In this document: piece after piece, positions 1-64,000 of the stretch
Layout of the letters: every line of letters begins with the position of its first letter
How positions within the stretch are numbered: position 1 is the first letter of the stretch
Source: Turritopsis dohrnii
Lineage: Eukaryota > Cnidaria > Hydrozoa > Anthoathecata > Oceaniidae
Direction: 5' to 3'
Length of the DNA stretch: 64,000 nt
Assembly: GCA_027922465.2 (NCBI GenBank)
Contig: BQMF02000204.1
Coordinates: forward strand, 124,001-188,000
Translations under genes and position numbers: made by a program
Notes under the pieces: model-generated
What the model was told of the DNA's origin: nothing
Database searches by the model: none
Seen by the model: only the letters and a program-made list of their open reading frames with translations

Positions 1-77
1 TCTGCCAGAATTGATTGATCTATTTTCACGAGAAATTTGAACGACATGTGGCGGTGAAGTTACCGCCTTCGAAGTAT

Positions 78-300
78 CACGCTTGTACCTTACGCCCACT
101 GTTTTGATCTCTCTTACTCTAAAAAAGGAAAGTGCTTGCACTGAACAGTCTGCAAATCCAGTGCAATTAATCCCAATAGGTTGTGTTTCTTCAACTGATT
201 CAAATATCTGCATGATAAGAGAACACGTCACGCATGGTTTTTCGCCGATCAACGACGAACTAACCAATCAGCGATCGTAAATAATTTCCATCCAAGACCT
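78..300 (-). other. 3' flank/UTR of the fucosyltransferase-like gene, left-hand copy of a duplicated segment
   Basis: Directly downstream of the stop codon. This flank and the last ~20 codons recur in diverged form at about 3690-4050 in the same orientation. Confidence 0.5.
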
Positions 301-1701
301 TCATTCAAATTTCTCACAAAGTTTGAAAATAAAAGATTTATCTTCAGCGTTATGATATAAAAACAACTCCATGATCCATTCTTGGAAATTTCCTTTCCCT
401 ATCGTGAACAGCGATTCGCCCATACTTAAGATATGCATTTCAACAATAGCAATTTCACCTCGGTCATGTAAATTATAGTCATTCGGGTTGAACACGTATG
501 GCCGTTCAAGTCCGGTAAACAAACCGTTTTGCAATTCCACCCGGTCACTCTTGTTAGAATGGGAGCGAAACGTATCGGAACCAAATTCACCCAAGTCACT
601 CGCTAAAAAAATCTTTTTCAGATTAAACGTGCTTCTTCGTTCGGATACCGCTTGCGTTAGTTTTTGCAAACATTTCCTTGCTACTGTCAGACCTCTCCAT
701 AATAATATTCTTTCCATACGGACATGAACTGATACGAATGGTCTCTTCACAACTTCACGTATGTACGAGTAAGCGATCTTTTTAAGTCGTTCATTGTGTC
801 TCAAATTTGATGGGCGTATCTCACGTGTAATACTTGGAGCTAAGGGAAAATGTGCTCTTTGAGGGCCATTTCCCTTCCAAAATATTATGCCCACACACTG
901 TGCATCTTTTAAAACGTCTTTCTCTAATTGCTCGGCGGTTGTTATGATTTCAGGGTCAACGCAAACGTACTTTTGAACATTCATCCCGTCAAGAAATTTG
1001 CTGATTTTGGACTTACGAACGAAATTACATTCACCAGACCCATTTGATTCTCTAATCCTATCACGTAATTTCTTTTGCTTGTCTTTAGATAATTTATACC
1101 ATCGTTCTAGATATTTATCAGCAGAATCGTATAAAAAATGCATGGCGACATCCAGTTGTTTACAATCTGTTTTGAATTCCTGCAAGCTTGCTAGAGTCAA
1201 ATACCCATGGTCAGTCAGCAGATTATTCATATACTGAAGATCAAAGTATGTACTAAGTTCACTATACTTGTAAGCTTTGTCCGTTGCGTTTCCTGTGTTC
1301 TGCATTTCGTTGAAGCGAGACATGGAAACACCAGACTGTAGTCCACTGAATCGAGAATTGTTCACATAAGGCATCACAACATGGCGTTTATAATACGAAG
1401 CAAAGGAAGCTAACGCTAACAAGTTCTTTGTCGCCATGGTAAGCTGTTCGTAATAACGTAAAGAAAATATATATTTTTTTCTCGTTTTTTCATTAGTGTT
1501 CTCGTTCTCTCGACTATTGATTGAAACTGTCAACGTTTCGGAGCCTTCATTATTATGATGATCGACATTTACCTTAAATTTTACCAGTGGTTTGATTTCC
1601 CAGCATCCTTTATTCATGTAAATCTTCAATGCAATCAGTACCACAAGTAGATAGATGACTGTTATATAAGCAAATATTGAACGACAGTTTTTCAGTTGCA
1701 T
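301..1701 (-). CDS. O-fucosyltransferase-like type II membrane protein, single exon
   Basis: An uninterrupted 466-residue reading frame. Residues about 8-28 form one hydrophobic segment after a short basic N-terminus, as in Golgi or ER type II glycosyltransferases. The lumenal part has a KNLLALASFASYYKRH stretch like the N-terminal sugar-nucleotide half of GT-B fucosyltransferases, then RPFVSVHVRMER (the HxR-type motif of GDP-fucose protein O-fucosyltransferases), KIFLASDLGEF (a conserved D after strand), and a C-terminal block with EMHILSMGESLFTIGKG. This layout fits the divergent POFUT-like families that are expanded in marine invertebrates; the exact acceptor is unknown. The start is the Met just before the membrane anchor. 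No introns are seen. A copy of the 3' end lies near 3.7-4.05 kb. Function is inferred from motif order, not from a close match. Confidence 0.7.
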   Translation of the reverse strand: MQLKNCRSIFAYITVIYLLVVLIALKIYMNKGCWEIKPLVKFKVNVDHHNNEGSETLTVSINSRENENTNEKTRKKYIFSLRYYEQLTMATKNLLALASFASYYKRHVVMPYVNNSRFSGLQSGVSMSRFNEMQNTGNATDKAYKYSELSTYFDLQYMNNLLTDHGYLTLASLQEFKTDCKQLDVAMHFLYDSADKYLERWYKLSKDKQKKLRDRIRESNGSGECNFVRKSKISKFLDGMNVQKYVCVDPEIITTAEQLEKDVLKDAQCVGIIFWKGNGPQRAHFPLAPSITREIRPSNLRHNERLKKIAYSYIREVVKRPFVSVHVRMERILLWRGLTVARKCLQKLTQAVSERRSTFNLKKIFLASDLGEFGSDTFRSHSNKSDRVELQNGLFTGLERPYVFNPNDYNLHDRGEIAIVEMHILSMGESLFTIGKGNFQEWIMELFLYHNAEDKSFIFKLCEKFE

Positions 1702-3689
1702 TTTTGTAAGATTGCGATCAAATTCTATCTCTTAAAATCTAGTAAATAATTCGATCGAAGACATGAAGGTGCGATCCTATGCAGATATTAAAAATATGTC
1801 TGTTTTTTGTTTATTAATAATTGGTTCACGTGTGATTATATCGTCGTCTTTTATCCGTTCTTTTATTCCATCTAAATGAAAAAAATTAACATTATGAGTG
1901 ATATGTCTATCATGATGAGCGATATATGTCTACGTTGATCGGTTCTCAATCATGAACGCCAATCATAACAATAACCCAAGTCATGGTTTCTTTCTCGAAA
2001 TTAAAACCGAGGCTTTTAATTCTTAACAGATGAGTCATGGAAGTATGAACAGAGTTGAATATGAAAGTTGTTCAAGTTTGAGATATCATATGAACGCAAA
2101 AATGTTTGATTTATTTATCACCAGGTAAAGGAACTTTTAAACCTTTGAATTTCATGAATTCATCTATTCATTCAAAAGGTAGCAATGTGTTGTCTCTGTA
2201 ATAAGAAAAGGAGAAAAGGTTTTCTCATGACTATGCTTCTATTAAATATTATAGTTTATTATAATAGTTTTGGAAATTTGATAACTCTACAGTTGTTTCA
2301 ATATCATACAAAATACAACTTTCGATTAATTAATAAAGTAGGTAACAAACTTTAGTTGTGTTTGAATTAGTATTCTAGAAAGATGAAGGATGATTATACG
2401 CTATCATACTAAGCAACTCAGACACTATTAGATATTTACATACTATTACAGAATTATTACATCTTGGTAGTTTTTCGCTAAGGTTCAAAATACCTTAAAC
2501 ATGTGGGAATCCAAAACGCGAATTCGTTATAAAATAACAACAAGAATGATTAACAATCTGTACCAATATTTACTATAACCATTTCAAAGATATTTAGATC
2601 CATTATATTCTTCTCTTTTGTCCCCATTACCTCAAAATAACTAATTCTCTCACAGATATGGACTGTCATTTCCTTACATATATATCCATGACATTCAGTT
2701 ACAGTATGTGACAGTATGTCCTTGAGTTTTGGAGATCAAAGACATTCAACATCGAAAGAACTGTTTGAAAATAAATGATAACGATAATAAAACCAAAAAT
2801 CAGAAAAACATACGATCAAATCCACACAAGAACAATAACTGTCTACAAAATTCCATGTGAATTTTCATTAACACTTATCCTTCCTTCCCTCCATTCAAAG
2901 CATTGTCTTTCTACTGCACTTCACAGGAGGTTATTATAAGAAAGATTACCAACTTGATCCGCTCTGCGCGCTTTTAATTCGTGATCACAATACAATACAT
3001 TTAATGGATAGCCATTATTTTTATAATGTTCTTCTGATTTAAAGTTAATATGCATTTAAAAAGTCTTTTCCTCTACTCTTTCCGATTGCCGTCTTTCATA
3101 ACAAAAAGATAAATTGACAGAAAGAACATGAAATTATAACACATATTTTCAAGAACATCTTAAATCTGTTGTATTTTCGTCAACTTTTCAAAATAAATTA
3201 CGAGCACAGCCTTAGTTGTGTAAATTTTTTTTCTCAACACAGATAACACGTGTATCAGTGGTTTGAATGACCAAAGATTTGTGGTGAATTATATTACATC
3301 TACTGAAAAACGCCTATGGCGAAATGCAAAAAGATTTTAATCTACACGATGAAAACTAAATATTTTGACAATTCTTCTTTTGGAAGGACATAAATAGAAG
3401 AGGAAATCCCTGACTAAGTTTATAATGAGAAATTGAGTTTTGATTAACCATTTTATAATTCAACAGAATGTTTGTTTGTTTTTGAACTTGACTGTTAAAG
3501 TTCTACCGAGCTCCTTAAACAGTCAGTAAAATGTTGCCAGGAAATTTTGCCGGGAAAGACGCTTACCCAATCAAATTTGACTTATGGATTTCTATAGTAA
3601 TTTTGACAGAAATGCTTTTGAGAATTCTACCAAGGGAATGAAAAGAAGTCCTTTTAAATGATTTTCCTAAGGTTAAACCTGTTTTTTCA
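1702..3689. other. Gene-free AT-rich stretch
   Basis: I see no coding region, RNA gene or clear repeat structure. The part next to 1702 should hold the promoter and 5' UTR of the minus-strand gene; no TATA or initiator can be assigned with confidence. Confidence 0.5.
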
Positions 3690-4050
3690 TGCTTGCACCT
3701 CAAATCCACCCTCTTTGCTCTTTGTTATTCTAAAAAGGTTAAATATTCAAACAGAATAGTTTATAAAACCACAATTACGTTGTAAGATTTTTCAAATCAT
3801 TTCAAGAATTTAACAAAAAATCTCCTGCTGAGATACAAGTTCTTCCCTCCCTCAATTAGTACACTGTGTATCTCAACTGGTCCAAATAACTATACGATAT
3901 AGAATAAATCGTGTATGGTTTCCAGGCGATCAACGACGAACTAACCAATCAGCGATCGTTATCACTTTCCATCCAAGATCTTCACTCGAATTTCTCACAA
4001 ACTTTGAAAAAGATTTATCTTCAGCGATATGGTACAACTTCCATTCCATG
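3690..4050 (-). pseudogene. Duplicated 3' end of the fucosyltransferase-like gene
   Basis: Positions 3921-4050 closely match 250-365: the same run around GATCAACGACGAACTAACCA, the same block TTTCTCACAAACTTTGAAAA, and the same order of blocks. The match covers the last codons and the downstream flank; about 3690-3900 matches 78-230 more weakly. The rest of the gene is not present to the right, so this is a 3'-end fragment of a paralogue or a local partial duplication. Confidence 0.65.
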
Positions 4051-5745
4051 TTTTATCTTTCAATTGAGGGTCTTACTTTCAGTTCTAAGTAGGTGGATTG
4101 TTTATATGCTCGCAAAGAAGTATGTAACAAATTGTTAGTAATCACACGCTTACGTGTGAAAGAGAAATTCTTGGCAGAATTCCTAGCCAGGAAATAATAT
4201 TTGCTCAAAAATTATTAAAATCTTTATTCTAATCTTATGCTCCTTTGGCATACAAAGTGAGGTCCAATTCAAGCGTAAAGCAATTCCAACAATCCTAAAA
4301 TTAAATTCCGATTGAACTAATTATCTTTTCCTTTCGCAAATACCAAATATTAAAATTCCTTTTTATGACGACTTTTTACAAAGATTGCCGAAATTTATTA
4401 CGCTCTCTATAAAAACGTATACAGGAGATGATAAAATGTTCATTCAAGTGTCTTGTGTCTGATCTTTATTATCTTTGATATTGTCTAAACAGTCTGGATA
4501 TTTTTGATCCAGCTATAACACTTCCTCCAAAACTAACTGTCGGATAAAGACAAAGATTTTGGCACATTTCATTAAGTACATACAGAAACTCCCTTATATT
4601 AACGCATGCGCATTGGTTAAGTACAAAACTAATCAAAAAACAATTAGTCATTATTTTGAAATGAGAAAGGTAAAAACCCTAATCTCTAATAACTTTCTTC
4701 CACCAAAATTATTTCATTCTTGGCAGAGATATGTAAACATTTTGACATAACTTTTGTTCCACCACACGAAAACAAAATGTCAAAACATAAATTTTCTTAT
4801 ATGAAAAGAAGGGATTGTCGTGAAATACATTGTTTTTACAAGACTTTATACAAGTCATTGAAGCTCATCAAACTCATAACCAAAAAATCTCATAAGAACA
4901 AAAAAAAAAAAATAACCCATCATCCAATAACTATGTAAAGAAGTTGAGGAATTTTATGACCTTTACCTTTTTATTGAGAATAGTGGAGTTGGTAATGATA
5001 AGTTTTTCTTAAAGAAAACCCTTTAAAATGGCGGATCCCATAGGTATATATCAAATTACCCCTTACAGTAAATGAGGTTCTCTTCTAACGAAGAGGTAAT
5101 ATACAGCAACACTGGTTTCTCTTCAGAATGATCAGAATGTACTTTAGTGCATTGATAAATAACTATTTGGAGTTGATATGAAATCTAATTGCATAATTTT
5201 TCAATATATCCATTTATCAATATTATCAACTCAGCGTTTTAAAAACATGTAAATAAATTACTCTGACTGGATCTGACATCATGATAAAAAAATTATTAAA
5301 AACATCTTTTATGTTCGATCGTTATGTTGATGTTTTTTGTAAAGTTGTTAACTGTAATCAAGTATCACGTCATAAGCCCGTTCTGATATAGTTTCAAAAT
5401 GGTAGACTGAATAGAACTTTAGACGATTACTTTTCTTTAACTCTTTATTTCAAAAACTAAATACTAAAATAAAATCAACAGGAAGGTATTTTTCACACTA
5501 GCAAAATGATTGACGCATCTGAAAGATTTTTTATTGACACATGTTTTGATCAAATTTCACTTTCAAAATCTAAACTATAACAGCCTAAAGCCTTTTACTG
5601 ACAGGACAATAATATCGTGTCATCACGTCACAATCGAGAACGTTCAACTAAGATCTGAGAATATAAAACTATCCTACGAAAGATTGAGAAAGAGTTGGGA
5701 TGTTTAAGTAGGGTCGACATTGGTGGAAATTTGGGTTTATATTCC
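4051..5745. other. Gene-free stretch
   Basis: AT-rich sequence with short, low-complexity open frames (for example around 4559-4938) that lack splice context or conserved residues. I see nothing that can be supported as a gene. Confidence 0.5.
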
Positions 5746-5920
5746 TTAAGGCCGATTTTCAGCTCAACCATTGCGGTCGCGCAACTGAGCAAACAGCTTT
5801 TTCATTCGCTCAGTAGTTGAAATGATTTGAACTACCAGGCGAACGAGATTGCGTCAGCCAATCAAAAATCAGATCGCTCATTCGTGCGACCACAGCGAAT
5901 GAACTGAAAGCCGGCCTTAA
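5746..5920. mobile_element. MITE with TTAA ends
   Basis: A 175-bp fold-back. The left end begins TTAAGGCCGATTTTCAG and the right end is CTGAAAGCCGGCCTTAA, its near-perfect reverse complement. TTAA at both outer edges fits a TTAA-targeting (piggyBac-like) or TA-rich insertion. It has no coding capacity. Confidence 0.75.
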
Positions 5921-6304
5921 GGGAATTTGCATTTCAAAATAAAATCTAGACATTCAGGTGATGATTGTATTGTAAATCTATATTTTTTTATATGAACAAA
6001 GCAACTATACTCTGAAATGTCGAAAATAACACTCAAGCTCAGACGCACCTCCAAGAGGTTTTTATCAATGTATTTTTTAAGTGACTGTTTAGAGTAGGTT
6101 TATCTTCTTTCAAGCAGTTTTTGGAGCTCGAGTTGAGTTAACATAAAACCAAAATCGTTGACCGCATTAGAACTTTTGCGCCAGTTAAGGAGCACTTACA
6201 CATGGTACGCGATCCATCCTAAAAGAACTTTAATTTCATTCCAGATTTCTAAGATACATGCCACATAACTACAAAGGATATGTTTAACCTTAACGATAAT
6301 GAGC

Positions 6305-6483
6305 TAGTAGAGCCTAGGGTTGCACTACCTTGATGTCAGCAGAAATGGAACAATTGAGAAATGGTCTGGGAACGAGCAGCTGTTTTTTAATAACAAAGTG
6401 CTGAAAGTAAAAAAATGATTGGCTCTCTTGTCGATCTCACAAGAAGCCTGCTGCAACACTTTTTTATCGACCTCACGATATAG
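6305..6483. repeat. Dispersed repeat, copy 1 (pair with 22885-23070)
   Basis: Shares a long diverged alignment with 22885-23070, including GAGAAATGGTCTGGG, CGAGCAGCTGTTT and GGCTCTC blocks in the same order and strand. It does not code. Confidence 0.75.
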
Positions 6484-7031
6484 CTCATTGTCTTCTCTGA
6501 TCTTTGTTAGCTACATAGAACAAATTTATTGTGCACTTTCTTTGGTCACGTGACATTTTATAGCCAATCAATGGTGATTATGTACTTTCATTCACATGAT
6601 CAAAGTGAGTGCACAAGAAACTCCACTTTTTAGGAGAACATTAATAACAAATTATAGATATTTAGAAAAATTGGAACTGTAAAGGCATTCAAAAATCATG
6701 ATGAATTTACTTAAAAAAAATTGTTACACGCAAACTGTCATGGATACCATCAAAGTCATCCTTTGTCAGGTATTCGGATATTGTATCAGTGATTTTTTTA
6801 ATTACTATGGTCACACGCTTTGCGGCCGTAAAAATAAATATAATATGACATTATTCATGCAATCAAAAAGCCTCAAATTTCATTATTTATGCATTTAAAG
6901 ATCTTCAAGTACGTCAAAGCAAGGCTAATAGTAAACGAAGAGCTAATATCATCCTGTGAAAGCTAAAAGTCTTATAAGTATTCTCATGAATAATACTCGT
7001 TACGACTTCTCAGTTCTTCTTAGCTTTGAAA

Positions 7032-7209
7032 TACAGTGGACTCGAGCAATATAATTTGACTTTCCATCGAACTCTCCATAATTCGAACTGAATCAGTGGG
7101 TCCCTTAAAGCTAAAACTTGGTAATATCGCTCTCCATAACTCGAACTTTCCATAATTCGAACGATTTTATTTTCCCCTTTGAAATTCGAGTTAAAGAGTG
7201 TCTACTGTA
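7032..7209. mobile_element. pogo/Tigger-like MITE
   Basis: The ends are an inverted pair: TACAGTGGACTCGAG on the left and TCGAGTT...TCTACTGTA on the right, about 178 bp apart and flanked by TA. Internally there are three TCCATAAYTCGAAC-type subrepeats. The CAGT..GAC end and TA target fit Tc1/mariner-pogo MITEs. A diverged relative seems to lie at about 58180-58315. Confidence 0.65.
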
Positions 7210-9173
7210 TAACAATTTCACGAATTTTGTTCATTTGGATTTGTTAATCTGTTATAGTTAAAAATGAGAAAGAAATCCTAGATACCTTGACAAGGTTGAA
7301 CATCTCAGAAGTATTCTCTATGCTAATAAATTGTCAACGTTAAACTGCAGGATATATTATGAACAATAAACAAAAGAATATTCAAAACCCATTGTAAAAA
7401 ATACAATAACATTCGATTTCTTATAATGATGGTTCTGCCCAGCTCTGTCTGAACTTGTCTATTCGTTATGTGCTCGTTTTCACTAGAAGCAGATATATAT
7501 ATTATATACGATATTATGAGGCGAAATAATAACAACTGAAATGAAGTTTTGAATTTATAGAGTTATATTTTATTGGAAAGTGTGGCAGATGTTTTTGAAT
7601 TGTTGAAGAAAGATACCAGCTTTTTCTACAAAACCCATAATATTATTGAAATGAACGTATAAATCTTGTTGAATATTTCTCACCTCCTTTCACATATTTT
7701 CACACCGAATGCGTTTTCTTATATTCTATCCCCTTTTTGTCAAAAGACGGAAATCCTGTGTCATATAAACAATCGCGAGCTTAACATTTTCTGAAAATTG
7801 TTTTTTTAATAACCTTGAATCTCAATGAATCGATTGCATAAACAAACTTTATTGTTGATATAAGAAACATCGACGGGAATAGCTAAGAGTCACCTCTGTC
7901 TTCCTTCAATCATCAGTGTAGTTATTGTTTCTTTTTGACATGATTTCCTATTGTGGCATGGTGACTAAGTTGATAAAAAAAAAGCTATTTTCAAAAATAA
8001 AGCATGATCTACACGGTATATTTTCCGAAAATCTTATGAAATGCATGTGAGAAAAATTCTTGCATCATCGTTTTAAAATTACCAGCAAAATAATATTGAC
8101 CCAATCATTTCATACGCTTTACAAGTATAATGGAAACAAATAACAAATAGCTAATGAAATTATTATGATGTAAAGCAGCTTTACCTTTCACACACATCTC
8201 GAACAATTGATTGATGGGATTTTCCAAAGTAAAAAAAAATGGGAAGGTAATATCATTCCATGAGGTTTTTGTAAAACACCATTAGCTTTTTTCTTTCATC
8301 TATAATAACTTCCGTGGTTATGCAAAAAACAACATTCTTTTCGAAATCATTAATATTGATTTATGACATATAAGTAATTGTTTTATCTGATCATAATATT
8401 TTTTTCTCGGTTTCTCTATGTCTAACAAAAATTCGATGCATCAGCAAAGTAAAACCATGAAATGTCTATTCATTCAAACTAGCCTAGACGTGTCGGTGGT
8501 GAAGAAAACATTACAATATGATGTAGAAGGAGGCTTGGTGCTAACTACGAGTACTATCCTAAAAAACTAACCTAAGAAGAATTGAGCAGCCTTGAACGAT
8601 CTTAGCTGACAACATAATAATCTCGTAAGATTAACATAACCTAATCTTATGAGAGATTGCTTCGATGTATTCTTGTTAGAAACTCGGATAGCAGTCTGAA
8701 TGTCACAGCAGATGCCTTGAGAGAAGTGCTTATTAACCATATTCAAAAATTATTTGAGCAGTAAGAATTGCTCACGTTGAAGACGGGTGTTCTTAAATGT
8801 TTATGCTTTTATGCTATATTATTGCTGAAAAAAACTCCGTACAAATCCTCTTGCCACAAGTATGTAGTCCTCCCAAAAGTTGATTCGCAAAAAGATTGTC
8901 AACACATCAGAAAGTACTTAATATTTTATAAACGTGTTTTTTAAAGAAACCTGTTTATAAGAAACTTGAGGCTGCAGCTTCTAAAAAATAAGACATTTTC
9001 ATTACTGGATTTTCCAGGCTTCAAAAAATTAAGAAACTATAAAAGTAATTTTCCATGAATTTTTGTACATACCCTTGTGTGATTGAATAAGGTACAGAGA
9101 CAAGTCGATGTTAATTTCATTCGATTTCAAACTGTACTGTAGAATGTTTTGCATGTTTTTCCAATCCTTGAAG
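7210..9173. other. Gene-free stretch
   Basis: AT-rich DNA without supportable genes or clear repeats. Confidence 0.5.
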
Positions 9174-9453
9174 AGGACAATTCCCCCCTGGAAAATTGCC
9201 CCCCCCCCCCCTCGGATGATTCCGCCCTGGAAAATTCCCCCCGGATAATTCCCCCCGGAAAATTGCCCCCACGTAAGTGGCCCTAACCCTAACCCAAACC
9301 CTTACCCTAACCCTAACCCTAAATTGGATGAGGGGGGGGGGGGGGGGGGGGGGGGGGATTTTCCGGGAGTAATTATCCGGGGGGCAATCCTCCGGGGGAA
9401 TTTTCCAGGGGGGGGATCATCCCGGGGGCAATTTTCCAGGGGGGAATTGTCCT
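9174..9453. repeat. G/C-rich palindrome enclosing interstitial telomeric repeats
   Basis: The arms 9174-9203 and 9424-9453 are perfect 30-bp inverted copies. Further inward are several degenerate GGAAAATTGCCCCC-type units on both sides, then a CCCTAA array at 9280-9322 (about six units, one CCCAAA and one CTTACC variant) and a 26-base G run at 9332-9357. The whole block can fold into one large hairpin with the telomeric repeat near the loop. Confidence 0.85.
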
Positions 9454-9642
9454 GACACCCTTTCGAACTACGTCTGTCTTCATATTCATATGGATTTTTC
9501 ATTACATCAACAGGAAATATCTTTTCATGAGCCTTCTGCATACATATGCTTGTGTGATTGAATAGCAACGTGCAATCATCGCATGTTTTACAACCTTATT
9601 GTTTCTATCCACTAGAACAATAGTTACTACATGTTTTCAGGT

Positions 9643-10492
9643 TACCGTAAAGCTTCGAATAAACGCCCCCTGAAAAAGTGAAATTATTCAATAAACGCCT
9701 CCTCGAAAGAACGCCCCCTGAAAAAATGATATTATTTAATGAACGCTCCCTACCGCCTAATTCCGCCAGATGGGTCCCAAGAAGATGGCGTTATTTCGTG
9801 TTTTAAAAGAGGAAAGAAATGAGAAGAAGGAGCTAATCTTCTCAAACATCAAACTGTATTATTGAAGGATGGAGAGATTAACAATAACCCTTTTGTTATA
9901 TCCGAAGACGACGTCATTGATGCTGCACCTGAATTCAATATACCGTAAATGACCGATTAATCGCCCTGGGCGCTTATAATTTTTTTTGAACTTTTACAGT
10001 GGGCGCTTATACGGACGGGGCGCTTAATTGAGTCCTGGGCGCTTAATAAAAAAATCACTAAAACCACCAATACAGTTTATCTTTTCACTGAATACTGACA
10101 AAAGAACTGCTCGATAAATACTCTCACTTTAAAATGAAAATATAATTCATTCCTGCATTATTGGGTTTCCTTCTTTATGGTGAAATTTATATGTTCAACT
10201 AAAAACGATGTTTTTCTCAATATTTTATGTTTTTGCCTAATAAGCGCCCAGTTTCAGTTTTGGACCTGGGCGCTTAATTGGAACCTGGGCGCTTGCTAAT
10301 TGAAGAAGGTGATGATGATGATGTTATTGTGTAGATTAGTTTGACCTTGTGCAGACTTTCTTGTGTTTATTATTTGGAAAATAGAATCATAGAATTTTAG
10401 AACATTTTTTTGTCTATATTTCTAAAACTTAAAGAACGCCTCCCTCGAATAAACGCCCCCCAAAAACTTCGAAAAATTGAAGCATTACGGTA
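9643..10492. mobile_element. Non-autonomous element with ACCGTAA ends and a nested element
   Basis: The left end TACCGTAAAGCTTC and right end GAAGCATTACGGTA form a 14-bp inverted pair. Subterminal blocks on both sides contain TTCGAATAAACGCCCCC-like units. Inside, about 9942-10303 is a second element rich in GGGCGCTTAAT units in both orientations. The stretch 9778-9940 holds a stop-broken short frame, perhaps a remnant of a parent gene. Confidence 0.7.
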
Positions 10493-10644
10493 TATCTGAA
10501 TGCAATGTGATTTTAAGCATAGAAATATTAACTTTTCGTATTTCTATGGTTTAAGAAACCGAATATGAAACTTTCAGTGCTAAAAATGCCAAAAAATTAA
10601 GAAAAAGCCATCACTGGAGCCTTTCATTGGCGCCTAACTAACCG

Positions 10645-10672
10645 ATCCTAACCACCTAACCCTAACCCTAAC
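10645..10672. repeat. Short interstitial telomeric repeat
   Basis: CCTAACCACCTAACCCTAACCCTAA-type degenerate units, about 1.3 kb from the larger telomeric block at 9280-9322. Confidence 0.7.
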
Positions 10673-12180
10673 ATCATAAACGTTACATAAGGTCACAAGC
10701 GTAAACCACGGGGGATGAAAATATTCTAAGGGGTTATTATATTCTACTACAGATCTCGACTGGAAATAGTGAGATCTCGCTATCCAGGCTGGTTTGTTTA
10801 TAGAAAAAAAACATTGTTGATTTACCACCATATTGTTGAGATCTCGACAAATATTTTTCATCTCACAAACCAGTTCACCTCATATGAACAGCCCCTTAAG
10901 CTTCTTGATGGTATTTTGCAATCTGTTTTTCGTTTTCCTAAAGTGAAACTGCAGACCTACATACCTATGAGTTTTCCTCTCGCATATTTGTTTTTGTTTT
11001 TTTTACAGTTAGACCATGGTTAAACAGGGACTGCGGAGCCACCCTGCTCCGCAGTTCTTGTTAAAGATCAACGGCGGAGAACAACAATGGAGAACGCTTT
11101 CTTCTGACTGATGAAAATATGTTACCCTGGGTTTCTTACCGCCGTCCGTATATCGAGAAACCCTGAGTACACGAGGTTGACAGATAACTGACTTTGAAAG
11201 CCGTTTTCTATTAAAAGCTTAGACCATTTCCACTGAGCAGAGGAGTAGCTATACGTTTTATGCCCATCTCTCAGACCGAAATATTGCACATTCATTGGTT
11301 GAAAATATAAATCCGCCAATGACCCATGTCCCATTAGTATGTTGAGTATAGACAAAGAAATATGACGAAAGAAAGGTTGGACTTCTCGTCTGTGTATTTC
11401 ACAAACTATATACGCCCTAAGCATCGGGCGCATATGTTACTAACACAGTAAGAAAGTTAGAAGACATCATTCTCCCATGTCTTTTTAGCTGCCGGTTAGC
11501 TATGAGATTCCGGTTAGCTATGAGATGCCGGTTAGCTATGAGATTCCGGTTAGCTATGAGATTCCGGTTATGAGAAGTGATATTATGTTATACACATGAA
11601 AATTCTGGAACACTGGGACTCCATGTCAAATTTTGTTTCGAATACAATTTTGTGTAGAGTGTTGTTTTGCTGAGTCAACAACGCAGCAGTGAATCAAACC
11701 TTTCCTTGACAATATTTCGAACGATTTCTCAAACGGTTATTATTTTCAACGGTTAAGTGCTTTGCAAGGAAGTAAAATAAATCGATTCAAAGACGATTCA
11801 AACATCAAAAGAAAGTTTACGAATGAAGTTCTGGATGAAATATTTAAAAAAAAGGAAATCTTACCTCATGAGCAGCGGATCCTGTCACTTTTCTTAATGA
11901 AAAACCAAAACAGCGATTTTTTAATTCCCTTCGAAGTCAGTTATAATTGTTTTGGAGATCAGTCAATTATTACAGATCTCGGTGTCATTTATTGATACAT
12001 GTTACTATGGTAACTATTATAAATAAAAAAAATCTCAAATCATTTTTTAAGGAGATTGAATTTTACGCGATTTCTCAAACTTCAGCGTTGTCGTATTTTT
12101 CAGAAGTTATGGAGTGTGATAATTAATTTTAAACTCACAAAGTCTTCCTTTCGTTTTCATTTGTACATCGAAAGATCGTT
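10673..12180. other. Intergenic stretch with two weak open frames
   Basis: A minus-strand frame 11122-11433 and a plus-strand frame 11762-11995 have protein-like composition (the latter includes FTNEVLDEIFKKKEILPHEQ), but I could find no matching splice partners or family. They may be exons of an unrecognised gene. The 18-bp tandem repeat lies at 11491-11575. Confidence 0.35.
11491..11575. repeat. 18-bp tandem repeat
   Basis: Four near-identical copies of CCGGTTAGCTATGAGATT (one with G for the last T) followed by a shortened copy. Confidence 0.95.
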
Positions 12181-13450
12181 ATGACAATGTTTTCTCGGCA
12201 ACCATGTATGATGGGTACCGATCTGTCTAATTGGAAAAATTCAACTCTTCTGAAGGGACATTTACATTTTAGTTATGGCGGTGACGTCACTCCAAGGTTT
12301 GATTTATCTAAATTTCTTTTTGTCTTAGTTCAGTTCTTTAATTCTTTACTATTTGAGATTTAAGAGTGGAACCCGGGGTCAATGCTGCATAAAAAAAGAA
12401 AGTCAACAAAAAAACTTCTTGCGGAGCGATGAAATAATTTTCTCTTCAAGGAAAATCAAATCTTGGTTTTTGATTTTCTCTAGTGCCTTTTGGCATCAAT
12501 GTATTGATACGTCACACCTGTAATAATAGTAATGAACAAAAAATACTTACGTATCAGTAAACACGTCGAACACTTTTCCTTCTCGTGTTCGTCCAGCAAT
12601 AAATTACTCTATGACTCACACTGTTCTCTGTGGTATCGATCAACCAATCACTGTTCTCTGTGGTATCGACCAACCAATCACTGTCATGCTCTGGTGATCT
12701 GGTGCGATTCTTACAAAATTTTGCGGTTTCGGTTTCATTCTGTAACTTGGTAGTTTCAAAGAGCGGTCAACTTGAAAATACTTAAAAATTGAATAGATCT
12801 TCTTACGAATGCTTTTGTTTACTATTTAATTTCTATTTTGTTAGATGGAAACAAATTTGAAATATTGATGAAGAACTAAATACTTTATTTTATTATTTAG
12901 TGAGGTACGCCTCGCCCAGCCGTATCAGTTGACGTTATTGAAAAAAAGCAACCTGCGTGCGCATGACGAGCTTCAACCTAGACCCGAGGCCTCGGATTAT
13001 CAACAATACTTAAGTAACTTTAAAGAAAGAAGACAGAATGCTTACACATCACATCGATCTCGGTTTGAAGTATTTCCGAGTCCATACGAGAGACTTTCGA
13101 ACAACCATTGTTACCAAGCAACGGATATTTTAAGAAAAACAGCTGGAAGTTTTGGACGAGTTGAACAAAACGTTACGTCATATCATTACGGTTCTGAGAG
13201 GAGGAAGGAAACTGAAGACAAGGTTCAGATTACAAATGAAGAAACTGAAGACCAGACTGAAAACTCAGGCAAATCTTCTATTCCGAAACTTCCACCAATC
13301 CCATCTCCCGACGCGTTTTTCTCGTTGCATCAAACGATTGTACAATTCAACGCAAACAATCCGTCTGAAAGTCCACAGTTAAATTTCAAGGCCGGTCGTC
13401 GACCGGCAGATTGGCATTTGATGGTTGCTAATGGAACTATCGGCCGATGA
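12181..13450 (+). CDS. Unrecognised two-exon protein, 221 residues
   Basis: Exon 1 is 12181-12296 and exon 2 is 12901-13450. The donor CCAAG/GTTTGA and acceptor TATTTAG/TGAGG join in matching phase (AG+T, Ser), giving one frame from Met to TGA. I do not recognise the family. The N-terminus (MTMFSRQPCMMGTDLSNWKN) could also start at the second Met. The middle is hydrophilic, basic and rich in R, Y and Q, then an acidic E/T/D segment, a Pro-rich KLPPIPSPDAFF segment, and a tail RPADWHLMVANGTIGR. There is no signal peptide or membrane segment. Composition resembles small intracellular scaffold or ciliary proteins, but that is a guess. Codon use and the clean phase match are the evidence that it is real. 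Confidence 0.55.
12619..12684. repeat. 30-bp tandem duplication in the intron of the two-exon gene
   Basis: Two copies of a 30-bp unit starting CACTGTTCTCTGTGGTATCG, differing at one base, followed by a partial third. Confidence 0.95.
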
Positions 13451-13876
13451 ATACCTGAAAGTCGTAGAATTGATATATTAGTTTCTTTAACATAAAAACT
13501 ACTGAGGTCGAAATGTGTTTCCGATTTAGATGACCCATATTCATAGAACATCACCTTGTTATTACACCTACTTATTCTGTCCAAACGTCAAGATATAACT
13601 AAACTGCATGGCCTGGCACCATAATCTTCCGGTGGAACATTCTTGAAAATTTCATAATTTTATTTTATGATAGTTTTCTTAAGGCATAATAATAAATACA
13701 TAACTAGTTGTCAATCAAAAAAAAGTATAGACTTTTTAGGCTATAGACTATGGAGTATTCTATAGACACATAGCGTCTTGAATTATGCCAATCCACGACC
13801 CTGATAAAGATCTCTATATACTTTCGATTGTTTGCTTTTTCGTCATGTTAAAATTTCACAAAAACTCTTGAATATT

Positions 13877-14375
13877 CCTTATCGGCCCTTTTTACGCCGG
13901 CCCTAAATGGCGTTATTTTTTCGGGGGTGGCGTTATAAGGGCCGGCGTTAAAAGGGCCGACGTAAAAAGGGCCGTTTTTTAAACATTTTAGGAAAAAGTG
14001 GAGTTATTTTTAAATCTTTATTTTTACCCAATAAACGGTATTGATGCACAAACAATGCCGTTGGAATAAAAATGGAAGACGTGGTGAAAAAGCAACTAAA
14101 TAAGATGAAAAAAACTTTCACCGTAGAAGAGTTAGTCGAAGGAACATTTTCAGAAGCCATGCCGGAAAAAGGAAGTCAAGAGCAAGAACAGTCGGAAGAG
14201 CCGGATTTTTTCATTGAAGCCGAATCCGATGGCGAAGTTTCCAACGAGGGTGCTGAAAATGTTATTGTAATCGATTAGATACGTAAAAATTAGAGAAAAT
14301 TGCTAATTTGAATTCTTTCCTTCCTGGACAACAACAGCTGGCGTAAAAAGCGGCCCTAAATGGCGTTAGGCCAAA

Positions 14376-14408
<33 letters not shown>

Positions 14409-14459
14409 GTAATAAGGGCCGGCGTTGGAAAAGGGCCGGCGTAATAAGGGCCGATAAGG
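13877..14459. mobile_element. Fold-back element with GGGCCGGCGTAA arms and a poly-G run
   Basis: The left arm at 13877-13902 and the right arm at 14433-14459 are inverted copies (CCTTATCGGCCC / GGGCCGATAAGG) that continue into repeated GGCGTTATAAGGGCC-type units. A 29-base G run lies at 14379-14407. Between the arms, 14072-14278 encodes a 68-residue acidic peptide (starts MEDVVKKQLNKMKK), probably a captured or relic coding fragment rather than an active gene. Confidence 0.75.
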
Positions 14460-14748
14460 TTATTCAATCTTTATGAAGTATGAAAACAATTTTCAAAACT
14501 GAAATTGGTCGAAAATGAGGTTGCTTTTTTTCCCACTAGTTATCTAGACTATGATAATTAACATTATTATATCATATTTTCATATAATGATAGTTTTTGA
14601 TAGTTAATGAAGGTTTTTTTATCACTTACATATTTGTTATTGTTGTTATTAGTTGTTTTTAGCCTAAAGATGTGCAGCAATTGATAAGAGGTTGGTACAC
14701 ATAACCAGACTGCAAAAAAAATTATGAATACACAGTTCAATTTTCGAA

Positions 14749-14938
14749 TTGTCTGGCGATAATGATACGGATTTCCTTGATTCGCTAGATCATCCTCAAA
14801 GTCCAAACCTTGAATACATAAATAGTTTTTTGCGCATCCAAACAATTAATCAAGGTCTCACACACTTTGTTTGTCTAACGGAATCTAATTGTTTCTCTTG
14901 TGAACAATGTGAAGCTTCGGTGTTGAATGATCAAAAGG
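14749..14938 (+). pseudogene. Possible orphan exon or element-derived fragment
   Basis: An open frame reading SGDNDTDFLDSLDHPQSPN and onward, with a C-x-x-C pair (SCEQC), ends at a good donor (CAAAAG/GTAAGG, 14938/14939). No partner exon or family was recognised. The sequence immediately after (14997-15129) is a dispersed repeat, so this could belong to a mobile element. Confidence 0.3.
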
Positions 14939-14996
14939 TAAGGATGATGGATTTATATGAGAAATTTTTATCCCGCAATGTTAATTCTCTAAATTT

Positions 14997-15129
14997 TGAA
15001 TTTCGAAGGTTTTGCATATCAAACATTTTAAAATACGTTTTCTTTGATATTTTACACTTAATTCATGAAGGAATGGATGTTATTAATCAAATAGGTCTAC
15101 ATAAAATTTGGACTTTTAGGTACTTTTAG
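14997..15129 (+). repeat. Dispersed repeat, copy 1 (pair with 35174-35303)
   Basis: About 130 bp almost identical to 35174-35303, including AAATACGTTTTCTTTGATAT and ATGAAGGAATGGAT blocks, same strand. The copies differ by small indels. Confidence 0.85.
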
Positions 15130-16019
15130 AGCGGTAGAATTAGATAAAAAGTCACCAAAACCCAGACAAAATTAATATAAAGATAAAATTTGGCACAGTG
15201 ACCCAGAAGCATGTCAGGAATGACAAAAAAGGCCCCGGCAATAGTACCTTGGGAACACTTCAAATTCATAATGGCGGATATAAGACATAATAACTGCAAG
15301 ACGGAAAAATGTTTTTCATCAAATCTACAAGTTTCTACAGCAATGATAAGTTGTTTCATTCTCTGACACAATTTCTGAAAGGATTTCACTTAATGTCATC
15401 ATCATCATCATGGTCCAGGGACACTTTCTCACCTTCCTGTAAAAACTTACTTACCTATGTAAGTTATTATCAGGTTTAAATTGTTTTCAAGCTTTTTGGT
15501 AGCAGTACTGTACTGTATCCAATTTAATATCTAATTTATAAAAGTTGTTACCATTTTGTTATTACAGTCTTCTCCTTGACACCCTCCTCCGCATGCAACA
15601 CGTTTGTTTTCGACAAGTGCAGACGTTTGTTCCGCATTGATTTTTCTTTGCTTTACATCGGCATCGAATTACCTTGAGTAAGTTTTCAGGAGCAATGGCT
15701 TTAGTAGTTGTTATTAGGTGCTTCTTATTGTTGCTGGTTATTTCTTTCCAACCCTACTCAGTTGGTGATAGATTGAGCTTTTTGTTGAGCATTTTTCATT
15801 TAATCACTTGCCGGTGAACTCGAAACCCATGATATTTAGCAGCCTCGTCTGTAGGTGGTAACTTTTCAGGCTCGATTAATCCATTGCATACCATATTATT
15901 GTATCGCGAATACCTTTTAAAAAGAGTATACATATTGTTTCTTCTGAAGCCTAAGGCCCGTAATCCTTCAAAATTGAGCTATAGATAAGAAATATGCCTA
16001 GTGTTTTAGAAAAGAAGGA
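15130..16019. other. Gene-free stretch, probably relic element sequence
   Basis: No intact frame. The 15540-15960 portion, read on the minus strand, may be the broken continuation of the relic at 16020-16800. Confidence 0.3.
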
Positions 16020-16800
16020 ATTATGAATAAAGATTTTCTTGATATAAAAAATAAGTTTTTAGAGGTGCCTTGTTTTCCTCAGTGGAACATCTGGTTTTCC
16101 TCCATACAATTCTTTAAATGCCTTCAATGATGCATCGTTTACTTCTTCCTATGTTGCCCAATAATTAGATATTGTTTCTGAAACCTTCTGCATCGATGAT
16201 GACTTTGACACAATTCTGAAGAAAGATTGTTTCCCTTTTCCAAAGTTGGATGACGTAGTGTCATACCCAGACCAGGCGTGAATGAAAAGGGTGTGTTCCT
16301 TGATTGATGACAAGGGTTGTTGAGCTTCTCTTATACTCCAACATTTTTTACCACGTTCTGTACGGAAGTAAATATCTGAAATATCTGAAATTCCAGTGGT
16401 AGAGTAGCATCACTGCAACGTCTGTGTCATCTGCAACAACCGTGGCGTCCTCCCCTATTGATTCATCTAATACTGTAGACACAATCTTTGTCTGCATCTC
16501 CAATAGAAGCATAAACATGGCTAATCTGGTGGATAGTGGTGAAATTAAGCTCTTTTTTCCCTAGTATTGGACAATATAAGGTGATTCATTTTCTAACAGT
16601 GCTCGATGAACCATTTTTCATTGTTCCGATCCGTGTTCCGATGATTTAATAGATGGAGCGTCGTCATACCCATCAAAGACTACACAAGTCAATCCATAAT
16701 TTCAGATTACTATTTGCTGAACTCGCTGACGATATCTTTAAACTTCATTCCCTTGTTCCAAACAAGGATTTATAGGGATATGACTCTGTGAACTTTTTCT
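16020..16800 (-). pseudogene. Decayed mobile-element ORF with a DDTDV motif
   Basis: Minus-strand translation is broken by many stops and shifts, but fragments are protein-like: EDATVVADDTDVAVMLLYHW (about 16400-16485), SSANSNLKLWIDL upstream, and blocks with HKNGSSS-like spacing. The D-D-T-D-V-x-V-x-L-L-Y-H motif recurs in multi-copy uncharacterised ORFs of invertebrate genomes that are probably transposon-derived. It is antisense to the retroelement that follows. Confidence 0.45.
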
Positions 16801-16943
16801 GAAAATCATGTTTGTTTGGGTTTTTTTACCTTTTGGCAATTTTCCGTAATTTCCCACTCGCTAATTAAGCGATCATAGATTGCGTTAAATCCGTGTCCAT
16901 CTATTTTCGCAAAAGGTAAATCATTAATTTCTTTTCAACAAAA

Positions 16944-18753
16944 TTGCATAATGTAGCTTTGCGTCGTATTATTGGTAAAGCTGTTATGGCAACATTAAAG
17001 CCTGATGTACTACAAGCAACCGGGTACGTTCAACTTTGTGCTGGACAAGAAGCAGGATGCGAAGTTGCTGTTCATGCAATACGGGATCTATACGAAAACG
17101 AAGATTCTCATGGATTCGTTCAGATTGACGCTAGCAATGCATTTAACTCGGTAAACCGGAATGTACTTCTCCACAACGTAAAAGTAATCTGCCCTGAAAT
17201 TGCAACGTTCATCTGTAATTGCTATATGAAATCCGCTAGACTTTTCATCGCTGGAGGTAAAGAAATAAAATCTAGAGAAGGAACCACCCAAGGAGACCCA
17301 ATCGCTATGGGAATGTATGCGTTAGGACTCATGCCATTGTTATCAACCGTGATACAACATTTTGGTGACGATGAGGAACATTTATTACATATATTGCATT
17401 TGCAGATGACCTAACAGGAATTGGTACCATCGACAAATTAAAACAGTGGTGGGATCTTATCATCAAGTACGGTCCTTATATTGGCTACTACGTCAATCAA
17501 ACAAAATCATGGCTAGTTGTTAAAGAAGATCACTACGCAGAAGCAAAAAATACCTTTTCAAATTCTGATATACAAATCACAACTGAAGGTCATCGGCACC
17601 TGGGGGCTGTAGTCGGAAAAAATGAAAGTAAAGACAAATACGTCGCTGAAAAAGTTAGACAATGGATAAAACAAATGGAAGTATTATCAGAAATAGCCAA
17701 ATCGGAGCCACATGCTGCTTTCTGTGCCTTTAACCATGGCCTTAGACATCGTTTTACCTCTGCATGCGGACAATTCCTGGAATATCACACCTTCTTCTCC
17801 CGTTAGACAGAGCCATTGATTCGTTTATCAAAGTCCTCCTTAACAATTATAACTTCAACGAAATGGAAAGGTTGTTATTTTCGCTACCAGCAAAATTTGG
17901 TGGTTTGGGAATCATAATACCGTCTCAACTATCCAACGATGAATATGAAAATTCTCGAAGTATTACCAAATCAACCGTAAATCATGTAATGTCAAATTCA
18001 CAAATATTTGAAAGAACTGAAACAGCAACGCTAAAGAAACAGATCAAAAATGAAAAAAGAGAAAAATATTCTACCACGTTGACGAAAATCAAAGCGAATA
18101 CATCCTGTAAAATGAAACTGAAAGCTATGGAAGCTTCTACCGAACAAGGTGCATCAAATTGGTTGACAGTTCTTCCTATTCGCGAGCAAGGTTTTGCCCT
18201 TAATAATCAAGAATTCTGGGACTCTATTCATCTTCGCTATGGTATACCACTTGCACGATTACCATCTACGTGCATATGTGGCGAACACTATAGTGTACAA
18301 CATGCCCTATCATGTCCACGGGGCGGCTTTGTTTATGGACGTCACAATGAGATACGTGATCTATCAGCGGAAATCTTAACAATCGAACCATCACTTCAAC
18401 CTTTAACAGGAGAGTCGTTTGCCAAAAAATCAGCAATTACATCTGATGAAGCGAGGGCTGATGTATCTGCGAGGGGTTTTTGGGTCAGGGGTCAAGTGGC
18501 GTATGTAGACGTAAGGGTTTTTAACCCACTTGCCAAATGTCACCTGAATCAATCACTTCAGACGGTACACAAGAAAATGGAAAACGAGAAAAAACGTCAA
18601 TATAACGAAAGGATAATCAACATCGAACATGGTTCGTTCACCCCACTTATATTTTCATGCTATGGTGGTATGAGCAGAGAATGCGCTACGTTTTTCACCC
18701 AATTAGCAGAACTCCTAGCAGACAAAAGAAAACAAAGTAACATCGAACTTTAA
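16944..18753 (+). mobile_element. RLE-type non-LTR retrotransposon (Utopia/R2-like), 5'-truncated, frameshifted
   Basis: Three frames together give a reverse transcriptase followed by a restriction-like endonuclease. RT motifs in order: FVQIDASNAFNSVNR (about 17116-17160), REGTTQGDP (17275-17301) and FADD (about 17399-17410). The catalytic FADD lies in a different frame from the start, and a second shift before 17764 leads into the 329-residue C-terminal frame. The latter has a CICGEHYSVQHALSC zinc knuckle (C-x-C-x7-H-x3-C) and RADVSARGFW...DVRVFNP, matching the R/K-x-D...D core of the PD-(D/E)XK endonuclease of R2/NeSL/Utopia elements. Two shifts and the missing 5' part make it inactive. No poly-A or target repeat was identified at the 3' end, where short GGGCGCTTATT units follow. 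Confidence 0.8.
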
Positions 18754-21700
18754 TGTGAATACCGTATTTCCTCTTTTTAGCGCTCCCCTCTAAATAAGCC
18801 CGGGCGCTTATTAGAGTTACAATAATACGTTCAGAATCCTAAATAAGCACACGGGCTCTTATTTTGTTGTTCATATGAATCGTCTTTCCTTTCTTCAACT
18901 TTTCCATCTCTTGCAAAAAAAGTAAAACGTTTCTCCGATGAAGGGTGTCCACTGGTCTTTGTATACATGATGTCGATTAAGAAGATAGCGTAAACATGTA
19001 AATATGAACTATACTTGATATTTCTTCTGTTTACTGTACGACTGAAGCTGAATGATAAGTGCAAATAAGTCTTTATTTTTAACACTTCTCACAATTTTAT
19101 GTAAGGCCTTTTATGTAACACCCCTCCATTTTTCGAAAAAATTACTAGCTGCCCCACTTTGTAATTTGTGATCCTATTTTATCTGTATTTTTCCTAATGT
19201 CTTTAAATACAAAATAAATAATAAATACAAAAGATTCCAGCCAATAAAAGTTTTATGATTTTTCTGAAATTTACGAAAACGCGTAAATGCATTTTTTAGA
19301 AAGGATACCCGTTGAAGACTGGAAGTACCTACTCTCTCTGTCTCCTAAGAACCTAGCTCAATCTCCGCTTTTCTATTGTTCTCCTTAATTTCGTTTTTTA
19401 TATAACGAAGGCAGGCAATAAAATGAAATAAAAAGTTTAAAAAATAAAGCAAGACCAAGGTCATATAAATCTTTTTCCATTCAATGGAACCTGTTATGAT
19501 GTTAAATATTAAGTGAAACTAATTGTTGAACATAAAAAGCGATGAGAAGCCAACCATAAGAATATCCATCCACAATGCATTGTGTTCATTACCATGATTC
19601 TCGTTTCCAAGGAAACCTGCTGATATCCGATCTCCATTCCCAATTTTATTGTCTTGACAGGAAAGATTCCAATTTGCGGTAATTTAGTTTGATAAGGAAT
19701 TTCTTCAAACAGAAAATGACACAAAAAAAGTTTTTTTCATTTGATTACAACTCAATATTGTATTTGTAAGCATTTTTTTTTTTATCAGTCTAAAATCCTT
19801 GCTAATGAAACAAATAGTCGATGTTTGTATTTTATTTCAGTTTTCGTATGAGAAATTAACCTCATGTTGCGAATTTTTAATAGACACCAATGTTCGTTAG
19901 TTTGGCCACGTATAATGTGATTATGGTTTTTAATAAAAATAGATCATTGGTCAAACCAACGATTATCGTCTCGTTCGTAATAAGGTGGCTGCAGTGATTT
20001 CGTCAAAAGACGTACAAATTTAGGAGACTGAGTACGAATTTTGTATTGTTTGCCTTAAAGGATATGTTGATAAATTAGCGGGATTCGGAAAAATCATGTT
20101 TCGTTTACACGAAATTATTTTTCTATAGATTTGTAGGGAATTGTATACAACTTAGTAGAGTTGTTCGTGAATTTTTCCCTACAAAGTCATTAGAAACTTC
20201 ACATCAACACTTGAAATAAGCGTGCAAAGTAATGATGTTTCTTTTGATGCAACAAAAGGCTTTAAGTCTCTGAAGTATTGTTTTAGTAGAACAGTTTCAA
20301 AAAAATTATCACAAGCAGCTAATTGCTTTTTTTTCGTGTAACAGGCTCGTCGAGTTTACGAATCTCCCTAGATTCCCTGCTAGATTAAATAACTATATCT
20401 GGACAAAATTTGTCTTTTTTTCCTGAATGCTTAACAGAAAAACAGGAATTTTGAGTTAATAAATAAAAGTTAAGATGAATCATTTTATTAACCCTACCGA
20501 GTTGTGTAACAATTTTTATTTAAAATTAAACTAGCTTACAAAGACGCCGTAGGTACAACTATTTTGTTATTATCAATCTTTACAGGTAGGTTGTTAATGA
20601 AATTGTTAATGGAAAGCTATAGATTTTTTTCAACACAAATTTTATTTAAAATAGTATTTAATAAAAAGAAGAAAAATAATTTTCTCCCTGCGTTTGTTTT
20701 CATAACTACACACTTGATATTTCACCATCTCGCTTTTCTCTTCAAAAACTTATTCATTTTGGAATTTCCATATATTTAGACAATAAGCAAAGACTTTGAA
20801 ATTAACCGTAGTCTTCAATATTCTAGAAACAGTTTCATTCAAAAACAGCAGGTTAGCTGGGGCATCAATAAATCTCATCGGGTTTTCAAAATTCAAAGAA
20901 CGGGGAAATTGTAATCAGAACCTAATAAAGCCATTGTTTGGTGATTTGGATATTTTTGAAATTTCAAACCTGAAATCTTTGTAATTTTAGGTTCGTGAAT
21001 ATGTTTACTTATTTAATTCCATTATGCATATTTGGATAGAAATCACTATATTTATATTAATATATAGCTATTTTCGCAACCTGGAACCCAGGGTCTCTTG
21101 CATTTTCGATATACGGATAGCGAAAAGGCAAGAGACTCTGGATTCGAGGTTGCTACTTTCGAATACTGGATCCTTTCTAAAGATATAAACAAAATTTTAC
21201 AACTAAGCGATTAAATTTTGTTACTGATAAATTTTGTGTTGGAAAAACTGTTCTTATTTGTTCGTACTTAACCCTGCAAAGCAGAAAAGAACTTCAATTG
21301 TCTTTGAATAGGATTTCTTTCTTCCTTTACTTGCTCTTAAACAAACATTTAAGTAGAACGAAAGCTGCCATGTTAAAATGCGATTAGCGCTAAAAAATAA
21401 AAAAATTATATGAACAAAAATCCCAAGATTTATTTTTAATTTTATTTTAGGCCATTAGATGTACGCATGCGCTGAATCAATTATTCATGTCCAGACTATG
21501 TTTGGTATAAATTCCGACAACGGCAAAAGATGGAAAAACAACATTAAGTTGTCTGAAGCAATAACAAATAATTTTTTTTACTAGGTAAGTTATTAATAAC
21601 AAAACAACTTGAAAAGATTGAAGAAAACTCGAGAATAGAAGACTTGTTTAACAATTCAAATGTGGACAGATAAAGTCTGGTAGATCTGTTGATAAAGTGC

Positions 21701-22043
21701 TTTACACGCCTTATGGGAGGATACACCAGTTCTTCACAGTTTGAAAAGATTAGAATGACGTAGACATGAGAATGTATACTTAAAAATATCGAGTTTATTA
21801 TGAGGTTTAACTAAAATTAAGCATAATTAAGGAAACTGGAAATTTTGTTAAAATTTGATTGGATAAAAATTGTTAATTTTTATTTCTCAATTTCTTGTTT
21901 TTTGAATTTTCGTTTCTTTCTTTATCGTGTTTTATAAATACTCAAAGTTATTTCAAATGAACAAAGAACAAAAAGATAATTAAGTGTGTGTGTGTGTAGG
22001 AAATATTTTTAAACATACATTTTTAAGGAAAATTTAAACAGCC
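18754..22043. other. Gene-free stretch upstream of PRDM12
   Basis: AT-rich. About 18775-18860 carries GCGCTTATT units like those of the element at 9942-10303. A (GT)n tract lies at about 21984-21997, just upstream of the PRDM12 start. The PRDM12 promoter should be in the last few hundred bases; no specific motif can be assigned. Confidence 0.4.
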
Positions 22044-25000
22044 ATGGTATCTTCAGACAGATCCAGAAATTTCTTCAATATCCATTCTCCAGAAAATGAA
22101 TTGGAATATGACACGGCAACAGCGAAAATAACTGCTAGTGTTCTTCAAAACTATTTGTTTGATAAGAAGCCCAAGATATGGAAAGATGCAAGCCGATTTG
22201 TTTACCAACAAGGTACGTTATTGTTTATTGATTTGCCTATTAGCTAATTGATGTAAACAAATCAGAAAAAATGTTTGGAATGCAAAAAGTTTTCACAGGC
22301 AAAATGAATTATGACTTCTATTTTTAAAATATACTAATTTTTTTATAAGCATACCTCTGAAACGGCTTTACGATAGATATGCTAAGTGTTTTTCCGTTTT
22401 TTTACCTTAAAAATATGCTTGTAAATATGCTTATATAGAACCCAAAGATAGATGAAATACTTATACGCTTTTATTAGTATCTTTAATGGAAAAAAATACA
22501 TATATTATATAATATTACATAATATTCACAAATCTACTTTAGCATTATGCTTAAGATTATGCTTTTTAAGTGGCGTAACTGATTTAAACTTAGGAAAGGT
22601 GTGTTTTTCACATATTTGGGTTTAGAACATGCAATCGTGAAGCAAAGTTCAAACCATAGCAACAAACGCAATTGTGCAATTTTCTTGACAAGTAGTTTTC
22701 ACTTTTATGAAAGCTCCCACAATAGACTGAGAATAAGCAGACCCAAGGTTGGACAAGTTTTACAACACAACGAATAGTTTAATCAGTAGTGTAACCATGT
22801 GGCATAAAACGATGGCGATATTTCAAAGCTAACTTGCAATATACATACCAAATAGATCCAAACTCGAAGATAATGAACTATTATATGTAGAGCTGAGGAT
22901 TGCACTATGATGATGTCAGTAGAAATAAAACAATCGAGAAATGGTCTGGGATCGAGCAGCTGTTTATTAATGGCAAAGCGCTGAAACAAAGTAAAAAAAT
23001 GATCGGCTCTCTCGTGGAGATTATCTAACAAGAAAACTGCTGACACACTTTTTTCTCGATCTTATGAAAGAAAACAAACTTTTTCCAAAAAACATCAAAG
23101 CGAAAAGTCCATTAGAAATCTGCGTTTCAAACTTTGATTCAAAACAAAAAGATAGCCTAAATGGGTTTGTAGAATGAATCACGGTTTATTTCTGAAGTGA
23201 GTTTTAGTTAAAAAAAAAGAATACCTGACACATATTTAACTTCATATTTCCACGTCCGAAAAAAAGACCAGAAGCTGTTAAGTATTGGATACTACCGTGT
23301 AATAGCAACACGAAAAGTTGGAGGATGATGATGACGAAAAACCTGGAACACTGACTTTCGCCTATCTCGTGAAACAACCATGTTATATAAATTTAGTGAA
23401 AAGAATATCCCATAAAGAATTGGTTGGTAGCAAAATACGGGCAGTGTAAACGCACCACACACACCCAGTTACCCCGCCAGTGTTATTTTTTCGAACGTTT
23501 TACTGTGAGTATATTATTGCTGTTATGCTTATAAAAAAATTGTGTATCGTCTGTTTAAACTGTGTCTTTCCGTGAAGGCTGAAGAAACGAATGTAAAGAA
23601 ACATCGCTATTAAAGTTCACTATCATCATCTTTTCATGTCGACATCAAAACACACGGCAACACAAAATGAAAATGTTGATAGCCAAAACAAGTCTGAGTT
23701 AAAACAAAAAACTACGTAAAGGAGACTTGTATCGTACATCGTTTTTTGGAGCGCCAAAAACTACCATATTTCGTTGGATTTACTTTTTTAGAATACAGTG
23801 CTGGAAACGCAACAATCAGTATGAGTGATGATAACAGCTTAGTCATCGAATCTCTTGTTGCCAATCTTCCAACTCAGATACGCATTGAACCATCCTCAAT
23901 ACCTGGTCAATATATGGGAGTGTTTGCAGCAGCTTGGATAAAGCAAGGTACTAAAATGGGTCCGTATACGGGAAAGGTGATCCCTGTAGAAGCAGCAGCG
24001 GGTCATTTCGAGGAGTCGCACTATATGTGGGAGGTGAGATATTGCTTTACTTTTATCATCCATTTGATAAACTATTGTGATGTTTCAAGCCAGTGATGTT
24101 ATAAACTTTCTAGGTGTTTGGCAGCAATGGACAAGTATCTCATTATATTGACGGAAAGGAAGAACTAGATCGCAATTGGATGTGTTATATACAATGCGCA
24201 AGAACAGATCACGAGCAAAACTTAGAACTCGTTCAACATTCTAACGGAAATTTGTTTTACTACGCCCTAAAGGATATTCCTCCCAATCAAGAATTGCTTG
24301 TATGGTATGGAAATTCCGTGGATTTATTTTTGGGAATACCACAAGGTTTATCAGGAAACAGCAAAATCTCTCAAAAGTTGTACGCCCTGAACAAAGACAG
24401 TACGTAGAGTTTTATATTTGTTCGGAAATACTACTACTAAAACATGTATTTCATGTGTACAAATGTTTCACTCCAGTGGACTGTCAATGTAATAAGCAAT
24501 TGAAATTTCTATATTACCCTTGCTAGTCAATACTTAACTGGTCCCAAAATCTTAAAAACGAAGGGAAATGATTCAAGATATTTTTGTGAACTTTTATGCC
24601 ATTTGCTTATTATTCCCCTTCTGAAACCAAAGTCTTGCTAGAAGCCAACCTTGGACTCACGGTTTCTTGCCTTTTCGTTATATATCTTACCAAGGCAAGA
24701 AATCTTCGAGGTTGACGGACCTTCCAAATCAACATCGAGTTAGTAATAACAATATCAATAAACATTTATTTATTTACTCATTTATTTATTTATTTCGACA
24801 TTTACATAATTTCAGGGTTCTTCATCCTTTATATAAATATTATAAACAATATTTTGTTTGTGTTTGTTGTTTTATTTTTGAAATTTTGATTTAAAAATTC
24901 ACATTATGAGATGCTTGCTATTACTTGGTCTAACAGTTATGCACTTCTTGCGTTAACTGTTCATATCTTGGAGTAGTCAGCTGTTCTTTGAAACATTTGA

Positions 25001-26079
25001 TTAATCCAGCGTATCATTACCGAATACCGAATACTTTTCAGTCGTTTAAGGAAAGGGGAAATTGACTACAGGTTGAAGGCTGTAAAAACAAGGTTGACTG
25101 CTGAATAGTCCGTGCGTGTTTGATCTGGAAGCCATTTAATTGATATAACTTCTTTGTATCTTGCATTATGTTGAGTACGAAACAAGCGAATGCATTTAGG
25201 ACTTTTTGTCGACAAGATTTCTGGTGGCTTGAGACGTTGTGTAGGAGAGTGTTTCTGTAGTCTGAGATTTCTAGTGACTGAATGAGTTGTTTACGGGCTT
25301 GAAATAACGTTTTATCTTACGAAGCAGATCTATTATCACGTAACATTCTTTTACATGACTATTCACATGGTTTTCGTCAAATATCATAGGTTACAAGTGT
25401 GCGAAACTTTTTTTATTTTTTTCGTTGTTAGTGAAAGCGAAGTTTCTATTCTCGTTTATTTCATTTTCTTTCTCTCTCTTTGTTCACCAATCAAATGTGT
25501 AAAATGTATCAAATTAAATATATTCGTTATGTTTTTACACTAGCAGCCTATTTGAAACAAGTAAAACTTAAGTTAGCGAGAGAAAAATTTCAATTTACAA
25601 TATACTATCATTCTTTTGGCATTTAGATTCCATACCAGTTCGTACCGTATCGACTCGTCTTCGATGTACTGTCTGCCGACGGGGTTTCAACTCGAGAAGT
25701 AACTTAAGATCACACATGAGAATCCATACTTTAGAAAAACCATTTCATTGTAAATACTGCAAGAAAGCCTTTAGCCAATCCTCCACATTGCGCAATCATG
25801 TCAGACTACACACAGGTGAAAGACCATATAGGTAGGTACACAGTCTAGCTAGAAGTAACCCAAAGATTTATGTATGTATCAGCATAAATTTAAGGCAGAC
25901 AAGATGATTTTCTTCTTGATTCTAGATGCACAGTATGCAACATGGCGTATTCACAACTAGCTGGCTTAAGAGCTCATCAGAAAAGTGCACGGCATCGTCC
26001 CCATTTGCCGCTGATGACGGACCAGCCACCGTCACAATTGTTGGATACAAATGTATTCTATGATCACCACGACATTTAA
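22044..26079 (+). CDS. PRDM12: PR/SET-domain zinc-finger transcription regulator PRDM12
   Basis: Five exons: 22044-22212, 23792-24033, 24114-24399, 25627-25831, 25926-26079; together 351 residues (human about 367), all junction phases consistent. Exon 1 carries the PRDM12-specific N-terminal block ([15 protein letters not shown], cf. EVITSDILHSFLYGR in vertebrates). Exons 2-3 encode the PR domain: [47 protein letters not shown]. Exon 4 has two C2H2 fingers ([40 protein letters not shown]), and exon 5 the third ([20 protein letters not shown]) ending ARHRP. Nuclear; in vertebrates it recruits the H3K9 methyltransferase G9a and specifies nociceptors and V1 interneurons. The vertebrate C-terminal poly-Ala tract is absent; the tail ends [11 protein letters not shown]. 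Confidence 0.95.
22885..23070. repeat. Dispersed repeat, copy 2, in PRDM12 intron 1
   Basis: Diverged copy of 6305-6483, same strand. The remainder of intron 1 shows nothing else I can name. Confidence 0.75.
24400..25626 (+). other. PRDM12 intron 3
   Basis: No coding content. Contains TTTA-type low-complexity sequence at about 24768-24796. The donor is GACA/GTACGT and the acceptor CATTTAG/ATTCC. Confidence 0.8.
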
Positions 26080-26823
26080 CGTTAGATTTACTTTCAGTTA
26101 AGTCCGTAACCATAGAAGCGTCAGACAGAAGGCGATTGATCGCACCATACACGCGCAAAGCCCCAAGCCGTGTTGATTACAGAAGGCTTGTATCTCGCAT
26201 GCGTGATCTGTGATATTTACAAAGCTTATTAGCAAAGCTTTGGAATGTCCGCGTATTTGGCTGTTATCGAATTTATCGATTTTTGACTTGCAGATTACAC
26301 GAACAACATGGAAAGATGGGCAAACACCAAACAAGATTGTACAGCTGTCAAAACATTGTCGTTCATCTAACCACATGTAATTTTGAAAATGTACCAGGAA
26401 TACATCTTCTCATGAGAAAGATCCTTAATAAAAAGATGTTTCTCTCGTTAAACGCAAAAGATAATTCAATTTCAAGAAAAGCTTGGGAAATTAACCTGCA
26501 AATAGCACTTTTAAAGAAAAGAATTTTTTGTTTCTGATAATGGTGCATTTGCATACTTTAAATCTAAGTTAAATAATTCGGACCAATTCCACGAGTTATC
26601 GTGAACTTTGAAATAAAAATAAAGTATTCAGTCCTAAAATATCAATGTAATCATTGATAGTTTGACTGACTTCAGACAAAGAAAAAGATGTTACAGGTCT
26701 CTTTGATCCTCATCACATTCTGAGAAGTTACGACAAGTTAAAAAAAATACACAGGTTAACCGAGCATGATTGTTACATCAACACAAATGAATAATACAAT
26801 ATCACAATTAGATCCTTTTTTTT
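26080..26823. other. Convergent 3' flanks of PRDM12 and COX6A
   Basis: PRDM12 (+) and COX6A (-) end toward each other. AATAAA-type signals occur at about 26611-26622 (plus strand), a plausible PRDM12 polyadenylation site. The other frames here have no support. Confidence 0.5.
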
Positions 26824-27384
26824 TTAGTTTACTCCAACCGGTTGTTTGGAAATTTCATCTTCGAAATCCATTTTAGGTGCACCAAACAGTGAAGCGTATG
26901 AAGGTAAAAGAGGCAACCGAACTATTTTCTTTTTCTCAATGTGCTCAATCATTTTCAAATAGCATAGATCCATAGATTCTGCCTGAGTTTTCAAATCTTC
27001 AACCATCTGTTTTTCCTGATATTTTCGAATAAACGCCGTAAGGAAATTTTCCTTTGATTCCTCTTCAGCGTGATGGTCTGATTGGTGAGGACCAGGGCTG
27101 TGTTTTGAATGAAAGAGTGATTCTTCACCCCATGGGAAAGGTACTTTTCGGATACGCAGGTGTTCATACGGAATCCACTCATGATGTACAGGTTCCTCTC
27201 CATGAATAATGTGTTTGTAGAACAGGAAAGCACAAGTGGGCAAACCAACTAATAAACTCACAAATTTCCACGTTTTAGCTGTTTCCCCTGCATGTTTCTC
27301 AATAGCCTTTTGCTCAGCAAAATATGAGGACTCGAATCTCCTCAACAGACGATTCACATTTCTAACATGCAGGAATCGTGCCAT
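26824..27384 (-). CDS. COX6A: Cytochrome c oxidase subunit 6A with C-terminal extension
   Basis: One coding exon of 186 residues, starting at MARFLHVRN, 15 bases after a splice acceptor (TTTCTTCAG), so the 5' UTR is probably spliced. Residues about 1-30 look like a mitochondrial presequence (Arg-rich, few acids). About 35-60 give one membrane span (WKFVSLLVGLPTCAFLFYKH), then the COX6A signature EWIPYEHLRIRKVPFPWGEE and SLFHSKH. Family members end shortly after this (about 100-115 residues). Here about 85 more residues follow: a His/Glu stretch (SDHHAEEESKEN), a predicted helix (FIRKYQEKQMVEDLKTQAES) and a tail with LPLLPSYASLFGAPKMDFE. I do not recognise the extension. COX6A sits in the inner membrane and regulates complex IV. 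Confidence 0.9.
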   Translation of the reverse strand: MARFLHVRNVNRLLRRFESSYFAEQKAIEKHAGETAKTWKFVSLLVGLPTCAFLFYKHIIHGEEPVHHEWIPYEHLRIRKVPFPWGEESLFHSKHSPGPHQSDHHAEEESKENFLTAFIRKYQEKQMVEDLKTQAESMDLCYLKMIEHIEKKKIVRLPLLPSYASLFGAPKMDFEDEISKQPVGVN

Positions 27385-28561
27385 AGAATTGTTTAGTAAC
27401 TGAAGAAAAAAACAGAAAACCAAATACACCAAAGTTTGCCATAGATAGAAATGTACAATGCAGTTGTTTCTTAAAATTTAAAATTCAAACCAAGTAAAAC
27501 CCATTTTACGTGTTAGGGCAAAGAACAACTCAAAAGTATATGCAGATATGGCTGAAGACTATATCATGGGAAATATACATCAGAAACAATACAATGTCCA
27601 ACATCGTTAAGTAATGTTAGCCACAAACACATCCAAAAGAAATTTTTCATTCTACATATTGGTCGATATTGGACCAATCTGTTCAAAACAATTCATAAGA
27701 GACAAGAAAATGGAGTTTAAAATTTCATAAAATTTCATCCAACCTTAAATTTAACACCAGTAAACTAAATCATTGGACCTTTTTATAGAAGCTCTTGGTT
27801 GACTGTGAGCCATCCATGATGCAGAAGTCATTATAATGACATTAGCAGTCAGTAAAACAAAAGAGCTTAACCAACTGTTTAACTGACTGCTTAACTGCTT
27901 AACTGACTGCACACTGGCCTTCGGGCAAGTTAGAGCAATGCTATAGGTATCTCTGGCGGTAAGTCAACTAATAGTTGCAAGTCGGTGGACGGAAGAAGCA
28001 GCCATTACGGATGGAAGCACAAGGACTAAAAACTCCCGTTACTTACTTACTTATAATGCTCCAAAATAAGAAAACATCAAATTTTGGTACAATTTAGGAC
28101 AACCAGGGGTCTTAATTTTAAGTCAATTGTAGATATTAAAAGCTTAGACTAAAAAACATTTTTGAGAGGGTAAATTGAGTGCTGGTGAGTTTTACAATGC
28201 TCTATAGTTTCAAATTTATGCTCTTATGTAACCAGGGCTTTAACCAGCCTTGTTGTATTTGATAACACTCTTGTTTATTATTAGAACTTGATTTGAAATT
28301 GATTTTAAACATATATTTTAGAGAATATACATAGATTACAAAATTTTCTGTCAGCCAACCATGGTGGCTAATTCCCAATTTAGGTACAATATATGTAGCA
28401 CACACTTTTAGTATAAGAACAAAAAATAATAGAATCACAGAGTTGGCTGACAAACCAAGCCCATCATTTTGTGTGGCTTTGGAAGACCTCTCTTAATCTG
28501 GATGTGAAAAATAATAACATTTGTCTAGTTATCAAAATATGCATCCATACTGTCAATATTC
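27385..28561. other. Intergenic region/5' flank of COX6A
   Basis: An untranslated first exon of COX6A is expected here but cannot be placed. About 27850-28040 has a short GACTGCTTAACTG-type tandem and ends in an ACTT-rich tail, possibly a SINE-like copy. Confidence 0.35.
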
Positions 28562-29660
28562 CCAATTACGGACAGCCTTCCTAATTCCTGATGCAAAAGT
28601 AAAATATAGATTTTTGTCACGAAAATATATATACATTCATCCTTACCATGTTCACCACGTATAACTGAATAAAATGTTTGCAACATAGAAGAATGGACCA
28701 CAAAGAATCATAATGGTCTATTTATTGTATAAGTGTAACTGACGTACAAGAACTTTTTTATTTGAATTATTTTATGATGAAATTAACTTTCTAAAAGCAT
28801 GTTCTAAATTCATTTTCATTCCTCAACTAATTTTTAAACACAAATTTTCAACTATATAGTCAAAGTCCTCTGTTCTGTACAATGATATTTCATGAGCAGG
28901 TTATGAGTTATGAGTTATGAGCAGATATTTTCAAAAAACAGCAAATTTTGTTTCAAGTCACCCTGTTTTACGGTATATACTAAAATTTACTTGTCGCTGA
29001 TTTAGAAGTTTGTGTTATCTTATATATAATAGCGAGTGTGTGTCACACTTTTATTTTAGAGAGTGATAAATTTTGTTGAATTTTAAGGTCAAAATCTTCT
29101 TAATCGTGGTCATATTTTTCGTTAGGCCATGCGTTTTTTTACGATTATTATATAGTAGCAAGTGCCGTGACGTCAGTTTTTTAATCTATCACGGGGAATC
29201 ATTGCATTGCATCCCTAATCGAACGCGACGTTTTTGGGGAAATATCTAGGGAAAACTGACGTTTTTTAGGGTCCGCGATACGGGTGATGGGGTGACACAA
29301 AATTTGGGGCTAAATTATTTTTGGTATTGCGGCTATGACGTCATCAAAATCTTTAACGGACAATATCTCTGTAACGGTTGGTCGTAGCGAAACGATCCCA
29401 TACACTTTTTTGATCAGTTTTTCGAGCTCTACAACATAGATACACTTTTGAGCTGCGATTCTATGATTTATTTTTTCGTCACGGGGTATGTACACGGGAA
29501 TGGTGGATTTGATTTTGTTTTCGAAGGTTTGGTAAAACTTTTTACCCGGGTTACTAGTATATATATTATAAGTTTGATTGACACAGTGGAATTTACAGGC
29601 AGTTGGAATGTTTTGATTTGTGTCTGGAAATAGGAAGGCTGTCTGAAATTAGGAACATGA
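28562..29660. mobile_element. Fold-back element with AATTACGGACAGCCTTCCTA ends
   Basis: The left end 28564-28583 (AATTACGGACAGCCTTCCTA) and right end 29628-29650 (TAGGAAGGCTGTCTGAAATT) are inverted copies. The left 300 bp recur at 43089-43370, and in reverse orientation at about 40100-40479. The inner part 29030-29560 contains TGACGT-rich sequence of unknown origin, perhaps a nested insertion. No coding frame. Confidence 0.65.
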
Positions 29661-30190
29661 CGGTATTTAACCAAATCCCCCAAAACATTAAAATATTTTA
29701 TAAAACAGAAAAAAGATGTTGAACAGTGATTTATCAATGTGAAGAATCACTAGTGTTTGTTATAAAAGGATAGTTTTGTTCTGAAGTTACTGCAAAATAT
29801 GAACCTTAGATCATCAATCTTAAAGGTTATGCTGTAAATACTGCCCTAAAAGAATGTGAGAGCTTCCAAGTTAAGTCACAACTTTATTCCACAACATCAC
29901 ACACAACATCACTATTAATACGCCATATTATCTCCAAACATAATCCGATAAAACCCGAACGAATTTTTCCCTTGGGAGGAACGGGCATGGTTTTCATCCA
30001 AAACAGAGCTGTTAATTTGCATCTCAATCTGTTAGTGAGTACGTAAATATAAACCATGAATATTATTGTATGGGAAAATTCGAAAACGCAGTGTAAAAAT
30101 AGATACAAAGTTCGATTTCTACCACGAGAAAAGATATTTTTAAACTTTCCCACACTCTCGCAGTGTTAAAAAAGAAAACAATACGTCAAC
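29661..30190. other. 5' flank of the MFSD6-like gene
   Basis: No coding region is seen. It should contain the promoter and 5' UTR of the plus-strand gene starting at 30191. Confidence 0.4.
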
Positions 30191-31546
30191 ATGTCGTCCG
30201 AAAGACCTGTTTTAAAATATTCCTATTTACGACTAAATATGCTGCTATTGCCAGGAAAAGCAGCATATTTCTTCGCTACTGGATCCAAATACACGTTGAT
30301 GAGTTTCATTGTGGTACATTTGACAGGGAGTGGCTTGAACGCCCAGCAAGCCGGATGGATAGTTGGAGGGCGGTACAGCATAGAAATCGTTGGTTCGGTC
30401 GCAATTAATTACTTTGCTGATAAATCTAAAAGACATCGCTTCTTGATACTATCTAGCATTTGTATTTCCACATTGCTGATGTTTTCGATGCCATGGATTG
30501 TAAAACACTTATCATCGAGCGTAAACCATTCTCAGAACGAAGAAGGTGATGTCCACCATATTACTTATGTTTTCATTGTTTGTTTGTTACTAAACATCTC
30601 CGCTGCAGCGTTTGATGGTAGTGTTTTGCCAGCAATAGATGCGAAGAACTTCCAAATTTCAAAGTTGGTGTCAGAAAATCAATTTGTGAGACAGCGCATT
30701 TGGGTGTCCCTCGGTCTGGGAATCGTTCCATTTCTGACCGGATTTGTCATTAACGCATACGAAGGGAGTCGGTACGAAGATACGGTCCTATTTTTTACCG
30801 TGCTTGGAATAAACGGTTTTGTATTTTTGAGTTGCTGTTTCTTATTCAAGGAAAGAAATCAGCAGACGCAAAACGCCTTCCAATCTGAGGGAAAAGCTGT
30901 AAACAAACCATCAGAACTTAAAAATCTTCGAGACGTCTTTCAAAATTCTGATGTAATCATGTTGTATTTAAGCTACCTGTTCATCGGCCTCGGTTTCATG
31001 TTCCAGTATACATTTGTTTTCTTACTTCTCCAGACAGAACTGCAAAGCTCGAGCACAGAGATGGGCTTGTTGATATTATTACAAGCACTTGCCGAAGTCA
31101 CGGCCGCCCCACTTGGCACTGCTTTGTCAAAATACTTTCATTCCGACTTCATTCCGATGATGATTGGTATATTCGGGTTTGCGACGGCATTTGCGTTTTA
31201 CTATTTCATCCATAGTCTGCTGCTTATGGCATTTGCAAACGTCCTGGTCGGTGTGAGTTTTTCAGTATTTATGTATCCAGCAAGTAATTTCCTGTATTCA
31301 TTTTCAGTTGAGAGTAACCGAGGAACACTTTTCGCAATCTCATCGGCGTTATTGAACGGTGTTGGCGGTTGTATGGCTGGATTCTTCGGAGGATTTCTTT
31401 TTGAAAAATATGGCGGAAGAATGTCTTTCATGGCTATGTCAGGATTATATTTCGTGTTGAGCTTTTTCGTTGGCATATACTCGTTCGCTAGAATAATGTT
31501 TCAGAAGGATTCCAGAAACATGTTGAAAGTGGAAGCAAGTGTTTAA
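30191..31546 (+). CDS. Major facilitator superfamily protein, MFSD6-like
   Basis: An intronless 451-residue frame with about 12 hydrophobic segments in two bundles (about 20-200 and 255-445), with a hydrophilic middle loop (about 215-250). The N-terminal half has KAAYFFATGSKYTLMSFIVV, then GLNAQQAGWIVGGRYSIEI and FADKSKRHRFLIL, the G-x-L-A-D-(R/K)-based loop between helices 2 and 3 in this family. VRQRIWVSLGLGI is the MFSD6-type (LacY-like, MFS_1_like) QR-x-W-x-S-x-G motif. In the second half, LAEVTAAPLG follows the pattern of the family's helix 8. Vertebrate MFSD6 is much longer (about 790 residues), so this is the compact form. Substrate is unknown. The Met at MSSERPVLK gives a short cytoplasmic N-terminus typical of the family. 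Confidence 0.85.
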   Translation: MSSERPVLKYSYLRLNMLLLPGKAAYFFATGSKYTLMSFIVVHLTGSGLNAQQAGWIVGGRYSIEIVGSVAINYFADKSKRHRFLILSSICISTLLMFSMPWIVKHLSSSVNHSQNEEGDVHHITYVFIVCLLLNISAAAFDGSVLPAIDAKNFQISKLVSENQFVRQRIWVSLGLGIVPFLTGFVINAYEGSRYEDTVLFFTVLGINGFVFLSCCFLFKERNQQTQNAFQSEGKAVNKPSELKNLRDVFQNSDVIMLYLSYLFIGLGFMFQYTFVFLLLQTELQSSSTEMGLLILLQALAEVTAAPLGTALSKYFHSDFIPMMIGIFGFATAFAFYYFIHSLLLMAFANVLVGVSFSVFMYPASNFLYSFSVESNRGTLFAISSALLNGVGGCMAGFFGGFLFEKYGGRMSFMAMSGLYFVLSFFVGIYSFARIMFQKDSRNMLKVEASV

Positions 31547-33245
31547 GACCAGAATGCTTTGCGCTGGAGCAGAACTAAACCATGGATAGGGAAGATCATT
31601 CAGAAGTTATCTTGGTGAGGAGATGCTCAGATAAATTTATTTCCCAATTAAATTGAAATAACTTATATATTTATGATGTTCAGAATGGAATTATGTATAT
31701 TTACAAAAAAAGATGAGTTAAACGAAAAAAAAAAAAGATTTATTTGATTTCATGTGGTAGATTTGAGTATCACCCAAAAAGTGCACCCATACCTGATGAC
31801 GTACTAAAAGTACGAAAACAATCCCCTAAACATATAAATAAAAAAAATCAATTTTACAACATATATCAAATCACTACATCAGTGATATACGAGTGATGAA
31901 CTTTTTCCTGCTCTGTCGACAACATGAATGTTTGATTCATATGCCTTTTATAAAGTACTTTGCTACGGCTAAACTTGTTTTTTTGAATGATTTCATTCTC
32001 TGAAGCTATTATATATGAAACTTTTTTACATATCAAGCACAGATACAAACGAGTGAAACCAGGCAATATACATGTAAGTGTAAGTGAAGAAGTTTTGATA
32101 GTTTAGTAAGTGCAGAAGTTTTGATTGAAAAATGTTTAGGGCGAATCCGTCATGACGAATTGCACGAATTTCTACCAAAAAAGAATGTCATTCATTTAGC
32201 TACGAAAAAAATTTAAGATGTCCTTGAAGTGGCTGCTTCGTTTTAAGAAAGTGCCACGTTTTGACCCTGGCAAAGTTTCGATATATGTCGGAGAGAAAAA
32301 GGTACAAATGCGCAACTCTATGATTGATTTAATTCTAAAAACAAACCCTATGATTGGTTTAATTCGCCGCATTTCTTTTCCTTCTTGGCAAAGGCCATAT
32401 TCAGGCAATTATAATCAAGTTTAATCTCGAATACTTTCAAGTAGTGTGGGGACCGCATCTCTGATAAAGCATGTCAATTTGCGTTCAACGAAGAACAACA
32501 AGATTGGTTGACAGATGTAACAACTTGACATGCGAAGAACGATTATAAAAATTAACACTTGCAATGATTCGCAGAGCTACAGTGGACACACTTAAAATAT
32601 ATATAAACACGTTTACGATAGACCAAGTTAGTCTAATGCATTCCAAGTAGGAAACATCCTTTTCAGGTGGAGTACGATTTTCTGCTGGACGGTGTAAGGA
32701 GAGGAGAGTTCCAACAAAATGCTTTTTACCATACTATCAAGCAATTAAGGTATGGAACAACGTGTTGAACAGTAATCATAACCGACTAGGAGAACTGGTA
32801 AGACAATCAATACACCACTTTGATCCTTATATCACACTAACGAGTGATTCAGAGACAAGAAAGTCCTTGTGGCGAGTTGTAAACATTCCTAAATAAATAA
32901 CCTGCACGTGAAGTTCCCACGAAAATTGTCACATCGATTTTCCATTACAATGTAAGCGGAGTTGAATTTTCATTCTCTTAATTTCCTCGATGTTCTTGTA
33001 AAAATGTTTGTGTGTCATCGTGATTTGCTTTACATGCAGGTCAAAAAATCTCGAAACATGCGTTCGTACTTCATGTATGCGCACCTGGAAAATCCGCAAA
33101 TTATCACTTAAAAAACGCACTTCACACATTTCCACCTATACGTCATTGCAACAGGATATTTTGGCTTCTCACACAATGAGGCAAAGAAACGAATGCCGGA
33201 ATGTCATCGTTTTTTCAAAGCTGAAAGATGAAGACGCGGTGAAAA
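31547..33245. other. Intergenic stretch between MFSD6-like and SLC30A6
   Basis: MFSD6-like (+) and SLC30A6 (-) converge here. Around 32660-32890 the plus strand has retroelement-like pieces (KCFLPYYQAIKVWNN) without an intact frame, too short to classify. AATAAA at 31650-31720 could end the MFSD6-like transcript. Confidence 0.4.
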
Positions 33246-36200
33246 TTATTCGAAATTTATATCTATTTTTGAGCCGGTAAATTTCCTAGGTGGGGGAATG
33301 TCTCTGATATTATGTTTTGATTGAAAACTGTTTGTTTTCCAAGTACTTGCAGCGGCTGAAGGATAAACGTACCGCCCGATGCTACCTTTAGTCAGTTCAG
33401 TACTTTCTTTATTATACGGAAGCCGAACATTATTGTATGACGACAACGGAGGAGATCGCATTGGCCGTGTCGGTAGCGGGTATGGTAAATTTGAATAGTT
33501 CTGCTGATGTGGTGATAATGACGCCATCGATGTTCTCCAATCATCTTTAATAATTTGTATAGTGACGTAATGAAGATAAGGTGAGAGTTGGTTTGTTAAC
33601 TGCGCCAGGATCAACTAGAGGAACAAAAACACAAATAGTTCGTGACCTTTTACACCGAATTACCATAATGCATGTATTGGAAGTATGTTGACACAATCTA
33701 TATTTTTTAGGGTTGAAATAGTTCATGACATGAACAGTGGCATTTGTGTAGATCTGAAGGAAAGGAAACATATCCACAAACGTCTCTCGTCTTCCTTTTA
33801 CCAAATTATAAACAGTAGAAATCATATAATTAAACAAAAACTGTGAATGCAACGTGAAGAAATGGCCTGGAGGTGTTTTGAGAAAATTTGTAATTTACCT
33901 GTTCATTTGCATCACGTCGTATGCGAACATGCAAACAGCCGGCCTGAATGAAAAAACATCACCACAAGCAGTTTATCGAAGGTATGTTTAAAGCCAGAAC
34001 CAAGATAAATGATAAGTTACTTACATATTTATTAAAACTAACTGACCAAAAATGTTCCTGTCGAAACTCAAGCAATCCATCTAAAGTGTTCGCCTGTCAA
34101 AGATAAAATAATAACACCAGTTATAAAATATGCTAAAAAAATCTTGAACTGCTGTCAAAGCAACAGTTGTTTTTCATAGTTGTTTTTTTCTCCCTCATAG
34201 TTGTTTTCCTGCTGAGTATGATCTGCAATCTTTTAAATCCCCGCCACCTTGCTCTGTCTTTATAACTCTTCTTCCTTTTCTCATTTTGTAGCTCTCTGCC
34301 TAGTAGTGGCTTCGGCCTTGCAGGGAGCAACCCATTTAAAAAAAACAAACAAAAAAAAACAGCCCACAAAATAACCTTTTACCTCTTTGAGACACTTGTC
34401 GATTGACGTCATAATTTCTCTAGGTGCAGCATGCATTAAGATCATTGCACAGTGATAACTCAATGGATACATTGTAAGAAACAACATCACAGCAATCAAC
34501 ATGGCTGCTATTGTATCAGCTTCATAAGCATTTCTGAGAAAACAATCGTTATAGTTGAACTAATGTCAGATGATCATACACTCAAAAGAAAATCGAAAAA
34601 ACAGTTCCTTAACGACATACTTGTAACTAATGAAAAGAGTTTCCATAGTAACGATGAACGCAGCTAAGTGAGTCAGCAATATGAAAGGGTTTACACGAAT
34701 CATCAAAAATCCGGAAAGAAGTGGGAAAGTACCACAAACCCTTAAAAAAAAACACGAAACATGTCGTAAGATGATAAAGGATGTTGAGAACACGTCAAAC
34801 TTTTTGATGACTTACGATTTACCAAGTTCAAACATGAAGTCTTGTATCCAATTCGAAGATGCAGCTAAAAACAGATTATGTTGTAAAGAATTTGCGAGAC
34901 GACATAACACCAATGTTGGTCACTCCTCTTTGAATGAAAACAAAAAAAAGTACTTAAAATAGTGGAGTATTAGGAAAACAACGTGTTTGAAATGAGGATA
35001 ATAATAATGTGTTTATTTATTACGGTAGCAGCGTAAGCGAATACCGTATTAAAACACCCTTGGACTCCTACTACTACTCCTCCGGCCGAAACGGCAGTTT
35101 TTAGCCTACGATTTAGAGTATGCGAGTCCCCACTAAAAACTCAATATACATTCTAATGAACGAACGCAGCCTTTTGAATTTTCGAAGGTTTTCAATCACA
35201 TACATTTAAAATACGTTTTCTTTGATATTTTATCACTTAATTGATGAAGGAATGGATATTAATCAAATAGGTCTACATAAAACTGGGACTTTTAGTTACT
35301 TTTATGGTACTGAATCAATGAACTTTGGCACTTGAAAATAGATATGTTTTTCGTGTCAGTAAAGCACAGATCAGACTTTCTTATTACTTTCTATGTTTGT
35401 TAGCTATCGGTTCTGTCTTTGAACATCAAGGTTTTCAAAAATCGAGTTAAAAAAAGGCAGTTATCTGTTTGAATTCATTTTCGGTTTCAAAAAATTATAA
35501 TTCAAAACATACATTTTTTTTTTCTACATAAGCTCTTATAAAAAAACGTACGTTATAAACAGCTCATGCATGTATAATTCTTTTGTCTTCTAATAAATTA
35601 AATTGCTGGTGTGTTGCGATTAGACCCTATTTACACGAGTTAGTAATTTTAAACATTATAATATCGTTTATGCCTGTTTTCCACCAGTAAGATATCTCAA
35701 GGAATAACGTTTACAGAACGTTTAAGAACTTTAAGTAAAATTTCAAATTTAAAAGTATTCTTGTGGCAAGTACTTTTGCTGCTACCGTTTTGCGCCATCT
35801 GGCTCTTGTTAGTAGATTATTTGGGGGCCTGTGGTGTAATGGTCATACGGTAGCATCCGTACTTGTACGATCCTGGTTCCATTCCCGGTATGGGCGATGG
35901 AAATCCCTAACATTCATGAGATATGTAAACAACCGAGGACCTGGAAGTGCACCACAAGTTTCATTCTAACCCCCTTCTGTATGCCATGACAGGAAGAAGG
36001 CAACTTGTGGCTCAAACTAATATAATTTGACAAATTAAAAGCAAATGTACCTCTTGAGACAGAATTGAATGCTTTACTATCAACACCGTAGTTTACTAAC
36101 ATGTTCACAACAATTCCAAGGACTGCCATGGATATTTGAGAATCTCTATCAAACAATTATTCTTATCAATATAGAATTATCATTGAAAAATAAAAGTGCA

Positions 36201-37633
36201 ATAAAAATGGGGAGCTTACACTAATACTTCATCTGGTTGTATCAGCCTTTCAAAACTATAGAGATGAAATGTCATTCGAGATTCACTCAAAACTCAGTGA
36301 GAAAATCGTGAAAAAGTCACCACTACGAAGTGCATTTTCATTGAAATTGTGTGTATATTTCTTTAACAATGCACTCCTTCGCAGTAGTAATTTTTTAACA
36401 AACATGCAGCAGATATGTTATAAAAGATCATACCTTTCTTTAAAAATGAAAAATCCACTAAGTTGCGAAATTGTGGTACAAACAAAAACTGACAGGACTT
36501 CAAAACGTTCGTAACTAAAAAACGAAACCATCGTAACTAAAAAACGAAACCATCGTTACTAAAAAACGAAACCATCGTTACTAAAAAACGAAAATTATCA
36601 CGCATTGATTTGATAAGAGGAAAGATCATTGGAAAATATATCAACAAGTTGTATGACTTCTTCCAACTTTATATAAAGGAAATCTTTCGTGGAAATGATT
36701 ATTTACAAATTTCTGAATTTATTGGATTTTAATGAAGCACTTTTCTACACCTTTGAAAATATTCGAGGTTCTGTGAAGTCTACATACCCATAAGTATATG
36801 AAAAATTGGCTTTTTGCTTTCTCACCCATATTGATACGAATGAACTGCAAAGTCTAAAGTAACAAAGAACAAACGGTTGGGTAATAATGACGAAGATACG
36901 CGTTCCCTTGTGAGCAAAATCGTCAAAAAGCCACTGAGACGGAGAGCACTTTTATTGAAATTGTGTGTATATTTCTATACAAATGCACTCCTTCGCAGAG
37001 ATTTTCAACAAATGTGCTGGCTGGGTTATTTCATTCAACAATCCTTTATACCTCAGTATATTAAAAGCTGATAAGTATGTAAATGCTGTCAAAGCTGAAA
37101 AAAGAATTTCAAAAACTATTTCAGTAACGCAAATCACAGACAACATTCAACACTATCATTGATCCAACTGCATACCCATACTGTTGGTATTCATACAACG
37201 GTACAACATCACCACTGTGGAAATCAATGAAATTAGCAATAGACATAGTATACGTTTTCCCTGAAAGAAAAGCAAAACATCGTCGATAATTCCTTAATGA
37301 AATAATAACTTGCAATATGTTGATGATATTTTTATTGACAATCGTCTGATCAATTTCGACACAAATCCCCTGCCTTCATATATTTTATAAATGCACTTTG
37401 CTCAGGCTTCAGACAATGCTTTGTGAATGAAGTATATAATCAGTGATAAACAAAAGGCATTATTGGATTTTGAAACTTTATCTAAGTTCAGACCAAAAAG
37501 TTTTATCGAACATTAAAAAAATGTTTAAAAAGATTAGTTAGTGTAAATAGGGTCTATCTTAAAAATACCAGCTAAACGATATACACACCACACTTTCTTG
37601 AAGTACCGCCTTAAAAAACTTTCCAAGTAACCG
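33246..37633 (-). CDS. SLC30A6: Zinc transporter ZnT6, 5' end not found
   Basis: Thirteen exons in transcript order: 37569-37633 (tentative), 37176-37260, 37052-37094, 36788-36844, 36434-36514, 36220-36255, 36051-36145, 34816-34864, 34621-34740, 34383-34533, 34025-34093, 33899-33943, 33246-33614. All junction phases agree. Recognition: NTNSMALTAFTYLSAFNIL (human STNSIALTAYTYLTIFDLF), YTYGYERFEVLSVF, QPDEVLVDSQI, AASSNWIQDF, MYPLSYHCAMILMHA, ANTLDGLLEFRQEHFW, HVRIRRDANEQ, QIIKDDW. ZnT6 forms a heterodimer with ZnT5 in the early secretory pathway; it lacks the H/D zinc site and is not itself a transporter. At the aligned sites I also see no HxxxD (GYERF; FILLTHL), in line with this. The final exon adds a Pro/Ser tail of about 90 residues. 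The initiator Met exon was not located. Confidence 0.95.
35174..35303 (+). repeat. Dispersed repeat, copy 2
   Basis: Near-identical to 14997-15129; no coding capacity. Confidence 0.85.
35823..35900 (+). repeat. tRNA-derived SINE-like head
   Basis: GGTGTAATGGTC resembles a pol III A box and GGTTCCATTCCC a B box, about 40 bases apart, as in a tRNA gene. The stems do not close as a functional tRNA, so a SINE head or tRNA pseudogene is more likely. Confidence 0.4.
36293..36413. mobile_element. Fold-back MITE family F, diverged copy
   Basis: Shares AAATCGTGAAAAAGTCAC, TTGAAATTGTGTGTATATTT and GCACTCCTTCGCAG with the four other copies. It lies in an SLC30A6 intron between the exons at 36220-36255 and 36434-36514. 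This copy has lost its CCCAG/CTGGG ends. Confidence 0.75.
36511..36598 (-). repeat. 22-bp tandem repeat carrying a repeated splice acceptor
   Basis: Four copies of GTAACTAAAAAACGAAACCA + TC on the plus strand. Read on the gene's strand, each is ...CGTTTTTTAG/T. The copy at 36515-36516 supplies the AG used before the exon 36434-36514; the identical AGs lie at 36537-36538, 36559-36560 and 36581-36582. Confidence 0.9.
36911..37025. mobile_element. Fold-back MITE family F, copy
   Basis: TGAGCAAAATCGTCAAAAAG ... CAACAAATGTGCTGGCTGGG, with internal inverted CTGAGACGGAGAGCA / TGCACTCCTTCGCAG. In an SLC30A6 intron. Confidence 0.85.
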
Positions 37634-38088
37634 CTGAAACTTTCCCATTATAATCTAAAAAGCACATTTAAAAGAAATAATTCGTCCAATAAATTCATAA
37701 AACTTTACCCTCGTTAGAAATTCATTCCCTAAAGTGAATTTCTTTTGAAGCCAGTTTTCCAACCGGCAGTTATGTGCCTATGTACAGGATGTTCAATCAC
37801 TCTTATCATAACCATGCAAACAAATTTGAAGCATCATAGAACCAGTTAACACAAGAAATCTGATAGAATTACAAACCTTGTCATCTGCTTGTAAAAAAAT
37901 ATCTCCATAATAACGTAATTTCTCTCTCTATATATATTTACAACCTAGAAACGAAAATACAAAACTGTATGTTGGAGAGAAGCTAAAAAAAATTAAAGCA
38001 AAACTCAGTATACTTTCAAGCAAAGTTAAAAATATAGAAGATATAGAAGATGTGGATTGAAAAACAAACAAATAAATCCATCACTTGG
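37634..38088. other. Region that should hold the SLC30A6 5' end
   Basis: No convincing first coding exon was found. It lies between SLC30A6 and ALKBH1, which are in the same orientation. Confidence 0.4.
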
Positions 38089-38215
38089 CCAGTGGGCAAA
38101 ATCGTCAAAAAGACACTGCGATGAAGAGTATTTTTATTGAAATAGTGTGTATACTTCTACAGATTTCTACTTCTCACTCTTTCGCAGTGATTTTTCAACA
38201 AATTTGCCCACTGGG
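38089..38215. mobile_element. Fold-back MITE family F, copy with matched ends
   Basis: The ends CCAGTGGGCAAA and TTTGCCCACTGG are perfect inverted copies. The internal core matches the family. It lies about 110 bp downstream of the ALKBH1 stop. Confidence 0.9.
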
Positions 38216-38324
38216 CTAATTCTACAATTTTGAAATTGAAAATGATGCAGTTTCTGACACACTTTGCACATAACGTTACAATGTTAACTAAAAGTATAAC
38301 ACCGATTCAATCAAAACTAGATAG

Positions 38325-39595
38325 TTATGATCCATGTTCCTTATTATATTTATGTACTTGTCGGATGTTTACATTGATCCTCGTGTTGGACAAATAGTCA
38401 GAAAAATCTTTCCAAGACTCATCCAGTTCAGACTTCCATATATGTTCATGATCTTCCATTGTGTCACATGTATAGCTGTCTTCTGTACAGTCTTTGGTGT
38501 TGACAAGCGGACATGTTCCTATATCCGAGGGCGCTGTTTTCATTGGTTTAGTAACAATACAAGGAACAGCATGAAAGGCAATTCGAGATGGACCTGTCAT
38601 CAACATAATGTCACCAGAACGAACCCAAATTGCTGAAACAGGAAAAAAAGTAACATATTTTCACAGGTCAATTGTTAAAGAACCTTAGAGTATATGGTAT
38701 GTCTCGAAAACTTATACAGAACAGCCAATAAAATTTGAAGGATACTGACCTTCAGGCTTTATGTCTCTGGTTTCACCTCCTATAAGATAAACTGCCGACT
38801 GGCCAAACGAATAAGATACAAGTGGCTGACATAACTCTTCTTCATAATGATCCGTGTGACCACCCATGCTACTTCCTTCTGGATAGTAGTTTATAATACC
38901 TGTTTCAGCAACGTAATCAGGGAATTGGAATGTACTGGCAATTGTCTTTGTGAGTTTGGCTAAGTCTGTCGGAAATCCAAAATATTGTTTGGCTTTATAA
39001 TCCACTATATTGTAATCAAAGTGATACCCCATGTGAACCCATCGCAGTTGATAGATGAACGAGTTATCAGAAGATTTCCTGTAGGTAGTAATAATTTGAA
39101 TAGTGAATGTGCAATGTACAGTATATTACCAGCATTGACTACATTTTACTTGAAAGGTAGTGTAGATCAAAACACCTCTACTTACTGGTGACTTATATCC
39201 CAGATACTATTTTGTTTGTCCAGTTTCATCAGCACATCTAAATTACATGGGTACGGATCTTTTGTATAATCTGTTAAAGCTTTTTTAATCCAATAGCTTT
39301 GTGCGCCATATGAAACAAATGGATTTGGAATAACAATGAAACCAGGACATGAACAAAGTTCATATACCTTCCATTTACTAGGATGTTTAAGTCCGACAGA
39401 ACAATATGAATCAGTGTCGTCAGAAATGTGCAGTGGTGCTTCTCTCAATTTATTTTCATATCTTAAAGGATTGTTGAAGTCAATAACCTCACTAAAGTCT
39501 GGAGGAGGTTTCTTCTTTTTATAACGTTTGTATTCTTTTCTTACTTCATCCTTTTCTTTATCAATATAACAAAAGGTTTTTCTTCCAGTTTCCAT
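38325..39595 (-). CDS. ALKBH1: Alpha-ketoglutarate-dependent dioxygenase ALKBH1
   Basis: Three coding exons: 39186-39595, 38750-39078, 38325-38632, with matching phases. The start METGRKTF lies one base after an acceptor (TTTGTCTTAG), so the 5' UTR is probably spliced. Matches to human ALKBH1: CPGFIVIPNPF, QLRWVHMGYHFDY, ETGIINYYPEGSSMGGHTDH, PLVSYSFGQSAVYLIGG, SGDIMLMTGPSRIAFHAVP, TRINVNIRQV. The Fe(II) ligands are visible (H-x-D in GGHTDH, distal His in FHAVP), as are the two Arg residues of the 2-oxoglutarate site (TRINVNIRQ). ALKBH1 demethylates DNA 6mA and tRNA m1A and makes mitochondrial tRNA f5C. Length about 348 residues (human 389); the human C-terminal tail is shorter here. Confidence 0.95.
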
Positions 39596-40099
39596 CCTAA
39601 GACAAAAAAAAAAAATTGGAAAACTCAACATTGTACTCTCTATTGTTATTTATCATGGCAAACCCCAGAGATAAATGGACTTAAACAGTCCTGACAGACT
39701 TGACTTGGTTTACCCGGTCTTTCTACCAGTTACAAACTTCATTTGTTTTGTTATAGTTGGATAAACTGTATCAAAGCAGATGATTGAGATACAACAGGTC
39801 ATCATGAAAAGGTTTTAAAACCACTTCTGCAGATGTCAGTTACACAGACAAATATTGAATTAATTTTTTCAGATAACTGCTATTTTCGTAGTGTTATTCC
39901 ATATATCAAATTTAAAAAAGATAACAAGATTTTTGCAATTACCTCAAAATTCTATTGTTTTGAATTTCCAATAAATGTCAAAATCAACCATCTACTTACT
40001 TCTTTGTTTAGGGCTGTCAAAAAACACTTTCAAATTTCCACCCAGAGACAAAAATCAAACACCACAATATTTTCTACCTAGTAGAGATTCACACTTGGC
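39596..40099. other. 5' flank of ALKBH1
   Basis: Nothing coding recognised; the plus-strand frame 39833-40081 is low-complexity and unsupported. Confidence 0.4.
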
Positions 40100-40479
40100 C
40101 TCATTCCAAACATTTTTTTAAGGATCATCTGGCCAAAATTTTTTTAGTTGAGGAATGAAAATTTATTCAGAAAATGCTTTTACAAAGTTACTTATCATAA
40201 AATAAGTCAAATAAAAGTTTTTGTACATCGATCATAGTGGAGAAGGGCACTTCTTCTTAAAATAAGGATTGAAAATAACAAATAGGATTTCAAGACCACA
40301 CTTAACTCTTCACAGTTCCTCTTCATGTGCTGCTGGTAATTTTAACTCTTGCTGTGTTTCATAAAACATTTTATTCAGTTATACATTGTGACCTATGTTA
40401 GAGAATGGATGCGTATTTTCGTGACAAGAATCTTTGTTAACTTTTTGCGTCCGTAATTAGGAAGGCTGTCCGTAATTAC
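40100..40479 (-). mobile_element. Inverted copy of the GGACAGCCTTCCTAATTAC element
   Basis: The right end has GTCCGTAATTAGGAAGGCTG at 40449-40468. Inward sequence (TTTTCGTGACAAGAATCTTT; ATGTACAAAAACTTTT-like block) is the reverse complement of the left part of the copies at 28562 and 43089. The opposite terminus is missing. Confidence 0.6.
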
Positions 40480-40949
40480 GAATATTGACAATATATACCA
40501 GATGAGTAAAAAAAAAGTACCGCTGTTTCACAAAAAATATCTTTCGATTTAATAAATATGAAAGATAGTTATTTTTATTTCTGAATAGAGGAATCCTTTA
40601 CCTATATTTTGGTGTATCACTTTTCTAATTTGGTTGAGTAGAAAAAAATTTATGGACAAAAAACTGGAAGTGGTCCTTGTAAAAATCTTTGTAAAATGAA
40701 CAAAAAAGCCTGCTTGGCTTTTTTGACTCACCTGGTATATAATATTGTTTATACCAAACTTTTTACATGAGGAAGTGTGACTGTTTCTTATGTGACAGAA
40801 GGATTACAGAAATTGGTATGTATTGAGCCCTTTCTGTCTCCTAGTGCCTTTTTAACAGTATAATTTTTATAAATTTTTCTTCTGGTCCTGGGAAATTCCA
40901 AAGGTAGAGCAATAGAAAAAATGAGGCAATCTTCAAGGAAATCTTAACC

Positions 40950-41622
40950 GGATTACATCGTGTCAACTTTGTCAACATCACATTCATCCACCTACATTCC
41001 AACACCTACCGTCCATATAAAAAACCAAATGACGCCCTCCTGTATCCTGCCATTCCACAAACAGTGTATTCACCAATATCGCTAAAAGGTTCCTGAAACT
41101 CATTGACAAGCATTTCACCTCCGGCTACTTAAAGAAACTCTTCAACCGCAACAATGGCAAAGTAAGCTACAGTTGTTCTGAAAACGTCGGCAAAATCAAT
41201 CACACAACAAGAAAATTTCATCGCCAAAAAAAGCAACTACACCACCATACAACTACAGAAAGAAGAACTAATGCCCCCTGGGTTGAGACTGCAGAAAAAG
41301 CTCGCTAATTTATAAATGCCAAGTAACGGCACCAGAAGTCCCAAAACGAGTTAACATCGGTTTGAGGGAGAAAGAGTTTAAGCTACAATGGTCACAAGCA
41401 ATGGATTGACAACAAGAAGTACAAAAACAGTACTACGCTCTCCTCCCATGTGTAGAATTTGAAAGATAAGGACATTAAACCAACCTTAAAATGGTCTATA
41501 ATGACCATTGGTCTACCCATGCACAACCATATACAGAAATGCAGCCTTTGTTTGCAGGAAAAATACAAAATCTTCCATTACAAGAACAAAGAGGAGCTAT
41601 TAAATAAACAGAGTGAATATTA
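40950..41622 (+). pseudogene. Decayed Penelope-like element, C-terminal part
   Basis: Broken frames read KRFLKLIDKHFTSGYLKKLF, NRNNGKVSYSCSENV, then after stops LKDKDIKPTLKWSIM and KCSLCLQEKYKIFHYKNKEE LLNKQSE. These match, in order, the RT-distal block and the region after the GIY-YIG nuclease (C-x-L-C-L-x-E-K-Y) of Penelope-like elements. The GIY-YIG core itself (between about 41330 and 41450) is not recognisable. Many stops make it a relic. Confidence 0.65.
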
Positions 41623-42356
41623 AAGCCAAGTGCAGGCATTTGAATAAGTTTTTATTGCTAATTAGGCCGATGGAAATTTTATATTAGTTTAGCGACACTT
41701 ATCTCCTGAAAATGTCAAGTGGCATGTTTTCATTATTCATAATTTTGTTCTAGTGGCATACATAGCCGGAGAACACATCAAATGTGCCATTTTTCATTAT
41801 TCGGTACTAGTTTGAGCTTTCAAATTACTTGAGACCCGTTTTTTCAATCGCATTATTTAAAAAGAAGAAATTTTCATGGAAGTTAGTTTTGCATATTAGG
41901 TATATATTCCTCAAAGTTGGCTTTTTCAGCATGTATCGGATAGAAATCAACCCTAACTCTATTTTTGCAAAACACTGCAAAAATTGATGTCTACTTTGGT
42001 TACGTATCGGAAGTCAAATTTCGCTACATTTTATTAAATTGAACACACTGGCCAAGTCATTAGATGTGTGAGAAGAGCAACTTGGACATTTTGAACCGTG
42101 GTATGATGGTTGGAGGTGGGTAGGCAAGCAAATGAAGTGGATGATGTATATTGAATGGATGTATATTGTTGTTTTTAAGAATTTTCATTTTGTATTGGAA
42201 TAATGAAATTTTGTAAAATAATGAACTTAGAAATCAGAAGACTTAGTGTGAATTGCTCTATTTGATATGACATTTAATTGCTGTAATTAGATGTAAATAT
42301 ATATTTTCCCACTATACTATAAGATCACAGTGTAAAGGTTTTTCATACTTGTTTAG
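41623..42356. other. Gene-free stretch
   Basis: AT-rich; nothing coding recognised. Confidence 0.4.
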
Positions 42357-42511
42357 CTGAAGACTGCGAGAGCATGAAACTGGCAGTACCAAACTGCGTG
42401 ATTCCGATTGTAAAATATCACCTGAATCGCCTTCAAGAGAAACAATCAATTTCTTCCGAAACTAACGACGAAAAACATCAAAATTTACGTCATATTCAAG
42501 AGTCTAGCTGA
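42357..42511 (+). CDS. Possible orphan terminal exon
   Basis: After a good acceptor (CTTGTTTAG at 42349-42356) a frame of 51 codons reads EDCESMKLAVPNCVIPIVKY ..., ending in HIQESS and TGA. Composition is protein-like and the stop is natural, but I found no upstream partner exon and no family. It could be a real last exon of an unannotated plus-strand gene or chance. Confidence 0.3.
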
Positions 42512-43088
42512 ATGTAAAGAAAATTATAATATATATGTCTCAAAAAAATTATGTTCTTCACTGTTGTTTCTGTTTTTCTTCCTTTTTCCTTTATTAATAA
42601 TATCTTGTTTTTAAAAACACGAAAAAAAACCCCGAATGTTCTATATCAGCAATTAATTACATGTTTGCAAGGACTTTGTGAAAAGTTGCCGTATCTCATG
42701 GGAAGTTTAATGACTTATCCGAATAAATTTAAATAAGCGTGCTTTTTCTCTATGATGATAGGTCTCAAAAATTTCGTTTGAGATTCAATTAAATTTCAAT
42801 GTTAATTTCGTTTTGTATTAACGAGGGTCACACATGTTTGACCATCATAAATATTTTTTGTTTTATATACTAATATTCGCTGACCTTTTACGGTCGAACA
42901 TTTATCGCAAATGAGAAATGGTGGTCTGTTAATACTTTAATAATAGTGCTTTAAAAACATACCAAATATAATTATAAGTAATTTTGCACTCCTCATAACC
43001 TGATGGGTTACATTATAAAATCAGGATGAAAAATAAAAATAAAACTTCAGTCTGGCCTTTAATAATGAACTTTCAACTTTGTATATAC

Positions 43089-43720
43089 CGTCTATGTGGC
43101 AGCCTTTGTTATTATGGACATCAAAATGTAAACAAAGATTCTTGTCACGAAAATAGACATGCACTCTTGCCAAGTTCACCATGTATAACTGAATAAAATG
43201 TTTTATGAAACATAGCAATAGAGACCAATACTCAGTAAGAAGTTTCCTCCCCCACTGTGATTGACGTACAAAAACTTTACTTGACTTATGATAATTAACT
43301 TTCTAGAAGCATGATCCAAAATCAGTTTCATTTCCTCAATTTTTAAACATAAATTTTCGACCTGTGGAAGCCCTTTGTTCCGTACGATGACATTACAGAT
43401 ATTTCATAACGGAGGTGGCCATTTTTACTTTTTATCCGTAAATATGGTTACCATTGTACACACGGAGCTCATAAAAATACGCATGATTCTCAAGAGAGCA
43501 GTCTATTTTAGAAGAAATCTTTAAAGTTTAGCAAAATAAATTCTAAACGGCATATTGGTAATTTTCTAACGTTCAAATAAATTTAATTATCTCTAAAGTT
43601 TGCTTTATTACAGTTTGGTTGACAGTACAGGATGTGCTATGTTTTTAATTTACAGACGGTTTTAGAATTATATATGTTTTGATTGATGTCCATAATAACG
43701 AAGGCTGTCCGTAATTAGAC
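43089..43720. mobile_element. Fold-back element, third copy of the AGCCTT-ended family
   Basis: The left end GGCAGCCTTTGTTATTATGG and right end CCATAATAACGAAGGCTGTC are inverted. The inner left segment (AAAGATTCTTGTCACGAAAA; CCATGTATAACTGAATAAAA) matches 28590-28690. About 0.63 kb, non-coding. Confidence 0.75.
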
Positions 43721-44196
43721 ACACAGACACTACTGAAATCACAGATTCAATGCTCTACTGTTCCAAGCATTTAATTATCATTCATCATAACATTGTTATC
43801 AACAAAAAAGCAACAAGCATCCGTGAATCGAAGTCACCCTGGGCCCCCATAATCGATATTGTCGTTTTGTTGGAAAGATTAAGTTATTTCTTTGGAATGA
43901 CAAGATTAGGTATTGTGAAATTTTGCACTGAAATAGAAAACATACATAAGGTAATAATTCCAAAGTTTCAGAAGTAAATGGTTTAAGTATTTCGGAAGTT
44001 ATTTTTAAAATAGTGGCAAAATTGATCGAAGTCACGTTTCACGGTAGCTATATAATTAATGATCAGCTTAAGTGGGGTTTAGTGTGTTTTGAACATTTAA
44101 AATGACAATAAGGACTGATAGTCAGCTTGTCTCAATTTCTTCTTGAAAAACGTATTCACTCCCCCCATTCATTCATTTTAGAAAATGTTCTTCTTC

Positions 44197-44198
<2 letters not shown>

Positions 44199-44237
<39 letters not shown>
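44199..44237. repeat. 39-base poly-G run
   Basis: Uninterrupted G tract about 330 bp upstream of the HPRT start. Its length in the true genome is uncertain because such tracts assemble poorly. Confidence 0.8.
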
Positions 44238-44239
<2 letters not shown>

Positions 44240-44570
44240 TGCACCAAAAAGTCAAATTAACACAAAAAACCTAGCATCAATTGTCCAAATAATTCTCTCT
44301 TAAAAACAGTATTTACATAAAGTTTCTATCAAATTTCATCGATAGAAAATAGGACTTTCAGAAGACTTTCAGGATAAAGCATAAAAAATTACCCAGATTA
44401 GAATTTGGCAGCTTCAGCGGCCATCATTCTTGATGTTGATGTTTGTCCCGTTTTTTAATCCGAAACCGAAAATCAGCTGATTCATCAGTTTTTGCTTCAG
44501 AAGCGAAATCAGGTGTTCAAGCTTTCGTCTTTGGACCCTCGGCTGTCATAAGGACGAGATACGTGAAGCA

Positions 44571-47500
44571 ATGGAGCCTAGTTTCATCAAGGTAAAATTA
44601 CATTTATATACATATGTGGACAAGTTGCAACCATACTTCTGAGAAAAATTAATGCCTATTGATATGTTTAGGTATGAGTGTGCAAAACCTTCCAAGATTA
44701 GTTTCTCGTTGCGATGGGCTCAGCGTATACCTTTTACTTCACATATGCATTGCATAACTTTTTCCGTCCTTTCTTTTTACCCGTACATTTTAAGTAAAAT
44801 TATTTTTTGAATTCATGTAGAGCAATAAATTTTCTTTCCAACGGTGTATAAAATGATATATAAGGAGGGAATTAGTCTAGTGTAAAAACAATCAAAAATA
44901 TGGACTTTTGTGTGCTTCTTTGAACTCCAAGTCTCGCGAAATCTCAATTAATGGTTTTGTTCAGGAGAAAAACAATTTTTTGTTTTTTCCATACTTCCAC
45001 GATATTGGATAGTTTTAGCCAATCAGGAATTTTCTCTCAAATTGCGGGCACACTTTGTTAACAGGCTTTCATCTACCGCTGTGCAAAGTTTTAAACGAAA
45101 CAAGCCACTTGCTAGGAAGATGGAGCTCAAAGAAAGGTAGAACACTAATTATTTATCATCACATCCCAGGCAGCAAAATCGGCAAAAAGTCACTGCGATG
45201 GAGGGCACTCTTATTGAAATTGTGTGTATATTTCTATAGAAAGGCACTCCTTCGCAAAGATTTTTTAACAAATGTGCCGGCTGGGATACACGACAATATG
45301 ACAGCCTTTAATAAATTCAGAAAGTGAGCTGCCAATTTAATTCTACGGTTTTTAAGTATATTATAACAAATTATATTAAAGGTTCTCATAACTTAGAAAA
45401 TGTTGAATAACGAAAAATGCCTATAACTTTCTCAAAAAGCAATATTTTCCCTATGAATTTAAATTGTCAAAAAAAATCTGAACAAAAAAAGTTGACTTTT
45501 GAAACGTATATATGCTGAGCCCTTAATGAATGATACACAAAATAAATTATGTTTTCAAAAATCATTTTTTCAATATCTATAATGGTTCTATTAAAAAATT
45601 TTATAACTTGACCAACTTTTTATAAAAAATGTCATAAAAATAAGTCACACCTTTACGTAACATGTTTTTCTATAATTGTGTGAAATTTTGGGAAGATTTC
45701 TCCCATTTCAGACAATGGTTATTTCATTATTGAAATTTCTATTCCTGAGTTAAGTAGTCTATCTCCTAAATAAACAATACTGTACCTAATCGTGGAGTTA
45801 AATTTAGCTGTATATAGAGATTAAGTGTTGTATATATATACCTGTTTATTTTATTGGGTTTTTTTTTTTTTTTTTTCAGGTTGATGATGATTATAAAGTT
45901 TATTCTACCAAACACTTTAATATTCCAAGGCATTATGAAGATGCAATTGGGTCAGTTCTGATTCCACATGGGATGGTCATTGACAGGTAAATAAAAACTA
46001 CTTCAGCTGAAAAGAAGAGGGTAATAGATTAACTAATATAAACGTTCTCAGACTCTTTGACTTTTGCAATTAGAACTTACTTATATTATTGATTTTCATG
46101 ATAATTATTAAATTTTATAAATTAGTAAACAAATATGCTCATCAAGTAGTCTGATGAGATTGAAACCACTGTTGGAGGTGATGTTATACATAGCTTTTAC
46201 TTATACACCACATTAATATCAAAATGTGAAGTTTTTATCATTTATAAATCGTAAAAATACTTACTATAAATATTTATAGTTGGATATCTAAAAGATAAGT
46301 GCTCAACTTTATTTTAGAATTGAACGGTTGGCGAGAGATATCCACGAAGGATTTGATTCTGAATCGATTACTATACTTTGTATATTAAAAGGAGGCTTTC
46401 AATTTTGTCAAGATCTGATGAGCTGCATTAAAAAAATTAACAGTAATTCACGTAAGATAAAAATGCTTTTTGCAAAATGTCATTTTTTTGTGTATATATC
46501 TGGTCAATTTCATATGGTTCTTTTATAGCGAAATCAGTTCAATTAGGGTTGGATTTTTTAAGAGTTAAAAGTTACACTGTGAGTTGTGTTTTTTTCTTCA
46601 TCATTCAATTTTGACATTGATTGACAGTCTGTAAAAACTGTATGCAGGATGTAATTATTTTTGATTTTCTCATGTTTTAGAAAACCAATGTTTTTCATTG
46701 CTTTTTAATTACTGTCAGTTATTCATATTACATATTCACAGAGAGTGCAATTTCATAACAACAAAACTTCTGTGCTTAAAATGCAATGAAAACCTCTGTT
46801 CGCTCATTGTTTTTTATCAAAATATTTTCCTTCAGAATGAAAATAGCGGTGAAGTGAAAATATCTGGAAGTGATGATTTAAACAAGTTAAAAGGAAAGGT
46901 ATGAGTTGTTTTTAAGTGTAAAATATTTTTTTTATCCTCCCGTTATAAGTACCTTAATCCTTTTCTTTTTTTCCTTTGCAGAATGTTTTAATTGTAGAGG
47001 TAAGTGTTAGAAGTTTAATTGCAAACTGTGCTATTCTGTTATATCAGCATGCCAGTTTCTCCATCATGGTAAATATTATCAATAACCTCACATTCATTCG
47101 TTTCATACAAACTAGGATATCATCGATACTGGGAAAACAATGAAAAAACTTCTGGCCACACTTTCAAAATATGAACCAAAGTCATTAAAGGTTGCAACGT
47201 AAGTTTCTTACAAATAAAAGCATCTTGTGCTTAGCATCATTTATATTGCTATTCCAACCTTCCTGTCCTGATCCCTTTCTGAAATAAAACGATGTTAAAA
47301 AACATTTGTTTTTTTTTTTTTTACTGGTTTCTAGGTTGCTAGTTAAACGTCGTGAAGATAGCACTGGCTACCGACCTGATTGTATGTTTTGTCTAATTTA
47401 TTAATTTATATTGTCTAACCTCAACTATTTTATAATTATTAGTTTGAACAAAGCTAATTGAGGTTTTTAACGACAGATTGCTTTTTTGAAATAATGTAGT

Positions 47501-48419
47501 AAATGAATCCAACAACAAATGACACACCATTTTATACTGAAAATAAACCCATTAAAAACTGTTGACGACAGCCTGTTTCCAGGGAACTGTCAGTGTGTTC
47601 ATAAGTATGAGGGCAATTTTCCCAACAAAATGGAAGGTTGTTTTTTTCTGATAACCGTCACATTCTCATGCATGCTCATATCAACAGATGTTGGATTTGA
47701 AGTTCCAAACAAATTCCTTGTTGGCTATGCATTGGTAAGATGATTTTGCATTCATTTCATTTTCTTAAAAGAAAGCAAACTTTTAATACCTGACTTTTCC
47801 TTTGTTTAGGATTACAACGAATATTTTCGAGACTTAGATGTAGGTGAATTTAAATCTTCCATTTAATCTTTAGCATTTATTAGCGAAAAGTCTTAATTCT
47901 GCGATTTGCGACTTATCTAATGAAATAGTCTCCTTGTAATACATGACAAATAATAAGGAAAAACGAAGTGAGCACAAAACTATTAAAAGGATCAAATATT
48001 CTCGTTTTCTGGAATTCTCAAAGGAACAAATTAGTTCCTCTTACTACATGCCCTTCTTTACCTCGCCCCTGAAGTGATGCTGGTACATTTAAGAAGGTTT
48101 CAAGTTATATACGTCTCAGTTTTAAGAAAGTTACAATGTATTTGACCTCCTCCAAGTACTTGGCTGGTTTCGTCATTTACGCTATACAATTTGACATGTT
48201 TCGTCATTTACGCTATACAATTTGCTAAGCGATTTTCCAATGTTTCTTTTTGCGAATGAAAACCTTCTACGATCAGGTTTTGTATTGGTTACAAATGCTT
48301 TCATGTGGATGAGAAAAATGAATGCGCATAAGACGTTTCTTTACGATTGTTCCTCTCCCTTATTATTTCAGCACATTTGCGTCATAAACGATTCAGGCAA
48401 GAAGAAATACGCTGTGTGA
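44571..48419 (+). CDS. HPRT1: Hypoxanthine-guanine phosphoribosyltransferase, isoform A (proximal terminal exons)
   Basis: Eleven exons: 44571-44591, 45880-45986, 46318-46451, 46529-46578, 46836-46898, 46982-46999, 47116-47198, 47335-47381, 47688-47734, 47810-47839, 48372-48419; 215 residues (human 218). Exon sizes equal the human ones: 107, 134+50=184, 63 (human 66), 18, 83, 47, 47+30=77. So two introns (inside human exons 3 and 8) are extra. Motifs: DYKVYSTKHFNIPRHYEDA, LIPHGMVIDRIERLARDI, CILKGGFQF, LGLDFLRVKSYT, the PRPP loop NVLIVEDIIDTGKTM with the catalytic Asp, LLVKRR with the base-contacting Lys, and KFLVGYALDYNEYFRDLDH (Phe stacks on the purine; Asp binds Mg). Cytosolic purine salvage: hypoxanthine or guanine + PRPP to IMP or GMP. 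Confidence 0.97.
45165..45285. mobile_element. Fold-back MITE family F, copy in HPRT intron 1
   Basis: CCCAGGCAGCAAAATCGGCA ... AATGTGCCGGCTGGG; same core as the copies at 36911 and 48560. Confidence 0.85.
46982..46999 (+). CDS. HPRT1: 18-bp HPRT microexon
   Basis: AATGTTTTAATTGTAGAG encodes NVLIVE between TTTGCAG and GTAAGT. It is identical in length and position to human exon 5. Confidence 0.95.
48167..48224. repeat. Tandem duplication, 31-bp period
   Basis: Two copies of TTTCGTCATTTACGCTATAC + AATTTG in HPRT intron 10. Confidence 0.9.
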
Positions 48420-48559
48420 ACTGTCGAAACAATCCTGTTAGTAATGATTCGCAGAGAAGAAACTTTCAAAATCTTCGGAGATCTTTAAACTGTTTATCCG
48501 TTACTATGGTTACGTCCTTTCTGTTCACTATTTTACTTCACAGATCGTTTTAAAACATT

Positions 48560-48678
48560 CCCAGTGGGCAAAATCATCAAAAATCACTGCGACGGAGAGC
48601 ATATTTATTGAAACAATGTGTAGATTTTTATAGAAATGCACTCCTCCGTGGAGATCTTTAATAAATGTGCCGGCTGGG
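48560..48678. mobile_element. Fold-back MITE family F, copy between the two HPRT terminal cassettes
   Basis: CCCAGTGGGCAAAATCATCA ... AAATGTGCCGGCTGGG. It sits about 140 bp after the isoform A stop codon. Confidence 0.85.
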
Positions 48679-49417
48679 TTGCTTTTCCTCGCCTCGCGTT
48701 TGCTGAGTAGCTTAACTTTGTCTCCATGTATTTTTATATTTCACTGGTTTTGTAAACATTCTTGATCTCATGTGACTTAAAGAATCCATTTTGATTGGTT
48801 GTAGAAGCGTGTGAAATCTAGTTCGTCTGTTCGTACCTTTTAAGTTGATATTAGTTTATTTCTTGTGTTCTTTTTCTATCCCTGTTCACACCTACCGCAC
48901 CTATCTGGATAATTCATCTTATGCAATTCTATTTCACTGTTACTGTTCGGTTTTGAAGAGAGTTAATATATTACCTTTTAGTATAATATTTTATATTTGA
49001 TACCACCCGATGTAGTTTGAGTTTTATTGACTGTTTGTTGGTATTATGGTGTGATAAAAAGAATTTTTTTAATTGATATATTAATCACGTGACTTTATTT
49101 TCCTCCCATTCGAGACCCATGTCCATGGCTATGAATTTTGATTGATTATGGAAATGATTCTTCATATCAAACTATTATTAGACAGTATGTTCCGCAATTG
49201 AATATTGTGGCTTGGATTAAGTGACCGTTTGTAATCGGTGCAAAATCCAATAACTGCTTTATCGAACCATCCAAAAATTGAACAAAATCCTTAATTAGTA
49301 GAGCTGCAGAGGTAGTGATACGTAACCCTCTGAAAAACGCGCGAGTATACGCGGTTTGAAGTGTTGTCTGTGTGAGTCGAATTTTTCATATGAAAATAAT
49401 TTTACTTTCTGTTGTAG

Positions 49418-49872
49418 ACCTTGGTTTTGAAATCCCAAATCTTTGGATCAGTGGTTATGGAGGTTTCGTAAGTACTTTCTTATGCTTTTAGAGGTTTTTT
49501 GGAACGAAATCAACTGATGGATAAGATATGACTTTCGTTTATTTCAGGATTACAACGAATACTTTCGCGATTTAGATGTAAGAAAATATATATTTTTTTT
49601 GTATGAGGGCGTTTGGTGGAAGCTGAAGGGTGTCTTGAGGGTGTCTGTTCTAATCGAGACAAAACAATCTTTGGTCTTGCAAATAAAATGAATGATTACA
49701 AAATCAAAATAGCAACTTTTGTAGTAGGCTACCCAGAATTTACTCAGAATTCTTTCTGATAAAGCCACAAGTCGTCAAGTCTGTTCATATAGACGCCACA
49801 TTGTTTTTTCAGCACATAGTTTTGATGAATGACCACGGTAAAAAGAAATATGCGGCAGAAAATCTGCAATGA
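49418..49872 (+). CDS. HPRT1: Second HPRT terminal-exon cassette (isoform B)
   Basis: Exons 49418-49467, 49548-49577 and 49813-49872 repeat the structure of 47688-47734, 47810-47839 and 48372-48419. Each has its own acceptor (TTGTAG, TTTCAG, TTTTTTCAG), donors GTAAGT and GTAAGA, identical phases and its own stop. Spliced from exon 47335-47381 it gives YLGFEIPNLWISGYGGFDYN then EYFRDLDHIVLMNDHGKKKY AAENLQ. Compared with isoform A the purine-stacking Phe becomes Trp, the next residue is Ile, and ALD becomes GGFD with one extra residue; the Mg-binding Asp and the downstream Arg are kept. The intact frames, splice sites and conserved NEYFRDLDH argue against decay. It may be an alternative ending or the remnant of a second gene copy whose upstream exons are gone. 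Confidence 0.85.
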
Positions 49873-51557
49873 ATCGTTTGTGACGTCAACATTCATTTCA
49901 TTGTCAACAAAACTTGCACAATAATTATAAGTGATCCTTCACAGAAAACATATCCTTTCACGCATTGGCATGTTGTCACTGTTTTGCACTCATTGGCATT
50001 CTGAAATACAGATGAATACAGGCACGGAGAAGGAGAGTGATGAAAAGATGCAAAAAGAAGAGGTGGTGGAGAGGAATATTTGATGTTCAACAAATCAACA
50101 CAAAATTATATAGAATTTGTTTTTGTAATTATACAATATAATTTTCTATATCAATTTTTTTTCAAAAAATTACTTGATATATATACTTTAAGTGTGTCTT
50201 CATTAACATCAACTTCCCGTAGGCAAATCTCTTATTTTTGTTTGAATGAACGATAACGCTCTCATCTCGATATCCCAAATAAAGTTAACCCAAATTTAGA
50301 TGAACGGTAGCCTTGATTCTGCACTTCTTCAAACGTAGACTTGAACTCGCGAATAAGATAAGTATTTCAATTTTGAGATCCCCCAGGATAGTATATATCC
50401 TTGTTTTATGTTCGACTTGTTTAGCTTTTTTATCTCGATTGTTTATAGTGTTCTGCTATGTAATGTGAGTCAATGATAAGCTAGGCTGTGATTTAGTTAG
50501 CTTGTCTGAATCAATGAAAATTATGAATCAATGAAAATTATGTGAATTTAATATCAGGAAATATTTTCAAAATGGTGACAGCATGTCCTTTCTTGCTTTG
50601 TGCTTTGTGCGATGAAAAGTGAATGCTTTCATTGTGACCAAGGAAAATACTGTTATAAAAGTTTGTTTGTTTGTTTGTTTGTTTATTTATTTCGAAGCAA
50701 TATCAAGACTTTTTGGTTTGACAGTTAAGATTTATACGTTTTGTATTGACTTAATGTTTCCATTATGATGCGAACTTAATATTGTTTCATGACAAAAACT
50801 GCAATGAACATTTTCGCACAGTGTGAACCATGCATAAGCGTGTGATTTGAATTTCGGATCACATCGAATACATTTCGGACGTATCAATAGGCAAATGTGG
50901 ATTTGACGACGTAAGCAAAACGTTTAAAAAGTTGAAAAGACGTTTTTCTATAATTGCAACTCCGTTATCAGTAAGACTTCAAAATATGAAGCACAAAACA
51001 TAAACACAAGTTCCACATAGAAAATGAGGTTTTTAATTACGCATAATTACGCCTTGTTGTCGTTGCGTAAAATCGTTAATCGGGGCCACCTGTTTTCGTA
51101 TTCCTATGGTGGGACGGCAGCTACGACGACGGGGGAACGAGAACGACGATGACCGAGGAAAACAATTCATTCATTCGACTTCATAATCTTCATAGATTTC
51201 CTGTAGAATGGAAGTCTATTTCAAGCTAAGCTATTGGGAAATTCATGAACCATCTTTAAAAGAAACTTCTTGAATTTTCTGTAAAACTTCTGTTGTTTTA
51301 GTGGTGAAGTATTTGCCATATTATAAAGTTAAATAATAAGTTATTTTGCACTGAAGATGGTTTTACCGAAAAGCTTATGCTAAAAAAGATTTTACACTTT
51401 TAATTCTGTTGTTTTGTTTTGTGATTCATTGTGCATGAATACACGTATATTTTTTTATTAGCAACCCAGTTTAAGCAACCCTTGGCACAAATCTTTAAAA
51501 AAACTTAAGCAACTTTCCTCCTTGACCCAAGTTTTTATCTAAAAAACTAAAACGAAA
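49873..51557. other. Intergenic stretch after HPRT
   Basis: Contains a GTTT tract at about 50660-50686. 51100-51160 is locally GC-rich with ACGACG repeats. I see no supportable gene. Confidence 0.4.
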
Positions 51558-51767
51558 ATGCAATCCCTGCTGAAAAAGTACCTGCATCCAGCAGATACCG
51601 ATGCAGATCTTTCTACTCATGAAGATTCCCAATCTGATTCTACTGACGATACTCTTACTCATAAAGATTTCCAAGCTGATTCTCCTGATGATCTTTCTAC
51701 TACAGAAGATCCTCAAGGTTATCCAGCTGCTGATTTCCCTGATCCAGAAGATCCACAAAGCGCCTAA
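51558..51767 (+). CDS. Possible small acidic repeat protein
   Basis: A 69-residue frame starting MQSLLKKYLHPADTDADLST made of about four imperfect 13-14-residue units with the pattern D-L-S/T-T-x-E/K-D-x-Q-x-D/Y-S/P. It is strongly acidic. No relative is recognised and there is no splice evidence; repeat structure alone can keep a frame open, so coding is uncertain. Confidence 0.3.
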   Translation: MQSLLKKYLHPADTDADLSTHEDSQSDSTDDTLTHKDFQADSPDDLSTTEDPQGYPAADFPDPEDPQSA

Positions 51768-52119
51768 AATCCAAAACTGACGTTATTGAGAGTATTGTAT
51801 ATGCTATGTTTCTATGTTTCTAACGCTTCTTTTTCTCTCATATGTGAGAACCTGACTCTCGCCCTCTCTCATTTATAGCGGTTTAAGGACTACCGACTAT
51901 TACCAGGCTAAGAACCCCCAAAATTTGAAAAAATCATTAATATCGAAAAAAAATGGACTTAAAGGCGCTTTGTCAAATCACGGTAGTATTAATACATTCC
52001 CCAAATTCCATCAATTGTAAATCACAGTCGAAATAATAAATATTTCACCTTTTCATGCAATTCTTCTTTTGTTCCAGTTTTCCCAAAATCTCTCATGCTA
52101 TATAGTCAATGCATCCATG

Positions 52120-52245
52120 TGTAATGATACTCGACGGGGAGTACTTATTTTCGGAGGGAGTACTTTTTTCCTACTAGGAAAGTAATGGAGAGTACTTATT
52201 TACTAGGTAATAAATACTGGGGAGTACTTTTTCTGAGGAGTACTT
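52120..52245. repeat. Degenerate GGAGTACTT repeat
   Basis: Six copies of GGAGTACTTTTT-like units, partly palindromic (AGTACT), irregular spacing. Confidence 0.7.
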
Positions 52246-52439
52246 TTTTACTGCGACACCGGAATTTCTGAAAGTTTTGGGGAAAGTTCGAGACAACGAA
52301 AACATCCGCGTTCATTAAAACCGTGTTAATTTGTGCCCCGCGTAATTTAACCGCCCATTATTAATGTATCGTGTAATATATTGTGATATTTTTCAATTTT
52401 TGTAAACAAATTGTTGAAACAACAGGTTTTCTATTTTTA

Positions 52440-52634
52440 TGTAAAAATACAAACATAACGAGTCACTCGCACAGTTTGAAACCTTACCACGCCAAAGTTA
52501 TAACCGGTATCTACGATTACCTGAGTTCAGAGAAAGGAAAAGCAATAATGAAAGATGGATGGAAGGCAACGGGGATACGAGAAGCATTAAACGATGCAAG
52601 ATTAAACGATAAGTGCTTTGAACCATTAGCATAA
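52440..52634 (+). pseudogene. Possible pogo/jerky-type transposase C-terminal fragment
   Basis: The frame ends LKPYHAKVITGIYDYLSSEK GKAIMKDGWKATGIREAL and onward to a stop. The pattern L-K-x-x-H-A-x-x-(I/V)-x-x-(I/L)-Y-x-Y-(L/M)-(S/T)-S-E...GW-x-x-(A/T)-G-I is like the C-terminus of pogo/CENP-B-type DDE transposases. No catalytic region is seen upstream. Confidence 0.4.
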
Positions 52635-54097
52635 TCAAATAGCAGACATTAAGACGCACACTGTTTGTATTTAGTTTTCTTTCTTGTGTTTTATTATGTA
52701 GGTAATATATTACGACTCAACGTTGAAGCTTTTGATTTCCTTTCGGTATTCGAAAATACACCTTCCAAGTCATTTAAGCTAATCCAGAGTCAAAAATACA
52801 AAAATAGTCCGCCTGTTAATTTCGTGTAAAGGTATACATCAAAATATGCACTGTATATGCACTATTTATGTACCATATCCTTCATTTCACCATTTGTTTT
52901 ATTTAAAACTCAACATTCACTGTTTCTTATTTTCCTTTCCCACAATGCCTCTCTACTTGACTGTTTTTCTTGTTTGGTCTTGAAATTTCAAAATTATTAC
53001 CGTTGCTACCGTTTCGCGCCATCTGGCTCTTGTTTAAGATTAATGTAAGCAACTGTTTTGCAATTTTCTTACAACAATATTACGCTCATAATATCATTAA
53101 AAACTGAACCAAGTTTTCCATGAGTTGCGTTCACGGAGTGTACGGCAATTCTTCTAATTTCGCGCGGGCCAAGGAATAACTATTTTCGGCAGTTTCTGCT
53201 ATTAAGTAGATCCCAAAAATTCCCCCGAAAATCCGCGTTAAATTAGAACTAAAATTTGAAAGAATAACAGTATTGTTAAAACCTGATGTGTTTGAGGTTT
53301 GTCTAGAATAAAATCCAGAACCCTACCTCGAAACTAATCTGGCACGACTTGTGATCGGGTTTTATTACGTTATAACTCAATAGTGGTCTCTACTGTTTCC
53401 AGTTCCCACTCCAATAATTAGTAGCTAGCAGTTTGAATAAGCGAGGTTAGACAAGATAAGTCGACCACAATACAGCGTTTCAACAGAAACTGTCAAATTT
53501 ATTTCTGCGAGGACCGAATTTCTAACCAATGAAAAGGCAAAGCAAAGTCCACAAGTTGATGCGCTTGATGTCCAATAGATCTTTCTCGAATTTCTCGCTT
53601 TTAACATTCAAACTGTTTCTTATTATTGGATGGGAACTGAGAATAATAGAAACTATTATGAAGTTGTAAAGTATTGAAATCAATGGAACAATGGATCGCA
53701 TAAAAACGAGGTTATGAAACTCGAGCACAGTTCAGAGTTTAAACTAAATATCGGGAAAGGTCCATTACAAAACATGAAAACTCAAAACGTGTAAAAGTTC
53801 ACAACATATTAAACTTTAAGTACAAAATGTTTTTCTTACATAGTAAAAAATGAAAAGAAAATATAGTGCAATGTGATTGTAAAAAAATGGCACCTAACAA
53901 CGCCGATGGCCTCGTTTTCAACCAGAAATTAGTAATACCCAAATTAGTAATACTCTAGTCGTTACCATAGAAACGAGACAAAACATGTTAACCGAACACA
54001 TTTCATGGTCACGTGATAGTTCAACAGCATTGCGCCTATTTGCGCTGCAATTTCATGATTTGCCATCAAAAGAAAATTGTTGTTGCAGCTGATTGGT
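52635..54097. other. 3' flank of the cubilin-like gene and intergenic DNA
   Basis: 53003-53034 shares a 30-bp motif with the SLC30A6 intron at 35781. No supportable gene. Confidence 0.4.
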
Positions 54098-54556
54098 TTA
54101 AAACACTTCTTTGTAAACCAATCGGAATCCGTTGTAGCGATTGTTTTCAGCATTAGAAACAAACTTGACAGTCACGTGGTTTGTTGTTGAGGTTCTTGGA
54201 GCTGGGTGATCGATTCCACAAAATTTTCCCCATGATATGCTTGGATACACGTCAAATAACTAAGAAAATACGAAATTGAGCGGAGGAGAGATTGTTGGAA
54301 AAGGTGTGGAGGAAGTTTGACAAATTTCCAACTCCAAAAAAATCGATTACATGCATGTTTACCTCTAGATAATCTGCAGTTGAACAATCAAGACCAGCAT
54401 CAGGAAACTGAAGTTCAAAATGAGTCACGTTCAATTGTATCTTTTTTCCAAAAGAGACCGTGATGTTCCATTCACAACTTAATGCGGCGCCGTAATACGA
54501 CGGGAAATTCGGGGATGTAAACGAACCTTCCGGTCCCGTAACTGAAGCACGGCAAA
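54098..54556 (-). CDS. CUB-16, last domain and stop
   Basis: Exons 54363-54556 and 54098-54259. CRASVTGPEGSFTSPNFPSY, SCEWNITVSFGKK, DCSTADYLE/LFDVYPS, KFCGIDHPAP, KFVSNAENNRYNGF (Asn replaces the calcium-type Asp), ending EVF-stop. Confidence 0.9.
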
Positions 54557-57500
54557 CTAAATAAATTCAAATCATGATTTCAACGGACAGCGCAAAAACA
54601 TGTCATATGAACCAAGTATCACAAATAACATAATCCAAACCTGTTTCAGACGCTACGTAAAGGAAAGAAAACCCGCTGTGCTCAGTAAATCTGTCAGATT
54701 TGAAATTCATATGCACAATATTGCCAGTACTATAAAAGCTGGGCGGGAGGGTGTCTCCGCAGTAAGAGCGATTGTTGAAGAGGGCGGAGGACGAAACTGC
54801 GTCGCCATCATATATTCTGACATAATCATACACACAGTTTCTAGCGTATTCAACGTGAAACACCACTGGATACAGTGAAATGGTTTGACCAACAGGAGCT
54901 TTGATGACGTAAGTGCAGTCGTTCTCTGAATTGTAGTTTAATGGATAGTTTGGCGAAGTGATCAATCCAGTGGAATCTTCATACGTCTGGTTACAGCCTT
55001 AATACAAGTTAAAGAATAGAAGTTTCGTAGAACTTCTTAGAGCTCAGAAGTGAGCTGATGATGATATACCTTTTATACTTTGATACGTCAGCAAAAAAGT
55101 TTCGTTAGTCCAAACTTGCCGAAACGACAGCCTGAGTAGACGACCAGAGGATGTAAAGTCTAGTTTACTGTTATTGCTGCATAAATTATGTTCCCTGTTT
55201 GATAGAAGGCCGTCCACGACATTTAACTGAGTGCTAGATGAAATAATAGATGAAATAATAGATGAAAAAGGGAAGTTAAACATAAAGCAGTAACAGCGTC
55301 TTTTTTTAATTTCTGAAAAACATTTTTTTTTTCCGATATGAGAAATGACTTAGACATCAATGCTTAAAATACCACTCAGATTAAAAATACCACTCAGATT
55401 AAAAAAACACTCAAATTAAGAATACCACTCAGATTAAAAAAAAAAAACTCAAAAACGTCATTAAAAAACATTTAAAGTTTGTCACTTATTTATCTGATGA
55501 AATATAGATCCTTCAAATAAGATTTCATGAAAACTCAACTATCACGTGCGTGTTTACTGTTTGTGAAGCCAACAAAACTCGAACACTCACCTGTCACACT
55601 CGCCACTACTCGACGATATATGAAACTGCTGAACGATTACTCGAATTTGCTCGTCTACTGGAGCTATTATTAACCAATCACAGTTGGCTCCAGACACCGT
55701 GTTTGTTGGATTACGTAATTCAATTTTGTTTCTATTAGCATACAACTTTTCTCCACAACCTAAAATGATGACGTATTTGTACACACCTCAATTCTAACAT
55801 TGCTACAAAGAACTCCATCAATGTCAAGAAACAAATACTTAACTTAAATTGCCAGTGTGCAGTTTTTCAAGCGCATCAGAGTTTCAAGATGGAATCTCAA
55901 GATGTACTTGGGACTTAAAATCGACCAATCAACACGAGAAGAAGAAGAATCAAAACATGGCGGACATTACCTGGCACGGTTTGATACGAAACAACAAATC
56001 GATTTTCACTTGCAGCCTCAATCCAACTTGAATAAAATCGAACGTATAAATGATTGTGGATGGAGATGATTGGTTCAGGAACGACGTCACCACAAAGTGC
56101 CCTGAAAAAAAAAAATAACAACAGTGAGCTAAGAAAAATGGGTGTGGACAAACTAACATCAGTTTTAATCCGGTAAATACCTGGTTCGTCGGAAATGATC
56201 ATCCGGATAACGTGCATCGTAAATAAAGATGAACCGGTTACACCCTTCATTTTCAAATAGAGGTATGTTCGCAAGATTGAATTCAGAGAATGTCAAGTTG
56301 ATTTTTTCGCCAAACGGCACTTCAATACGCCATCCGCAATCCAGATCAGTTGGCACAACTCCGGGGTAACCAGGACTTTTTATTACACCGCTGGTTGCGT
56401 TGAGACTTCCACCACAACCTGGTGAAAGAAGATTTGTAAAGATACAATATGTGGATTCATTAAGCCATTGAAAACTATTGACAATGAACTATAAATCTTA
56501 CTTAAGGACCCTTCAGAATACTCCAATTGAAAACCTCGGCCTCCCAGGCTGTGGTCACTCTTGAATTTGATATAAAGAAGGTTGCCAGTACTTTGGAGCG
56601 GTGGTGGACCCATACCGCCACAAAACCGTCCAAAAAGCGGCGAGTCTTTCGTTCCTCCGTCACGTATTTCCACGTAATCATACCGACAACTCGGACCGGA
56701 ATATTCCAAATCAAATGATTTCGTCAGAAGAGAAATCCGTTTTCCAACGGGAAACTCGATAACCCATTCACATTCCTCTTCATGGTTGTATTTGTCTTCG
56801 TGAAGAAGTTGAACGACTCCTTTTGACGAATCTTGTATTCGCTCACCACAGGCTATTAAAGAACAAGTTAAACAAAGTCTTGAGTTAACAAGTACGTAGA
56901 CAAATTTGTCTCCCAGTAAGAAAACGCAAGAAAAGCCTGGAACCATCAAACTACGATCTGTTCATGCGAACTTTCTGTAGCACTCCCTTTAAGACCTGAG
57001 AACAAACTGATCGAGTACAAAAAAAGAACTAGTTACTGCAGTGAAGGTTTTCCACAAACCTGCTATCATATGTGACTTCACCCGATAATTCCCGATGTCG
57101 GTCACGTTATCCGATACGAAGCGGATGAACAATTGATGGTATGGCGTATCATATGTCGGTGGCAAACCGTCTCCGCATAGTTTGGTGATCAGCGGCGAAT
57201 CGAAGTCTAAACCTCCTCGAAGTTCCACAAAATCAGAACACTCGCCGAACGAATTAGAAGGGGGTAACATAAACTCGTTTTCAATCATTTTCACATGGTA
57301 ATGAGGCTGCAGGTCAACCACCCAACGGCAATCTTGATTTGCGGGATAGGTTAACGGATAGTTTGGTGTTTTGGCGTAACCACCACGCCCTTTGATAACG
57401 CCTCCACAACCTAATGGCATATGACAAAGGCATTCATAACATTAAGCCAATCGAGTACTAAAACCAAAAGAAACGAAAACATACCTGTGTTAAAGGAGAG

Positions 57501-60500
57501 TTTAAACCCTCTGCCTGACAGAAAACCATTAGTCCTCAATCGCACATACATGATGTTTTGAGAGCTTTCATATACACTGTTGTGTTTTTGATGGCACAGT
57601 TTTGCGATAACAGGTTGCTCAACCAATGTGTCACCTTGTGACGCAACAATGTGATCACGTAATTCCACATAATCATGGCAACCACTAAAGTAAAACAAAT
57701 TTTTAAAGAGCCAATTTTCATCAGAAGCGCCCTTTTCCATCAGAAGCGCCCTTTTCCATCAGAAGCGCCCTTTTCCAAAAACTTTTCGTTAAAAAAAAAA
57801 CAGGAAAAAGGAAAAAGGAAAATTGAAAATAATTTACCCATCATACAAATCGAGATCATCAATATACACAAAAACTTTGGTACCAACTTCAGTTTGAATG
57901 ATCCATTCACAATCAAGATTATCTCCGTAATCACCAGGATAGTTTGGAGATACAATGGTGCCGTTACTTGCAGTCACACGGCCACCACAGCCTTAACAGA
58001 GTTAAATAAAAAGTGTAATTACGGAAAGTACTCTGGCCCTAAACATTAAGTATAAGTGGCAAAATCAAATTGAAAATTCCTAGCCTACGTTCGTTCATTA
58101 CGGTTTATATATTTTCTTCAAGGGAATTTCGAAGACTCTAAAGCGTAGACTAAACTGCTATTTGGATTGGAGGAATAGTAGCAGTAGGGATCGAAAAAAC
58201 GTTCGATTTATGGAAAGTTCGAAATACGGAGGCACATTTACAAGGGCTGTGATATTTGGTAGAATGAGAGAGAGATCGAATTATGGGAGGTTCGAACTGT
58301 AAAAATTCGACTGTATTTTGCGGTATTCTTCCTCGGAGATAAGCTCTAGGCTTATTTTCTTCCTAAACCAAAAATATTTTGTTCATTACGACCAAAAATC
58401 CATGGGCTTTGGTATTCGATTTCGCTGATACCGTGCAAAAAAATGTCTCACCTAAAACCTGAGCTTCAAACGAAATGCGGAACCCTTTGTAAGTTTCATT
58501 CACACTGCCAGTGAGCATATGAAGACGTACATAGCTGCTACTACTATGATATGTGGTTTGTGAAAGGCTTTCCCTACTACCACACAGAGTTGCAAGCACA
58601 GGCGAAAATCCGAAGCCGCCATTTTGCAGCAATAACTGATCCCTTGAACAGTTAGGTGATTGATGGAGATGGAATTCTTTGACGTTTAATGTGATGATGG
58701 TTCCTAAAGGTTGGAAGATCAACCATACACAATCCAGGTTGCTGTCGTATGGTCCGGGATAGTTTGGTGATAGTATCTCTCCACTTGATTGGCTATAAAC
58801 GCCACCACAACCTTAAACGAACAAAACATTCACCTCAATTGATTTAATGGATACGATAATCGTACTAAAAAATTCAATGATTTCGTGAAATTTACCTGGT
58901 GGTCCCTCGTACCATGAAAGAAAGAAACCTTTTGCTTGCGTCGAGTCATCGGCGGAAAATTTCACAAACATAGTAGAACCAACAGCACTGAATACTTGAC
59001 CGATTGCAGAACCTTCACAGATTGTGCTTATCAATGTAGAATCAGCTGTTGAACCATCTCTACAACACCAGAATATCGTTGTTACTAGCATTACAGTGAC
59101 ACGATTAATTTGGTTTTATCAGAAGGGCTTGATTAGCAGATAGTAACCCCAGTATTTGTTAAGAGAGCGCTTCTCCTTTAAAAGGATTGTTATTTTTTGT
59201 ATCTGAAAATTTTTGGAGTTTTAGGAGAATTTAGATGGAGAATTAAAAGTTCTTTCGGAGAAAGGATCGAAATCAATGCAATGTTTTAGACGAAAATCTT
59301 AAATTTCTTGTTAACGATGTGAGTTACGATTTTTGGGCCGAAGAAAGAACTACACAACCATCCTGTAGGTAGGGCAACCTGTTTAATGTCTTTCAATCGC
59401 AGTGAAGGAGTTTGTATATCTAAAACTTGGTGAAAAAGCTTCCAAGAAGAGTTCCTAAAACCTGGTTCACAAATACGACGCAGACGCAAGCATAGACGCA
59501 AAAGGTTTTTGAGCATAAGAACTTACCTCATCTCAAGATAATCGTACATGCAAAACGAAGTTTCCTCTATTTCAAAATCCAACACTTTTAAATGAATAGT
59601 ACGATCTTTAGGTACTGATATTACCCAAATACATTCAACGGCACTTGGATAAGCAGACGGATAGTTTGGAGAAGTGATGTTACCAGATGTTCCAGAAAGC
59701 ACCCCGCCGCAACCTTTAATTAAGCAAGTTCAAGCTTACATGGTCAGTACCTTATCGGGGATAATTTCGTCGGGGAAAATTTCGTCATTTTGCAAAATTT
59801 TACTAATACTTTCTTGTAACTTTCACTTTTTCAAAATTTTCGTCGGGAAAGTCACGAAGCAAAAATTTCGTCACTTTTTCCCCGACGAAATTATCCCTGA
59901 TAAGGTAGCTGTTTTATATACAAAGGACATTATAACAAATTATATTAGAAAATGATTTTTGAAACATATTGGCTTTATCATCATGGAAGAAACAAAGGTT
60001 TCCTTGAAATTCAATGAATACCTATATGGGAAGAATCAAAAGATGCTCTAAATCCAGTCCCTCTGTTAGCATTCAAATCAGATACAAAGGTAACATGCAT
60101 TCTATTTCCAGAGGATTGAATAGTGAAGGATTCCCTCTTCCCACAGTATCTTCCGATGAGTGGGTCGTGTATGGAGGGACCGTTTCGTATTTCCAAATAA
60201 TCCTTTAAAACAAACAAGAAGTTCAAATCATCATCATAATGTTCCTGATATAAAATTAAAATGATCAGTATATTCTTACCTGGGTACAGTTAACTGAGTC
60301 AATCAGGTCAAAGGAAGTGAAATTCAAACTTATTGAAAGACCACTAGTTCCTTCTAATGTCCACATACATATACGATTCAATGGGTACAAGCTAGGGTAG
60401 TGTGGACTGGTGAAAATTCCTGATATCAAAAGAGTATTTCCACATTCTAAATTCAAAAATAATAGTATATCATCATTAAACAGGGTCTTAATGTAACTGC

Positions 60501-63500
60501 ATCCAACATTGCAAAAAGACATACTTGTTCCCACAGAATTGTAAGCAGCTTCAAATCTGCTGCTGTTGTTATTGGTTTTGGTGTGAAACCTCAAATACAT
60601 CTTGTTAGAAGAAGATACAATCGACGGTGGCAGAACATTGCCACAATACCGTCCAATCAACGTATGGTTACGATCTCCATTTCTGATCTAAAATGATAAC
60701 ATTATAGCTAAACTTAAAAAGAGTGAACAGAGTTACAAATGTGGTAATTAATGAACATTTTGGACATTTCATGCATATACCTCAATAAAATCCTCATTAC
60801 ATGCTGTTGAGCCATTGCTATGTATAGTAAATTGTTTAAAGGAAAGATGAACTTGTCTGTTTGAAGGTATGGAAATCAAATAGATGCAGTCAAGGCTATC
60901 AGTATTTTCTGGGTAGGATGGTGATGTAATGGAACCTGAAGTACTATGGAAGTAACCGCCACAACCTGAAAAGGACAGAATACCTCTCGAATAAAATAAA
61001 GGCCACATTATACCATGACGATTTGCATTTAAAATGGTGTAAATACAAGTAAATACTTCATTTTTCTTTGTTATTTTTGTCATCCAACTAAAAATGTCCT
61101 TACCAATTCTTAAAGTTGCTTTGAATTTGTTTGCAACAGCTCCAGATATGTAGCGTACATGCAACTCATTGCTTATAGAATGATATGTAGGAAGGCTAGG
61201 TTTGTTATCAGCACAAAATGGCCCAAAGTTTTGCTGAGGATCAAAACCATTTGGGTACAACATTACAGAACCATCCAAGCAATTGTGAGATGATGGAATT
61301 TCAAAATCAATGAACGAGAAGTCAATGACATTGCCTGATGGAACAATAATTGTCCAATCACACTGTAAATTTGTTGGTGACAAATTCGGATAGTCGGGAG
61401 AAGTCAGTTCATATGCTAGTGAATAATCAGCCAGAGATATCCTGGAACTACATCCTTAAAAGAAAATTAATATGAAATGCTTCTTCAGATTGGAGATGAA
61501 ATTAGCTAAAATAGAATTTGAGTTAGTATGGAAGACAATCAAATCATTTAAAATAAAAAAAACACAATATTTCTGTTTGTGTGTAATTGAGTTGACAGTG
61601 TAGAATTATTTTCTAATTAAAAAACAAAACAAAACTGTAATTAACTGCAATAATACCTGGTGTAACCTGCTCATAAACCAATTCAAAACCATCTCCATTG
61701 ACAAGGTCATCAGTTACAAATTGTATAAGCACTTCATGAGAGTTGGATGTAATGTTTTCTGGCATTTCAGATCCACAATATTTTCCAACAATCGGTGAAT
61801 CATTTTTAATGCCATTCTTTATGATTATATAATCAGATACACAGGCAGAACTATTTTGCAAAGAAAATTTTGTAAACATCAACTTTATCAGGGCACCTTC
61901 AGTCACAATAATTTTCCATTCACATGTTGCATTGGAAACATATTTTCCATGTTCATCACTCGAACTTTTGATCAAACCTTTGGTTGCTGTCAAGGTAGAG
62001 CCACAAACTAAAACAGTTGAATGTGTAAACATGAAAATCATTTTAATATGGCAAATGATAATCGTTCAGTGAGTGTAAGTTCATGATAACCCAAGGAAAT
62101 CACCCCAAAATAAGTCATTCTCTTTCATCTTATTTTCTTAAGCTCCATGTACAAGTATAATGGAAAATGATATATAGGCATTTGTAAAAATGCCAAATTC
62201 AAACCTGTCATATAAGAAGCATTGAATCCTTTGAACTCTGTATCTGAGTCGGACACAAATTGAAGTATAATAGTTGGTTCGGTTGAAAGTATGGTCCTAT
62301 TCACTACATCGGAAGTACACAACACTTCAGTTAAACTTCTTTCCTCTCCAAACAGACCTATCTCCACAACTTTGACATAATCGAATGGGCACGTCACATA
62401 TTCCTCCAACATAAAATCAAGAAATTTTAGTGACACTGAGTAACCAATCGGAGCTTTAATTTCCCAGCGGCAATGTTCATTAGATGGGTAGTTATTCGGG
62501 TAGCCTCGTGTAGTTATAAACTGAGGTACGTCTGTTGAGATTAGTGTTCCACCACATTCTGTATGACATAAACATAAAAAGCATCAGAAAAAAAATGATG
62601 ACTCTAAGAAAATAATAACACAAGTCACAAAGTCCTACCAACAACAGGATTTCTAGTCCTTTGGTATTTCAACAGAAACCCACGGTCTTCAATAGAGGCG
62701 TCAGTGATCAGTCCAATAATAAGAACATTTGTAAATGATGCAACAGATGGAGGTAAATCTGTACCACACCATGTTCCTATCTAAAACACCAATAGTTTAT
62801 GCATAGACTTGATAGTTTACATTAAAGGGAAAGACTTGGGAATTAGAATTTTCTTTAATACTGCCTTTCATTAAAATCTCATTTCAAATTGAGATGCAGT
62901 CAACATAAAAAAGAGATAGGGCCTGAGTGGATGTCACTCTGAGATATGAGAAGACATTTTGGGGAATGAAGAATCATTGATTTTGGTTTGAAGTTAAAAC
63001 AATAATTGGTAATGTTTAAATTAATGGTACAAATTTGAAATATCTGAATTATCATTTTTACATCCCATATGTTTTATGATAAAATATAATTTCAATAGTT
63101 AGCACCATTATTGGCTTGCCTACTCACATGATAACGTATTAGATTGGTTTTAAAAACGTTTCTAGCGATAATATACTCACATGTCTTTCAAAATTTGAAC
63201 CATCAATCACTTGCAAAAAGTCATGGCATCTAGATTGGATACTCTCTTCAAGTTCAAAATTCTCAAAATGAACTGAAAATGTCACACCTTCAGGTGCATT
63301 GAGAAACCAACTGCAAGTGGAATTGGCGGGGTATGGTTTGGGATAGTTGGGGGATGCAATATATCCTGACTCATCAGTGATGATCCTACCAGAGCAATCT
63401 AAATCCATAAGCAAGAACAAAATATAAACAGAATAATGGAAATTCTGTTGTCTACTTTCAAGAAACGGAACGACAAACACAAACCACAATAATAAACCTT

Positions 63501-64000
63501 GAATGAAGTACATACCCGATTTATAAACAGCTTTAAATCCATTACTTCTTGTAGTTCCTTGAGAATAAAAACGCACCATCATTATGTTCTTGGTAGATTT
63601 GAGAGTAACAGGTTTTGTAGCTCCACATGTCCTCAATAATTCTGTTTGATCGTCTAATTCCCCATCATAGACTTGAAGGTATGCAACAGAGCAATTTACT
63701 GCATCAACAAGATCAAAGTTTTCAAAAGATAGCTCGATAACACTTCCAGGAGAAACCTGCAAGAAAGTGAAATTCAAACAATATTCACCATGGTAACTAC
63801 ATCATTTTGATGATGATCATCTAGTGATTATCATAGTCAACATACAGTTGACTCGTTATCTTAAACAAAAACCTTGGTCGTGCCAGCATCTACAGCCCAC
63901 TAGAAATCCCGTTATCTTGAAGTCTCAAACTTTTTATCCCAACCATTGAGAGCTCAAGATAGTGGGACTAGACTGCATCAATGTGAGCATTAATCTAATT
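54098..64000 (-). CDS. Cubilin-like multi-CUB-domain protein, 3' part (16 CUB domains)
   Basis: Twenty-five exons on the minus strand encode sixteen consecutive CUB domains and nothing else, up to a stop at 54098-54100 (domain end GFRLVYKEVF). The first domain lacks its N-terminal half, so the gene continues beyond 64000. Nearly every domain starts with C-G-G or similar directly after a phase-1 acceptor, has the S-P-N/D-Y-P motif, a C-x-W, the C-x-x-D-Y/F region and (Y/F/L)CG; all complete domains keep four cysteines. A long run of CUBs at the C-terminus is the hallmark of cubilin (27 CUBs), an endocytic receptor for B12-intrinsic factor and other ligands; N-terminal EGF repeats are not in the window, so another multi-CUB protein cannot be excluded. 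Domains 1, 2, 6, 7, 8, 10, 13, 14 and 16 are split by an internal intron; 3, 4, 5, 9, 11, 12 and 15 are single exons. Confidence 0.92.
54641..54997 (-). CDS. CUB-15
   Basis: Single exon. GCNQTYEDSTGLITSPNYPL, DCTYVIKAPVG, NCVYDYVRIYDG, SYCGDTLPPS, NFKSDRFTEHSGF. Confidence 0.92.
55070..55759 (-). CDS. CUB-14
   Basis: Exons 55591-55759 and 55070-55233. CGEKLYANRNKIEL, NCDWLIIAPVDE, GECDS/TQLNVVDG, NLCSNNSKLD, SFRQVWTNETFLLTY. More divergent than its neighbours. The intron has an ATACCACTCAGATTAAAA tandem at about 55368-55448. Confidence 0.85.
55971..56418 (-). CDS. CUB-13
   Basis: Exons 56181-56418 and 55971-56101. CGGSLNATSGVIKSPGYP, DCGWRIEVPFGEK, GCNRFIFIYDARYPD, ALCGDVVPEP, RFYSSWIEAASENRF. 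Confidence 0.88.
56502..56852 (-). CDS. CUB-12
   Basis: Single exon. ACGERIQDSSKGVV, ECEWVIEFPVGK, SCRYDYVEIRDG, FCGGMGPPP, KFKSDHSLGGRGF. Confidence 0.92.
57060..57410 (-). CDS. CUB-11
   Basis: Single exon. CGGVIKGRGGYAKTPNYP, DCRWVVDLQP, ECSDFVELRGG, KLCGDGLPPT, RFVSDNVTDIGNY. Confidence 0.9.
57485..57991 (-). CDS. CUB-10
   Basis: Exons 57838-57991 and 57485-57684. CGGRVTASNGTIVSPNYPGD, DCEWIIQTEVG, GG/CHDYVELRDH, KLCHQKHNS, RLRTNGFLSGRGF. The intron contains a 19-bp tandem triplication (57721-57777). Confidence 0.9.
57721..57777. repeat. 19-bp tandem triplication
   Basis: Three identical copies of TCAGAAGCGCCCTTTTCCA inside the CUB-10 intron. Confidence 0.95.
58452..58811 (-). CDS. CUB-9
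   Basis: Single exon. CGGVYSQSSGEILSPNYPGP, DCVWLIFQ, NCSRDQLLLQNG, TLCGSRES, then MLTGSVNETYKGF without the acidic ligand. Confidence 0.9.
58896..59713 (-). CDS. CUB-8
   Basis: Exons 59527-59713 and 58896-59059. CGGVLSGTSGNITSPNYP, ECIWVISVP, FCMYDYLEMR/DGST, TICEGSAIG, FSADDSTQAKGF. Confidence 0.9.
59748..59907. mobile_element. 160-bp MITE in a CUB-gene intron
   Basis: The ends TACCTTATCGGGGATAATTT and AAATTATCCCTGATAAGGTA are inverted over about 30 bp with one or two mismatches. TTTCGTC units recur inside. It lies in the intron between CUB-7 and CUB-8. Confidence 0.9.
60022..60446 (-). CDS. CUB-7
   Basis: Exons 60280-60446 and 60022-60202. ECGNTLLISGIFTSPHYP, ICMWTLEG, NCTQ/DYLEIRNGPSIHD, RYCGKRES, FVSDLNANRGTGF. 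Confidence 0.9.
60525..60965 (-). CDS. CUB-6
   Basis: Exons 60781-60965 and 60525-60687. CGGYFHSTSGSITSPSYPEN, DCIYLISIP, ACNEDFIE/IRNGDRN, RYCGNVLPPS, RFHTKTNNNSSRF. Confidence 0.9.
61104..61454 (-). CDS. CUB-5
   Basis: Single exon. CSSRISLADYSL, SPDYPNLSP, QCDWTIIVPSG, NCLDGSVMLY, FCADNKPSLP; the final strand region YISGAVANKF lacks the acidic calcium ligand. Confidence 0.88.
61657..62007 (-). CDS. CUB-4
   Basis: Single exon. VCGSTLTATKGLIKSS, TCEWKIIV, ACVSDYIIIKNG, KYCGSEMP, FVTDDLVNGDGF. Confidence 0.9.
62205..62558 (-). CDS. CUB-3
   Basis: Single exon. CGGTLISTDVPQFITTRGYP, HCRWEIKAPIGYS, CPFDYVKVVEIG, FVSDSDTEFKGF (calcium-type Asp present). Confidence 0.9.
62639..63398 (-). CDS. 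CUB-2
   Basis: Exons 63181-63398 and 62639-62780. DCSGRIITDESGYIASPNYP, TCSWFL, RCHDFLQVIDG, then IGTWCGTDLPP and TDASIEDRGF. The internal intron is phase 0. Confidence 0.9.
63516..63756 (-). CDS. CUB-1 (second half)
   Basis: Exon starting VSPGSVIELSFENFDLVDAV, with NCSVAYLQVYDG, RTCGA and RFYSQGTTRSNGF. The first half is upstream of the window edge. The late Ser-Asp calcium motif is absent. Confidence 0.9.
63757..64000 (-). other. Cubilin-like gene intron at the window edge
   Basis: No exon is seen. 63842-63985 has ends ACAGTTGACTCG and TAGTGGGACTAGACTG in inverted-like arrangement, possibly a pogo-type MITE related to that at 7032. Confidence 0.5.

What the first reader, a model, noticed from the sequence alone, without database searches (positions are those of the whole stretch)
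47335..49872. HPRT gene with a duplicated, splice-ready terminal cassette that changes the purine-binding loop
Exons 47688-47734, 47810-47839 and 48372-48419 are repeated at 49418-49467, 49548-49577 and 49813-49872. Each set has intact sites, the same phases and its own stop. Set A reads NKFLVGYALDYN, like human KFVVGYALDYN; set B reads NLWISGYGGFDYN. By human numbering this puts Trp at 186 (the residue that stacks on the base), Ile at 187 and Phe for Leu192 with a one-residue insertion, while Asp193 and Arg199 are kept. From memory, Trp at this position is typical of several guanine/xanthine-using enzymes (E. coli XGPRT, Giardia GPRT, Toxoplasma HGXPRT). One gene may thus make two enzymes with a shared PRPP site and different base preference. 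I know of no animal HPRT with alternative terminal exons.
Basis: partly seen in the sequence, partly recalled or inferred. Interest (0 to 1): 0.88.

Follow-up and report, generated by a model that had tools for sequence, protein, structure and literature searches.

The report
HPRT gene with two alternative ends
In the genome of what is likely a hydrozoan (a relative of the colonial polyp Hydractinia), the gene for the purine-recycling enzyme HPRT has two intact alternative sets of final exons, so this one gene is predicted to make two versions of the enzyme that differ in the loop holding the purine base, which would probably change how bases are recognised.

Summary
Eight shared exons are followed by two three-exon cassettes, A and B. 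Both have GT-AG sites, matching phases and their own stops. They give a 215-aa and a 220-aa HPRT that share 175 residues. Sensitive tblastn found no other HPRT exon in the window, so B is not the tail of a nearby complete second gene. A and B differ at 89% of synonymous but 19% of nonsynonymous sites, which fits neither an assembly duplicate nor decay. The strongest support is outside the window. Two unnamed database proteins (P0006, P0017) share 175 identical N-terminal and 25 identical C-terminal residues and differ only in the block encoded by the first cassette exon, one B-type and one A-type. They look like a natural splice pair. The B loop (GYGGFDYN) occurs in 15 of 158 retrieved HPRTs; the only named one is Clytia (Hydrozoa). 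Besides the GGF insertion, Leu178 marks B (14 of 15). Altered base handling is likely but untested. A xanthine-using isoform is speculation.

The parts
44571..44591 (+). HPRT shared exon 1 (21 nt, MEPSFIK)
   Evidence: ATG start, GT donor
45880..45986 (+). HPRT shared exon 2 (107 nt)
46318..46451 (+). HPRT shared exon 3 (134 nt)
46529..46578 (+). HPRT shared exon 4 (50 nt)
46836..46898 (+). HPRT shared exon 5 (63 nt)
46982..46999 (+). HPRT shared exon 6 (18 nt, NVLIVE)
   Evidence: too short to be seen by tblastn
47116..47198 (+). HPRT shared exon 7 (83 nt), completes the PRPP-site motif VEDIIDTG begun in exon 6
47335..47381 (+). HPRT shared exon 8 (47 nt), carries the Lys165 equivalent; its donor is the branching splice site
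47688..47734 (+). cassette A exon 1 (47 nt): purine loop VGFEVPNKFLVGYAL
   Evidence: acceptor pyrimidines 9 of 16, tied lowest of 13 acceptors
47810..47839 (+). cassette A exon 2 (30 nt): DYNEYFRDLD
48372..48419 (+). cassette A exon 3 (48 nt with TGA): HICVINDSGKKKYAV
48660..48665 (+). AATAAA, possible poly(A) signal for A, 241 nt after its stop, lying inside a repeated element
   Evidence: hexamer only, AATAAA also occurs in introns at 47542 and 49682
49418..49467 (+). cassette B exon 1 (50 nt): variant purine loop LGFEIPNLWISGYGGF
   Evidence: acceptor pyrimidines 12 of 16
49548..49577 (+). cassette B exon 2 (30 nt): DYNEYFRDLD, 3 differences from A, all synonymous
49813..49872 (+). cassette B exon 3 (60 nt with TGA): HIVLMNDHGKKKYAAENLQ
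50278..50283 (+). AATAAA, possible poly(A) signal for B, 406 nt after its stop
   Evidence: hexamer only

Best explanation
This HPRT gene, likely from a hydrozoan, carries two intact alternative terminal three-exon cassettes, and splicing of exon 8 to one or the other is predicted to make two enzymes with the same PRPP-binding body but different purine-binding loops and C-termini. Choosing cassette A would give an ordinary animal HPRT that ends at a near poly(A) signal. Skipping A and joining 47381 to 49418 would give isoform B, which carries the GYGGF loop. The phases make the two loop exons mutually exclusive: if A1 and B1 are both included the frame is lost. Shown: the gene model, the phases, the saturated synonymous divergence with protein conservation, and a protein pair from another organism that differs only in this exon block. 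Inferred: that both isoforms are made in this species, that the A/B difference began in an ancestor shared with Clytia, and that isoform B handles bases differently, because the changed residues line the base pocket.
For: Gene model and phases. A1 with B1 gives a frameshift and early stops. Outside the listed exons, tblastn of five HPRT queries found only weak matches (E 0.088 or worse, in the whole window and in 48420-49417, 36000-44570 and 49873-56000 searched apart). A versus B cassette: pS 0.89, pN 0.19; null 0 of 2000. P0006 and P0017: 175-aa identical prefix, 25-aa identical suffix, differing only in HYGFSVPHVWITGYGGF versus QYGFEIPKCFVIGYAL, which starts at the codon split by the exon 8 junction in the window and ends at the exon boundary predicted from the window. 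They stand for 2 and 3 contigs with longest 1027 and 1119 nt, short for a gene that spans 5.3 kb here, so probably cDNA. B signature: GYGGF in 15 of 158 retrieved HPRTs; Leu178 in 14 of 15 B versus 3 of 143 A; Val or Ile at 205 in 4 of 15 B plus the window's B versus 0 of 143 A. Window B exon 1 matches 14 other B exons at 10-14 of 16 residues but six A exons at 6-8 of 15. Both isoforms pass the HGPRTase cut-off (186.9 and 170.0 against 150 bits). AlphaFold models of P0006 and P0017 are confident (mean pLDDT 88.3 and 88.2); P0006 matches human HPRT at TM 0.91. Human F186 stacks on the purine ring in an inhibitor complex (PMC11089518, passages); Val187 and Asp193 contact the base (PMC2228302, passages).
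Against: No RNA from the window's own species was available. No enzyme activity was tested. P0006 and P0017 come from unnamed sources, and their shared tail means a one-exon swap there, not the window's three-exon swap. The Hydractinia symbiolongicarpus (P0044, P0074) and Hydra vulgaris (P0046) proteins found are A-type only. Confidence over residues 191-200, which hold part of the loop, falls to 74 in both models. In P0006 the loop exon is less like the window's B than the body is (62% against 69%), the one exception of 14. Exon 2 and its intron flanks are unusually alike between A and B (76% over 75 nt), so part of the cassette may be younger or gene-converted. The pS/pN test compares A with B and cannot say how much of the constraint is on B alone.
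Confidence: 0.76

Rival explanations
1. Cassette B is the surviving tail of a second tandem HPRT gene (partial duplicate or assembly collapse) and is not spliced to this body.
For: Two HPRT-like proteins with different bodies are annotated in Hydractinia symbiolongicarpus on contigs of equal length, presumably one contig (P0044, P0074). Clytia has a B-type protein on a strongly diverged body (P0008).
Against: No further HPRT exon found in the window (exons as short as 18-21 nt would be missed, the longer ones not). A collapsed copy would be nearly identical in DNA, but synonymous sites are saturated. B1 has an intact acceptor in the right phase for exon 8. P0006/P0017 show both loops on one identical body.
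Confidence: 0.08
2. Isoform B is made but its base preference is unchanged; the swap mainly alters stability, subunit contacts, kinetics or regulation. (Compatible with the splicing part of the best explanation.)
For: Lys165, Asp193 and Arg199 equivalents and the PRPP motif are kept. Some B forms keep Phe186 (5 of 15). The C-terminal exon changes too.
Against: The recurrent B changes sit in the purine loop: the GGF insertion directly before Asp193, and Leu178 in 14 of 15.
Confidence: 0.4
3. Isoform B is an HGXPRT-like enzyme that uses xanthine. (Compatible with the splicing part of the best explanation.)
For: In T. brucei the stacking residue differs between the xanthine-inactive HGPRT-I (F166) and the xanthine-using HGXPRT (Y201) (PMC5843355).
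Against: T. brucei HGXPRT differs from HGPRT-I widely (35% identity), so one residue is not shown to be the cause. Trp is not fixed in B. The Trp/xanthine correlation is recalled only; searches did not turn up a source for it.
Confidence: 0.15
4. Cassette B is a relic or cryptic terminal cassette with no protein product.
For: No expression data for this species.
Against: Three intact splice-competent exons, no in-frame stop, purifying selection between the cassettes, and B-type proteins in 15 database clusters.
Confidence: 0.05

Closest known systems
coq-2 mutually exclusive exons 6a/6e in helminths, annelids and molluscs (PMC7434440, passages seen)
   Same: A metabolic enzyme gene with two homologous alternative exons that remodel the enzyme core, found in several phyla.
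   Different: coq-2 uses one internal exon and has tested effects and RNA-seq; here there are three terminal exons with separate stops, and the effect is untested.
CYP4F3 splice switch of substrate specificity (cited in PMC7434440; original papers not seen)
   Same: Alternative splicing changes substrate choice.
   Different: Different enzyme class; function tested there, not here.
Toxoplasma gondii HXGPRT splice isoforms (PMC6381282, one passage seen)
   Same: Alternative splicing of an HPRT-family gene.
   Different: There exon skipping changes location (cytosol or inner membrane complex); no purine-loop swap is mentioned.
T. brucei HGPRT-I and HGXPRT (PMC5843355, section 21 and passages seen)
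   Same: Two related enzymes in one organism with different stacking residue and different base range.
   Different: Separate genes with 35% protein identity, not splice forms.
PRTFDC1 (PDB 2jbh)
   Same: A second HPRT-like protein in animals and the best sequence match of isoform B in the PDB.
   Different: Separate gene (recalled) with an A-type loop (LFVVGYALDYN in the alignment).

Membership tests
HPRT (HGPRTase) | Passes the curated family score | tested here: met
   TIGR01203 cut-off 150 bits; isoform A 186.9, B 170.0
HPRT (HGPRTase) | PRPP motif and base-pocket residues (Lys165, Asp193, Arg199 equivalents) | tested here: met
   VEDIIDTG at 130, LLVKRR at 160, loop at 182, EYFRD at 195 in isoform B
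HPRT (HGPRTase) | HPRT fold with the B loop | tested here: met
   Tested on P0006, not on the window's own spliced protein: pLDDT 88.3, TM 0.91 to human HPRT
HPRT (HGPRTase) | IMP/GMP synthesis from hypoxanthine or guanine | not testable with these tools
   needs enzyme assay
Mutually exclusive / alternative terminal exons | Adjacent homologous exons with the same phase, similar length and intact sites | tested here: met
Mutually exclusive / alternative terminal exons | Joint inclusion breaks the frame | tested here: met
   A1+B1 gives frameshift and stops; the hybrids A1+B2+B3 and A1+A2+B3 would stay in frame
Mutually exclusive / alternative terminal exons | Both forms seen as products of one gene | tested here: inconclusive
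   Not testable in this species; P0006/P0017 pair with an identical body in another, from unnamed sources
Mutually exclusive / alternative terminal exons | RNA-seq shows exclusive use | not testable with these tools
   no reads available
HGXPRT (xanthine-using HPRT) | Uses xanthine | not testable with these tools
   needs enzyme assay
   Trp in 9 of 15 B-type proteins, Phe 5, His 1; Trp is present in the window's B

The most novel reading that the evidence does not exclude
Hydrozoans have an ancient splice switch for purine salvage: one HPRT gene makes a standard enzyme and a second one whose base-binding loop is rebuilt for a different base spectrum. The same B module has been packaged in three ways in the group: a terminal cassette (this genome), a single swapped exon (P0006/P0017) and a separate gene (probably Clytia).
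Probability: 0.33. Interest if true: 0.85.

Novelty: new variant of a known kind. Interest (0 to 1): 0.64.

Why it matters
HPRT is one of the best-studied human metabolic and disease genes, and animals are generally taken to make one standard form from it (general knowledge). A conserved splice choice that rebuilds its purine loop would be a rare case of substrate handling set by splicing. It would give natural pairs of enzymes that share one body and differ only in the loop, which suits a test of what sets hypoxanthine, guanine and xanthine choice. It may also show how an alternative exon turns into a separate gene, or the reverse.

Tried and rejected
Rejected: B as the tail of a nearby complete gene (tblastn of the whole window, and of the intervening and flanking stretches apart, found nothing better than E 0.088 outside the listed exons; exons of 18-21 nt would be missed). 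Rejected: assembly duplicate (synonymous sites saturated). Rejected: Trp186 as the defining B residue. Weak result: intron comparison. Only the short first intron of each cassette shows residual similarity (1 of 300 shuffles reached the score; second intron 90, flank before 22, flank after 136 of 300). These shuffles kept base counts only. Weak result: AATAAA hexamers as poly(A) signals; two of the four between 47300 and 51500 lie in introns.

Not reached: the window's whole genome (genome search on 'own' did not complete), DNA for the P proteins, and cluster members behind the 90%-identity representatives, which could hide further A/B pairs. The 158 proteins are the union of what three searches listed: 43 of 43, the best 120 of 1102 and the best 120 of 7947, so they are not a random sample.

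Dropped rows: P0012 (173 aa, body grouping with other animals, possibly a chimera) was left out of alignments A1-A3 and of the identity table (14 of 15 B proteins), but kept in the residue counts and in the tree. The tree has 36 rows, from 36 of the 127 proteins then fetched (P0006 and P0017 merged) plus the window body; its outgroup was not a clean side of any branch. Alignments A1 and A2 used 64 of those 127.

The Clytia origin of the A-type protein P0128 is inferred from its TCONS label (recalled style of Clytia transcript names) and is not shown.
Full report
Observation. I rebuilt the gene from the sequence. Eight shared exons (44571-47381) lead to two sets of three exons. Every junction is GT-AG, the running phases are the same for both sets, and each set has its own TGA. 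The products are 215 and 220 residues with an identical 175-residue prefix.

Is it one gene? Sensitive tblastn of both isoforms and three relatives against the window found the HPRT exons already listed and, elsewhere, only weak matches (E 0.088 or worse); the 998 nt between the cassettes hold nothing better. Exons as short as 18-21 nt would escape this search, the longer ones would not. The codons of A and B differ at 14 synonymous and 13 nonsynonymous places out of 41, with 14 identical. By site counting pS is 0.89 and pN 0.19, and none of 2000 random placements of the same 40 changes gave as few amino-acid changes. So the two cassettes are old and the pair is constrained; a collapsed assembly copy would not look like this. 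The test does not tell how much of the constraint is on B alone. Joint use of A1 and B1 destroys the frame, while the hybrids A1+B2+B3 and A1+A2+B3 stay open. The acceptor of A1 has 9 of 16 pyrimidines, tied lowest of the 13 acceptors, and that of B1 has 12 of 16. A weak near site and a stronger far site would permit regulated skipping; this is inference. Each cassette has an AATAAA downstream (48660 and 50278), but the hexamer also occurs in introns at 47542 and 49682, so these are only possible signals.

Relatives. A search with the B tail found 43 proteins, and two full-length searches gave more (best 120 of 1102; best 120 of 7947); 158 were fetched in all. Fifteen carry GYGGF before DYN; 143 do not. 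The only named B-type protein is from Clytia hemisphaerica, a hydrozoan; the other 14 are from unnamed sources. The closest named relative of the window's isoform B is Hydractinia symbiolongicarpus isoform X2 (76% over 98% of the query), itself A-type. In the body tree the window groups with the unnamed P0025 (100/99) and then Hydractinia X2 (93/84), so a hydrozoan origin of the window is likely. B-type bodies fall in two places on the hydrozoan side of that tree: a Clytia-like clade of four (100/100) and a looser set of eight near the base of the remaining rows. P0012 falls with other animals and may be a chimera.

The key pair. P0006 and P0017 share 175 identical residues before and 25 after the block HYGFSVPHVWITGYGGF / QYGFEIPKCFVIGYAL. 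The block begins at the codon that in the window is split by the exon 8 junction and ends where cassette exon 1 ends. They stand for 2 and 3 contigs, the longest 1027 and 1119 nt. The simplest reading is two transcripts of one gene that swap one exon. Here the tail is shared, unlike the window, where exons 2 and 3 are doubled as well.

What is constant in B. At human position 186, A-type proteins have Phe in 142 of 143 and Trp in 1; B-type have Trp in 9, Phe in 5 and His in 1. Leu at 178 is in 14 of 15 B and 3 of 143 A; Val or Ile at 205 is in 4 of 15 B and in the window's B, and in 0 of 143 A. GYGGF is the criterion by which I called B, so its constancy is by definition; the other two features were not used to call it. 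The window's B exon 1 matches 14 B exons at 10-14 of 16 residues and six A exons at 6-8 of 15; it is closer than the body in 13 of 14 comparisons, P0006 being the exception. An active-site loop may be better conserved anyway, so this last point is weak.

Function. In human HGPRT Phe186 stacks on the purine ring of an inhibitor (PMC11089518, passages; one passage there prints F158 for the human residue), and Val187 and Asp193 contact the base, with Lys165 on O6 and N7 (PMC2228302, passages). The B changes touch 186, 187 and the residue before Asp193. The pocket lysine and the PRPP motif are shared. Both isoforms pass the HGPRTase family score. P0006 is predicted to fold as HPRT; part of the loop region is less certain in both models (74 over residues 191-200). 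So isoform B is probably an active HPRT with altered base handling. Which base is favoured cannot be said. The T. brucei pair shows Phe in a xanthine-inactive enzyme and Tyr in a xanthine-using one (PMC5843355, section 21 and passages), but those enzymes differ widely.

Known context. Alternative exons that remodel an enzyme core are known, and described as rare by the authors of the coq-2 work, who cite CYP4F3 (PMC7434440, passages). T. gondii HXGPRT is alternatively spliced, but this changes location (PMC6381282, one passage). My paper searches on HPRT with alternative exons or with cnidarians found no report of this (listings only; open-licence PMC). I therefore call it a new variant of a known kind.

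Limits. No RNA or reads for this species, no DNA for the relatives, own-genome search unanswered. Database entries are 90%-identity representatives, so further A/B pairs may be hidden.

Noticed in passing
48555-48685: A repeated element of about 120 nt lies in the 3' flank of cassette A and supplies its AATAAA; similar copies at 36910-37027 (83%), 45164-45285 (80%, intron 1), 38089-38163 (83%) and 36295-36381 (76%).
   Followed up: partly
47784-47858 and 49522-49596: Exon 2 of both cassettes is alike beyond its borders (76% over 75 nt including intron flanks), which hints at gene conversion or constraint on splicing signals.
   Followed up: partly
P0047 (database protein): An A-length HPRT with Trp at the stacking position (NVWISGYAIDYN), so Trp occurs without the GGF insertion.
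   Followed up: no
P0074 (Hydractinia symbiolongicarpus): A second HPRT-like protein on a contig of the same length as P0044's, with an odd N-terminus and a short gap before the PRPP motif; a tandem paralogue or a poor gene model.
   Followed up: no
44199-44237: A run of about 39 G upstream of the HPRT start codon; possible assembly or sequencing weak spot.
   Followed up: no
54252-63801: Several minus-strand ORFs that look like CUB-domain exons of one gene; CUB confirmed by Pfam in the two ORFs tested.
   Followed up: partly
16920-18753: ORFs that look like a reverse-transcriptase-type element by eye; the one ORF scanned (17746-18750) had no Pfam match.
   Followed up: partly
23698-25835, 30170-31546, 38712-39125, 26824-27477: Pfam matches: PR domain (PRDM2_PR) and C2H2 zinc fingers, an MFS transporter, a 2OG-Fe(II) oxygenase, and a COX6A-like ORF.
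   Followed up: partly
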